A stretch of DNA of 54,575 nt, from NCBI GenBank assembly GCA_018241125.1, contig JAFEEL010000063.1, forward strand, positions 1-54,575, read 5' to 3'. Origin of the DNA: Pseudomonadota bacterium. GTDB taxonomy: Bacteria; Pseudomonadota; Gammaproteobacteria; Xanthomonadales; Xanthomonadaceae. Shown here one piece after another: positions 1 through 54,575 of this stretch. The notes beneath the pieces were generated by a model. It saw only the letters and a program-made list of their open reading frames with translations. It ran no database searches and had not been told where the DNA came from. Each line of letters begins with the position of its first letter. Position 1 is the stretch's first letter. A program made the translations under genes and the position numbers.

Positions 1-3000
1 AGGAAGGTGGCGAACAGCATGCCGCCGATCACGCCGGTACCCAGCGCATGGCGAGCGTTGGCGCCGGCGCCGCTGGAAATCGCCATCGGGGTGACGCCCA
101 TGATGAAGGCGAACGAGGTCATCAGGATCGGCCGCAGACGCAGCCGCGCCGCGCCCATCACCGCCTCGCGCAGGCTGCGCCCGGCCTTCTGTTCGGCGAT
201 CGCGAACTCCACGATCAAGATCGCGTTCTTGGCCGCCAGACCGATGATCGTGATCAGTCCGACCTTGAAGAAGATGTCGTCCGGCAACCCGCGCGCCATC
301 GCCGCGACCACCGCGCCCAGCACGCCCAGCGGCACGATCGCCAGCACCGCCACCGGCACCGACCAGCTTTCGTACAACGCGGCAAGGCACAAGAACACCA
401 CCAGGATCGATAGCGCCAGCAGCATCGGGCCTTGCGCGCCGGAGAGGATTTCCTGATAGGACTGCCCGGCCCAGTCGTAGCCGAAGCCCTTGGGAAGTTG
501 CTGGTCGACGATGTCCTGCATCTTTTGCATGGCCTCGCCGGAGCTGTGCCCGGGTGCCTGGCTGCCGACGATCTCCATCGCCGAATAGCCGTTGTAGCGG
601 GTCAGCGTCGGCGCGTTCTGCGTCCAGCTCGCGTGCACCACGTCGGCCAGCGGGATCATGCCGTCGCCCGGCACCGCCGGATTGGCCTTGGCGCTGGGCG
701 TGTAGATGTAGCGCAGCGCGTCCGGGCCCATGCGGAACGGCGCGTCGGCCTGCATGATCACGCGCTTGATGCGGCCCTGATAGAAGAAGTCGTTGACGTA
801 CACCGGCGCCAGCATCAGCCCGATCGCCGAATAGATGTCGCCCACCGACAGCCCCATGGACTGCGCCTGCGTGCGGTCCACCGTCAGTTGCAGTTCCGGC
901 GCGGGCGGCAGGCCGTTCGGGCGCACCCCGACCAGCGCCTTGTCCTTGGCCGCGGCGGCCAGCAGTTGCCCGGTCGCCTGCTGCAACGCCGCTTCGCCGG
1001 CACCGGAGCGATCCTGCAAGAACATGTCGAAGCCGCCGAAGCGGCCCAGCCCGCTCACCGTAGCCTGATTGATGACGAAGATGGTGCCATCGCGGATACC
1101 GAACAGCCGCCCGTTCATTTTTTCGATGAACTGCGCTGCGGTGATGCTGCGCTTGGACCAGTTCTTCAGGCGCACGAAGGCCATGCCGGCATTTTCGCTG
1201 GAGCCGATGAAACTGAAGCCGGCCACGTCGAACATGCCCTCCACCGCCGGATCGGCTGCAATGACCTGACGCACCTGGGCCATCACCGCTTCGGTGCGCT
1301 GGATCGACGCGCCCGGCGGCAGTTGTGCCAGCACCAGCACCGAGCCCTGGTCTTCGTCGGGCAGAAAACTGCTGGGCAGCTTGACGAACAACCATCCGCA
1401 CAGCACGGTCAGCACGACAAAGGCCGTCAGCCAGCGCGGCGCGTGGCGCACCGCGCGGCCAACGTGGCCCAGGTAGGTGTGGCGCAGCCATTCAAAGGTG
1501 GCGTTGAACCAGCGGAATAGCGGATTGCGTGCGTGCGGGTGCTCCACCTTCAACAGGCTGGCGCACAGCGCCGGCGTGAAGCCGAGCGCGAGGAAGGCCG
1601 ACAGCGCCATCGCGATGGCGATAGTCAACGCGAACTGCTTGTAGATCTCGCCGGCGCTGCCGCTTTGCAGCGCGCTGGGGATGAACACCGCCGCCAGCAC
1701 CACCGCGATCGCCACCACCGCACCGGTGATCTGCTGCATCGCCTTGATGGTCGCCAACCGCGGCGGCAGGTGTTCTTCGCTCATGATGCGTTCGACGTTC
1801 TCGATCACCACGATCGCGTCGTCCACCACGATGCCGATCGCCAGCACCATGCCGAACAAGGTCAGCTGGTTGACCGTGAACCCGATCGCCCACATGCCCA
1901 GGAACGTGCCCAGCAGCGCCACCGGGATCACCAAGGTGGCGATCACCGTGGCGCGCAGGTTCTGCAAGAACACCAGCATCACCAGGAACACCAGCGCCAG
2001 CGCTTCGAACAAGGTCTTGACCACTTCCTCGATCGAGGCCTTGACGAAGGTCGACGTGTCGTAGGCCGGGAACCAGTGGATGCCCTGCGGGAAGCTCGGC
2101 TGCAACTGCGTCATCTTCGCGCGCACCGCATCGGCCACCGCCAGCGCGTTGGCGCCGGCCGACAATTGCACCGCGAAACCGGCGGCGGTAGCACCGTTGT
2201 AGCGCGCCGAAAATCCGTAGCCCGAAGCGCCGAACTCGACCCGCGCCACGTCGCCCAAGCGCACCGTGGTGCCGTCGGGATTGGCGCGCAACACCACGTC
2301 GCGGAACTGCTGCACCGAATCGAAGCTGCCCTCGGCGGTCACCGATGCCTGAAAGCCCTGACCCGGGACCGCCGGATCGGCACCGATCGAACCAGCGGCG
2401 AACTGCACGTTCTGCGCCCGCAATGCGGCCAGCACCTGGGTCGCCGACAAGCCATAGCCGTGCAGCTTGTCCGGGTCGAGCCAGATGTTCATCGCGTACT
2501 CGCCGCCGAACTGGTGCGCGCTGCCCACGCCGGGCAGGCGCGCGATCTGGTCGAGGATGCGCGAGGCGATCAGGTCATTGAGCGCGGCCAGGGTGACCTT
2601 CGGGTCGTCGGCGCGCATGCCCACCACCATCAGGAAGGCGGCATTCGACTTGGCGACCACGATCCCTTGCTGCACCGCTTCGGCCGGCAGGCGCGGGGTG
2701 GCCAGCGCCACCTTGTTCTGCACCTGCACCTGCGCGGTGTCCGGGTCGGTGCCGGGCTTGAAAGTGAGGGTGATGCTCGATTCGCCGCCGGCGCTGGACG
2801 ATGAGGTGAAAAACAGCAGATTATCGATGCCGGAAAGCTGCTGCTCGATCACCTGGGTGACCGCGCGCTCGGTGGTGGACGCGCTGCCGCCGGGATAGGT
2901 GGCGCTGACCACCACCTGCGGCGGGGCGATCGACGGATACGACTCCACGCCGAGGTTGCGGATCGCGAGCATGCCGCCGAGCGCGATCAGGATCGCCACG

Positions 3001-3041
3001 ACCCACGCGAACACCGGGTGGTCGATGAAAAACTTCGGCAT
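1..3041 (-). CDS. RND multidrug efflux transporter, HAE1/AcrB-MexB family (3' end outside window)
   Basis: Inner-membrane proton/drug antiporter of a tripartite efflux pump. The reading frame is open from ATG 3041 (MPKFFIDHPVFAWVVAI) to the window edge, about 1013 codons of an expected ~1050, so only about 35 C-terminal residues are missing. Visible family marks: the N-terminal cytoplasmic stretch and first TM helix, the TM4 proton-relay motif GIVVDDAIVVIENVERI with paired Asp, the TM10 Lys in GLAAKNAILIVEFA, and porter-domain motifs such as YPSIAPPQVVV. The adaptor gene lies 44 bp upstream on the same strand, so the two are probably co-transcribed. An outer-membrane channel gene may follow outside the window. 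The substrate cannot be predicted from sequence. I see no frameshift. Confidence 0.95.
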   Translation of the reverse strand, partial: MPKFFIDHPVFAWVVAILIALGGMLAIRNLGVESYPSIAPPQVVVSATYPGGSASTTERAVTQVIEQQLSGIDNLLFFTSSSSAGGESSITLTFKPGTDPDTAQVQVQNKVALATPRLPAEAVQQGIVVAKSNAAFLMVVGMRADDPKVTLAALNDLIASRILDQIARLPGVGSAHQFGGEYAMNIWLDPDKLHGYGLSATQVLAALRAQNVQFAAGSIGADPAVPGQGFQASVTAEGSFDSVQQFRDVVLRANPDGTTVRLGDVARVEFGASGYGFSARYNGATAAGFAVQLSAGANALAVADAVRAKMTQLQPSFPQGIHWFPAYDTSTFVKASIEEVVKTLFEALALVFLVMLVFLQNLRATVIATLVIPVALLGTFLGMWAIGFTVNQLTLFGMVLAIGIVVDDAIVVIENVERIMSEEHLPPRLATIKAMQQITGAVVAIAVVLAAVFIPSALQSGSAGEIYKQFALTIAIAMALSAFLALGFTPALCASLLKVEHPHARNPLFRWFNATFEWLRHTYLGHVGRAVRHAPRWLTAFVVLTVLCGWLFVKLPSSFLPDEDQGSVLVLAQLPPGASIQRTEAVMAQVRQVIAADPAVEGMFDVAGFSFIGSSENAGMAFVRLKNWSKRSITAAQFIEKMNGRLFGIRDGTIFVINQATVSGLGRFGGFDMFLQDRSGAGEAALQQATGQLLAAAAKDKALVGVRPNGLPPAPELQLTVDRTQAQSMGLSVGDIYSAIGLMLAPVYVNDFFYQGRIKRVIMQADAPFRMGPDALRYIYTPSAKANPAVPGDGMIPLADVVHASWTQNAPTLTRYNGYSAMEIVGSQAPGHSSGEAMQKMQDIVDQQLPKGFGYDWAGQSYQEILSGAQGPMLLALSILVVFLCLAALYESWSVPVAVLAIVPLGVLGAVVAAMARGLPDDIFFKVGLITIIGLAAKNAILIVEFAIAEQKAGRSLREAVMGAARLRLRPILMTSFAFIMGVTPMAISSGAGANARHALGTGVIGGMLFATF

Positions 3042-3085
3042 GCCCCGCTCCCTGCTGGTTGCTCAGCGCCCGATGCGCAAACCGC

Positions 3086-4288
3086 TCACGACTTGCCCGG
3101 CGGCTTGCCGGCATCGCCCGCGCTGCTGCCGGCCGCAGCCGGCGGCTGCCACGGCGTGGCCTTGGCGGACGCGCCGGGCTGCACTTTCGGAATGCCCGAG
3201 ACGATCACCTGCTCGCCCGGCTGCAAGCCCTGGCTGATGACCCAATCGCTGCCGTGCGTGCTGTCGGCGACCACGTCGCGACGCACCACCTTGCCATCGC
3301 TGCCGACCACCAGCACGAACGGCCCGATCGCGTCGCGCTGCAAGGCAGCTTGTGGCACGAGGTAGACGTTCTTCAACTCGCCCATGCTGGCGTTGAGGCG
3401 CACGTACAGCCCCGGCAGCAATACCCGCTTGGGGTTGGGAATGCGTGCGCGCAGTTCGATCGCGCCGGTGGCCGGATCGACCGCGGCGGCGGCGAAATCC
3501 AGCACGCCGGGCTGGTCGTACACCGTGCCGTCGGGCAGCGTCACCCGCACCTGCGCGGAGCCTGCGCCGGAAAGACTGGCATCGCCGTTGGACTGCATGT
3601 CGCGCAGCTTCTGCAACTCGCCGGCGCCGATCGAAAAATTCGCGTACACAGGGTCGATCTGCTCGACCGTGGTGAGCAAGGTCGCATCGCCCTGCCCGAC
3701 CAGCGCGCCCTCGGTCACCTGCTGCTGCCCGGCCCTGCCGGCGATCGGCGCGCGCACGTCGGCATAGCCCAGGTTGATCCGCGCCGCCTGCGCATTGGCC
3801 TGCGCCTGCTGCATCGCCGCCTGCGCGCTGCGCTCGGCGGCCAGCGCGTTGTCGAGGTCGGACTTGGCGATGAACTTGCCCGGCGCCAGCGAACGCGCGC
3901 GATCGGCGGCCACGTGCGCATTCGTGTACGTCGCCTTGGCCGCCGCGAGGCTGGCCTGCGCGGCATCCAGCGCGGCCTGCAGCGACGAGGGATCGATCTG
4001 GAACAGCGGCTGCCCGGCGGTCACGTCGCTACCTTCTGCGTACAGGCGCTTGCGCAGCACGCCGGGCACGCGCGCGCGCACGTCGGCGCTGCGGAAGGCC
4101 GACAGCCGACCAACCAGATCGCGTTGCAGGCTGACGTTGCCAGGCTGCACGGTGACCACGCCGACTTCCGGCGGCGGCGGCGTGCCGCCTTGCTGCTGGC
4201 CACTGCTGCCACACGCAGCCAGTGTCCACGGCAGCAGCGCGGCGAGGATGAGCGAAGACCACGACACGCGCATGCGCGACCCCGACAC
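3086..4288 (-). CDS. RND efflux periplasmic adaptor (membrane fusion protein, AcrA/MexA family)
   Basis: Periplasmic adaptor linking the RND pump to an outer-membrane channel. 400 aa. The N-terminus is a lipoprotein signal: a hydrophobic run followed by LAAC-GSS, with the lipobox Cys at about residue 25. Then come a beta-barrel/lipoyl half (VVTVQPGNVSLQRDLVGRL), a long alpha-hairpin rich in Ala and Gln (AALDAAQASLAAAKATY onward), the second lipoyl half (YADVRAPIAGRAGQQQV) and the C-terminal barrel with IPNPKRVLLPGLYVR. An internal Met six codons in (MRVSWSS) could be the true start. It lies 44 bp upstream of the pump gene and 18 bp downstream of bioD, all on the minus strand. Confidence 0.95.
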   Translation of the reverse strand: MSGSRMRVSWSSLILAALLPWTLAACGSSGQQQGGTPPPPEVGVVTVQPGNVSLQRDLVGRLSAFRSADVRARVPGVLRKRLYAEGSDVTAGQPLFQIDPSSLQAALDAAQASLAAAKATYTNAHVAADRARSLAPGKFIAKSDLDNALAAERSAQAAMQQAQANAQAARINLGYADVRAPIAGRAGQQQVTEGALVGQGDATLLTTVEQIDPVYANFSIGAGELQKLRDMQSNGDASLSGAGSAQVRVTLPDGTVYDQPGVLDFAAAAVDPATGAIELRARIPNPKRVLLPGLYVRLNASMGELKNVYLVPQAALQRDAIGPFVLVVGSDGKVVRRDVVADSTHGSDWVISQGLQPGEQVIVSGIPKVQPGASAKATPWQPPAAAGSSAGDAGKPPGKS

Positions 4289-4306
4289 GATGGCGACCGC
4301 GGGAGT

Positions 4307-5032
4307 CTAGCCGAAAGCGTGTTGGTGGCTACCGTGCCGGAAGTCAGCCACCACCCGCGCCGCCGTCGCCAATGCAGGATGCAGCGTTGCAGCAATGGCA
4401 CCGGGCGCATGCGGCAGCAGGCCCAGCGGCGGCGCACCCAGCATGCGTTCGAGGATGCCCAGCGTTTCCGGCAGATGCGCGAACTCCGGATCGACCGCAC
4501 TGCCGATCCAGCCCAGCAGCGGCAGGCCGTCGGCACGGATCGCACGCGCACTCAAGCGCGCGTGGTTGATGCAGCCCAGCCGCAGGCCGACCACCAACAG
4601 CACCGGCAGACCCCAATCCCGCGCCAGTTCGGCATGATCCAGGTCCACCGCCATCGGGCTGGCCCAGCCGCCGACGCCCTCGACCACGACCACATCGGCC
4701 TGTGCGCGCAGCGCATCGAATGCCACCCGCAGCCGCTCGCGCTCGATCGCCACGCCGACCGCGGCGGCGGCGATCTCCGGCGCGGTCGGCTCGGGCAGCG
4801 CGTAGGGATTGACCAGCGCGTAAGCGGGCTGTGGATCGCTCGCCGCAAGCAGGCGCAGGGCGTCGTCGTTGCGCCAGCCTTCCACCGTGTGCTCGCTGCC
4901 GCTGGCGACCGGCTTCATGCCGACCGCGCGCAAACCGCGTGCGCGCAGCGCATGCAGCAGCGCGCAGGAAACGGTGGTCTTGCCGATGCCGGTGTCGGTG
5001 CCGGTGATCAATACACCCCGCGCGGCGGTCAT
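4307..5032 (-). CDS. bioD: Dethiobiotin synthetase (ATP-dependent)
   Basis: Catalyses ATP- and CO2-dependent ureido-ring closure of 7,8-diaminopelargonate to dethiobiotin, the penultimate step of biotin synthesis, in the cytoplasm. 241 aa, the usual length. The P-loop GTDTGIGKTTVSCALL is at the N-terminus, KPVASGSE follows, and VVVEGVGGWASPMAV is the conserved second motif. The start at 5032 (MTAARGVLITG) is chosen because it puts the P-loop near residue 10 and because ATG overlaps the stop of the preceding membrane-protein gene (ATGA). The longer frame to 5140 reads into that gene. No other bio gene is in the window, so the pathway is dispersed. Confidence 0.95.
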   Translation of the reverse strand: MTAARGVLITGTDTGIGKTTVSCALLHALRARGLRAVGMKPVASGSEHTVEGWRNDDALRLLAASDPQPAYALVNPYALPEPTAPEIAAAAVGVAIERERLRVAFDALRAQADVVVVEGVGGWASPMAVDLDHAELARDWGLPVLLVVGLRLGCINHARLSARAIRADGLPLLGWIGSAVDPEFAHLPETLGILERMLGAPPLGLLPHAPGAIAATLHPALATAARVVADFRHGSHQHAFG

Positions 5033-5766
5033 GCCGAAGCCTGCGATGCGTGCAACCGCCGTTCGTAACGACGCAACGACACAGCAATCACGAGGTTGCC
5101 GAAATACAGATAGCCCGGCAGGCCCAACTGCCAGCGCCAACTCTCATCAGCGAACTTCAACAGCGCCCATGCGATCGCCACCGACACCGCAGCGACCAGA
5201 CACAGCAGTGCCCACCGCAGCACGCTCACCCGAGTCGCGATGCGTTCCTGCGAAGTCAGCGCCAACTCGTCGCGGCAGCGCCAAGCATGCAGGTACAACC
5301 GCCATACGACGGCGCACAAGGCACCATAGGCCAAGCCATAAGTCACGAACAAAGCCGGAATGTCGCGCCAGTCGCGCAGGCCGAAGTTCGCCGGCAACCA
5401 GCCGCTGCTGAGCAAGGCGAACAGCGAGCCGAACACCATCCGCAGCGGATAGACGAAAATCAGCACCAGAAAGACCAACAGCAGGCTCAAGCGCCGCGTC
5501 GGTGCATCGTCCAGACCGTAGCACCGGCTCCACTGGGTGTGCGCCGTCCAGAACGTCAGGATCAGCATGAAGCTGGCGGCGAAGGTCGGCACACTCTTCA
5601 GCGCCAGAATCAAATCGTCCACGCTGCGCGGCAGATGGTCGCCGGCGATCACCAGCAACGTCACCGCGAAGGCGAAGGCCGCATCGACGAACGCTTCCAG
5701 CCGGGTGGTCTTGTCGCCACGCTCGGCGGACGCTGCGGCAAACGATGACTCAGCCGATGGGCCCAT
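5029..5766 (-). CDS. TMEM175-like integral membrane protein (DUF1211 family)
   Basis: Probable cation (potassium) channel of the bacterial TMEM175/DUF1211 family. 245 aa, with several hydrophobic segments fitting six TM helices. The diagnostic first helix appears as RLEAFVDAAFAFAVTLLVIAGD, matching the family pattern R-x3-F-S-D-x2-F-A-x2-x-T-L-L except that the usual Ser before the Asp is Val here (FVD). Assignment rests on this helix and the overall topology; function is inferred. It overlaps bioD by 4 bp (ATGA), suggesting co-translation although the functions are unrelated. A weakly conserved paralogue with lost selectivity is also possible. Confidence 0.75.
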   Translation of the reverse strand: MGPSAESSFAAASAERGDKTTRLEAFVDAAFAFAVTLLVIAGDHLPRSVDDLILALKSVPTFAASFMLILTFWTAHTQWSRCYGLDDAPTRRLSLLLVFLVLIFVYPLRMVFGSLFALLSSGWLPANFGLRDWRDIPALFVTYGLAYGALCAVVWRLYLHAWRCRDELALTSQERIATRVSVLRWALLCLVAAVSVAIAWALLKFADESWRWQLGLPGYLYFGNLVIAVSLRRYERRLHASQASA

Positions 5767-5833
5767 GCCCGATCGCTCCTGTACATGGCCAAGGGGATGG
5801 CGCTGCTAGAATGCTTTCGAAATCGGAGAAACC

Positions 5834-6331
5834 ATGTTCGCCGCTGCCCAGCTTACCGGAAGCAAGCCCGAGCAATACGCGCAACTCGCGCAACAAGCGC
5901 GCGGCCTGCTGCATGGCGAGCGCGACCGCATCGCCAACGCGGCCAATCTTTCCGCGCTGGTGTATCACGCGTTGCCGGCGTTGAATTGGGTCGGTTTTTA
6001 TTTCTTCGATGGCCGCGAGCTCGTGGTCGGCCCGTTCCAGGGTCAGCCGGCCTGCGTGCGCATCGCGCTCGATCGCGGCGTGTGCGGCGCGGCCGCCACT
6101 TCGCGGCAGACCCAGCGCGTGGCCGACGTGAACGCCTTCCCCGGTCACATCTTCTGCGATGGGGCATCGCGCTCGGAACTGGTGGTGCCGCTGTTCGCGC
6201 GCGGCGCAAGTGGCAACGAGCAACTCGTCGGCGTGTTCGACCTTGACAGCCCGCAGCTCGACCGCTTCGACGCCGAAGACCAACGCGGGCTGGAAGCGCT
6301 CGCCCGCATCTGGCTGGAGGCCAGCGCATGA
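5834..6331 (+). CDS. msrC: Free methionine-(R)-sulfoxide reductase, GAF domain (fRMsr)
   Basis: Reduces free L-methionine-(R)-sulfoxide to methionine in the cytoplasm, using active-site cysteines. 165 aa, one GAF domain, the usual length. The three cysteines typical of fRMsr are present in family context: ACVRIALDRGVCGAAA (two) and HIFCDGASRSELVVP (the third, catalytic one). NWVGFYFF and VGVFDLDSP are further family signatures. GGAGA stands five bases before the ATG and fixes the start. The divergent gene starts at 5766, so the promoters of both must lie in the 67-bp gap. Its stop overlaps the next start (ATGA). Confidence 0.93.
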   Translation: MFAAAQLTGSKPEQYAQLAQQARGLLHGERDRIANAANLSALVYHALPALNWVGFYFFDGRELVVGPFQGQPACVRIALDRGVCGAAATSRQTQRVADVNAFPGHIFCDGASRSELVVPLFARGASGNEQLVGVFDLDSPQLDRFDAEDQRGLEALARIWLEASA

Positions 6332-6741
6332 GCGAGCCGGTGAAGCTGCCCAATATCGGGCCCAAATCCGCGGCGTGGCTGCGCCAGGTCGGCATCCGTT
6401 CGCGCGAACAACTGGTCGATGCCGGCGCGTTGGGCGCGTTCGTCAGGATCAAGCGTGCCGGCTTTCGCCCCGGCCTGAACCTGCTGTATTCGCTGGAGGG
6501 CGCGATCCGCGATTGTCATTGGCGCGAGGTTCCCGAGCAACGCCGCGCCGAACTGCTCGCCGCAGCCGATGCCGCCGGTGCCACTGCACCGCCGACACGC
6601 GGCAAGCCGATGCCGCCGGCCGAGCCGGTGCGCACGATCTGGTCGGACGACGCGCAGCGCGACGACGCGCAAGACACACATCGCGACGAGGATTTTTCGC
6701 ACAGCGGATTGGATTCGCGAGAAGGCGGCAGCGAGGACTGA
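6328..6741 (+). CDS. TfoX C-terminal-domain (helix-hairpin-helix) protein
   Basis: 137 aa. Residues 5-85 (KLPNIGPKSAAWLRQVGIRSREQL ... AFVRIKRAGFRPGLNLLYSLEGAIRDCHW) match the stand-alone TfoX_C domain, a helix-hairpin-helix fold. The rest is a low-complexity acidic and Arg-rich tail, probably disordered. The N-terminal domain of competence regulator TfoX is absent, so this should not be called the regulator itself. Function is unknown. It overlaps msrC by ATGA and is probably translated from the same message. Confidence 0.8.
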   Translation: MSEPVKLPNIGPKSAAWLRQVGIRSREQLVDAGALGAFVRIKRAGFRPGLNLLYSLEGAIRDCHWREVPEQRRAELLAAADAAGATAPPTRGKPMPPAEPVRTIWSDDAQRDDAQDTHRDEDFSHSGLDSREGGSED

Positions 6742-6782
6742 TCTTCGGCTGCCGTCCGCGCACGTGCCGCCGCAGCTTCGTC

Positions 6783-6802
6783 GTCCCGGCGCACGCCGGG
6801 AC
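6783..6802. repeat. REP-like perfect palindrome
   Basis: GTCCCGGCG-CA-CGCCGGGAC, a 9-bp stem with a 2-base loop, in the 113-bp gap between the convergent TfoX_C and LOG genes. No T-tract follows on either strand, so it looks more like a short interspersed palindrome than a classical terminator, though it could stop or protect both messages. Related hairpins occur at 38342-38361 and 41647-41666. Confidence 0.6.
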
Positions 6803-6854
6803 CCATTTTGATCTTCGCGTCACCGCCACGGATCGAGCACGCCACGGGCCAGGA

Positions 6855-7442
6855 TCACCGCGCGCGCACCACCGCATGGCCGATGGCGCTCGCATCCCAC
6901 GGCGGCGCGTTCGCTATAGCCGGCAACACGTCGTCCACGGTATCGACCAGCGTCCACATCGCACCGTGGACTTCGTTCATGAAGTTCTCGCCGATCACCT
7001 GCGTGCGCATGAAATCGGCCCACGGCGTCCAGTAACCGCGCGTGTTCAACAACACGATGGGCCGGTGGTAGATGCCCAATTGCTTGAGTGTGATCGCCTC
7101 GAACAATTCCTCCAGCGTGCCGCAACCGCCGGGCAGCGCGACCACCGCATCCGAGCCGGTGAGCAGGCGATGCTTGCGCTCGCGCATGTCCTCGACCAGC
7201 GGCAGCGCGCTCAGACTCGCGTGCGCGAGTTCAAGTTCCACCATGAAGCGCGGGATCACGCCGATGACTTCCCCGCCCACGCTGAGCGCGCCATCGGCCA
7301 GCGCGCCCATCGAACCGACCGCGCCACCGCCATAAACAATGGCATGACCGGCACGCGCCAAGGTCGTGCCGAGCGCGTGTGCATCGGCGCGATAATCGCG
7401 ATGGCTGTGCGCGCTGGCGGCGGCGTAGATGCAGATGCGCAT
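6855..7442 (-). CDS. LOG-family protein (TIGR00730; nucleoside-monophosphate phosphoribohydrolase type)
   Basis: 195 aa, single Rossmann-like domain. The family signature is complete: VYGGGAVGSMGALADGAL near the N-terminus and VALPGGCGTLEELFEAIT (PGGxGTxxE). Members hydrolyse nucleoside 5'-monophosphates to base and ribose-5-phosphate; some release free cytokinins. The substrate here is inferred from the family only. The start at 7442 (MRICIYAAAS) is chosen because the family begins within a few residues of this strand; the frame extends to 7535 without homology. It is convergent with the TfoX_C gene. Confidence 0.92.
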   Translation of the reverse strand: MRICIYAAASAHSHRDYRADAHALGTTLARAGHAIVYGGGAVGSMGALADGALSVGGEVIGVIPRFMVELELAHASLSALPLVEDMRERKHRLLTGSDAVVALPGGCGTLEELFEAITLKQLGIYHRPIVLLNTRGYWTPWADFMRTQVIGENFMNEVHGAMWTLVDTVDDVLPAIANAPPWDASAIGHAVVRAR

Positions 7443-7539
7443 GAGATCTCTATTTTGCTGAAACACGTGGCCGGAACGAACTTGTGCGGCGTCGACTGAT
7501 CCTGCCCATTTTTCGCGGACACCCAGCGGCGACACCGCG

Positions 7540-8196
7540 CTACCGCCCTCGCAGCGCTTCCACTTCCCGCCGCAAGCTATCCACTTCGGCTTCCAGCGCC
7601 TCCAGTCGTGCCTCCAGTCCAGCGCGCTTCGACGGCGCGTCGCTCACGAACTCGGCGGCGGACACCGGCCCGCACAGCAGGTGCATGTAGCGATCCTCGC
7701 GCTGGCCGGGCGCGCGGCCCAGGTTGACGACCAGCGCGGGCGTGTGTTGCAGCAGGCGTTCGAGCGCCGTCTTGCTCTCCTCGATATCCGCCGGCGGCGC
7801 CAGCCGCACCGTACGCGCATGCAATTCGGCCAGCGTCTGCGGCCCGCGCAGCAGCAGCACCGACAACAGCGCCTGCTGGCGCGCGGTGACCGACCAAACG
7901 GTCGCGAAACGATGGTCGTAGCGCTGCGCCCGCGCACCGTCCACGACCCGGATCAATCCCTTGCCGGTCATCTCGCGCAAGGCATGGCCGACCGCGCCGA
8001 CCTCCAACTCCATCACCGGCTCGCGATTGTTTTTCTGATTGCAGGCCAACACCACCGCATTGGCCGTCAGTGGATACGCGTCCGGCGTGGTGGCCTCCTT
8101 CTCGATCAGGCTGCCGAGAATGCGCGCTTCGATGGGTTCGAGGACGGCGATGGATGCGTCGCCAACAGCGTCGTCGCTGGATTGATTCAATGGCAT
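7540..8196 (-). CDS. YceH/DUF480 family protein
   Basis: 218 aa with the DUF480 signature LEPIEARILGSLIEKEATTPDAYPLTANAVVLACNQKNNREPVM, then a second winged-helix-like half (LSVLLLRGPQTLAELHAR) and a C-terminal coiled coil (ARLEALEAEVDSLRREVEAL). The family is widespread in proteobacteria and has a winged-helix structure but no settled function. The start at 8196 (MPLNQSS) is preferred because residues upstream in the 8262 frame have no family resemblance. No clear Shine-Dalgarno is visible, which leaves the start uncertain by some codons. Confidence 0.88.
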   Translation of the reverse strand: MPLNQSSDDAVGDASIAVLEPIEARILGSLIEKEATTPDAYPLTANAVVLACNQKNNREPVMELEVGAVGHALREMTGKGLIRVVDGARAQRYDHRFATVWSVTARQQALLSVLLLRGPQTLAELHARTVRLAPPADIEESKTALERLLQHTPALVVNLGRAPGQREDRYMHLLCGPVSAAEFVSDAPSKRAGLEARLEALEAEVDSLRREVEALRGR

Positions 8197-8306
8197 ACCG
8201 GTTTCGTGCTCATGGATGGGGATGTTTGGCGCACGGGAATGCCGATCGGAAGCAAAGCACAACAGCCCTGATCTGACCCGAAGCGGGCACTACTCTACGA
8301 TACGCC

Positions 8307-9371
8307 ATGCGCAAGATCGTCCACATCGACATGGATGCGTTCTACGCCTCGGTCGAGCAGCGCGACGATCCGTCGCTGCGCGGGCGCCCGGTGGTGGTCG
8401 CCTGGCGTGGCGCGCGCTCGGTGGTGTGCGCGGCGTCGTACGAAGCGCGCCGGTTCGGCGTGCGCTCGGCGATGCCGGCGATCCGCGCCGAACGGCTGTG
8501 TCCAGATGCGGTGTTCGTACCGCCGGATTTCCCGCGCTATCGGCAGGCATCGCAGCAGGCGCGGGAAATTTTCCTGCGACACACGGATCTGGTGGAACCG
8601 CTGTCGCTCGACGAGGCGTATCTGGACGTCACCGCAAACCATCTCGGCCTGGCTTCGGCGACCGCCGTCGCGCAAACGATCCGCGCATCGATCCGCGACG
8701 AGATCGCGCTGACTGCATCGGCCGGGGTAGCGCCGAACAAGTTTCTCGCCAAGATCGCCTCGGACTGGAACAAGCCGGATGGATTGTTCGTGATCCGCCC
8801 GCACGCGGTCGAAGCCTTCCTGCACCCGCTGCCGGTCGGGCGCATCCCCGGCGTCGGCAAGGTGATGGAAGGCAAGCTCGCCGCGCTCGGCATCGCCACC
8901 GTCGGCGCGCTGCGGCAGGTGGCCTTGATCGAACTCGAGCGCCGCTTCGGGCGCTATGGCCGTCGCTTGCACGAACTCTCGCAAGGCATCGATCCGCGCG
9001 CGGTGAATCCGCATCAGCCGACCCAATCGATCTCAGCCGAAGACACCTTCAGCGCCGATCTGCCGCTCGACGCAATCGCGCCGCACATCGTGCGGCTGGC
9101 CAAAAAAACGTGGGCTGCGGCCAGCCGTGAATCGCAACGCATCGGCCGCACCGCCGTACTCAAGCTCAAGACCTCGGACTTCCGCATCCTCACCCGCAGC
9201 CACACACCGCCGCAGCCGCCGGCAAGCGCGGACGAGTTGGCCGCGCATGCGCTCGACTTGCGCGCGCGCGTTCGGATGCCGGAGGACACGCTGTATCGGC
9301 TCGTCGGCGTCGGCTTGGGCAACTTCCGCGATGCCGACGCCGCACTGCCGCAGCCGGAACTGTTCGATTGA
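8307..9371 (+). CDS. dinB: DNA polymerase IV (Y-family translesion polymerase)
   Basis: Error-prone Y-family polymerase that extends primers past minor-groove lesions and misaligned ends. 354 aa, the normal length. Catalytic acidic residues are present: Asp in IVHIDMDAFYASVE (residue 8 region) and Asp-Glu in EPLSLDEAYLDVT (about 100). The palm signature SAGVAPNKFLAKIASD, the thumb helix-hairpin-helix LPVGRIPGVGKVMEGKLAALG and the little-finger domain follow. The C-terminus PQPELFD resembles a beta-clamp-binding pentapeptide (QxxLF). No LexA box was recognised in the 110 bp upstream. Confidence 0.96.
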   Translation: MRKIVHIDMDAFYASVEQRDDPSLRGRPVVVAWRGARSVVCAASYEARRFGVRSAMPAIRAERLCPDAVFVPPDFPRYRQASQQAREIFLRHTDLVEPLSLDEAYLDVTANHLGLASATAVAQTIRASIRDEIALTASAGVAPNKFLAKIASDWNKPDGLFVIRPHAVEAFLHPLPVGRIPGVGKVMEGKLAALGIATVGALRQVALIELERRFGRYGRRLHELSQGIDPRAVNPHQPTQSISAEDTFSADLPLDAIAPHIVRLAKKTWAAASRESQRIGRTAVLKLKTSDFRILTRSHTPPQPPASADELAAHALDLRARVRMPEDTLYRLVGVGLGNFRDADAALPQPELFD

Positions 9372-9403
9372 CCCGCGGCACCGCATGCCACCGCTGCGAT
9401 GGC

Positions 9404-10450
9404 CTATGCGCGCAGGCTCGCGGTATCGATCACGAAGCGATAGCGCACGTCGCCGCGCAGCATGCGCTCGTAGGCGTCGTTGATCTGATCCATGCGGATG
9501 ACTTCGATGTCCGCTGCGATGGCGTGCTCGGCGCAGAAGTCGAGCATGTCTTGCGTCTGCGCGATGCCACCGATCAACGACCCGACCAGCTTGCGACGGC
9601 GCATGATGAGCGCGCCGGCGGCGACCGGCGAGGGCGTCTCGGGCACGCCGAGCAGGATCATGCAGCCATCGACCTTCAACAGGCTCAAGTAGGCGTTGTA
9701 ATCGTGCGGGGCCGACACGCTGTCGATGATGAAGTCGAAACTGCCGGCCAGCCGCTTGAAGGTTTGCGCATCGCCGGTCGCGGCGAACGCGTGCGCGCCC
9801 AGTGCCAGCGCATCGCCGCGCTTGGATTCGGATGTGCTCAGCACGGTGACCTTCGCGCCGAGCGCGACACCGAATTTCACCGCCATGTGGCCCAGCCCGC
9901 CAAGCCCGACCACGGCCACGCAGTCGCCCGCCTTCACGCCGTAGTGACGCATCGGCGAATAGGTGGTGATGCCCGCGCACAGCAGCGGCGCGGCGCGATC
10001 CAGCGCGATGCCGGCGGGGATCGACAACACGTAGTTTTCATCGACCACGATGCGGGTGGAATAACCGCCGTAAGTCGGCGCGCCGTCGGCGTCGCGTGCG
10101 TTGTAGGTGGCGGTCATGCCGGTGTCGCAATATTGCTCTTCACCCGCGTGGCACTGCGCGCATTGACGACAGGAATCGACGAAGCAGCCCACGCCGACCG
10201 CATCGCCGATCTTGAATTTCGTCGCCGCACTTCCCAAAGCAATCACGTGGCCGACGATCTCATGGCCCGGCACCATCGGGAAAATCCCGCCACCCCATTC
10301 GTCGCGCGCCTGATGGATGTCGGAGTGGCACACGCCGCAATAGGCGATGTCGATGACCACGTCGTGCGCGCGCGGATCGCGGCGCTGGATGGTCAGCGGC
10401 GCGAGCGGCGCTTTGGCTGCATGGGCGGCGTACGCGGCAGTGGTGGACAT
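9404..10450 (-). CDS. Zinc-dependent NAD(P)-alcohol dehydrogenase (CAD/YahK type)
   Basis: Medium-chain dehydrogenase/reductase, 348 aa. Catalytic zinc site GVCHSDIHQARDEWGG (Cys and His) with PMVPGHEIVGHV; structural zinc site with four Cys in CRQCAQCHAGEEQYC; cofactor motif AVVGLGGLGHMAVKFGVALGAKVTVLSTSESK. This matches the cinnamyl-alcohol dehydrogenase/YahK branch, usually NADPH-dependent aldehyde reductases of broad range. The start at 10450 (MSTTAAYAAH) is chosen by alignment; the frame runs on to 10495. Its 5' end lies only 71 bp from the left duplication of the transposon, so the insertion may have replaced distal promoter DNA. Confidence 0.93.
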   Translation of the reverse strand: MSTTAAYAAHAAKAPLAPLTIQRRDPRAHDVVIDIAYCGVCHSDIHQARDEWGGGIFPMVPGHEIVGHVIALGSAATKFKIGDAVGVGCFVDSCRQCAQCHAGEEQYCDTGMTATYNARDADGAPTYGGYSTRIVVDENYVLSIPAGIALDRAAPLLCAGITTYSPMRHYGVKAGDCVAVVGLGGLGHMAVKFGVALGAKVTVLSTSESKRGDALALGAHAFAATGDAQTFKRLAGSFDFIIDSVSAPHDYNAYLSLLKVDGCMILLGVPETPSPVAAGALIMRRRKLVGSLIGGIAQTQDMLDFCAEHAIAADIEVIRMDQINDAYERMLRGDVRYRFVIDTASLRA

Positions 10451-10526
10451 GGAACCATCTCCGTGGCGTGGAAGCCGCATCCTACCCGATGCCAAGGGCG
10501 ACCCGGCATTGGTTCTGCGTTATCAC

Positions 10527-10665
10527 TGTCGCCGGACAATGGTGTCGTATCCCAGAATGCATGTAACTCGTTGATTGATGGACGTCTCAAGAGCTCGCAA
10601 TTTTCTAAAGTTCTATCCTGAAATTTGCGCCCCTGTCCGACTCCCTGCAAATAAAGATCGATCCT
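10527..10665 (+). repeat. Left end of the Tn7-like element with three TnsB-site-like repeats
   Basis: The terminus TGTCGCCGG is followed by a 19-bp repeat at 10535-10553 (GACAATGGTGTCGTATCCC), a second at 10601-10619 whose core is TAAAGTTCTATCC, and a third at 10647-10665 (GCAAATAAAGATCGATCCT). All face the same way. By eye they match the right-end repeat GACAATAAAGTCCTATCGC at 14, 11 and 12 of 19 positions. Three spaced sites is the arrangement of the Tn7 left end. The first repeat begins 8 bp from the terminus, exactly as at the other end. tnsE ends 16 bp further in, so there is no cargo on this side. Confidence 0.8.
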
Positions 10666-10680
10666 TGAGGGTCTCACACG

Positions 10681-12324
10681 TCAGGCGGCGTCCAAGCCAA
10701 GCTTCTCGATGAGCCGAGCTGCCCATTGCTTCGCCAGCTTATCCTTCTGTTCGCGGGGAATCAGCATCTTCGGAATCCGTTCACAACGGCAATGAGTGGC
10801 CAGCTCGGTTTCGATCCTGCCGAGCCAGTTTCCTCCGTTGTCGACCAGTCCGTCCAGCACGCGCGTCACCGCATCCTCGATCTGATCCGGCATCGCCTGG
10901 CCCTCGAAGTGAAGCGCCATCATCGAGAGCGCGGCGATCCCCGTGCGCTCGACATCGAGCAACGCTATCGGCGGCTGTCCAAGCCGCCTGATGACGACCA
11001 CCATGGCAGCCCGGGGATGGGAACCGGCAGTCGAGATCGCGCGACCCTGCTTGAGCTGGACGGGAGCCATCTCGAACTGCACGCGCGGAAGCTTGTCCCG
11101 CATGTACCGCGTGGTCTCATCCAGCGCGTCCAGATCGCCGATCGTCGCCCAGGCGGCGGACGCGAGCATCTTGAAGTCCACGGGCGGCAGCCTTGCCCCA
11201 CCCGCCCGTTCTCCAGCAGTGACAGGAACCGCCTTGGTCGTGGTCGCTTTGCGCTTCTTGCTGGAAGGCCTTTTCCCTGATGGCTTGCGCGGCGGTCGCT
11301 CGACTTCTACCGCCTGCCGATGAACCTTGACCCGATTTTCGAACGCCAGTTGCTTGCTTCCGATCTGAACGGTTTTCGGACTGCGGCCGTTGGTGCTGCC
11401 CGAGTCACCTTCGTCGACATCTGCTTCCTTCTCGGGGTTCTTCGATTCTTCATCCGGACGCGCCGGCGTGGGACCCTTGCCTTTCCCCGTGGCGCCCGCA
11501 GGGTCTGTGGACGACCCCGGGATGGCCTTCTTGAATCCTGGATGGCCAAAGTCGAGTTCATGGAACGGCAGCCGCCGTCCGGAGAGGCTTTTCAACTCCA
11601 GTACGAACCACTGGCTTCCATTGCGGACTCCGCGAAAGGACCATTGCGATGGACCGATCGGTGGAGGTTCAAACATGACGTACGGCTTTCCTGCCGATAG
11701 GCGCAGGATGCTGTCCCAGGATCGCCGGGCCTGCGGATCCAGAACGGTCCAGGCGAACTCCATGGCGAATTGCTTGCCGATACAACTCTTCGGCATCTCC
11801 CGGGTGAATCGCAGTTGGGCAGACGACCGATCACCAGGCTGGTCGGGGTAGTACAACTGTTCGATGCCTGCCGGACGCATCGCTGCCAACGCCATCGCGC
11901 GGTTGTGAATGAACAGCGCACGCATCAGTTCGACGACCGGGATCAGCACGTCACCTTGATCGTTCCGGTACCGAAACAATCGCTGGGTCCCTGCCTTGCC
12001 CTCGGGCAGTGGATACAACGACCGCGGCACGTCGGCAGACGTGATCACTTCGTATCGCGATAGGTCAGCAATGACGCCCTGTCCCTCAACGCCCAAGGCG
12101 TCGTCCAGCTTGAGCAACCCCTGGTCGAACCAGACGCCAAGGCTCAGGATCGGCAGCATGCCGATGGGCAGGCGCTGCTCGAAGAGCCGGCCGCTGCTGC
12201 GCCCACGGAACACGGCTCGGACCCACCACTCGTTCTTCTCGTTCCGGATCAGGCCCGCGATCCAGAACACCTCGACGGGCTCGTCCCCGTCGGCCTTGAC
12301 GGTTCGATAGATTACCCGTTTCAC
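10681..12324 (-). CDS. tnsE: Tn7-like transposition protein TnsE
   Basis: Target selector that, in Tn7, directs insertion into conjugating plasmids and replicating DNA by recognising 3'-recessed ends and the sliding clamp. 547 aa from GTG 12324, close to Tn7 TnsE (538 aa). Family features: VFWIAGLIRNEKNEWWVRAVF at the N-terminus, VIPVVELMRALF-like region (LIPVVELMRALFIHN), VMFEPPPIGPSQWSFRG, LPFHELDFGHPGF, then a basic Ser/Lys-rich linker (about 270-370) and a conserved C-terminal domain. The GTG start overlaps the tnsD stop by 4 bp (GTGA), which settles the start; the ATG at 12420 lies inside tnsD. The frame is uninterrupted, so this is the only intact tns gene here. Confidence 0.88.
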   Translation of the reverse strand: MKRVIYRTVKADGDEPVEVFWIAGLIRNEKNEWWVRAVFRGRSSGRLFEQRLPIGMLPILSLGVWFDQGLLKLDDALGVEGQGVIADLSRYEVITSADVPRSLYPLPEGKAGTQRLFRYRNDQGDVLIPVVELMRALFIHNRAMALAAMRPAGIEQLYYPDQPGDRSSAQLRFTREMPKSCIGKQFAMEFAWTVLDPQARRSWDSILRLSAGKPYVMFEPPPIGPSQWSFRGVRNGSQWFVLELKSLSGRRLPFHELDFGHPGFKKAIPGSSTDPAGATGKGKGPTPARPDEESKNPEKEADVDEGDSGSTNGRSPKTVQIGSKQLAFENRVKVHRQAVEVERPPRKPSGKRPSSKKRKATTTKAVPVTAGERAGGARLPPVDFKMLASAAWATIGDLDALDETTRYMRDKLPRVQFEMAPVQLKQGRAISTAGSHPRAAMVVVIRRLGQPPIALLDVERTGIAALSMMALHFEGQAMPDQIEDAVTRVLDGLVDNGGNWLGRIETELATHCRCERIPKMLIPREQKDKLAKQWAARLIEKLGLDAA

Positions 12325-13918
12325 GCGGCCGCCCGGCGTGGCTGATTCCACACGGCGATTCGCGCGGCGATCATCGGCAGGTGTCGGACCGTCAATCCCG
12401 CAACGCGCATGACGCGCCAAGGCACGAGCGGCACTTCCTGGTTGCAGAACTCGCCGAGTACGAATCCAACGCGGCGCTGCTGGAAGTCTTCGATGCTCTC
12501 GGTTTCAGCCTTCAGGCACGCGAGGGTGCGAGGAAGCTTGTTGGAACGCTTGGCGAACCAGCAGCGTTTCGCCACGTCGCGTTCGATCTCCGCTACCGTG
12601 ACCCGAACGGGCGGCAAACGGTCGCGTATCTTCAGCGACGCCTGGCGAACCTGCTCGCTCAGGGCGATATCCATCGCACCCCAGTTCAACCGTGGTCCGC
12701 GGTCGCGCATGTTGCGGCGTTGTAGCTCGTCTCGTTGCCGCTCGTGGACATCCGTCACAACGCCTTTCGACGCCACGGTGGCTTCGAGGCGGCGCTCTCG
12801 CGGGTACGCCTTCCACGGATTCGCCAGGCCAAGGTCGTTGGCCAGCCGGACCACGGTCTTGGGATCGATGTCCAGCCGTCGCGCGATCTCGCGAAGTGAA
12901 CAGCCGGATCGGATCGCTTTCTGCAGTGCGGGTTTCAACAGCGGCCCATATCGCAGGAACCGTGGCGGTCCCAGCGTCTGCGTCTGCTCGTGGAAGCTGC
13001 GGGTGTAGACGTATCCACACGTGCAGGAGAACACGCCCACGGCATGGCCATGATTGCGGTGCTGCTCAAACCCGGTGACGACGTCCTGGTTCCGATGTTC
13101 GGCCAACGGATTTCGACAGGCCCATGGACTTTGTCCGAAAGGCGAAGCGTGTGCGTCACAGTGCTGCAGCAGATCCTGCAAGAGAAGGTGGTACAGCGGA
13201 TGCGTGGCCTTCCGGTGCTTGCGCACCATCGCCGCCAGCCAATCGCCCGCAAAGCGATCGCCGTCCATGACGTCGGGAAGCGCCGACAGACACTCAACCA
13301 AGTGATTCCGCATCCGTGCAGCCAGCTCGGCTTGCTTCATGCGTGTGGGCGACACAGCCAGCCCCGCCCCCAACATTTTCCGCCGGTACCACGACGTCCA
13401 GTCGCGGAACGATTGGGCCAGACCCGGATCGAGTAGCAACGCTGCACTGCTCTTCGCCAATCGCACGAGCACCGCCCGTTCGGTCGTCGCCAGATCCCGC
13501 AACAGCGGTCGAGCGTGCCATGGACAGTTCTCGCGGCTCGCATGCACAAACGCGTGGCGACTGTGTCCGGCCAGGTCCACGGTGCTCTGCTGCAAGAGGC
13601 AGCAGTGGTCGGGACACACCAGGACGCTGGGCAATTGGTGGACCCGTCGCCAGTAGTACTCGCCATGCCGCACCCGCATCTCTGCCAGACACAGGTGACA
13701 GAAGCGAAGGCGCGTGATCCGTCCGGCGCGAAAGGCGGCCATGCCCAGCCGGACCAACAGCCCATCCGTGTTTCCGCAACGCAATGCGTCCCTGGCGTGC
13801 GTGCGCATCGCCGGCGGCTGGAACGCCGTGTAGTACGGCAGCAGCGTCATCGTGTTGATGATCCTGTCGACGTCCAGACCGCGTGCGGCCGGGATGCGGC
13901 TGGCCAACACCGGCAGGG
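12321..13918 (-). pseudogene. tnsD: tnsD/tniQ target selector, 5'-truncated
   Basis: TnsD binds the 3' end of glmS and recruits TnsC for site-specific insertion. About 531 codons remain, beginning LPVLASRIPAARGL. The ~45 N-terminal residues expected from Tn7 TnsD are missing. The TniQ zinc finger survives as RFCHLCLAEM ... VLVCPDHC (two Cys, then Cys-x2-His). Further TnsD marks: MVRKHRKATHPLYHLLLQDLL, SLREIARRLDIDPKTVVRLAND, RLNWGAMD and ETESIEDFQQRRVG. Upstream of ~13918 the frame is an out-of-frame reading of tnsB, so an internal deletion joined the two. No SD/ATG is evident at the junction. The residual protein, if made, would lack its start region and its partner TnsC. Confidence 0.85.
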
Positions 13919-14778
13919 AGACCGCGCAGGTCCTTGTCGTAGATCTTGGCGCCCATGCGCTTGCGCTTGATCTCCAGGCGGATGTGGTCCTTGTCGACCC
14001 AGTACTGGAACTGCCGGGCGGTGGGCACACCGCCTTCCTTCTTGGCCAGGTCGTTGGGCACATGCACGATGCGCCCGGTTTCGGGATCGATCGTCTTGTC
14101 CGCGAAGTAGTTGTCGATGACGTATCCGAAGGTGTCCTTCAGCATCCACTTGCGTTTCCGGTCGCTGGCGTAACAGCGCGAGATGGCGACCCGGAAGATC
14201 TTGCGGATCGCTTCGGTGATGTTGATGCCTTTTTCAGTGCCGTACTTTCGCGGGCGACCGCGCTTTTTCGAGGAGGCCTTGCGCGTCTTGCCCTTCCCGC
14301 CGGAGTGCCGGTAGTCGGGCAGCAGCGCGTTGGGCGTCAGGCCGCGCACCCAAAAGCGGCGCAGGTACCGGTACATCGTCGTGCGCGTCACGTTCCTGAC
14401 GCCGCCTTCGGTGTTCGTGCGCGCCTTCTTCACCGTCTCTTCCACCAGGGCTGCGCGCCGATGGGGGCTGAAGATGTCCGGCGCGTCACGGACCAGGTTC
14501 TCGATCAGCTTCCACGCCCGGTCGCGGATGCCCTTGTGGCTGGCCTTCACTCCCGATTCGGCGACCAGCACCCGATAGGGGTCTTCCAGCATCAAGCTGG
14601 CGGTGCCCGCCTCGAGTTCATCGAGCAGGGGCTGCACGGGAACGATCGCCGGCAACGCCTTGTCCACCTCCACCTGAATCGTCGCGACCGAGGTGTTGTC
14701 GGGGGACATCCAGATCACGCGGAGGCGCTTGGTTGGCGCGTCGGCAAAGTCGATCAGATCGCCAAGACGCAGGATCAT
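13919..14778 (-). pseudogene. tnsB: tnsB transposase, 3'-truncated (catalytic core lost)
   Basis: TnsB binds the end repeats and cuts and joins the 3' ends of Tn7. About 286 codons remain from ATG 14778 (MILRLGDLIDFADAP). The preserved part is the N-terminal DNA-binding region: RTTMYRYLRRFWVRGLTPNALLPDYRHSGGKGKTR, RGRPRKYG, PTARQFQYWVDKDH and KRMGAKIYDKDLRGL. The match to Tn7 TnsB (QTPNALIPDYKNSG, GVYKKDVRPL) stops there. The DDE catalytic domain is absent, replaced by tnsD sequence in another frame. The residual frame runs to a stop near 13294 as an out-of-frame tail. ATG overlaps the tnsA stop (ATGA). A truncated product might still bind the ends and act as a repressor; that is inference. 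Confidence 0.87.
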
Positions 14779-15163
14779 GCCTGCCTCCTTTCCGACTGCG
14801 GCTTCGCCAAAACGGTCAGGCGGCTGATTGAGTCGCCGGTCGAGAACGGGCGATCGAGATCTAGTCCGAGCAGGCGATTGGCCGCAAGGTGCCGAAGCAC
14901 GGTCAGGCCTTCGCCAGGCTTGAACTGGCAGGTGTTTTCCAGATGCGACAGGAACTCCCGGATCAATCCGCCGCGAACGCGCTGAAACTGCGCCAGAAAC
15001 TGGCTGCAGCGGTCGTTCCAGTAGTCCGGGTGCGGCTGTTCGAAGTGCTCGAGCGATCGCATTTCGTGGAGCCATCGCAGCGAATCGATGCGCTGTTTCG
15101 GCAGGTCGCGATCCGTCACCAGGTACCACTCCACGTTTTCGCGCTGCCAGTACCGTTGGCGCG
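14775..15163 (-). pseudogene. tnsA: tnsA endonuclease, 5'-truncated (C-terminal domain only)
   Basis: TnsA cuts the 5' ends in Tn7 transposition. Only about 128 C-terminal codons remain, starting RQRYWQRENVEWYLVTD, which matches Tn7 TnsA ERRYWQQKQIPWFIFTD. It ends LLGLDLDRPFSTGDSISRLTVL, matching the TnsA C-terminus. The N-terminal restriction-enzyme-like catalytic core is gone. The break is at 15157-15167, where the sequence switches directly into an hsdM gene on the opposite strand. The TGA overlaps the tnsB start. Confidence 0.82.
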
Positions 15164-16464
15164 ATTGGGCCGCCGATCCACAGGGCATTACCGGCGACGA
15201 ATTGCTCGCCTTCATCAACAACGACGAGGCCGTGCGCGCAAATGGGAAGAAGAGCGCCGGCCTGTTTGCCTACCTCCGCGGCCTTTCCAGTTCCAATGGC
15301 GACAACCGCCGCGACGTGATAGCGACCGTATTCAAGGGCGTCGATAACCGCATGAAGAGCGGCTATCTTCTCCGCGACATTATAAATAAAGTCGGAAGCA
15401 TCCACTTTACCTCGTCTGACGAGCTTCATACTCTCGGCGCGCTTTACGAATCCATGCTCCGCGAAATGCGCGATGCGGCGGGGGATTCCGGCGAGTTCTA
15501 CACGCCTCGCGCCGTCGTGCGCTTCATGGTGGAAGTCACTGATCCGCAATTGGGCGAAACTGTTCTCGACCCCGCCAGCGGCACGGGTGGATTCCTAGTC
15601 GAAGCTTTCAATTATCTGGATAAGCAGGTTAAGACCGTAGCCGACCGCAAGCGGCTACAGAACGAAACCATCACAGGATGCGAGCCGAAATCGCTCCCGT
15701 ACCTTCTTTGCCAGATGAACCTTCTTCTGCACGGCCTCGACGCGCCGCAGATTGACCCCGACAATGCGCTTCGCTTCAAGCTCTCGGAAATCGGCGAGAA
15801 AGACCGCGTCGATATCATCCTCACTAATCCGCCCTTCGGCGGCGAGGAAGAGAGAGGCATCCAAGGCAACTTTCCAGAAGACCGGCAGACTTCCGAAACT
15901 GCGCTTTTGTTCTTGCAACTCATCATGCGCAAGCTCAAACGCCAGCGAACCGCCGCAGACCGTCCGGCACGCGCGGCGGTGGTAGTTCCGGATGGAACGT
16001 TATTCAACGTGGGCGTCGCCGCACGTATCAAAGAACAACTTCTCAAAGAGTTCAACCTCCATACGGTCGTCCGGCTTCCATTTGGTGTCTTTGAGCCATA
16101 CACGCCTATTCGGAGCAATATCCTGTTCTTCGACTTGAGCGGCTCGACAGAATCAACCTGGTACTACGAGGTTGCCATCCCCGATGGCCGCAAGAAGTAC
16201 ACAAAGACAAAGCCTCTGCGCCTAGAGGACCTAAAAGGTGCTTTCGAATGGTGGAATGAGCGCGAGGAGGGAGAATGGGCTTGGCGCGTCTCCGTACGTG
16301 ACATGGCCGCAGCTGGATACAACATCGACTTCCCAAATCCCAATCGACAAGAAGACGCGCCCCCTGACGATCCCTCGGTCGTTATGCGCATGATCGAAGA
16401 AAATCAAAAGGTTATACATGAGTCGATGGCTACTCTTAGCAAGATACTGGAAAGCCTCCGATGA
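15157..16464 (+). pseudogene. hsdM: Type I restriction-modification methyltransferase subunit HsdM, 5'-truncated
   Basis: N6-adenine methyltransferase subunit. Homology begins abruptly at WRDWAADPQGITGDELLAF, which normally lies well inside the protein, so roughly 80-100 N-terminal residues are lost at the tnsA junction. Retained: KSGYLLRDIINKVGSIHF, EFYTPRAVVRFMVE, SAM motif I DPASGTGGFLVEAF (Ser where Cys is more usual), and catalytic motif IV NPPFGGEEE. 435 codons remain and are open to the stop. The first upstream in-frame ATG (15088) lies in tnsA antisense DNA. The stop overlaps the hsdS start (ATGA). The region is visibly richer in A+T than the host genes. Confidence 0.85.
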
Positions 16465-17633
16465 GTAGAATGATGGAATTCGGCGATTTGGTCGTGGAAG
16501 ACAATCGCCTAATAAATGTTCTCGATGATGTTGAATACGCTTGCGGTGGCATCCGGCTGCACGGACAGGGCATTTTCGTCCGAGAATACAAGCAAGGTGT
16601 CGATCTGAAGAAAAAGTTTGTTCAGCACGAAATCAAAGAGGGAGACATCGTATATAGCACGTTGTTTGCAAAGGCAGGCGCCTTTGCAGTCGCAGAGGCT
16701 GGTTCGGAAGGGGTAGTCCTTTCTGAGAAATTTCCAACCTTTCGATTGATTTCTCAAGAAATTACTTTGGATTATCTCAAGTGGTTTTTTCGATCCGGTC
16801 AACTAAATCGGATCGCGGAAAAGCAGATGACCGGCATCGCCGCGTTTAGCCTCTCCCACCTAAGTAAGCGCAAATTCTTGAAGCTCAAAGTTCCGGTTCC
16901 CGACATCGCACGGCAAGAGGAAGTTGTTTCACGCTGCCTGGAGTCCCATGCTGCGGTTGCTCGCGCTATGCCCAGCGTCAAGAGCAATATTGCAACCGTA
17001 CAAAATCTTATTGGTTGCGCAGCAACTAAGTCCTTTGCCTCGTTACCTCGTTTTCGTATTTCAGAGATTGGCGACTACGTTCTGCGTGCCGTCGACATTC
17101 GGCCAAGCACGCTCTACAAGCAAGTCACAGTGGCAATGAAAAATCGCGGACTACGGCTACGTAGGGTTTGTGAAGGTTCTGAAATCAAGAGTCCCGGACA
17201 GGCATCTGTAGCAGAGGGCGATATCCTCTTTTCCCGCATAGACCTTTGGCAGGGGGCAATTGGCATAGTCGGAAAGGACTTAGAGGGTGCGGTTGTTACC
17301 CGCGACTTTCCTGTGTTCCGACTCAAGGAACACGATTCCTCGGCTAGAGAGCTTTTGCGCTACGTCTTTATGACACCAGAATTCGCGGCGCAAGCTAGGG
17401 ATGTTAGCCGAGGAACAACTGGTCGTAAGAAAATGAAACGCCCCGCCTTTCTGGAAATCAGAATTCCTTGGTGTGAACGAGCGCGCCGCGTTGAAGTCCT
17501 TGACGCTCTCCGTGAGGTTGAAAAACAGAGTGCAATACTGTCAGCCCGTTCCCAGAGACAATCCATTCTTGCGCGACAAATGGGTGCGTCTATTGTTTCC
17601 ACGCTTTACGCACAGGATTCCGGCCTTATCTGA
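16461..17633 (+). CDS. hsdS: Type I restriction-modification specificity subunit HsdS
   Basis: 390 aa DNA-recognition subunit, apparently full length. Two target-recognition domains are visible: the first ends around LSHLSKRKFLKLKVPVPDIARQEEVV and the second around TTGRKKMKRPAFLEIRIPWCERAR. Each is followed by the helical conserved region that spaces the two half-sites. Start ATG 16461 overlaps the hsdM stop. No hsdR is in the window and hsdM is broken, so this is probably an orphan that cannot restrict DNA alone; it could exchange with another type I system elsewhere. Base composition differs from the flanking genes, indicating acquisition. Confidence 0.88.
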   Translation: MSRMMEFGDLVVEDNRLINVLDDVEYACGGIRLHGQGIFVREYKQGVDLKKKFVQHEIKEGDIVYSTLFAKAGAFAVAEAGSEGVVLSEKFPTFRLISQEITLDYLKWFFRSGQLNRIAEKQMTGIAAFSLSHLSKRKFLKLKVPVPDIARQEEVVSRCLESHAAVARAMPSVKSNIATVQNLIGCAATKSFASLPRFRISEIGDYVLRAVDIRPSTLYKQVTVAMKNRGLRLRRVCEGSEIKSPGQASVAEGDILFSRIDLWQGAIGIVGKDLEGAVVTRDFPVFRLKEHDSSARELLRYVFMTPEFAAQARDVSRGTTGRKKMKRPAFLEIRIPWCERARRVEVLDALREVEKQSAILSARSQRQSILARQMGASIVSTLYAQDSGLI

Positions 17634-17689
17634 CCGCTGCCGAGTTTGACGCCAACTGTGTGAGCTCAGTAGACGATCGAGAAAACGGG

Positions 17690-17712
17690 AGAGGCGAACG
17701 CCTCTTTTCTTT
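17690..17712 (+). terminator. Rho-independent terminator after hsdS
   Basis: AGAGGC-GAAC-GCCTCT stem-loop (6-bp stem, 4-base loop) followed by TTTTCTTT, 57 bp past the hsdS stop. It is well formed for plus-strand transcription. Confidence 0.75.
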
Positions 17713-17902
17713 CCACGCCAAACCGTTCTCGTGGGCGCAGTGTTGGCAAATCCACTTCTAAGAGTCATTCGACCTTGACTTCGGTCCCGACTGGCTGAGC
17801 CGAATCCGAAGATTGATGGGATTGGGGGCCACCTCAACGCGAAGCGAAAGCACAGATGCGCGTTCTGAACCCTGAACTCTTGGATACCAACCAGACGAGT
17901 CC
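17713..17902. other. Unassigned DNA between hsdS terminator and right-end repeats
   Basis: About 190 bp with no recognisable gene. Short open stretches exist on both strands but none has a start, SD or family likeness. It may be decayed cargo or former tnsA-promoter DNA. I could not assign it. Confidence 0.4.
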
Positions 17903-17989
17903 GCGATCACGCTTTGTTGTCGACGGGACAATTCTAATGTTTGCGATAGGACTTTATTGTCCTCGATATAACATTATTGTTTTTCGACA
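17903..17989 (-). repeat. Right end of the Tn7-like element: four 19-bp repeats at 20-bp period
   Basis: Read on the minus strand from terminus TGTCGAAA at 17989: repeats start at 17981 (AACAATAATGTTATATCGA), 17961 (GACAATAAAGTCCTATCGC), 17941 (AACATTAGAATTGTCCCGT, weakest) and 17921 (GACAACAAAGCGTGATCGC). The spacing is exactly 20 bp. The sequence resembles the Tn7 TnsB-site core GACAATAAAGTC. Four close sites is how the Tn7 right end is built. The first repeat lies 8 bp from the terminus, as on the left end. Confidence 0.83.
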
Positions 17990-18013
17990 ATCGCGCTTCA
18001 ACCTTGCATCGCG
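17990..18013. other. attTn7 insertion point (target duplication plus glmS-proximal DNA)
   Basis: ATCGC at 17990-17994 follows the element terminus and pairs with ATCAC at 10522-10526. It lies 20-24 bp past the glmS stop codon, where Tn7 is known to insert. TnsD reads the end of glmS itself (codons for NLAKSVTVE), which is intact here. Confidence 0.8.
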
Positions 18014-19840
<1,827 letters not shown>

Positions 19841-19924
19841 GGGGGTTTCCGTTGCGAAGGGGAAGGGGTTAGTTTAGCGGCAAGGGTATCGGCCCGGATG
19901 ACCGCGCCGGCAATCGGAGGCGCG

Positions 19925-20473
19925 ATGATGGCAAGTGACCGCTGGATCAGGCCCCGGCGCGGATCGGGATCCTTGCTGGTGTTGTTCTTGATCGCGCTGA
20001 TCGTGTTGCCGCTGTGGTACTGGCGCGGGCGCAGCCATCGACTGGCGGGGGAGACCCGCGTGGACTTGTGCCGACGACTGGACTCACTGCCGGGGTTGGC
20101 GGGGCTGCAATCGGCGCCGTTCGCCGCCGGCGACGTGGCCGGCAGTTGTCGCTGGAGCGCCGGCCCGCAACGGGTGGTGCTGGAAGCGAGCCTGATCACC
20201 ACACGCGGCAGCGGCGGCCACGACGTGGGCCGCCAGTTCGATGCCTGGCGCGAAGAGATCAAGGCCAGCTACGGGCCGACCGCCAACCTGCGCCAGATCG
20301 GCGACGAGAACTTGCGCACGCTGTCCTGGCGCTCCCCGGGCGGGAACGATCGCTTCGTCGAAGACCACGGCATCGCGCTGTCGCTGCACAGTCCGAGCCT
20401 GGACGATGTCCAACTCGATGCACTGATTGATCCGGCGCGCGAGGCGCTGCGTCGGGATCCGCAAGGCCGATGA
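19925..20473 (+). CDS. Hypothetical single-pass membrane protein
   Basis: 182 aa, not recognised. An Arg-rich N-terminus precedes one hydrophobic segment (SLLVLFLIALIVLPLWYW), then a soluble domain with SWRSPGGNDRF and two Cys (LCRRLDSL, GSCRWSAG), so an uncleaved N-terminal anchor with an extracytoplasmic domain is likely. GGAGG at 19916-19920 stands 4 bp before ATG 19925 and 7 bp before ATG 19928; either could be the start. It is divergent from glmS (84-bp gap) and convergent with glmU. Confidence 0.6.
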   Translation: MMASDRWIRPRRGSGSLLVLFLIALIVLPLWYWRGRSHRLAGETRVDLCRRLDSLPGLAGLQSAPFAAGDVAGSCRWSAGPQRVVLEASLITTRGSGGHDVGRQFDAWREEIKASYGPTANLRQIGDENLRTLSWRSPGGNDRFVEDHGIALSLHSPSLDDVQLDALIDPAREALRRDPQGR

Positions 20474-20542
20474 TGCCGATCACGCCCAGCGCCGCCTGAC
20501 TCAGTCCCAGCCGTTCCGGTGCCACGGTCGCGCACGCAATCC

Positions 20543-21907
20543 TCATTTTTTCCACAAACGCGTCCATCCGGCGACGGTGGTTTGGCGCGAACGAGCAACC
20601 GCCAGCTCACCGGCGGGCACATCGTGGGTGATGGTGGAACCGGCAGCGACGGTGGCGCCGGCGCCGATGCTCACTGGTGCCACCAGCGAAGCATTGGATC
20701 CAACGAAGACGTCATCGCCGATGTGCGTGGCGTGCTTGTTCACGCCATCGTAGTTGCAGGTGATGGTGCCGGCGCCGACGTTGACACGTTCGCCGATCAA
20801 CGCATCGCCTAGATACGTGAGGTGGTTGGCCTTCGACCCGCGCCCGATGCGAGTCTGCTTGGTTTCCACGAAATTGCCCACATGTGCACCATCGGCCAGC
20901 TCGGTGCCCGGGCGCAAGCGCGCGTAGGGCCCGACCACGCAGTCGGCAGCCACGCGCGCGCCGTCGAGGTCGCAATGGGCGTGCACCACGCTGCCGGCGC
21001 CGATGCTCACGTCCTTCAAGCGGCAGAACGGACCGATGCGCACGCCATCGCCGAGCACCACGTCGCCTTCCAACACCACGTCCACGTCGAAGCTCACGTC
21101 GCGTCCGGCGAATACCGTACCGCGCTGGTCCAAGCGCGCCGGGTCGGCGATGCGCACGCCCGACAATGCCAGCGCCTTGGCCGCGCGTAGCTGGAATGCG
21201 CGCTCCAGCCGGGCGAGCTGCCACGGATCGTTGGCGCCTTCGACTTCGAGCGGATCGGCGCAGCACGCCACCATCGCCGGCACGCCGTCGGCCGCAGCCA
21301 ACGCGAACACGTCAGTGAGATAGAACTCGCCCTGCGCGTTGTCGTTGCGCAGCGCCGAAAGCCAGCGCCGCAGCGCGGCGGCGTCGGCGACGACCATGCC
21401 GGTGTTGACGGTGCGCACCGCGCGCTGCGCGGCATCGGCATCTTTTTCCTCGACGATCGCCGCCACCCGCCCCTGCGCATCGCGCAGCACGCGCCCATAG
21501 CCAGCCGGATCGGCCAGGTCAGTGGTCAACACCGCCAGCGATCCGCCGGCGGCCAACAGGCCATGCAGGGTTTCGGAACGAATCAACGGCACGTCGGCGA
21601 ACAACACCAGCACGCGCGCGCCATCGGGCACGTTCGGCATCGCCTGTTGCACGGCGTGGCCGGTGCCCAACTGCCGGGCCTGCTCGGCCCACTGCAGACC
21701 AGGCTGGTCGGTGAACGCCGCGCGCACCTGCGCACCGCCGTGTCCGTACACGACATGGATGCCGGCCGCGCCCAGCGCGCGCGCGGTGTCGATCACGTGC
21801 GCCAGCATCGGGCGACCGGCGATCGGTTGCAGCACCTTGGGCAGCGCCGATTGCATGCGCTTGCCCTCACCGGCGGCGAGGATGACGACGTGCAGCGGAC
21901 GGGTCAT
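20543..21907 (-). CDS. glmU: Bifunctional UDP-GlcNAc pyrophosphorylase / glucosamine-1-phosphate acetyltransferase
   Basis: Makes UDP-N-acetylglucosamine: acetylates glucosamine-1-phosphate, then uridylates it. 454 aa, standard length. The N-terminal uridyltransferase has the [22 protein letters not shown] signature and FADVPLI, GEFYLTD. The C-terminal left-handed beta-helix has hexapeptide repeats and the acetyltransferase residues in [34 protein letters not shown] and NYDGVNKH. It acts two steps after GlmS, encoded nearby on the same strand but separated by a plus-strand gene. Confidence 0.98.
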
Positions 21908-22006
21908 GCGTGGATCCTGTTGTGGGCGATCATTCTACCGATTCGCCGCGGGACGCAAACGGAACCGCCGGCACATGGCCGGCGTGCGTGCTGGATTGAA
22001 ATCGCC

Positions 22007-22164
22007 GGCTCACCACGAACGGAAAACTGGAGGCCGGCTCGAACGGAGCCTGCCCTGAGATTGTCGAAGGGATCTCGACCGGCACGGCTCACCACGAACG
22101 GGAAACTGGAAGCCGGCTCGAACGGAGCCTGCCCTGAGCTTGTCGAAGGGTTCTCGACCGGCAC
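22007..22164. repeat. Two tandem 79-bp repeat units
   Basis: Units 22007-22085 and 22086-22164 begin GGCTCACCACGAACGG and end TCGACCGGCAC, differing at only a few positions. Each contains CCTGCCCTGAG(A/C)TTGTCGA, a motif common in dispersed repeats of this group. It fills the atpC-glmU gap. The array at 54451-54575 is a relative in opposite orientation. Confidence 0.85.
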
Positions 22165-22182
22165 GAGGCCGGCGATTGCGGA

Positions 22183-22608
22183 TCAATGCTTCATCGACTT
22201 GCGTAGGCGTTCGAGCGCCTGCAACTGCGCGGTGGCTTCGACCAGATGACGCTGCGCCGCGGCCAGCTCCATCGCGTCGCCCTTGTTGGCCAGCGCGCGT
22301 TCGGCTTCTTCCTTGGCCTTTCGCGCCACCGCCTCGTCCAGATCCTTGGCGCGGATGGCGGTGTCGGCCAGCACGGTCACGACTTGTGGCTGCACTTCGA
22401 GGATGCCGCCGGAGACGTAGAAGAACTGCTCGCTGCCGTCTTCCTGGATCACCCGCACCTGACCGGGCTTGAGCCGGGTAATCAGCGGCGCATGTCGCGG
22501 GGCGATGCCCAGCTCGCCCATTTCGCCCGAGGCGATGACCATCGACACGGTGCCGTGGAAGATCGCCTCTTCGGCACTGACGATGTCGCACTGGATGGTG
22601 GCTGCCAT
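22183..22608 (-). CDS. atpC: ATP synthase F1 epsilon subunit
   Basis: Central-stalk subunit that couples rotation and inhibits ATPase activity. 141 aa: N-terminal beta-sandwich ([38 protein letters not shown]) and C-terminal helical hairpin ([35 protein letters not shown]). Last gene of the atp operon on the minus strand. The gap to atpD (160 bp) is filled by heptamer repeats. Confidence 0.97.
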
Positions 22609-22636
22609 GTGGTCTCTCTCGCTTTGCTCGTTCGAC

Positions 22637-24369
<1,733 letters not shown>

Positions 24370-24373
<4 letters not shown>

Positions 24374-25233
24374 ACCGCCGCCGCGCCGCCCACGATCTCG
24401 CTGATTTCCTGCGTGATCGCGGCCTGGCGGGCCTTGTTGTAAATCAGGTTGAGCGTGCCGATCAGCTTGGTGGCGTTGTCCGAGGCGGCCTTCATCGCCA
24501 CCATGCGCGCGGCGTGCTCGGAGGCGATGTTTTCCAGCACCGCCTGATAGACCAGCGACTCGACGTAGCGCGTCATCACCTGATCGAGCACCACGTTGGC
24601 TTCCGGCTCGTAGATGTAATCCCAGTCGTGGCGATCCTTGAACGAGGCGTCGGCCGGCAGCGGCAGCAGTTGCTCCACCGTCGCCTTTTGCGTCATGGTG
24701 TTGACGAAATCGTTGTAGCACAGCGCCAGCCGGTCGATCGTGCCAGCGCCATAGGCGTCGAGCATGACCTTGATGACGCCGATCAGTTGCTCGATGCGCG
24801 GCTTTTCGCCCAGGTGCGTCACCGAGCCGAGCATGTTCACCTTGACCCGGCGGAAGAACGCGGTGGCCTTCTGGCCGATGCACACCACGTCGATCTCCAC
24901 GCCCTTGTCCTGCCAGTCGCGCATGTCGGCGACGATCTTGCGGAACAAGCCGGAGTTGAGCGCGCCGGCGAGGCCGCGGTCGGTGGAAACGACCACGTAA
25001 CCGATGCGCTTGACCTGCTCGCGTTCGACCATGAACGGGTGCTTGTACTCGGCGTTGGCCTGCGAGATGTGGCCGATCATCTGCTTCATCAGCCGCGCAT
25101 ACGGGCGCGACGCCTTCATCCGCTCCTGCGCCTTGCGGATTTTCGAAGCCGAGACCATTTCCAGCGCGCGCGTCACCTTGCGGGTGTTCTGCACCGACTT
25201 GATCTTGGTTTTGATTTCGCGACCACCGGCCAT
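24370..25233 (-). CDS. atpG: ATP synthase F1 gamma subunit
   Basis: Rotor shaft. 287 aa. Conserved N-terminal coiled-coil segment [37 protein letters not shown] and C-terminal coil [44 protein letters not shown]. Mid-domain [14 protein letters not shown] is present. Normal length and no disruptions. Confidence 0.98.
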
Positions 25234-25238
25234 ACGTT

Positions 25239-25377
25239 ACTCGGGACTCGGGACACGGGACTCGGGACTCGGGAAAGTCGCCAACGCCACGGTCGTAGTT
25301 AAGGTCTGGGGCTGGGCACCGCGGACCTTCGGGACACGCACGTGTGCGCGTCCCCAGTCCCGTGTCCCGAGTCCCGG
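25239..25377. repeat. Heptamer repeat arms between atpA and atpG
   Basis: Left arm 25239-25278 is (GGGACTC)n with GGGACAC variants. Right arm 25352-25377 carries the complement (CAGTCCCGTGTCCCGAGTC). Pairing is nearly perfect over about 20 bp, with ~70 bp loop. The two arms almost fill the gap between the atpG start and atpA stop. Confidence 0.8.
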
Positions 25378-25382
25378 CTTCA

Positions 25383-26933
<1,551 letters not shown>

Positions 26934-26994
26934 TGCGTGGGTTCCTGTTGCGCGCATCGCGACGTGCGGCGCGCGGGTGTCTTTGGATGTCTTG

Positions 26995-27200
26995 TGAATC
27001 GTGAATGGTGAATGGTGAATCGTCAGAGCAAGAAGCCAGCCCCGCGCCTTTCCGATTCATGTTTCACGATTCACCATTCACGGCTTCTCAAGATGTTTTG
27101 TGAATCGTGAGCCGTGTGTCGAACAAGCTGTGTGGCTCCTCGCTTCTGCCATTCACGATTCACGATTCACCACTCACGATTCACGACTCACGATTCACGG
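26995..27200. repeat. Heptamer repeat arms between atpH and atpA
   Basis: GTGAATC/GTGAATG units at 26995-27024 face complementary CATTCAC/GATTCAC units at 27051-27083. A further GATTCAC array lies at 27148-27200 (about seven units), reaching the atpH stop. This is the longest heptamer region in the operon, with the same motif family as the atpD-atpC gap. Confidence 0.8.
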
Positions 27201-27205
27201 CTTCA

Positions 27206-27733
27206 TCACCGCGCCAACGCGCTTTGCAGGCGCGCCAGCTTGTTGCGGACCGAGCCGTCGATCACCACGTCGCCGGCGTCGATGATCGCCCCGCCGATCA
27301 GTTCCGGATCGACGCTGGCGACCACTTCGACCTGTTGCCCGAAACGCTTGACCAGCGCCGCGCGCAGCTTGCTCAGTTCCGTTTCATCCAGCGCGGTCGC
27401 CGAGGTGACGGTGGCCTTCACCACGTGTTCGGCTTGCGCGCGCAACTGCACGAAAATCGCGTTCACGTCCGGCAGCAGCGCCAGTCGACCGTTTTCGGCC
27501 AGCACGGTGAGGAACTGGGTGAAGGTCGGATCGGCCGCGCCGGGCGGAGACACCAGCCCGACCGCGTCGTCGATGCCCAGCCCGGGATTGCCGAACAGTG
27601 CCTGCACGCGCGCGTCGGCGGCGATCATGGCCGAAAAGCCCAACCGGATCGACCACAGCGGCATCGAGCCGGCCTGCGCCAGCGCGAAGGCGGCGCGTGC
27701 GTAGGGGCGGGCGAGGGTGAACGAACTGCTCAT
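27206..27733 (-). CDS. atpH: ATP synthase F1 delta subunit (OSCP)
   Basis: Peripheral-stalk subunit that clamps alpha3beta3 to the b dimer. 175 aa. LARPYARAAFALAQ at the N-terminus and SVDPELIGGAIIDAGDVVIDGSVRNKLARLQSAL at the C-terminus are the family signatures. The start at 27733 (MSSSFTLARPYA) is chosen by family; the upstream part of the frame lacks homology. Confidence 0.96.
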   Translation of the reverse strand: MSSSFTLARPYARAAFALAQAGSMPLWSIRLGFSAMIAADARVQALFGNPGLGIDDAVGLVSPPGAADPTFTQFLTVLAENGRLALLPDVNAIFVQLRAQAEHVVKATVTSATALDETELSKLRAALVKRFGQQVEVVASVDPELIGGAIIDAGDVVIDGSVRNKLARLQSALAR

Positions 27734-27880
27734 CGGCGAGCCTCCTGACGAGCTGCGGGCCACGGATGGCCCGCACGATGGCCGTGCGCTTTGCGCTTGG
27801 CCATCGGCGGCGTTGCGGCCGGACATGCGCCGGTCGCAGCGCGCACATGTTGGACAGGATGTTCAATCATGTGCATCGAC

Positions 27881-28351
27881 TCAGAGCTCCGCCGCCAGTT
27901 CGTCGAGCAGCGCCTTGTGCGCGTTGGCATCGATCTCACGCTTGATCAGCCGCGACGCGCCGGTCACCGCCAGCGTGGAGATCTGCTTGCGCAGATCTTC
28001 GCGGGCACGATTGGCCTCGACCTCGATGTCGGCCACCGCCAGCGCCTTCTGCCGCTGGCCTTCGGCGATCGCCTCGGACTTGGCGGCATCGACGATCTGG
28101 TTGGCGCGGGTGTGGGCCTGCTCGATGATCTCGTTGGCCTTGGTGCGCGCCTCGCGCAAGGCAGCGTTGACTTGCTCCTGCGCTTTTTCCAGTTCGGCGC
28201 GGCTGCGATCGGCGGCGTCCAGGCCCTCGCCGATGCGCTTGGCGCGCTCGTCCATGGCGTGCATCAGCGGCGGCCAGATGAACTTCATCGTGATCCAGAT
28301 CAGGATCCCGAAGACGATCATCTGGGCGAACAGAGTTGCGTTGATGTTCAC
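27881..28351 (-). CDS. atpF: ATP synthase Fo b subunit
   Basis: Peripheral stalk. 156 aa, one N-terminal TM helix ([26 protein letters not shown]) and a long charged coiled coil to the C-terminus. Standard length. A 147-bp gap without repeats separates it from atpH. Confidence 0.97.
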
Positions 28352-28389
28352 GACGGCTTACCTCGTGTGCAGCGGACGGCGATGCGCGA

Positions 28390-28698
<309 letters not shown>

Positions 28699-28749
28699 CT
28701 ACCTTTGGTGAGTGAAAACAGCGGGGTGAAAAACGCGAACGGTGGAACT

Positions 28750-29607
<858 letters not shown>

Positions 29608-29988
29608 TCAAGCTCTCGTGTGCGCGGTGACCGCGAGCAGCACCCAGTTCATGGCCAGACACGCCACGCAGGTGAGCATCAACGCCGCAAAGTGTTTTCC
29701 AAACGCCAACGCCGCGATGAAGAACAGCAGCGTCGTCAACAACAGCTTTCCCAACTCGGCCCGGTAAAACGCCCCGAGCACTTGTTTCGCTTCCAGCTCA
29801 CCGGGTCGCGACAGGGCCTTGCGCGCGAACCACAGCCCGGGCAGTACCACGATGGCGCCACCGAACAATGCCGCGCCCGCCGCTGCCGCGCCGGCCTGCC
29901 ACCACGCGATGGCACCGGCAACCAGCGCCACCACGCACTGCGCGCCGCACAACAGCCAGACCGGGGAAACGCCGCGCAAGTTCACCAA
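29608..29988 (-). CDS. atpI: ATP synthase protein I
   Basis: 126 aa, four hydrophobic segments (VWLLCGAQCVVALVAGAIAWW; AALFGGAIVVLPGLWFARKAL; LLLTTLLFFIAALAFG; LMLTCVACLAMNWVLLA). The AtpI/UncI family helps assemble the c-ring in some bacteria and is often non-essential. First gene of the atp operon, so the operon promoter should lie just upstream (29989-30200), though I cannot pick it confidently. Confidence 0.9.
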   Translation of the reverse strand: MVNLRGVSPVWLLCGAQCVVALVAGAIAWWQAGAAAAGAALFGGAIVVLPGLWFARKALSRPGELEAKQVLGAFYRAELGKLLLTTLLFFIAALAFGKHFAALMLTCVACLAMNWVLLAVTAHTRA

Positions 29989-30242
29989 CCCACCTCACGC
30001 CGCATCGCCGCAAGCCCCGCCGCAGACGCCCGAACCGCAGCCGTCCCCTTCGCGCATCGCCCGCAGGCCACCGCCGTCTGGCGACTGCACTGCGAGGGAG
30101 CAGCGAAAATCGGCCCCGCTAAGCCGGAAAAGTATAGCAAGCGACTCGACAACGGGGCAACAACGCCTTGCGCTGGGTCTGTCGGAGGGTCTCGTTCAGC
30201 CTTTGGCGGCTGGAAGAGGGGCCGATTCGACCATGAGCCTTT
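29989..30242. other. Upstream region of the atp operon, no gene seen
   Basis: About 250 bp between the atpI start and the tandem-repeat block. Open stretches in several frames lack SD and family likeness. Presumably holds the atp promoter and leader; no convincing -35/-10 pair was identified. Confidence 0.4.
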
Positions 30243-30725
30243 CCCTGTAGGAGGGCCTTCCAGGACCGATGCTGTTAGCTATCGCGGCTAGAAGCCGCTC
30301 CCACAGAAGCAGGCTTAGCGGAGGCCACAGACTGCCGAGGGCCTTCCAAGCCCGACGCGGCCATGAGCCTATCCCTGTGGGAGGGCCTTCCAGGCCCGAT
30401 TCGGCTATCTGTCGCGGCTGGCTTTTCAACAGCCTAAGGCTGGTCAAGCCGCTCCCACAGAAGCAGGCTCAGCGGAAGCCACAGACTACCAATGGCCTTC
30501 CAAGCCCGAGGCGACCAGGAGCCTTTCCCTATGGGAGGGCCTTCCAGGCCCGATCGGCTATCTGTCGCGGCTGGCTTTTCAACAACCAAAGGCTGGTCAA
30601 GCCGCTCCCACAGAAGCAGGCTCAGCGGAAGCCACAGACTGCCGAGGGCCTTCCAAGCCCGACGCGGCCAGGAGCCTTTCCCTGTGGGAGGGCCTTCCAG
30701 GCCCGATGCTGTTAGCTGTCGCTCC
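30243..30725. repeat. Tandem repeat array, unit about 153 bp
   Basis: The motif CCCTGTGGGAGGGCCTTCC recurs at 30243, 30373, 30527 and 30680 (periods 130, 154, 153). Each unit also contains ATCTGTCGCGGCTGGCTTTT, AGGCTGGTCAAGCCGCTCC and CACAGAAGCAGGCT. These are inverted-repeat modules of the widespread GTGGGAG...CTCCCAC interspersed family. Open frames across it on both strands are a by-product of the repeats. A relative lies at 53612-53725. Confidence 0.85.
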
Positions 30726-30745
30726 GGCTGAATCCACACCCGGCG

Positions 30746-32581
30746 CTACTTCCCCGACTTTTTCGGCAGATACAGATCGGTGATCGTGCCCTCGTAAACC
30801 TCCGCCGCCATCCCCACGCTCTCGCCCAGGGTCGGGTGCGGGTGGATGGTGTGGCCGATGTCGCCGGCCTCGCAGCCCATCTCGATCGCCAGCGCCGCCT
30901 CGGAAATCAAATCTCCGGCGTGCACGCCGACGATGCCCGCGCCGATCAGGCGATGGCTGTCTTCCTCAAAGATCAGCTTGGTGAAGCCTTCCGTGCGTGC
31001 GATGCCGATCGCGCGCCCGGACGCCGCCCACGGGAACTTGCCCACACCGACCTTCAAGCCCTTGGCCTTGGCCTCGGACTCGGTGACGCCCACCCAGGCC
31101 ACTTCCGGGTCGGTGTAAGCCACCGACGGGATCACCCGCGCCGTCCACTCGGGGCTCCTGTCAGGCGCGCCTTCGAACGCCGCGACCTCGGCGGCGAGCT
31201 TGCCCTCGTGGGTGGCCTTGTGCGCCAGCATCGGATTGCCGACCAGATCGCCGATGGCGAAGATGTGCGGCACGTTGGTGCGCATCTGCCGATCGACCGG
31301 GATGAAGCCGCGATCGGTGACGTTCACGCCGGCGGTACCGGCGTCGAGCTTGCCGCCGTTGGGTGATCTTCCGACTGCGACCAGCACGCGATCGAACACC
31401 ATCGGCGCCGGCGCCTTGTCGCCAGCGAACGTCGCGGTCAGCCCGGCCTTGCCGGCTTCGACCTTGGCGACCTTGACTTGCAAGTGCACCGCCACACCCT
31501 GCTTTTGCAACCGCTCGGCCAGCGGCTTGACCAGATCGATATCCGCGCCGGGCATGAGCTGATCGAGCAGTTCGACCACCGTGACCTCGCTGCCCAGCGC
31601 GCGATACACCGTGGCCATCTCCAGCCCGATGATGCCGCCGCCGACCACCAGCAGTTTTTTCGGAATATCGGCCAGCGCCAGCGCGTCGGTGGAATCCATC
31701 ACCCGCGCGTCTTCCCACGGGAAGCCGGGCAATTTCAGCGCCTGCGACCCGGCGGCGATGATGCACTGCTCGAAGCGCAGCAACTTGCTGCCTTCAGGCG
31801 TTGCGATTTCCAGCTCGTGCGGCGAGACGAACTTCGCGGTGCCGTTCACCACCCGCACCTTGCGCTGTTTGGCCATGCCGGCTAGGCCCTTGGTGAGCTG
31901 GCCGACGACTTTGTCCTTGTAGGCGCGCAGCGTATCCAGCGCGATTTTCGGGGCACCGAAGTCGATGCCGTAAGCGGTCGCGTGCGCGGCTTCATCGATC
32001 ACCGCCGCGGCGTGCAGCAAGGCCTTCGACGGGATGCAACCGACGTTCAGGCACACCCCGCCCAGGGTCGGGTAGCGCTCGATCAGCACCGTATCCAGAC
32101 CCAGATCGGCCGCGCGGAAAGCGGCCGTGTAGCCGCCGGGGCCGGCACCGAGGACGACCAGGCGGCATTCGAGGTCGGGGGTGCGACCGGTCGACGAGAC
32201 GGATACGGGCTGTTGGCCCCCTCTCCCCGCGGGAGAGGGTTGGGGTGAGGGGCCGGGAACCGGCGTACCAGCGACATTCGGGGGAGTCTGCCCCTCATCC
32301 GCCCTGCGGGCACCTTCTCCCGAAGGGAGAAGGGAAGCATCAACCGCTTCGATCACCGCCACCACGCTGCCTTCGGACAGCTTGTCGCCGAGCTTGACCT
32401 TGAGGTCCTTGACGATGCCGGCCATTGGCGCGGGTACTTCCATCGTCGCCTTGTCCGATTCGAGCGTGACCAAGCCTTGATCGGCCTTGACCACATCGCC
32501 GACCTTGACCAGCACCTCGATCACCGGCACCCCGGTGTGGTTGCCGATGTCGGGAACCTTCGCCTCGTGCAGCTGGCCCAT
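30746..32581 (-). CDS. lpdA: Dihydrolipoyl dehydrogenase with N-terminal lipoyl domain (E3 of pyruvate dehydrogenase)
   Basis: Flavoprotein that reoxidises lipoamide in the pyruvate dehydrogenase complex. 611 aa, longer than plain E3 (~475) because of a lipoyl domain at residues 2-78 (lipoylated Lys44 in ESDKATMEVPAP) and a linker at 81-137. FAD motif LVVLGAGPGGYTAAFRAADLG (141-161), redox disulphide GGVCLNVGCIPSKAL, NAD motif VVGGGIIGLEMATVYRALG, and C-terminal HPHPTLGESV with the catalytic His. The start at 32581 is fixed by AAGGAG seven bases upstream; the frame runs to 33049 without homology. The linker is encoded by two palindromic repeat elements. Confidence 0.96.
   Translation of the reverse strand: MGQLHEAKVPDIGNHTGVPVIEVLVKVGDVVKADQGLVTLESDKATMEVPAPMAGIVKDLKVKLGDKLSEGSVVAVIEAVDASLLPSGEGARRADEGQTPPNVAGTPVPGPSPQPSPAGRGGQQPVSVSSTGRTPDLECRLVVLGAGPGGYTAAFRAADLGLDTVLIERYPTLGGVCLNVGCIPSKALLHAAAVIDEAAHATAYGIDFGAPKIALDTLRAYKDKVVGQLTKGLAGMAKQRKVRVVNGTAKFVSPHELEIATPEGSKLLRFEQCIIAAGSQALKLPGFPWEDARVMDSTDALALADIPKKLLVVGGGIIGLEMATVYRALGSEVTVVELLDQLMPGADIDLVKPLAERLQKQGVAVHLQVKVAKVEAGKAGLTATFAGDKAPAPMVFDRVLVAVGRSPNGGKLDAGTAGVNVTDRGFIPVDRQMRTNVPHIFAIGDLVGNPMLAHKATHEGKLAAEVAAFEGAPDRSPEWTARVIPSVAYTDPEVAWVGVTESEAKAKGLKVGVGKFPWAASGRAIGIARTEGFTKLIFEEDSHRLIGAGIVGVHAGDLISEAALAIEMGCEAGDIGHTIHPHPTLGESVGMAAEVYEGTITDLYLPKKSGK
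32216..32336. repeat. Two palindromic repeat elements inside lpdA
   Basis: Palindromic elements at 32216-32253 (CCCCTCTCCCC...GTGAGGGG) and 32292-32336 (CCCCTCATCCGCCCTGCGGG, then CTTCTCCCGAAGGGAGAAGG). They look like dispersed intergenic elements of this lineage but are translated as the inter-domain linker (LLPSGEGARRADEGQ and PSPQPSPAGRG). The reading frame is preserved through both. Confidence 0.8.
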
Positions 32582-32660
32582 CGCCCACTCCTTGCCGGAT
32601 GTCCAGCCCGCATTGTCGCCGCCCGCCTCGCGCTTGCCAAACGGTGGTGCGTCCGGGGGC

Positions 32661-32696
32661 GCAAAAACGACGATGCCGGGGCGAGCCCGGCATCGT
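32661..32696 (-). terminator. Rho-independent terminator after the DUF2059 gene
   Basis: Hairpin CGATGCCGGG-GCGAG-CCCGGCATCG (32671-32695) followed on the minus strand by TCGTTTTTGC. It lies between the DUF2059 gene and lpdA, so lpdA likely has its own promoter or depends on read-through. Confidence 0.75.
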
Positions 32697-32718
32697 GCGG
32701 CAAAACCGGTTTTAGCGT

Positions 32719-33306
32719 TCAGCGCTTCTTGGGCGGGGCCGCCGGTGCCGGCGCCGCCGGGCAGGTCGCCAAGGCGGTCTTGAAGCTGGTCTCGAACTCG
32801 GTCACCGCCGCGCGCAACGGCGCCTCGTGCGCCTTGGCGCGATCGGCCGCCAGCGCCATCATGCGTTGGTTGATCTCGGCCGACGTCGAACCCCACTTCC
32901 GACCGGTCGGCGATTCGATGAAGTTGGTGATCTCGCGCAGCTCCGATTCGGTGAACGAGGTGGCGTAGATGTTGATCGCGCCCTGCTTGAACTGCGCATC
33001 GGCCATGCCCTGATAGATCGGCTCGACCTTCTGCACGAAGGTCTGCCAAGGCTTCTGCAGTGCCGGGCAGGAGGCCTTGTCGCCGGCGACGGCCTTCGCG
33101 GCCATGCCCTCGCGCTGCACCTGATCGCCACCCACGGAGGCGAACACGGAATCGGCCTGCACGTCGGCATACAACCGCGTCGCCAACTGCACGGCGGCCG
33201 GGGTTGGCGTGATGGCGGGCGCGGCGGGGGCGCTCGGCGCGGTCTGGGCCAGCGCCAACGGGGAGGCGGCCAGGCAGGCCAGCGCGACTACGAGGGGACG
33301 ACGCAT
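32719..33306 (-). CDS. Exported DUF2059-domain protein
   Basis: 195 aa. Signal peptide MRRPLVVALACLAASPLALAQ with AXA-type cleavage. Mature part carries the DUF2059 core INIYATSFTESELREITNFIESPTGRKWGSTSAEINQRMM. The C-terminus is Pro/Ala/Lys-rich. The family is periplasmic and of unknown function. The start is at 33306, directly at the signal peptide; the upstream extension to 33699 overlaps aceF in another frame and is spurious. It sits between aceF and lpdA and has its own terminator. Confidence 0.83.
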   Translation of the reverse strand: MRRPLVVALACLAASPLALAQTAPSAPAAPAITPTPAAVQLATRLYADVQADSVFASVGGDQVQREGMAAKAVAGDKASCPALQKPWQTFVQKVEPIYQGMADAQFKQGAINIYATSFTESELREITNFIESPTGRKWGSTSAEINQRMMALAADRAKAHEAPLRAAVTEFETSFKTALATCPAAPAPAAPPKKR

Positions 33307-33443
33307 CTTCGGGGAACTCCGGTGGGGTGGGGATGAAACGGAACGGCGCATCATACAGGGCGGCGACGCAAAAATCCCCGCGCGCCGCGCCGTCGCAGGT
33401 CGCGGTTCAGACAGGCAACGCGCCGGCAAGTTCCGCGCCGCGA

Positions 33444-34829
33444 TCAGAGCAGCAGCAGGCGCAGATCGCCCAGCAGTTGTGCCAGGAAGGCGGTGAAGCG
33501 CGCCGCCGCCGCGCCGTCGATCACCCGGTGGTCGTAGCTCAGCGACAACGGCAACATCAATCGCGGCGCGAACGCGCCGCCATCCCAGACCGGCTGCAGC
33601 TGCGACTTCGACACGCCAAGGATCGCCACTTCCGGGGCATTGATGATCGGCGTGAAGGCGGTGCCGCCGATGCCACCCAGCGAGGAAATCGAGAAGCACC
33701 CGCCGGACATGTCGGCCGGCGTCAGCTTGCCGTCACGCGCCTTGGCCGAGATCGCCGCCAGTTCGTGCGACAGTTCGAGGATGCCCTTGCGGTCGGCGTC
33801 GCGGATCACCGGCACGACCAGCCCGTTGGGCGTATCCACGGCGATGCCGATGTGGAAGTATTTCTTCAACACCAGATTGTCGCCATCCAGCGAGGCGTTG
33901 AACGTCGGGAACTTGCGCAGCGCCGCCACCGCGGCCTTGATCAGGAACACCAGCGGGGTGACCTTCACGTCTTTCTGGGTCTCCCCGAGCCGCTTGCGGA
34001 AGGCCTCCATCGCGGTGATGTCGGCCTGATCGTGCTGGGTGACGTGCGGGATCATCGCCCAGTTGCGCGCCAGATTCGCGCCGGAAAGCTTCTTGATGCG
34101 CGACAGCGGCTGGCTCTCGATGGCGCCGAACTTGGCAAAGTCCACCTGCGGCCACGGCAACAGGCTCAAGCCTCCGCCGGCAGCGACCGCCGCGACCGGG
34201 CCGGCCGCCAACGCGCCTTTCACGAACGCCTGCACGTCCTGTTTGGAAATGCGTCCGCCGCGTGCGCTGCCGGCCACCTTCGCCAGATCCACGCCCAGCT
34301 CGCGGGCGAACACGCGCACCGCCGGCGAAGCGTGCGGCACGCTGCCGGGTGCCACGGCGGATACGTCGAATACCACCGGCGGGGTGCTGGGAGGGAATGC
34401 AGAAGCCGCGGCGACAGACGGGTTTGCCGCAACAGTCGGCAACGGAACTGAGGACTGCCCGCTCCCCATCACCGAAGGGGATGCTTGAGATGAGGAGGGG
34501 CCGGGCACCGGAGTATTCGGAGTGCGCGATGAAACCTGCCCCTCATCCGCCCTGCGGGCACCTTCTCCCGAAGGGAGAAGGGAAGCATCGCTCGCCTCGA
34601 TCAACGCCACCACGCTGCCTTCGGACAGTTCGTCGCCGAGCTTGACCTTGAGTTCGGTGACGATGCCGGCCAGCGGCGCGGGCACTTCCATCGTCGCCTT
34701 GTCCGATTCGAGCGTGACCAGACCTTGATCGGCCTTGACCACATCGCCCACCTTCACCAGCACCTCGATCACCGGCACCCCGGTGTGGTTGCCGATGTCG
34801 GGAACCTTCGCCTCGTGGATCGCACCCAT
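33444..34829 (-). CDS. aceF: Dihydrolipoyllysine acetyltransferase (E2 of pyruvate dehydrogenase)
   Basis: Transfers the acetyl group from lipoamide to CoA and forms the complex core. 461 aa, with one lipoyl domain at 2-78 (Lys44 in ESDKATMEVPAP), a repeat-derived and Pro/Ala-rich linker, a peripheral-subunit-binding domain (SPAVRVFARELGVDLAKVAGSARGGRISKQDVQAF) and the acetyltransferase domain with catalytic SLSYDHRVIDGAAAARF. E. coli AceF has three lipoyl domains. No aceE is adjacent: directly upstream lies the terminator of the next gene. Its lipoyl domain is almost the same as that of lpdA. Confidence 0.95.
   Translation of the reverse strand: MGAIHEAKVPDIGNHTGVPVIEVLVKVGDVVKADQGLVTLESDKATMEVPAPLAGIVTELKVKLGDELSEGSVVALIEASDASLLPSGEGARRADEGQVSSRTPNTPVPGPSSSQASPSVMGSGQSSVPLPTVAANPSVAAASAFPPSTPPVVFDVSAVAPGSVPHASPAVRVFARELGVDLAKVAGSARGGRISKQDVQAFVKGALAAGPVAAVAAGGGLSLLPWPQVDFAKFGAIESQPLSRIKKLSGANLARNWAMIPHVTQHDQADITAMEAFRKRLGETQKDVKVTPLVFLIKAAVAALRKFPTFNASLDGDNLVLKKYFHIGIAVDTPNGLVVPVIRDADRKGILELSHELAAISAKARDGKLTPADMSGGCFSISSLGGIGGTAFTPIINAPEVAILGVSKSQLQPVWDGGAFAPRLMLPLSLSYDHRVIDGAAAARFTAFLAQLLGDLRLLLL
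34538..34584. repeat. Palindromic repeat element inside aceF
   Basis: CCCCTCATCCGCCCTGCGGG followed by CTTCTCCCGAAGGGAGAAGG: the same element as in lpdA, at the same place after the lipoyl domain and in the same frame (SLLPSGEGARRADEGQ). A decayed second element follows at about 34464-34510. Confidence 0.8.
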
Positions 34830-34912
34830 CGCCCACCTCGCCCCAAGCGGTTCAAGCCCCTATTGTGGACGCGGGAACGGGCAATGGCCAAGCGGCGCGC
34901 GCTGGATGGGGC

Positions 34913-34953
34913 CAAAAAACCACCGGCCCCGGGGATCGGGGCCCCGGGGCCGG
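34913..34953 (-). terminator. Strong rho-independent terminator after the M48 protease gene
   Basis: Long GC stem between CCGGCCCCGGGG and its complement (34923-34952), followed on the minus strand by GGTTTTTTGG. It isolates the NRDE/M48 pair from aceF. Confidence 0.85.
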
Positions 34954-35007
34954 TATCTACCACCACCGTCTGGTGCGACTGCCATCGACGCGGAAAGTTG
35001 CTTTCCG

Positions 35008-36423
35008 CTATGGCTTGCGTGGGGAAGCGTTCAGCTTGGCGTCGAACTTCAACGGTGCCAGCGGTGCGGCCACCGGCGCGTTGGCGGTCGGGTTGTCCTG
35101 ATTCTCGGCCAGCCAGATCATCGAGTTGTGCACCCGCGTGTAACCGCTGGGGTGGTCGTAGAAGATGATTTCCTCCAGCGGCCCAGGGTGCAGCTTGCGA
35201 TAGGTGGACAGCCGCATCGCCGCCATCGCGAAGCCATTGGGCTCGCGCGCGGCGTTCAATCCGAATGCATCGGCCTCGGCCTCGGCCTGCCGGGTGATCG
35301 AGTTGTTCAACGGCGTGAGCAGGAAAAACACCGCCGACAGCACGATGATCGCCAGTGGCAGCGCCGCCGGGTCGTCACGGCCTTCCAGCTTCAGCCGGCC
35401 GCCCCAGCGCGCCAGCGCCGCGTCCAGCCCGCGGTGCGTGCAAAATAGCGCGAACGCGAACACCAGCCCGAAGTAGATCGACAGGCGCAGTCCGTGGTTG
35501 AGCACGTAATGGCCCATCTCGTGACCGAGCACCGCGCGGATCTCCGGCAGCGAAGTCTTGTTGACGAGGTTGTCGTTGAGGCTGACCTGAGTGGTGCCGA
35601 GGAAGCCCGAGACGTTCGCGCTCACCCGCGTGGTCTGCTTGGAAGCGTTGAACCAGACCACGTGCTCGGTCGGGATGCGGTTGGCGCGCGCCAGTGACAG
35701 CACCGCCGTGCGCACTTGCCCATCGGGCAGCGGTTTGTAGTCGTTGAACAGCGGCGCCAGGTACACCGGAGCGAGCATCTGCATGACCAACCCCAGCGCG
35801 AACGCGCCGATGCTGCCGGCCACCCACCAGCGCGCGCCGAACTTGCGCACCGCCGCGTACAAGGTGGCCAGCACCGGCGGGCCGATCACCAGCCCGACCG
35901 CCAAATCGACCAAGGAATCGCGCAACCAGCCGCCTACATCCTGCGTGGACAGCCCGTACTGGTGCTCACGCACAAAGCCCTCGTAATAGCTCCACGGCAG
36001 TTGCAGCACGAAGCCCAGCCCCATCCACAGCGCCACGTAGATCGCCACGCCCAGCCAGCGGCGCCGGGTCAGCCGCCGGGCGAAATCGCGCATGCGCACC
36101 GAGATCCCGCTGACCAGCAGCAACACCGCCACCGCCACGCCGATCAAGAAGTCCCACAACAACAGCCAGTAGCCGCCTTCGAAATACGCATCCGAGAGTT
36201 TGCGCTGCTCGGGCGAAAGCAAGTCCAGGTACGCCTGCGTGGCCTTGTCGGCATCGAAGTGCGGGCCGGGTCGGGCGGCGTCGGGGATGACCAATCCCGG
36301 CGGGAAGTCGCGGGCGATCGGCGAACCGCTGGCGGTGGTGGCATCGCCGGCAAAAGCCGGCGCGCCGGCCATCACGCCCAGCGCCAACAGCAAGCCGCAC
36401 AGCCACATCTTCAATGCGTTCAT
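35008..36423 (-). CDS. M48-family membrane metalloprotease (CAAX prenyl protease 1 / Ste24-like)
   Basis: 471 aa zinc endopeptidase in the inner membrane. Signal/first TM at the N-terminus (MWLCGLLLALGVMAGAPAFA), several further TM segments, and the HExxH site in AVLGHEMGHYVLNHGLRLS with the third ligand Glu in EAEADAFGLN. PTEHVVWFNASKQTTRVSANVSGFLGTTQVSLNDNL is the Ste24/HtpX-type substrate-groove block. The start at 36423 (MNALKMW) overlaps the NRDE stop (ATGA). Bacterial members probably act in membrane protein quality control; the substrate is unknown. Confidence 0.92.
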   Translation of the reverse strand: MNALKMWLCGLLLALGVMAGAPAFAGDATTASGSPIARDFPPGLVIPDAARPGPHFDADKATQAYLDLLSPEQRKLSDAYFEGGYWLLLWDFLIGVAVAVLLLVSGISVRMRDFARRLTRRRWLGVAIYVALWMGLGFVLQLPWSYYEGFVREHQYGLSTQDVGGWLRDSLVDLAVGLVIGPPVLATLYAAVRKFGARWWVAGSIGAFALGLVMQMLAPVYLAPLFNDYKPLPDGQVRTAVLSLARANRIPTEHVVWFNASKQTTRVSANVSGFLGTTQVSLNDNLVNKTSLPEIRAVLGHEMGHYVLNHGLRLSIYFGLVFAFALFCTHRGLDAALARWGGRLKLEGRDDPAALPLAIIVLSAVFFLLTPLNNSITRQAEAEADAFGLNAAREPNGFAMAAMRLSTYRKLHPGPLEEIIFYDHPSGYTRVHNSMIWLAENQDNPTANAPVAAPLAPLKFDAKLNASPRKP

Positions 36424-37193
36424 GTGCGCAAGCGCTCCTCGCCGATGCACGACTGGTTCGGACCGAACCGGCGTTCGGTCAACTCGATGCCCGCGCAATC
36501 TGCCAGCACCACCGTGCTGGCGCGTGTGCCATAGGTATCGCCGACCACGAACGGCGGCGACAGCCGGCGTTCGAGATCCAGCCCGACCCCAGTATCGGGC
36601 AGTTCGGCATCCGGCGCCGGCGCAGTATCGGCCAGCGCGGCCAGCAGCGGTTCGATGTCCACGTCGCCATCGTCAGCCGTGCGCCGAACACCCAACCAAT
36701 CCTCCAGCGCCCCGCGAGCCCGCCGCGCCTTTGGCCACGGCGTATCCAGTCGCGCATTGGACAGCGCATGCATGCCCGGCGCGATGGCTTCGTCGTGGAA
36801 ATCAGGATGATTGCCGACGCAGCGCATCGCCGCGCCATCCCACAGCAACAGGTTGAAGCGGCCGTATTCGTGCGCGTGCGGCGCGATGGATGCGGCGAAC
36901 CCCGCCGCATCCTGATCGGACGCCGCGAACGCCTTGACCAAGTCACCGCGCGAACGCGGCGCGGTTTCCGGGTTCAGCCCCACACGAACATTGGTGATCG
37001 CCGCCAGCCGACGTCGCCGCGACGCCAGCAGCCAACTGCCGCCGGCGCGCAGGTCGATGCCGCCAAACACGTCCGGCGCGTCGGCGAGGAAGGTGGCGGC
37101 GGCCGCCGGGCGCTCATGGAACTCGTCGCGGTTGGCTATCAGCACCAGCGGCCAGCGCGGATGCGCGCTCCAGGCGAAAGCAATCAGGCACAT
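36420..37193 (-). CDS. NRDE-family (TANGO2-like, DUF833) protein
   Basis: 257 aa. The diagnostic N-terminal Asn-Arg-Asp-Glu is in PLVLIANRDEFHERPA, after MCLIAFAW with Cys2; GGSWLLASRRRRLAAITNVR and HALSNARLDTPWPKARRA are further marks. The family is conserved from bacteria to animals, with suggested roles in haem or lipid handling but no established enzymatic reaction. Coupled to the M48 gene by a 4-bp overlap. Confidence 0.9.
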   Translation of the reverse strand: MCLIAFAWSAHPRWPLVLIANRDEFHERPAAAATFLADAPDVFGGIDLRAGGSWLLASRRRRLAAITNVRVGLNPETAPRSRGDLVKAFAASDQDAAGFAASIAPHAHEYGRFNLLLWDGAAMRCVGNHPDFHDEAIAPGMHALSNARLDTPWPKARRARGALEDWLGVRRTADDGDVDIEPLLAALADTAPAPDAELPDTGVGLDLERRLSPPFVVGDTYGTRASTVVLADCAGIELTERRFGPNQSCIGEERLRT

Positions 37194-37359
37194 CGCACGC
37201 CCCGAGAACGCCGGATCGAGCGCCCGTTCACTGGTCTACAGGCTCAGGGCGACTGGGCCGGGCAGCAATTTGGTTCGCGCTGGGCGTGTCGAACCCTGCA
37301 TGCAACACCTCGAGGATGGGCTTGCTCGATGTTTTCCCGGCGGCACGTCCACAGCCCGT

Positions 37360-38169
37360 TCACCCGCATTTCGAGTACCCGCAATTCAGACAGGTGGCGC
37401 AGCCGTCGAGGATCACCACTGCCTTGGTGCTGCACTTGTGGCACATCGAGGCGCTGGGCGGGAAACTGGCGCCTTCGCCGGTCACCATGACCGCTTCGCT
37501 CGATCCGGCCGGCTTGCCTGCGGCGAGCATCTCGCCGCCCATCTCGCCGGCGGTGCCTATTTCAGAGTTTTTTTTTGCGCGGGCCTCGTAGGCAGCGCGT
37601 TTTTCGGCGATCAGGCGCATCTGCGCCTCCGACAGGTCCTCACTGACGATCATGCCGATCGACTTGAGGTGTTCTTCCACCACCGCGCCGATTTCGGCCA
37701 CGATCGAGGGCATGTACACGCCGCCGGCCTTGAAGTAGCCACCGCGCGGATCGAACACGGCTTTCATTTCCTCCACGAGGAAGGTGACGTCGCCACCCTT
37801 GCGGAACACCGCCGACATGATGCGGGTGAGCGCGACGATCCACTGGAAGTGATCCATCGATTTGGAGTTGATGAACACCTCGAACGGCCGACGCAGCTCG
37901 TGCTCGGTTCCGTAGTTGAGCACGATGTCATTGATGGTCACGTACATCGCGTGCTCGACCAGCGGCGATTTGATCTTGTAGGTCGATCCGACCAGCACTT
38001 CGGGGCGCTCGACGCGCTCGTGCAACTGGATCACCTCGGCCATCGCCATGCCGATCGGGGCGATCGCAGCCGCCTCGTCCAGCGGCACGGCCGCAACCGC
38101 TGCGGGCGCCTTGTCCTCGGGCTTTACGACGGCGTAGCCGCTGATTTTCTTCTCGATCTTGATGGCCAT
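37360..38169 (-). CDS. nrdJb: Class II ribonucleotide reductase, NrdJb (TSCPD) subunit
   Basis: Smaller half of a split adenosylcobalamin-dependent ribonucleotide reductase, as known in Pseudomonas. 269 aa. TSCPD-domain core: RRPFEVFINSKSMDHFQWIVALTRIMSAVFRKGGDVTFLVEEMKAVFDPRGGYF. The C-terminus CHKCSTKAVVILDGCATCLNCGYSKCG is the Cys-rich tail that re-reduces the active site. The start at 38169 (MAIKIEKKISG) is by family. It is separated from nrdJa by a histone-like gene on the same strand, whereas the two halves are normally adjacent. Confidence 0.9.
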   Translation of the reverse strand: MAIKIEKKISGYAVVKPEDKAPAAVAAVPLDEAAAIAPIGMAMAEVIQLHERVERPEVLVGSTYKIKSPLVEHAMYVTINDIVLNYGTEHELRRPFEVFINSKSMDHFQWIVALTRIMSAVFRKGGDVTFLVEEMKAVFDPRGGYFKAGGVYMPSIVAEIGAVVEEHLKSIGMIVSEDLSEAQMRLIAEKRAAYEARAKKNSEIGTAGEMGGEMLAAGKPAGSSEAVMVTGEGASFPPSASMCHKCSTKAVVILDGCATCLNCGYSKCG

Positions 38170-38341
38170 GAAACTACGGTGCTCCTGAAACACGCTGCTG
38201 CTGCGGTGGGGATGTGGCGGGCGCGAAGCGTCCGTCGGAATGCTTGTTCGATTTGTTGTTGCTCGTAATTTCCGCGGCTTTCGACTGCCCAAGGCTGGTC
38301 ATCCAGCGTCTTCGCTTCCTTCCGCAGGAAAAAGTCTCTGG

Positions 38342-38361
38342 ATTCCCGCTTTCGCGGGAAT
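38342..38361. repeat. REP-like palindrome
   Basis: ATTCCCGC-TTTC-GCGGGAAT hairpin in the gap between the histone-like gene and nrdJb. It belongs to a common interspersed family in this lineage. The upstream AAGGCTGGTCA is shared with the arrays at 30243 and 53612. Confidence 0.7.
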
Positions 38362-38386
38362 GACGAGCAAGAACCAATGCGCTCGG

Positions 38387-38809
38387 TTACTTCTTCTTGA
38401 CGGTTTTCTTGACAGGTTTTTTGGCGGCTTTCTTCACCACTTTCTTCGCGACTTTCTTTGTCGCCGTCTTCTTGGCAGCGACTTTCTTGTTTGCCTTTTT
38501 TGCGGCCTTTTTTGGTGCCGCCTTCTTCGCGGTCGGCGCCTTGCCGGCAGCTTTCTTGGCGGCTGCCACGCGCTGGCGCGCCTCGGCCACACGCTTGGCG
38601 ACCGGTTGCACGACCTTCTCGTCGACCGCCTTGCGCACCGCATCGGCCCGCGCCTTGGCCTTCTCGCCCACGTCTCTGGCCTTGGCGCGCACCTTTTCGA
38701 CCGCCGCGCCCGCGGCCTGTTTGACTTCGGCGATCGCCGCCTGCGCCTTTTCGCCAACCGTACCCATCGCGCTGCTCACGGCGGCCTTCACATCATCGTT
38801 GGTGCCCAT
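38387..38809 (-). CDS. Histone H1-like Lys/Ala-rich protein
   Basis: 140 aa. The N-terminal half is amphipathic helix (DVKAAVSSAMGTVGEKAQAAIAEVKQAAGAAVEKVRAKA). The C-terminal half is repeated AAKK/KKAA/VKK blocks ending KKTVKKK, like AlgP/H1-type DNA-binding proteins. GAGGAG precedes ATG 38809. A role in nucleoid binding is inferred from composition only. The tail resembles the TopA C-terminus in the same window (AKKTAKKTAAKK). It sits between the two halves of nrdJ. Confidence 0.75.
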   Translation of the reverse strand: MGTNDDVKAAVSSAMGTVGEKAQAAIAEVKQAAGAAVEKVRAKARDVGEKAKARADAVRKAVDEKVVQPVAKRVAEARQRVAAAKKAAGKAPTAKKAAPKKAAKKANKKVAAKKTATKKVAKKVVKKAAKKPVKKTVKKK

Positions 38810-38910
38810 GGTGTCGACTCCTCGTGGGGTTTCGTGGTGGTGCATCGAATGCCAAGCCGCGACGCCGGCGAACACCGGATCCTGCCGCGCCGCCAGCGTG
38901 CCGCAGTGGA

Positions 38911-41058
38911 TCAGAACTTGCCGTAATACCCTTCCTTCAACGCATCGAACAAGTTGGCCGCAGTGTGCGTTTCGCCGTCGTACTCGATCTGCTCGTTGCC
39001 GCGCGCCTCGACGATGCTGCCGTCTTCGAGTTCGAAGCGGTAGGTGGTGTTTTCCAGATCGGCTTCCTTGACCAGCACGCCCTGGAAGGCGGCCGGGTTG
39101 AAGCGGAACGTGGTGCAGCCTTTCAGACCCTGCTTCCAGGCGTAGGTGTAGATGTCCTTGAAGTCGGCATAGGGGTAGTCGGTGGGCACGTTGGCCGTTT
39201 TCGAAATTGACGAATCCACCCACTTCTGCGCGGCGGCCTGGATGTCCACGTGCTCGGTGGGGCTGATGTCGTCGGCCGAGCGGAAGTAATCGGGCAGCTT
39301 GGCGGCCACGTCGTCGGAAAACGGCATCGCCTTGGGGTTGACCAGCGTGCGGTAGGCGAGCAGTTCGTAGCTGAACACCTCGACTTTTTCCTTGGTCTTC
39401 TTGCCCTCGCGGATGACGTTGCGCGAATAGTGATGCGCGAAGGACGGCTCGATGCCGTTGCTGGCGTTGTTGGCCAGCGACAGCGAGATCGTGCCGGTGG
39501 GCGCGATCGAGGAATGGTGGGTGAAGCGCGAACCGACCTCGGAAAGCTGGTGTACGAGTTCGGGCGCGACTTCGGCCAGCCGCTGCATGTAGCGCGAATA
39601 CCTGGCGTGCAGCAAGCGACCGGGGATCTTGCGGCCGATCTTCCAGCCGTCCTTCTTCATTTCCGGGCGTTGCCGCAACATCTGCGCGGTGACGTGGAAC
39701 TGTTCTTCCATGATCGGCGCCGGACCTTTTTCCTGCGCCAGCGCCAGACCCATCTCCCAGCCGGCGATGGCCATCTCGCGCGACACGTCCTCGGTGAACT
39801 TGACCGCCTCGGGCCCGCCGTAACTCATGCGCAGCATGGTCATCGCCGAACCCAGGCCCAGAAAGCCCATGCCGTGCCGGCGCTTGCGCATGATCTCCTC
39901 ACGCTGGGGTTGCAGCGGCAGGCCGTTGACCTCGACCACGTTGTCGAGCATGCGCGTGAACACGCGCACCACTTCCTTGTATTCGTCCCAGTCGAAGCGC
40001 GCGCGCTCGGTGAACGGGGCGTGCACGAAGGTGGTGAGGTTGACCGAGCCGAGCAGGCAGGCGCCGTAGGGTGGCAACGGCTGTTCGCCACAGGGGTTGG
40101 TGGCGCGGATGTTCTCGCACCACCAGTTGTTGTTCATCTCGTTGACGCGATCGATCAGGATGAAGCCCGGCTCGGCGAAGTCGTAGGTGGACACCATGAT
40201 CATGTCCCACAGGTGCCGCGCCTTGACGTGCCCGTAGATCTTGCACGCCACCAGGCCGTCGTCGCGGGTGACGTAATTCTTCGCGGTCGGCCATTCGCGC
40301 CAGACCACATGCGCGGCGTCGTGCAAGTCGATCTCGTCTTTTTCCTTGGCATTGATCGGGAACACCAGCGGCCAGTCGCCGTCGGCCTGCACGGCTTCCA
40401 TGAAGCCGTCGGTGACCAGCAGCGATAGGTTGAACTGGCGCAGGCGACCGTCTTCGCGCTTGACCCGGATGAACTCGCGCACGTCCGGATGGCACACGTC
40501 AAAGGTGCCCATCTGCGCGCCGCGGCGGCCACCGGCCGAGGACACGGTGAAGCACATCTTGTCGTAGATATCCATGAACGACAGCGGCCCGGAGGTGTAG
40601 GCGCCGGCGCCGGAAACGTAGGCCCCGCGCGGGCGCAGGGTCGAGAACTCGTAGCCGATGCCGCAGCCGGCTTTCAGCGTCAGGCCGGCCTCGTGGACCT
40701 TGTCGAGGATGCCGTCCATCGAATCCTCGATGGTGCCGCTGACCGTGCAGTTGATGGTCGAGGTGGCCGGCTTGTGTTCGAGCGCGCCGGCGTTGGAGGT
40801 GATGCGACCGGCCGGGATCGCGCCGCGGCGCAGCGCCCACACGAAGCGCTCGTACCAGTAGGATTTCTTCTCCGGCGTGGTTTCGGCGTCGGCCAGCGCG
40901 CGCGCCACCCGCTGGTAGGTGCCGTCGATGTCGGCATCCACCGGCTCGCCGCGCTTGGACTTCAGGCGGTACTTCTTGTCCCAGATGTCCCACGAAGCCG
41001 GCTGCATCGCGATGGCCTGCGCTTCGGGCTTGACGATCTCCAGGCGTACCGTGCTCAT
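38911..41058 (-). CDS. nrdJa: Class II (adenosylcobalamin-dependent) ribonucleotide reductase, catalytic NrdJa subunit
   Basis: Reduces ribonucleotides to deoxyribonucleotides with a cobalamin-generated thiyl radical, independent of oxygen. 715 aa. Finger-loop and active-site motif ATNPCGEQPLPPYGACLLGSVNL, SSAGGRRGAQMGTFDVCHPDV, KRRHGMGFLGLGSAMTMLRM and IAPTGTISLSLANNASNGIEPSFA. The C-terminal redox Cys tail lies on NrdJb, consistent with a split enzyme. AAAAGGAA is about ten bases before ATG 41058. The leader is long and carries candidate regulatory sites. Confidence 0.95.
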   Translation of the reverse strand: MSTVRLEIVKPEAQAIAMQPASWDIWDKKYRLKSKRGEPVDADIDGTYQRVARALADAETTPEKKSYWYERFVWALRRGAIPAGRITSNAGALEHKPATSTINCTVSGTIEDSMDGILDKVHEAGLTLKAGCGIGYEFSTLRPRGAYVSGAGAYTSGPLSFMDIYDKMCFTVSSAGGRRGAQMGTFDVCHPDVREFIRVKREDGRLRQFNLSLLVTDGFMEAVQADGDWPLVFPINAKEKDEIDLHDAAHVVWREWPTAKNYVTRDDGLVACKIYGHVKARHLWDMIMVSTYDFAEPGFILIDRVNEMNNNWWCENIRATNPCGEQPLPPYGACLLGSVNLTTFVHAPFTERARFDWDEYKEVVRVFTRMLDNVVEVNGLPLQPQREEIMRKRRHGMGFLGLGSAMTMLRMSYGGPEAVKFTEDVSREMAIAGWEMGLALAQEKGPAPIMEEQFHVTAQMLRQRPEMKKDGWKIGRKIPGRLLHARYSRYMQRLAEVAPELVHQLSEVGSRFTHHSSIAPTGTISLSLANNASNGIEPSFAHHYSRNVIREGKKTKEKVEVFSYELLAYRTLVNPKAMPFSDDVAAKLPDYFRSADDISPTEHVDIQAAAQKWVDSSISKTANVPTDYPYADFKDIYTYAWKQGLKGCTTFRFNPAAFQGVLVKEADLENTTYRFELEDGSIVEARGNEQIEYDGETHTAANLFDALKEGYYGKF

Positions 41059-41141
41059 GTGGCAAAAATTCCTTTTCGTAGCTGCGATGGAATGGGAACG
41101 AACCCGCGCACTTCCGTGCGCAGAATCGGTGGGTGGTGGTT

Positions 41142-41249
41142 TCAGCGTCGGTGCCGCAGTCCCGGCACCGGCCGCGGCGGCGGCGAGGCGCCGGGCGCGC
41201 GCAAAACCCCGCTGTCGGCGAGCCTGCGAGCATACCCCGAAAAGCCCAT
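41142..41249 (-). CDS. Small upstream ORF in the nrdJa leader (35 aa)
   Basis: ATG 41249 is preceded by AGGAGG with a 5-base spacer (AGGAGGCGCCATGG), one of the best ribosome-binding sites in the window. It encodes MGFSGYARRLADSGVLRAPG followed by a Pro/Arg-rich tail. No homologue is recognised. It could be a leader peptide or a chance ORF. It ends 83 bp before nrdJa. Confidence 0.4.
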   Translation of the reverse strand: MGFSGYARRLADSGVLRAPGASPPPRPVPGLRHRR

Positions 41250-41300
41250 GGCGCCTCCTGCCTGCGCGTCCCCGCCAACCGGCAACCCCAGGTGAACGAA

Positions 41301-41347
41301 CACCAATCCTAGGGTTGTCTGTCCGTCAACACCCCTACATCTTGGGT
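41301..41347. promoter_or_regulatory. Candidate NrdR operator (two boxes 31 bp apart)
   Basis: Box 41332-41347 CCCCTACATCTTGGGT matches the NrdR core CWAtATaTWG fully apart from its two variable positions. Box 41301-41316 CACCAATCCTAGGGTT is degenerate. Their starts are 31 bp apart, about three helical turns, the spacing known for NrdR pairs. They lie just downstream of a candidate promoter. Confidence 0.5.
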
Positions 41348-41361
41348 CGCGACGGACGATC

Positions 41362-41389
41362 ACCGTATCACAGCGCAGGCCGCTGTCAA
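41362..41389 (-). promoter_or_regulatory. Candidate sigma-70 promoter of nrdJa
   Basis: Minus-strand -35 TTGACA (41384-41389), 16-bp spacer, -10 TACGGT (41362-41367), giving a start near 41355. The -35 is perfect; the -10 is poor. Confidence 0.4.
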
Positions 41390-41506
41390 CGTGGCATTGC
41401 AGCAAAAAACGCGCGTATGAATCGGCCCCGCGCCAATGCTCGATTCCGGCACTGCCGCGTACGGCGCGCACGCGTCGTCGCGCTTGCCGAATGGCCGAAC
41501 TCGCAG

Positions 41507-41740
41507 GATGGGTCGAGCGCAAGCGAGACCCATCGATACACAGGGCACATCGAAAAACCTCACGTTCACGTCATCCCGGCGGTGTTCAACGGCGAAGCCG
41601 GTCAAGCCGTGATCCATTTTGATCGTAAACTATTGAAGCAGAATGGGTTCCGGCTTTCGCCGGAACGACGAGCGAAAGCGTGAATCAGCGATTCCACAAT
41701 ACGATCCCGCGACGATGGGTCGATCACGGATCGACCCATC
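41507..41740. repeat. Three palindromic repeats between rsmB and the nrdJa promoter
   Basis: Hairpins at 41507-41534 (GATGGGTC ... GACCCATC), 41647-41666 (GTTCCGGC-TTTC-GCCGGAAC) and 41714-41740 (12-bp stem GATGGGTCGATC with loop ACG). The last abuts the rsmB stop codon and may end that operon, though it has no T-tract. No gene is seen in 41390-41740; its open frames read through these elements. Confidence 0.75.
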
Positions 41741-43078
41741 CTACTTCCGCTCCAGACGCTTGCCCAACAGTGCGTAGTAGAAGCCGTCCATGCCGGCATC
41801 GCCGGGCAGGCGCTGGTGGCCGGGGTGGGCGGCCCGTCCGAAGCGTTCGTCCAGCGGCCGTTCACTGGCATCGGCGTGACGTTGCAGAAAGGCGGCGACG
41901 CGCTGCGCGTTCTCCTGACGCAGGATCGAGCAGGTTGCGTACAGCAGCCGCCCACCCGGTGCGAGCACGCGCCAGCACGCATCCAGCAGGCGATCCTGGA
42001 TTTCGGTGAGCGCGCGCACGTCGTGTTCGCGCCGATGCCACTTGATGTCGGGCTGGCGGCGGATGATGCCGGTGGCCGAACACGGCGCGTCCAGCAACAC
42101 CGCATCGAAGGGTTTTCCATCCCACCACGCATCCACCGCGCCGACATCGGCCACCCGCAAGCGCACGCGCCGGCGCAGGTGCAGCCGATCCAGCCCGGTT
42201 TCGACGCGGCGCATGCGCCGCGCATCGTCGTCGATGGCCAGCAGTTCGATGCCGCCGTCTACCACCGCAACCGCTTCGAGCAGCGCGGCGGTCTTGCCAC
42301 CGGGCGCGCAGCAGGCATCGAGCACGCGCTCGCCGGGGCGCGGCGCGATCGCTGCGACTGCGGCTTGCGCGGCGGCATCCTGCACGGAAATCAGGCCCTC
42401 GCTCCAGCCCGGCAGCATCTCCGGCGGCACCGGCGATTCCAGCCGCAACGCCTGCGGCGGCCAATCCGGCGCGTGCCCCGCAAAACCCGCTTCCCGCAAT
42501 CGCGTCGCGTAGACATCGCGAGCGATCGCGCCGGCATTCACCCGCAGCCACAGCGGCGCGATCGCGTTACCGGCAGCGAGAATCTCCTGCCAGCGCTCCG
42601 GCCAATCGGCGCGCAGTCGGGCCACCAGCCAATCCGGGTACGAGTGCGCGATTGCCGGGTCGGTGCTGGCCGGCAAGGTTTCGCGCGTCGCCCGTCGCAG
42701 CAGCGCGTTGACCAAGCCGACGAAGGCCGGTTTGCGCAAGGATCGCGCGGCCTCGGCGGTCGCCGCGACCGCCGCGTGTGCCGGCAAGGCCAATGCATCG
42801 ATCTGCGCCAGACCGGCCAGCAGCAAGGCTTCCAGCAGGTGTCCGCGCGCCGGCAGCGGTTTGTCCATCCACTGCTTCAACGCGAATCGATAGCGCCGCA
42901 AGTGGCGCAGGGCGTGGAAGCAGATCGCCTCCACCAGCGCACGGTCGCGCGCATCGGCGATGTCGGACAATGCTTGAGCCAGCACCGTCTTCAACGAGCG
43001 GCCCTCGTGCAGCACCGCGTCGATGGCGCGCGCGCTGGCGATCCGCGCCGGCACGCCGGGCTGCGCCGGCGCGCTCAC
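41741..43078 (-). CDS. rsmB: 16S rRNA (cytosine-967-C5)-methyltransferase
   Basis: 445 aa. An N-terminal NusB-like RNA-binding domain ([22 protein letters not shown] ... VNALLRR) is followed by the SAM methyltransferase domain: motif [18 protein letters not shown], motif [12 protein letters not shown] with a catalytic Cys, and motif [18 protein letters not shown] with the second Cys. Domain order and length match RsmB (Sun/Fmu). It is the last gene of def-fmt-rsmB; its start overlaps the fmt stop by 4 bp (ATGA). Confidence 0.96.
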
Positions 43079-44004
43079 GCGCGCGTCGAAGCCTTGGCGT
43101 TGAGGTAGTCGCCCACCGGCAGCGCCCGCCCGCCCTCGCGCTGCACCACCAGCAGGCGCAGCACGTCTTGCGCGCAGGCGATATCGATGCCGTCGCGGGT
43201 GGCCGCCAGCACGCTGCCGGGCACAGCCGAATGCGCGACCGCCAGCGGCTTGGCCTGATGGATGCGCAGACGCTCGCCATCGACGATGCCTTCGGCCACC
43301 GGCCAGGGATCGAACGCGCGCACTTTGCGCGCCAGCACCTCGGCGGGCAGGTTCCAGTCCAGCCGCGCCTCGGATTTTTCCAGCTTGCGGGCATAGGTCG
43401 CGCCGCTGGATGGCTGCGGCTGTGCGGCCGGGCGCATGCCCGCGCGCAGCAGCGTCAATCCGTCGGACAGCACTTCGGCACCCAGTTCGGCCAGCCGGTT
43501 GTGCAGGCTGCCGCCGGTATCGTCGGCATCGATGGGCGTGGGCAGCGACAGCAGCACCGGGCCGGTGTCCAGCCCTTCATCCATGCGCATCAGGCACACC
43601 CCGGTTTGCGCATCGCCGGCCTCGATGGCGCGCTGGATCGGCGCCGCGCCGCGCCAGCGCGGCAGCAACGAGGCGTGCACGTTCCAGCAGCCGTGGCGCG
43701 GGATGGCGAGGATCTTGGGCGGCAGCAGCAGGCCGTAGGCGACCACGATCATCAGGTCGGGCTTGAGCTCGGCCAGCGTGTGGCGCTCGGCCGGGGTGCG
43801 CAACGTGACCGGCTGGCGCACTTCCAGCCGGTTGTGCAGGGCCATCTGCTTGACCGGCGATGGCGTCGGCTGGCGACCGCGCCCGGCCGGGCGATCGGGC
43901 TGGGTGTACACCGCTACCACCTGCCCGAACCGCGCCGCGGCGCGCAAGGATGGCAGGGCGAACTCGGGGGTACCGGCGAAGACGATCCGCAACGGCGTGC
44001 TCAT
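43075..44004 (-). CDS. fmt: Methionyl-tRNA formyltransferase
   Basis: Formylates initiator Met-tRNA using 10-formyl-tetrahydrofolate. 309 aa. [15 protein letters not shown], the basic loop [22 protein letters not shown], catalytic [20 protein letters not shown] (Asn-His) and LDTGPVL. The start at 44004 (MSTPLRIVF) overlaps the def stop by 4 bp. The C-terminal OB-like domain that binds tRNA is complete. Confidence 0.97.
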
Positions 44005-44558
44005 GCCGATGCCGCGTGCGCGGGCACTTTCGCGGTGCCGGCTTCGGCGGCCTTGGCCGCGGCTTCCTTGCGCGCCTTGGCAAGTTTTTTCTTCACCAGA
44101 TCGCGCTTGAGCGGCGACAGGTAATCGACGAAAAGTTTTCCGGCCAGATGATCGAGCTCGTGCTGGATGCACACCGCCAGCACGCCCTGCGCTTCGAGCT
44201 CGAACGGCTGGCCGTCGCGGTCGAGGGCGCGCACGCGCACGCGGTTGGCGCGGTGCACGTCAGCGTAGATGCCCGGCACCGACAGGCAGCCTTCCTGATA
44301 GACCTGCTCGCCGTCGCGCTCGAGGATTTCCGGGTTGATGAAGGCCATCGGCGCAGCGCCGTTCTCGGACACGTCCAGCACCAGCAGGCGCTGGTGCACG
44401 TCCACTTGGGTGGCCGCCAAACCGATGCCGGGCGCGGCGTACATCGTTTCCAGCATGTCGTCGATCAATGCGCGCAGGGCGTCGTCCACCACCGCCACCG
44501 GCTTGGCCACGGTGCGCAGACGCGGGTCGGGAAACTCGAGGATGTTCAGCTTGGCCAT
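44001..44558 (-). CDS. def: Peptide deformylase
   Basis: Removes the N-formyl group from nascent proteins; metal-dependent. 185 aa. The three signature motifs are intact: [17 protein letters not shown] (metal Cys) and [14 protein letters not shown] (two metal His and catalytic Glu). A Lys/Ala-rich tail after [12 protein letters not shown] extends past the usual ~170 aa. The start at 44558 ([10 protein letters not shown]) is by family. First gene of the def-fmt-rsmB chain; divergent from the LysM gene. Confidence 0.97.
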
Positions 44559-44692
44559 GGCTCGAAGATGGGGCGCTAAGGCGCGGCGCACAAGGCCCGC
44601 GAGCCCATTGTAACGCCGGCGCTTGCATTTGGTCGGGGAAAATGGTCAATATGCCCGGCAACCTGCCCGGGGAAATCAGGTAGATAGCCGCC

Positions 44693-45853
44693 ATGTTGAA
44701 TCGAATGCTTGCGCTCGTGAGCGCCTCGCTGTTGACCGTTGCCTCCTACGCCCTCGCGGCGGATCTGCGCACCGACCACCCAGACACGTACGTCGTCAAG
44801 AAGGGCGACACGCTCTGGAACATTTCCGCGCGCTTTCTGAACAAGCCGTGGCTATGGCCGGAGATCTGGCACGCCAATCCACAGATCCACAACCCGCACC
44901 TGATCTACCCGGGTGACGTGCTGAGCCTGAAGTACATCGACGGCAAGCCGCAGGTAGAGATGACGCGCGGCGTGGCACTGGGCCCGGCGGTGGATACCAT
45001 CCCGCTGTCGCAGGTCGAGGACTTCCTCAAGAATCTGCGCGTGATCGACAACCCCAAGACCTTGCCGTACATCGTCGGTCTGGAAGAAGATCAGGTGCGC
45101 GTGACCAACGGCCAGCTCGCCTACGCACGCGGCATCCCCAACGCACAGCCCGGCGACATGTTCGCCATCGTCCGCCCGACGGTCGCCTACGGTCGCAATC
45201 ACCGCGGTTCGGGCGAGTACCAGCTGCGCAGCGACGATCTCGACTTCCGCGGCAACAAGCTCAACGGCACCAACTGGAACAACTACTGGAAGGACGTTTC
45301 CTACGGTCGCCGCGGCCAGCCCGACTATCTGGGGACCGAGATGAAGGAGATGTCGCTGGCGCAAGTCACCCGCGCGCAAGGCCACGGCATCGAGACCACC
45401 ACCTTGCTGTTGATGGGCGGTGGCGCCGAGGTGCGTACCGGTGATCGGCTGGTGCCGGTCGAGGCGCAGCCCTACGACCTGCAGTTCTTCCCGCACCCGC
45501 CCAAGCAGCAGGCCACGACCGCCGACTACACGCGCTATCGCGTGATCGGCGTGCCCGACAACATCGCCGCCGCCGGCCCGCGCGAGGTCGTCGCCATCTC
45601 CGGCGGCAAGCTGGACAACATCGACAACGGCACGGTGTTCTCGGTATGGCGGATCGGCTCCAACGCCGCCGATCACGTCGCCCACCACAATGCCCTGGCC
45701 GCCGACCACGACCGCGTCAAGCTGGCCGATGAATACGAAGGGCATGTGATGGTGTTCCGCGCCTTCGATCGGATGAGCTACGCGCTGGTGATGGACGGCA
45801 CCAAGGACATGCAGGTCGGCGACATCCTCAAGCACCCGGACGCCACCCGTTGA
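44693..45853 (+). CDS. Secreted LysM-domain protein
   Basis: 386 aa. Signal peptide MLNRMLALVSASLLTVASYALAA. One LysM peptidoglycan-binding domain at about residues 29-78 (DTYVVKKGDTLWNISARFLN ... PQIHNPHLIYPGDVLSL). The rest is a conserved domain of unknown function rich in beta strands. This gene regularly lies beside def and dprA in xanthomonads and many proteobacteria. Cell-envelope association is inferred from the LysM. Divergent from def by 134 bp. Confidence 0.92.
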   Translation: MLNRMLALVSASLLTVASYALAADLRTDHPDTYVVKKGDTLWNISARFLNKPWLWPEIWHANPQIHNPHLIYPGDVLSLKYIDGKPQVEMTRGVALGPAVDTIPLSQVEDFLKNLRVIDNPKTLPYIVGLEEDQVRVTNGQLAYARGIPNAQPGDMFAIVRPTVAYGRNHRGSGEYQLRSDDLDFRGNKLNGTNWNNYWKDVSYGRRGQPDYLGTEMKEMSLAQVTRAQGHGIETTTLLLMGGGAEVRTGDRLVPVEAQPYDLQFFPHPPKQQATTADYTRYRVIGVPDNIAAAGPREVVAISGGKLDNIDNGTVFSVWRIGSNAADHVAHHNALAADHDRVKLADEYEGHVMVFRAFDRMSYALVMDGTKDMQVGDILKHPDATR

Positions 45854-45887
45854 TGCATGAACGGCGGCCAGGGATGCGCCGCCGGCC

Positions 45888-47033
45888 ATGACCCGTCACC
45901 GCGACATCGCCAACGCCCGCGCCTGGATTGCGCTGATCCACGCGGGCGTTGCCGTTTCTGCGCTGCGCGCAGCGCTGGAGGAAGCCGGCAGCGCCGCTGC
46001 CGCGCTCGACCTGCCGGATGCCCGCTGGCAGGCGTTGGGTGCCAAGGCCGACACGCTGGCACGGCTGCGCAACGATCCGCCGCCAGCGCACTGTCTGGCG
46101 TGGCTGGAAGTCGACCGCCACCATCTGCTGGGCTGGGACGACCCCGACTACCCCGCGCTGCTGCGCCGCTTCCCGAGTCCGCCGGCGGCGTTGTTCGTCG
46201 AAGGCGACGCCGATCTGCTCTGGCACCCGCAGGTGGCGGTGGTCGGCAGTCGCAACGCCAGCGCCGGCGGCATCGACAACGCCCGCGACTTTTCCCGCGC
46301 GCTGGCCGCGTCCGGGTTGGTGGTGACCAGCGGCATGGCCGAGGGCATCGACGCGGCCGCACACGCCGCGGCGCTGGACGCCGGCGTGCCCACCGTGGCG
46401 GTGGTCGGCACCGGCACCGATGTCGCTTACCCGCGCAGCCACGCCCGGCTGGCGGCGCGCATTCGTGCGCACGGCGCGCTCGTCAGCGAGTTCCTGCCCG
46501 GCACGCCGGCGCGGCGCGAGCACTTCCCGATGCGCAACCGCATCATCGCCGGGTTGGCGCTGGGCACGCTGGTAATCGAGGCCGCCGACCGCAGCGGCGC
46601 GCTGATCACCGCGCGGCTGGCCGGCGAGGCCGGGCGCGAGGTGTTCGCGGTACCCGGCTCGATCCACAACCCACTGGCGCGCGGCTGCCATCGCCTGATC
46701 CGGCAAGGCGCCGCGCTGGTCGAGGACGCCCGCGAGGTGATCGCCGCGCTCGGGCCGGTGGCCGCCGAGCTGGCCGATGGCCTGCGCGCACGGCTGGCCG
46801 ACGCGACGGTTGCGGCGGCCAGCACAGCCGGCACGGATTCCGCGGCCGCGAATGCAGCGACCGACGACCCCGACCACGCCCGCGTGCTGGCCGCGCTCGG
46901 CCACGATCCGGTCGCCATCGACACTCTCGTGGCACGCACGGGATTGACGGTGCCGCAACTGTCCTCCATCCTTTTGCTCATGGAGTTGCAAGGTCGGGTG
47001 AGCGCCGCACACGGACGCTACGCCCGCAGGTAA
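45888..47033 (+). CDS. dprA: DNA-processing protein DprA (Smf)
   Basis: Loads RecA on incoming single-stranded DNA in natural transformation. 381 aa. The Rossmann-fold core has [101 protein letters not shown] and [10 protein letters not shown]-terminal winged helix ([35 protein letters not shown]) is present. Good evidence that the host retains transformation machinery, though other com genes are outside the window. Confidence 0.96.
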
Positions 47034-47077
47034 GTCCGGCAGCCCCAACCACCGCGCACAGCGCAGGCGGCAGAGGA

Positions 47078-47557
47078 ATGAAAGAAGAAACGATTCTGGA
47101 TGTCTTGCTGTACCTGTTCGAGCACTATTTCTACGCCGACCCGGAAGCGGTCGCGGATCGCGACTCCCTGCAGAACGGCCTGCTCCAGGCCGGTTTCTCG
47201 CGCAGCGAAATCAACAAGGCCTTCGACTGGCTCGACGACCTGTCGCGCCAGCGCCCGGCCTCGGCGCAGCCGTGCAACGCGGTCGGCCCGGTCCGCCTGT
47301 ACGTCGAGCCGGAGCTGGCCAAGCTCGATACCGAAGCGCTGGGCTTTTTGATGTTCCTCGAACAACAGGGCATCCTCGACGCCGCCCAGCGCGAGCTGGT
47401 GATCGACCGGGTGATCGCGCTCGATCAGGAGCAGGTCGAGCTGGACGACCTGAAGTGGGTGGTGCTGATGGTGCTGTTCAACCAGCCCGGCGCGGAAGCC
47501 GCCTTCGCGTGGATGGAAACCCAGATTTTCGACGACGAGCCCGAGCCGCTGCACTGA
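47078..47557 (+). CDS. smg: Smg/DUF494 family protein
   Basis: 159 aa. [25 protein letters not shown] at the N-terminus and [30 protein letters not shown] at the C-terminus are the DUF494 signatures. The family is acidic, cytoplasmic, and of unknown function, and normally lies directly after dprA, as here (44 bp). The ATG at 47078 was chosen by family; the frame itself is open back through dprA. Confidence 0.92.
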
Positions 47558-47620
47558 AGGTTGCCTTTACGCCCGCTACCGCAAAATCACGGGTTCCCGT
47601 ACTCGACCCCCGATGTTGCG

Positions 47621-48220
47621 ATGGCGCTCAATCCCTGTTCCGAATGCCGCAACCCGGTGAGCGAGAAGGCCGCCGCGTGCCCGCGGTGCGGTTGCCCCGC
47701 GCCTGTCGAATCGGCAAGTGCCAGTGACCCGCGGCCACCGACGCCTCCGCCTCTGCCGCTGAGCCCAGCGCCAGTCGCTGCCGCACCGGCCACCAGCGCC
47801 ATTCCGCGCAAGGTCATCATCCTGATCGTATTGATCGTCGTGCTTTTCCAAGCGGTCTGGGTGATGCGACTGATCACTGCGATCCTCATCCCGGCCCAGC
47901 AGGACTACAAGATCCGCGAAAAAGTCAGCGAAGGAGCAATCTTGGGTGACGGCAGCAAGACCGCCATGGCGGAGTTTTATTCGAACAAAAACTCATTCCC
48001 GAGTGCCAACGCCTCGGCGGGCGTGGCCACCGCCACCAGCATCGTCGGCAACTATGGTTCGAACGCCACCGATGCCGATGGGCAGGTCACGGTAATGAAA
48101 GAAGGCAGAGTGCTCACCTTCAAGCCTGCTGGAAGCTCTGGTTCGACGACTTGGGCCTGCACCACCGCATCGGGCTCAACGGTAAGCGCCAAATACCGAC
48201 CAACGATCTGCCGCCCTTGA
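47621..48220 (+). CDS. Zinc-ribbon protein with one TM helix and pilin-like C-terminal domain
   Basis: 199 aa. Residues 5-25 form a zinc ribbon (NPCSECRNPVSEKAAACPRCGC, four Cys in two Cys-x2-Cys pairs). A Pro-rich linker follows, then a single TM segment (KVIILIVLIVVLFQAVWVM). The C-terminal domain (REKVSEGAILGDGSKTAMAEFYSNKNSFPSANASAGV) resembles the globular part of type IV pilins. This arrangement puts the ribbon in the cytoplasm and the pilin-like fold outside, as seen in small zinc-ribbon/pilin proteins. Function unknown. ATG 47561 is an alternative start. Confidence 0.65.
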   Translation: MALNPCSECRNPVSEKAAACPRCGCPAPVESASASDPRPPTPPPLPLSPAPVAAAPATSAIPRKVIILIVLIVVLFQAVWVMRLITAILIPAQQDYKIREKVSEGAILGDGSKTAMAEFYSNKNSFPSANASAGVATATSIVGNYGSNATDADGQVTVMKEGRVLTFKPAGSSGSTTWACTTASGSTVSAKYRPTICRP

Positions 48221-48355
48221 TACCGCACGATCGGCGTTCGTCGCCGGCGCATGGCAGTCGGTCGCCGTTGCGCTTCAACGACGCACAGATGCCGCGCAGG
48301 TCGGCGCGTTGCGATAGGGCAGCAGCACCTTTCATCACTGAGGAGACATTTGCTG

Positions 48356-48823
48356 ATGTCTGAAGCCACGTGGCATTACGTCGACAATGCCGGCCAGCGG
48401 CAGGGGCCGGTTGCTGCCGGGTTCATGCAGGCCGCATTTCGCGACGGTCGCCTGCGGCCCGAATCGCTGGTTTGGCGCGCAGGGCTTGCGCAATGGGTGT
48501 CGTTGCATGGCGTCGCGTTCGAGATGGGTCTGGGTGCCGTGCCGCCACCCATTCCGGCCCCACCGGCTGCAACCAGACCGCTGGGGAGCGACCCCACGAT
48601 GCGAATGCTGCTCCCGGTGGGTCGGTCGCCGTGGGCGATTGCGGCCGGATACCTCGGATTGCTTGCCGTGACCGGAATTTTCGCCCCGTTCGCATTGGTG
48701 ACCGGGATCATCGCGGTGATCGACATCAAGAAACACCCCGACACGCACGGCATGGGCCGCGCGATCTTCGGCATCGTGATGGGTGGCGCGGTTACCGGCC
48801 TGATCGCCTTCTTGTTGCTCTGA
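48356..48823 (+). CDS. GYF_2-domain membrane protein with DUF4190-type TM pair
   Basis: 155 aa. The N-terminal GYF_2 domain (WHYVDNAGQRQGPVAAGFMQ ... SLVWRAGLAQWVSL) is followed by a Pro-rich linker and two TM helices (AIAAGYLGLLAVTGIFAPFALVTGIIAVI; AIFGIVMGGAVTGLIAFLLL) of DUF4190 type. GAGGAG about 10 bp before ATG 48356 fixes the start. GYF domains bind proline-rich peptides; the neighbouring Pro-rich linkers could be ligands (inference). Confidence 0.75.
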   Translation: MSEATWHYVDNAGQRQGPVAAGFMQAAFRDGRLRPESLVWRAGLAQWVSLHGVAFEMGLGAVPPPIPAPPAATRPLGSDPTMRMLLPVGRSPWAIAAGYLGLLAVTGIFAPFALVTGIIAVIDIKKHPDTHGMGRAIFGIVMGGAVTGLIAFLLL

Positions 48824-48987
48824 CGTTGATGCGCCGGCTTGACAGCCTCGCCATTCAGGGCGCGTAGTTGCCAAAGGGGACGGTGCGGCCGGTCGTGCGC
48901 CCGCGCCGGGATTCGGTGCCGGCGCCGGCGGTCGGTTGGCGTCGCTTCGTCACGACAACCTTTCAATTCCGCATGGGGAGCCGATCA

Positions 48988-49869
48988 ATGGACGAACAAT
49001 GGTTCTACAGCCGTCAGGGCAACCAGACGGGCCCGGTCTCGATGGAAAAGCTCCGCGAACTGGCCGCCGCCGGGCAACTGTCCCCCGATGACATGGTCTG
49101 GCGCGAGGGGATGCCGGAGTGGATCGCGGCCCGTACCCTGTCGAGTGTGTTTCCACCGCGTGCGAGCGCGCCAGCGCCCTCCGCGCCCTCCGCGCCCTCC
49201 GCGCGCACCACGGCCCCGAGCGCCTCCGATGCAGCGCCCTGGGGCAGGTTCCTGTTTCTGGCACCCGTGCTGAAATATTTTTCCGAGGACGGGGGGCTGC
49301 GGCCCTTCGTGGCCGAAGCCTACCGCGTGATCGCGGGCTTTTTCATCATCGCCGGACTGTACGTGACCGGCGCGGCGATGAAAGGGATGGGCGACTGGCA
49401 GATCCGCGACTTGCCGGCAAAACTGCTGCTGTTCATCGCGGTCTGGGCGTGCATCGTCGCGGCCGTGCAGATCCTGCTGATCCGCTCGGCGAACATCGCC
49501 AGCCTGCCCAAATCCGAGTTCACCGTCATCCCCATCGTCTCGATCGTATTTCGGTCCATAGGCGAAGTCTATGCATCGGGCATCTTGATCGCGGGTTTGA
49601 CCATCGCCATCTTCGCGCTGTTTTCCGATGACGCCGCCGGGATGCTGGCTGCGGCGCCCATACCCGGCACAGGCAGCATCGGCGGGTTCGTCGCCAATGC
49701 GGCCAGTTCGGTGTGGACGCACATCGTGGCAGCCTTCATGGTGCTGGGCGCCACGGCGTTTCTTGCCCTCTTTTACTTGGTGTCCTTCTATCTGCTCGCC
49801 GAGGCCACCCTGGTGGTCGTGGACATCGCGCGCAACGTTCGCGCCCTGCGGGAATCGGCCAAGGCGTGA
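48988..49869 (+). CDS. GYF_2-domain polytopic membrane protein
   Basis: 293 aa. The N-terminal GYF_2 domain (QWFYSRQGNQTGPVSMEKLRELAAAGQLSPDDMVWREGMPEW) is followed by an Ala/Pro/Ser repeat linker (APSAPSAPSAR), then about four TM segments in a DUF4282-like membrane domain ending VVVDIARNVRALRESA. GGGGAG seven bases upstream supports ATG 48988. A second GYF paralogue in a row with the preceding gene suggests a common membrane assembly; function unknown. Confidence 0.75.
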   Translation: MDEQWFYSRQGNQTGPVSMEKLRELAAAGQLSPDDMVWREGMPEWIAARTLSSVFPPRASAPAPSAPSAPSARTTAPSASDAAPWGRFLFLAPVLKYFSEDGGLRPFVAEAYRVIAGFFIIAGLYVTGAAMKGMGDWQIRDLPAKLLLFIAVWACIVAAVQILLIRSANIASLPKSEFTVIPIVSIVFRSIGEVYASGILIAGLTIAIFALFSDDAAGMLAAAPIPGTGSIGGFVANAASSVWTHIVAAFMVLGATAFLALFYLVSFYLLAEATLVVVDIARNVRALRESAKA

Positions 49870-50017
49870 TCGCAGCGGGCAATACGGGACAGCCTACGGT
49901 ATTCGGCACTGCACCGCGGTTTGGGCCGCTGGTGCGCACGGAATGACGCCGGGCAGAGTTGGCGCTCAACCCGTGCGCACTGGTCGCGGAAGCGCCCGAC
50001 GCCGGCGCTGCGACCCT

Positions 50018-50362
50018 TCACGCCGCCCTGAGCACGAAATCCACGTGCACCGCGTCGTATGGGAACTCGATGCCGCCGTCGGTGCGACGCAGCACGCCGG
50101 CGTTCAACAGCGCGGTCACGTCGCCATGCACCGCCTTGACGTCGCGCCCCACGCGCCGCGCCGCCTCGCGGATGGACACGGCTCCCGCGCCGCACAGCGT
50201 CTTGAGCAATTCCCAGCGCTTGGCCGTCAGCACGCGCCACAGCAGTTCAGGCGTGGCGAAACGGATCCGCGCCGCCTTCTCGCCCTTGCCGGTTTTCCAG
50301 GCGCGCGAGAACGCGGCCAGAGAATCGTCCAGCGACGCCACTTCAAGAATCACGGTTTTCAT
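50018..50362 (-). CDS. Winged-helix DNA-binding antitoxin candidate (HVO_A0114-like)
   Basis: 114 aa. A winged-helix core is visible in ELLWRVLTAKRWELLKTLCGAGAVSIREAARRVGRDVKAVHGDVTALLNAGVL and a beta wing in RTDGGIEFPYDAVHVDFVL. This matches the DNA-binding partner often encoded with TumE/DUF6516 toxins. Its start (50362) lies 20 bp inside the toxin gene, so translation is coupled. Here the toxin gene comes first. Likely represses its own promoter; inferred. Confidence 0.75.
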   Translation of the reverse strand: MKTVILEVASLDDSLAAFSRAWKTGKGEKAARIRFATPELLWRVLTAKRWELLKTLCGAGAVSIREAARRVGRDVKAVHGDVTALLNAGVLRRTDGGIEFPYDAVHVDFVLRAA

Positions 50363-50639
50363 GGTTCCACCTCGCAATTTCGGCCTTGAAATCGGCCACC
50401 AGCTGATCCGGACCCGAGAACACAATGGGCGACTCCACACCGCCGACATGCCGGTGATCGCCTTTGCCACGCTCGTTGTCGAAGCGCACGACGCATACGC
50501 CATGCACCACGTAGGCCAGTCGGTACTGGTAGCCATGCGTGCTCGGAGAAACCGGCTGCGGCACCCGCCACAGCACCAGTTCCACGAAAGAGTGCTCGTC
50601 GAACAGATCGCGGCGGTCGATCAGCAGCTCGGCTTGCAT
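50343..50639 (-). CDS. TumE/DUF6516-family toxin candidate
   Basis: 98 aa. MQAELLIDRRDLFDEHSFVELVLWRVPQPVSPSTHGYQYRLAYVVHGVCVVRFDNERGKGDHRH is characteristic of the family; the FDNERGKGDHRH block is the most conserved part and likely carries active residues. Family proteins are paired with a DNA-binding antitoxin, as here. The start at 50639 is preferred to 50702 because homology begins at MQAELL. The mode of toxicity is not stated by the sequence. Confidence 0.75.
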   Translation of the reverse strand: MQAELLIDRRDLFDEHSFVELVLWRVPQPVSPSTHGYQYRLAYVVHGVCVVRFDNERGKGDHRHVGGVESPIVFSGPDQLVADFKAEIARWNHENRDS

Positions 50640-50646
50640 GTTGGAG

Positions 50647-50675
50647 AATATGCCAACGACCACAATCGTTGTCAA
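50647..50675 (-). promoter_or_regulatory. Promoter and putative operator of the toxin-antitoxin pair
   Basis: Minus-strand -35 TTGACA (50670-50675), 17-bp spacer, -10 CATATT (50647-50652). An inverted repeat AACGA-N6-TCGTT (50655-50670) fills the spacer and is a plausible operator. The expected start falls about one base from the toxin ATG (50639), so the message may be leaderless; no SD is visible. Confidence 0.6.
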
Positions 50676-50895
50676 TAACTCCAACACGCGCAAGCGCCGC
50701 ATGGCGGGTGTAGCGGGTTGGAACGATCGACCAAACGCGCACCCGGCTTGACAGCCCCGCCTTCCGTGATGCCTTAATGAAAAAGGGGAAGGCGCGGCCC
50801 GCTGTCACGGCATGCCGGGTCTTGGGGCTTGCGCCGGCGGTCTTCCGCCCCCACCCAACCCTCCATCGCAAGCGGGGGGAGGGCTTTGCTTTTTT

Positions 50896-51085
50896 GTCCT
50901 CTGTCCTCTGTCCTCTGTCCTCTGTCCTCTGTCCTCTGTCCTCCGTCCTCTGTCCTCTGTCCTCTGTCCTCTGTCCTCTGTCCTCTGTCCTCCGCCCTCC
51001 GTCCTCCGCCCTCCGTCCTCCGCCCTCCGTCCTCCGTCCTCCGTCCTCTGTCCTCCGTCCTCCGTCCTCCGTCCTCTGTCCTCTG
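50896..51085. repeat. Heptamer tandem array (GTCCTCT)n directly before topA
   Basis: About 27 head-to-tail 7-bp units, GTCCTCT with GTCCTCC and GCCCTCC variants, ending one base before the topA ATG. Before it, 50861-50885 holds a dispersed palindromic element (CCCAACCC ... GGGGGGAGGGC). The array keeps several frames open, producing artefactual Pro-Leu-Ser-Ser-Val-Leu-Cys repeats. Confidence 0.9.
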
Positions 51086-53551
51086 ATGCCCAAGAACCTG
51101 CTCATCGTCGAATCCCCTGCCAAGGCCAAGACGATCAACAAATACCTCGGCAAGGACTTCACCGTGCTGGCCTCGTACGGCCACGTGCGCGATCTGGTGC
51201 CCAAGGAGGGCGCGGTCGATCCGGCGCGCGATTTCGCCATGCGCTACGAGACCATCGACAAGAACCAGCGGCACGTGGAGGCGATCGCCAAGGCGGCCAA
51301 GTCGGCCGACGGGCTGTATCTGGCGACCGACCCGGACCGCGAGGGCGAGGCGATCAGCTGGCACGTGGCGGAAATCCTGAAGGAGCGCGGCCTGCTGAAG
51401 GATCGCGCGCTGCACCGGGTGGTGTTCACCGAGATCACCCCGCGGGCGATCAAGGAGGCGGTGGCGCATCCGCGCAAGATCGCCGCCGATCTGGTCAACG
51501 CGCAGCAGGCGCGGCGGGCGCTGGATTATCTGGTCGGCTTCAACCTCTCGCCGGTGCTCTGGCGCAAGGTGCAGACCGGCTTGTCGGCCGGGCGCGTGCA
51601 GTCGCCGGCGCTGCGCATGATCGTCGAGCGCGAGGAAGAAATCGAAGCCTTCGTGCCGCGCGAATACTGGTCGATGGAAGCCGACGTGGCGCATCCGGCG
51701 CAAGCCTTCGTGGCGCGCCTGAGCAAGCTCGACGGGCACAAGGTCGAGCAGTTCACGCTCACCGCGGCCGGTGGCGCGCACGCGGCGCGCGACAAGCTGC
51801 TCAAGGCCGCCGGCGGCGCGCTGCGGGTGGCCGACGTGACCCGCAAGGAGCGCAAGCGCCGGCCAGCGCCGCCGTTCATCACCTCCACCTTGCAGCAGGA
51901 AGCGGCACGCAAGCTCGGCTTCACCACCCGGCGCACGATGCAGGTCGCGCAGAAACTGTACGAGGGTGTGGCACTGGGCGAGGAGGGCACGGTCGGCCTG
52001 ATCAGCTACATGCGTACCGACTCCACCCACCTGTCGGCCGAGGCGCTGGGCGAACTGCGGCAGGTGATCGCCCGCGAGTTCGGCGCCCACGCGCTGCCGG
52101 ACAAGCCCAACTTCTACAAGACCAAGTCCAAGAACGCGCAAGAAGCGCACGAAGCGGTGCGTCCGACCTCGGCGCTGCGCACGCCGGCCTCGGTGGCGCG
52201 CTACCTGCCCGACGACGAGCGCCGGCTGTACGATCTGATCTGGAAGCGCTCGGTGGCCTGCCAGATGGTGCCGGCCACGCTGGACACGGTCAGCATCGAG
52301 CTGGCCTGCGGCTCTGCGCACGCCTTCCGCGCCAGCGGCACCACGGTGATCGATCCGGGGTTTCTGGCGGTGTACGAGGAAGGCCGCGACAACAAGTCCG
52401 CCGACGACGAGGACGAAAACCGCAAGCTGCCGGCGATGCAGATCGGCGATGTCATCCCGCTGGCCGGCATCCGCACCGACCAGCACTTCACCGAGCCGCC
52501 GCCGCGCTTTTCCGAAGCCTCGCTGGTGAAGGCGCTGGAGGAATATGGCATCGGCCGGCCCTCGACGTATGCGGCGATCATCCAGACGCTGGTGTTCCGC
52601 AAGTACGTCGAACTGGAGAGCCGCCGCTTCCGTCCCACCGACGTCGGCCGCGCGGTCAGCCGATTCCTGTCCAGCCACTTCGCGCAGTACGTGGATTACG
52701 ACTTCACCGCCAAACTCGAAGACGAGCTCGATGCAGTGTCGCGCGGCGAGGAGGACTGGGTGCCACTGATGCGCCGCTTCTGGGAGCCATTCAAGGCGCT
52801 GGTGGATGAAAAGACCGACTCGGTCGAGCGCGGCGATGCCACCGGCGCGCGCGAGCTGGGCACCGATCCCAAAACCGGCAAGCCGGTCAGCGTGCGCCTC
52901 GGGCGCTTCGGCGCGTTCGCGCAGATCGGCCGCAAGGAAGACGAGGAAAAGCCGCGCTTCGCATCCTTGCGCCCCGGGCAGAGCCTGCACACCATCGGCC
53001 TGGAAGACGCGCTGGCCTTGTTCCTGCTGCCGCGCACGCTGGGAGAGGATCACGGCGAACCGGTCAGCGTGGCGATCGGCCGCTTCGGGCCGTTCGCCAA
53101 GCGCGGTGCGACCTACGCCTCGCTGGGCAAGGACGACGACCCGTACACCATCGGCTTCGAGCGCGCCCTGCACCTGATCCGCGAGCGCGAAGCATTCCTC
53201 GCCAATCGCCTCATCAAGAAATTCGACGGCAGCCCGATCGAAGTGCTCAACGGTCGCTATGGGCCGTACATCACCGATGGCGAAAAGAACGGCAAGATTC
53301 CAAAGGATCGCGAACCGGCGTCGCTGACCCAAGCCGAATGCGAAGAAATTCTCGCCAAGGCACCGGCACGCCCCGCGCGCGGCCGCTTCGCGCGCAAGGG
53401 CGCGGTCGCGAAAGCCCCGGCGAAGGCTGCCAAACGGGTGGCCGAACCCAAGCCGGCGGTGGCGAAGAAATCTACGGCAAAGAAGGCGCCGGCAAAAAAA
53501 ACGGCCAAAAAGACAGCGGCAAAAAAAGCGGCGAGCAAGCCGACGAAGTAG
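51086..53551 (+). CDS. topA: DNA topoisomerase I (type IA)
   Basis: Relaxes negative supercoils. 821 aa. Toprim: LLIVESPAKAKTINKYLGKDF and ATDPDREGEAISWH. The catalytic Tyr is residue 308 in LISYMRTDSTH. GLSAGRVQSPALRMIVERE and EEYGIGRPSTYAAIIQTL are further core motifs. Instead of Cys4 zinc fingers, the C-terminus has Gly-rich repeats (VRLGRFGAFAQIG, VAIGRFGPFAKRG, LNGRYGPYITDG) and a Lys/Ala tail (AKKTAKKTAAKKAA). The start at 51086 (MPKNLLIVESP) is where the family begins. No SD is present: the bases before ATG are the heptamer array. Confidence 0.96.
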   Translation: MPKNLLIVESPAKAKTINKYLGKDFTVLASYGHVRDLVPKEGAVDPARDFAMRYETIDKNQRHVEAIAKAAKSADGLYLATDPDREGEAISWHVAEILKERGLLKDRALHRVVFTEITPRAIKEAVAHPRKIAADLVNAQQARRALDYLVGFNLSPVLWRKVQTGLSAGRVQSPALRMIVEREEEIEAFVPREYWSMEADVAHPAQAFVARLSKLDGHKVEQFTLTAAGGAHAARDKLLKAAGGALRVADVTRKERKRRPAPPFITSTLQQEAARKLGFTTRRTMQVAQKLYEGVALGEEGTVGLISYMRTDSTHLSAEALGELRQVIAREFGAHALPDKPNFYKTKSKNAQEAHEAVRPTSALRTPASVARYLPDDERRLYDLIWKRSVACQMVPATLDTVSIELACGSAHAFRASGTTVIDPGFLAVYEEGRDNKSADDEDENRKLPAMQIGDVIPLAGIRTDQHFTEPPPRFSEASLVKALEEYGIGRPSTYAAIIQTLVFRKYVELESRRFRPTDVGRAVSRFLSSHFAQYVDYDFTAKLEDELDAVSRGEEDWVPLMRRFWEPFKALVDEKTDSVERGDATGARELGTDPKTGKPVSVRLGRFGAFAQIGRKEDEEKPRFASLRPGQSLHTIGLEDALALFLLPRTLGEDHGEPVSVAIGRFGPFAKRGATYASLGKDDDPYTIGFERALHLIREREAFLANRLIKKFDGSPIEVLNGRYGPYITDGEKNGKIPKDREPASLTQAECEEILAKAPARPARGRFARKGAVAKAPAKAAKRVAEPKPAVAKKSTAKKAPAKKTAKKTAAKKAASKPTK

Positions 53552-53611
53552 ACCCCGCCACTCGCCGATCCAAGTGTTTGCCCGGACGATCGGCGCAATC
53601 AGGGTGCTGAA

Positions 53612-53725
53612 GATCGGGCCTGTCGTTCAACAGCCGAAGGCTGGTCAATGCCCTCCCACCGGTCGAGTCGGCTTCTGTGGGTGCAGTTTTTCGTGGGAGC
53701 GGCTTCCAGCCGCGACACCTGTAAT
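53612..53725. repeat. Interspersed palindromic repeat modules between topA and tsaC
   Basis: Contains ACAGCCGAAGGCTGGTCAAT, TGCCCTCCCACC and GTGGGAGCGGCTTCCAGCCG, the same modules as in the array at 30243-30725. Otherwise 53552-53848 shows no gene. Confidence 0.7.
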
Positions 53726-53848
53726 GTGATACGGCTGGACGCAGTTCATCCGCAACCATCGCGAACGCCTGGCCTTCCCCATCACAATCCGGTCACCGCA
53801 AGACCTCGTACGCACGTTTGCCTTCGTTCCCTAGCCGTCATCCATCCC

Positions 53849-54412
53849 ATGTCCGACCGCCTCGACATCCCGCAAGCCGTCGCCATCCTCCGCCGTGGCG
53901 GGGTGATCGCCTACCCGACCGAGGGCGTGTGGGGCTTGGGCTGCGATCCGTTCGACGCCAACGCGGTGCGCCGGCTGCTGGCGATCAAGCAGCGCGAGGA
54001 GTCCAAGGGCCTGATCCTGATCGCCGCGCAACTGGCGCAGATCGCCGCATTGATCGACATCGATGCGCTGCCGCCCGCGCGCCTGCGCGCGGTGCGCGCG
54101 AGCTGGCCCGGCCCGCACACCTGGACCGTCCCCTGCCCGCCGTCGGTGCCGGGCTGGCTGCGCGGCGCACATGCCTCGATCGCCCTGCGCGTGAGTGCGC
54201 TCCGCGACGTGGTCAAGCTGTGCAATGCCTTCGGCGGCCCGCTGGTGTCCACCAGCGCCAACCTCTCCGGGCAACCGGCGGTACGCCTGTTCGAGGAACT
54301 CGACCCGGCCCTGCTGCGCCTGCTCGACGGCGTGCTGGAAGGGGAAACCGGCGGCCTGCTCACGCCCACGCCGATCCGCGACGCCGCCAGCGGCATCGCG
54401 TTGCGCGCCTGA
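53849..54412 (+). CDS. tsaC: L-threonylcarbamoyladenylate synthase
   Basis: Makes threonylcarbamoyl-AMP from Thr, bicarbonate and ATP for the t6A modification of ANN-reading tRNAs. 187 aa, YrdC-type without the Sua5 extension. GGVIAYPTEGVWGLGCDPFD, the nucleotide-binding KQREESKGLILIAA, SWPGPHTWTVPC and PLVSTSANLSGQPA. The start at 53849 (MSDRLDIPQAV) is by family; the frame begins at 53648 in repeat DNA. It lies after topA, a common arrangement. Confidence 0.95.
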   Translation: MSDRLDIPQAVAILRRGGVIAYPTEGVWGLGCDPFDANAVRRLLAIKQREESKGLILIAAQLAQIAALIDIDALPPARLRAVRASWPGPHTWTVPCPPSVPGWLRGAHASIALRVSALRDVVKLCNAFGGPLVSTSANLSGQPAVRLFEELDPALLRLLDGVLEGETGGLLTPTPIRDAASGIALRA

Positions 54413-54450
54413 CTGGCGGCCCGGTTCGTTTTACGGATCCGTCCCTGCCT

Positions 54451-54575
54451 GAACCGTTCGTGGTGAGGAGGATCGGTCGAGAACACCGTTCGAGCCGATC
54501 CGTCTCGAACCACGGCTCCCCAGCACCGAACCGTTCGTGGTGAGGAGGATCGGTCGAGAACACCGTTCGAGCCGA
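54451..54575. repeat. Start of a tandem repeat array (unit 77 bp), running off the window
   Basis: A 48-bp segment beginning GAACCGTTCGTGGTGAGGAG occurs identically at 54451-54498 and 54528-54575. It is related, in opposite orientation, to the 79-bp units at 22007-22164 (shared CCGTTCGTGGTGAG and TCGAGAAC). The array probably continues past the window. Confidence 0.85.

Follow-up and report, generated by a model that had tools for sequence, protein, structure and literature searches.

The window analyzed here, a stretch of 54,575 nucleotides of Xanthomonadaceae DNA, contains a Tn7-like element of 7,463 bp at positions 10527-17989. With a probability of about 0.9, this element is an internally deleted Tn7-like transposon, belonging to a branch that is known from relatives in the same family (Stenotrophomonas and genome G636). 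Pieces of tnsA, tnsB, and tnsD and the whole tnsE were found in the Tn7 order. The catalytic DDE core of TnsB, the TnsA endonuclease domain, and TnsC are all absent. As assembled, the element cannot be an autonomous active transposon, since tnsC is gone and tnsA, tnsB, tnsD, and hsdM are truncated. It is probably a stranded, ordinary Tn7-type copy of a well-known group. The features of the locus are as follows.

10522..10526, no strand: candidate target-site duplication, distal copy ATCAC, 4/5 identical to the glmS-side copy
10527..10680, plus strand: left end, TGTCGCCGG and three TnsB-type sites (10536-10551, 10602-10617, and 10648-10663), at offsets 9, 75, and 120/121 as in the left ends of two sister elements
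10681..12324, minus strand: tnsE-like gene, 547 aa, apparently complete; 52-53% identical to the fifth-gene relatives of two sisters, with Foldseek and partial tblastn matches
12321..13931, minus strand: tnsD (TniQ/TnsD), 5' end absent (about the first 43-54 codons); Pfam TnsD, 4e-64, and tblastn
13910..13935, no strand: deletion junction 2, with the 3' part of tnsB, the whole tnsC, and the 5' end of tnsD missing; placed by homology limits
13918..14778, minus strand: tnsB fragment, residues 1-286 of 735 (before the catalytic core); best solved structure Tn7 TnsB (7pik, E 7e-25)
14775..15158, minus strand: tnsA fragment, C-terminal half, residues 157-276 of 285; Pfam TnsA_C, 4e-13
15118..15180, no strand: deletion junction 1, with the 5' ends of the divergent hsdM and tnsA missing; placed by homology limits
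15118..16464, plus strand: hsdM (type I methyltransferase) without its N-terminus; Pfam N6_Mtase, 8e-58, and PADLOC
16461..17633, plus strand: hsdS specificity subunit, 390 aa, apparently complete; Pfam Methylase_S, 6e-6, and PADLOC Specificity_I, 2e-26
17905..17989, minus strand: right end, TGTCGAAAA and sites 17965-17980, 17945-17960, 17925-17940 (weak), and 17905-17920, with 20-bp spacing; from the site model
17990..17994, no strand: candidate target-site duplication, glmS-side copy ATCGC, read from the sequence
18014..19840, minus strand: glmS, whose 3' end is the TnsD target (attTn7); TIGR01135, E 4e-246

Transposon ends and insertion site

Two surveys describe arrays of TnsB sites as the mark of the ends of Tn7-like elements (Benler et al., 2021, PMC8649781; Faure et al., 2023, PMC10293859). 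The window element has asymmetric ends of this kind, carrying TnsB-type sites whose spacing matches that in two intact sisters of the same family, although several score low: the outermost one on the left is degenerate (3.7), and the third and fourth on the right reach 0.9 and 7.9. The model used for this scoring was built from 13 sites taken solely from the two sister elements and was applied at every TGT on both strands. The sister sites and offsets were first seen with an earlier model that contained two right-end sites of the window and was thus partly circular; the scores quoted here exclude these sites. The left pattern (+9, +75, and +121, with a tolerance of one base) reaches 43.1 at 10527 vs. 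-14.9 at the next-best place in the window. The right pattern (+9, +29, and +49) scores 40.1 at 17989 vs. -8.6 at the next-best place, and with +9 and +29 alone it scores 39.2 vs. -2.3. Across 20 first-order Markov shuffles, these patterns scored at best -8.7, -11.0, and 0.0. Both ends are far above chance within the window. Thus, a Tn7-like element with both ends, as proposed by the sequence-only reading, is borne out, and the TGTCG termini named there are present at 10527 (plus strand) and 17989 (minus strand). The same reading described a matching 19-bp repeat 8 bp inside each end; the repeat exists, but its two copies are identical at just 12 of 19 positions.

The element lies directly downstream of glmS in a fixed orientation, and its tns genes are transcribed away from glmS. 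The distance between the TAG stop of glmS and the terminal TGT is 24 nt, the same as in the sister from Stenotrophomonas sp. SY1. The earlier claim of placement at attTn7 past the glmS stop, with the tns genes oriented as in Tn7, is therefore confirmed, and placement directed by TnsD is well inferred from the site. The flanks ATCAC and ATCGC, previously proposed as a candidate target duplication, are indeed present, but one of the five bases differs (GCGAT and GTGAT on the glmS strand). Such flanking 5-mers match at 4/5 positions in the window, 4/5 in G636, and 5/5 in SY1.

From the ends given here, the empty site is predicted to consist of the glmS stop, 19 nt, a single 5-bp copy (GCGAT or GTGAT), and then AACGCAGAACC. 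No empty site for the copy in the window was found, and the element DNA has no match in any of the 4 genomes of the same genus. In the 3 of these genomes where glmS was found (G001-G003), the DNA past glmS does not align to the window flank, and the genes dinB and adh of the left flank of the window are not located beside glmS. The fourth, G004, is 71% complete and gave no glmS match.

Retained genes and internal deletions

Only tnsE and hsdS are apparently complete in the element. The sequence-only reading mentioned neither the broken state of the element nor its restriction-modification cargo, which is located between the glmS-side end and tnsA. At junction 1, the homology to tnsA extends to 15158 and that to hsdM begins at 15118 (PADLOC) or about 15148 (by eye), so that the two overlap slightly. 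The two best PADLOC MTase_I models match hsdM from profile positions 51 and 55. The tnsA fragment has no Pfam match for the catalytic N-terminal domain of TnsA and no match in PDB. At junction 2, the homology to tnsB stops at 13918, and that to tnsD begins, with different queries, at 13931 or 13916. Beyond the tnsB fragment would lie the catalytic core; in the SY1 sister, a weak integrase-core match starts at residue 297. The tnsD gene retains the TnsD domain, while the first 43-54 or so residues of its TniQ end are gone: the TniQ profile match begins at position 54 and the tblastn match at residue 44 of 579 (SY1) or 55 of 580 (G636). An in-frame TnsB-TnsD fusion was rejected, because the tnsB frame runs out of frame into tnsD.

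No tnsC was found in the element or on any contig of its own genome, although that query does detect the gene in SY1 (G032), G636, and G201. For the remaining part of tnsB, the own genome gave just one weak match, on contig C5 (E 0.0026, 3 stops), which is not credible. The right-end stretch and the element DNA are each single-copy in this genome, a draft of 67 contigs rated 99.99% complete. Coding sequence meets coding sequence at both deletions, and no further stops occur in the frames that remain; a loss in the very recent past or a fault of assembly therefore looks the same as an old loss. The draft state of the assembly, the two clean breaks inside genes, and the otherwise open frames of the fragments would fit an intact element in the living strain, with both deletions being assembly faults. 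This explanation is nevertheless very unlikely, since it needs two separate errors in one 7-kb element, neither tnsC nor a credible remainder of tnsB was found on any other contig, and the genome is rated nearly complete.

The internally deleted element encodes a TnsE target selector within its operon, as in the glmS-homing, TnsE-bearing branch of Tn7-like elements. The assignment of TnsE is based on a partial tblastn match to an annotated TnsE and on structure: solved TnsE C-terminal domains occupy Foldseek ranks 1-7 with E of 0.009-0.095, none reaching 0.001, for an AlphaFold model of low confidence (mean pLDDT 42.4). The last 160 or so residues of this model, with block means of 43-73, give the Foldseek matches. 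Searches of the protein against Pfam and PDB sequences gave nothing relevant. Likewise, no relevant Pfam match was found for TnsE in the three branch members scanned or for the distant TnsE of G636. Patterns made from single sequences found no TnsE loci in the genome contigs, whereas a three-sequence alignment found three.

Nothing found in the element points to a CRISPR-associated transposon: no cas genes are among the matches listed for the six main ORFs in Pfam and NCBIfam or for the two hsd genes in PADLOC as well, and no CRISPR array was found in 10522-17994 by a search for direct repeats of at least 18 nt within 200 bases. This search returned a single 19-nt repeat, present as two copies 114 bases apart.

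Sister elements in related genomes

Near-full-length tnsA to tnsE were found at four loci: in SY1, in S. terrae, in the second G636 element, and in a proteobacterial MAG. The intact sister in Stenotrophomonas sp. SY1 (NZ_JAJOYR010000001.1; loci L048, L049, and L060) has complete and contiguous tnsA-E. It resembles the window element in its position 24 nt past the glmS stop, the spacing of the end sites, the tnsABCDE order, a TnsE with 52-53% identity, and a type I restriction-modification system between the right end and tnsA. In contrast, it is 26,470 bp long, has all five tns genes complete, carries an extra 9 kb or so between tnsE and the left end, and has a perfect 5-bp duplication (ACCGG/ACCGG). 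The joined flanks of the SY1 element align unbroken in 4 of 60 other genomes of the genus (G696, G725, G703, and G715). Of these, G703 and G715 are not plain empty sites, since there the match to the joint falls on an additional, partial end of glmS some 1.1 kb beyond the first one. The tns genes of S. terrae DSM 18941 (L059) are 94-98% identical to those of SY1, and the left-end spacing is shared. Both ends could be placed in SY1 as well as in G636, and in each the tns operon has other genes on either side.

The best solved structure for the SY1 TnsB is Tn7 TnsB. Across 97% of its length, this protein shares 37.8% identity with genes on Klebsiella plasmids, and among the matches listed some are annotated as Tn7 TnsB (e.g., OW967777). 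This identity agrees with the earlier proposal of a lineage diverged from Tn7.

Genome G636 has tandem Tn7-like elements beside glmS, and the G+C content of the window element is 53% in the hsd part vs. 63% in the tns part. Both observations would suit a composite of two tandem attTn7 elements fused by deletion, one giving the glmS-side end and hsd and the other the tns genes and the distal end. Such an origin is unlikely: the single intact SY1 element shows the same layout (end, type I restriction-modification, tnsA-E) between one pair of ends, so that a second element is not needed.

Comparison with Tn7 and proposed history

Tn7 of E. coli shares with the window element the attTn7 site and orientation, three left and four right TnsB sites, and homologues of tnsA, tnsB, tnsD, and tnsE in operon order. 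Unlike the window element, which is broken, Tn7 is complete and active. In Tn7, tnsA adjoins the right end, whereas the window element and both sisters have other genes separating the two. The lack of a relevant Pfam match for the window TnsE is a further difference. According to the two surveys cited above (PMC8649781; PMC10293859), TnsE occurs in relatives of E. coli Tn7, and restriction-modification is the commonest defense cargo (947 transposons in Table 1). Unlike an intact element of that kind, the window copy is a remnant without tnsC and the catalytic core of tnsB. The listed literature titles and abstract openings, a coverage that mostly excludes subscription papers, gave no description of this lineage and none of Tn7-like elements in Xanthomonadaceae.

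We infer that an intact ancestor with tnsABCDE and a type I restriction-modification cargo was inserted at attTn7. TnsD, once bound to the 3' end of glmS, would have recruited TnsC and TnsA/TnsB, and the insertion would have made a 5-bp duplication, one copy of which later changed by one base. Later, one deletion may have taken away the beginnings of hsdM and tnsA and anything between them, and another the catalytic part of tnsB, the whole tnsC, and the beginning of tnsD. The remnant is predicted to have no transposition activity; it would be immobile alone and could be moved only by a related element that provides in trans a target selector along with TnsA, TnsB, and TnsC.

A role for the remnant appears highly improbable, be it as a kept deletion derivative whose fragments (the DNA-binding part of TnsB, the C-terminus of TnsA, TnsD, and TnsE) and ends block other Tn7-like elements at attTn7, or as one carried in trans by a relative. 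Also very improbable is a retained regulator, in which the TnsB N-terminus, TnsA C-terminus, TnsD, and TnsE would interfere with incoming Tn7-like elements at this site. The losses do concern mainly catalytic parts and the ATPase, and the leftovers are DNA-binding or TnsC-contacting, these being the roles of the TnsB N-terminus and the TnsA C-terminus; against this, the tnsB fragment continues into a foreign frame.

As an internally deleted transposon, the window element leaves the general view of Tn7 unchanged. What it contributes is a decayed copy, together with a pointer to four loci of a Tn7 branch with near-full-length tnsA to tnsE.

Position and gene content of the element

The window is contig C59 of its own draft genome (3.07 Mb, 67 contigs). 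A TGTCG-bounded element was found beside glmS, on its downstream side, as the sequence-only reading had placed it, and its assignment as Tn7-like is borne out by tns gene pieces in the Tn7 order. That reading had also taken the element to be whole, which did not hold: tnsA, tnsB, and tnsD are partial, and tnsC was not found.

Features of the element and its surroundings
18014–19840, minus strand: glmS
10527–17989: element, downstream of glmS, with inverted TGTCG termini on both sides
Inside the element, minus strand: tnsA, C-terminal fragment, first of four tns pieces in the Tn7 order
Inside the element, minus strand: tnsB, N-terminal fragment, after the tnsA piece
Inside the element, minus strand: tnsD without its start, after the tnsB piece
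Inside the element, minus strand: tnsE-like gene, whole, last in the order
Adjoining the glmS-side (right) end, plus strand: hsdM, truncated
Adjoining the glmS-side (right) end, plus strand: hsdS, apparently whole

The fifth gene is TnsE, as identified by its operon position, a partial tblastn match, and Foldseek. Neither Pfam nor the PDB sequences gave a relevant match for it. By tblastn, residues 110–300 match TnsE-annotated plasmid genes of Shewanella and Aeromonas (24.9%, E 2e-6); longer matches (28–32% over 97%) were found on two Azospirillum plasmids, in genes not named TnsE. TnsE C-terminal domains occupy Foldseek ranks 1–7, obtained with a predicted model of low confidence.

The glmU–glmS interval is 0.7 kb in the window (19841–20542) vs. 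about 7.7–8.8 kb in four relatives, three of them of the same genus. The block at 1–7444, left of the element, is oriented one way relative to glmS in G001 and the other way in G002, both of the same genus; thus, the region past glmS has been rearranged within the genus. Tandem arrays with a 7-bp unit were found at 22732–22772, 24202–24233, 25239–25274, 27151–27199, and 50895–51085, one of them with 27 copies (TGTCCTC), and a 153-bp unit is repeated 2.8 times at 30292–30722 (91% matches).

Intact relatives and their layout

The window TnsE matched 3 of 297 family-sample genomes (its own, Stenotrophomonas sp. SY1, and G636) and 3 of 369 class-sample genomes (its own, SY1, and G201, the last at 27% and over partial length only). 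An alignment-based TnsE scan gave three loci in all, adding S. terrae DSM 18941 and a proteobacterial MAG. In SY1, the tns genes are contiguous (tnsA, 285 aa; tnsB, 735; tnsC, 541; tnsD, 579; tnsE, 535), and hsdR and hsdM (PADLOC) as well as hsdS (named by eye) lie between glmS and tnsA. G636 has complete tnsA–E within a tandem arrangement beside glmS: two Tn7-like elements at about 8313–53937 of the joined stretch G636:C1:625001–685000. In the first, tnsA directly follows glmS; in the second, both ends were located, and a Wadjet-type JetABCD set lies beyond tnsE. One copy of CACTT is located 21–25 nt after the glmS stop, and another on the far side of the second element.

The elements of the window, SY1, and G636 all have other genes separating tnsA from the right end, which tnsA directly borders in prototype Tn7. 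The SY1 and G636 elements additionally extend for several kilobases past tnsE. No such layout was found in literature titles and abstract openings, and it has possibly been described.

Ends, empty sites, and candidate target duplication

At each of the six ends compared, TGT precedes the first TnsB-type site by nine bases. The left ends carry sites at +9, +75, and +120/121 from the terminal TGT, and the right ends carry sites in 20-bp steps: four in the window (two of them weak, with scores of 0.9 and 7.9) and SY1, and three seen in G636. The three left sites, and the four right sites of the window and SY1, equal the numbers given for Tn7 (Benler et al., 2021, PMC8649781). A model built from 13 sister sites was scored at every TGT, with 20 shuffles as controls. 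For the window, the left end scored 43.1 vs. −14.9 for the runner-up (shuffles ≤ −8.7) and the right end 40.1 vs. −8.6 (shuffles ≤ −11.0), the site offsets having originally been read with the window in view. These scores, together with the spacing common to the sisters, confirm the previously proposed end positions.

The SY1 element (26,470 bp) has ACCGG on both sides. The G636 element (28,552 bp) is flanked by AACTT/CACTT, with one mismatch, like the window element, whose flanks are identical at 4 of 5 bases. The joined SY1 flanks were used to query 61 genomes from the SY1 genus, SY1 itself among them. A single alignment spans the joint in 4 of the 60 others: G696 and G725 (both 79% identical, G725 with one ACCGG only), G703 (81%), and G715 (79%). 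In G703 and G715, the joint falls at another glmS end, which is partial and follows the first at a distance of about 1.1 kb. In the other 56 genomes, no listed alignment crosses the joint, and most match glmS alone. These alignments support the sister ends and, through the common spacing, the window ends likewise. For the window copy, no empty site was found in three same-genus genomes with glmS, where the downstream DNA is unalignable. The second glmS 3′ end in G715 (L078) and G703 (L079) is diverged and joined to the usual distal flank, as if attTn7 had been duplicated around a small insert.

Missing tns genes and probable origin of the element

With SY1 queries, tblastn showed that the window keeps residues 157–276 of 285 in tnsA, 1–286 of 735 in tnsB, 44–568 of 579 in tnsD, and 1–535 of 535 in tnsE; tnsC gave no match in the window. 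SY1 TnsA has its N-terminal endonuclease domain at 75–172. SY1 TnsB, which as a whole matches Tn7 TnsB at 29–723, has a weak integrase-core match from 297, under the Pfam cut-off, and a Mu-type C-terminal domain at 529–586. Judging from these positions and the residues kept, both nuclease activities should be lost. Excision is mediated by TnsA and TnsB (PMC10293859). Two deletions, one between hsdM and tnsA (about 15118–15180) and one from tnsB to tnsD (about 13910–13935), would account for the missing tns parts.

The tnsC query was also negative in the rest of the genome and in 4 of 4 same-genus genomes; of the 8 genomes queried, it was positive in 3 (SY1, G636, and G201). Apart from the window fragment, the tnsB query of the genome found only one weak match (G000:C5:4780–5112; 33%, E 0.0026, 3 stops), which aligns with the C-terminal half of the protein and may be what is left of a different DDE transposase.

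TnsD reads the glmS 3′ end, its TniQ domain recruiting TnsC; the element inserts with a 5-bp stagger, and TnsE is used in a second route linked to replication (PMC11406308). The site, orientation, ends, and gene pieces of the window element are directly established, and we infer that TnsD placed this copy and that mobility was lost afterwards. Restriction-modification is the commonest defence cargo among the Tn7-like elements surveyed in PMC8649781. The element is ordinary: a transposon of a known type reduced by deletion, with the commonest kind of defence cargo.
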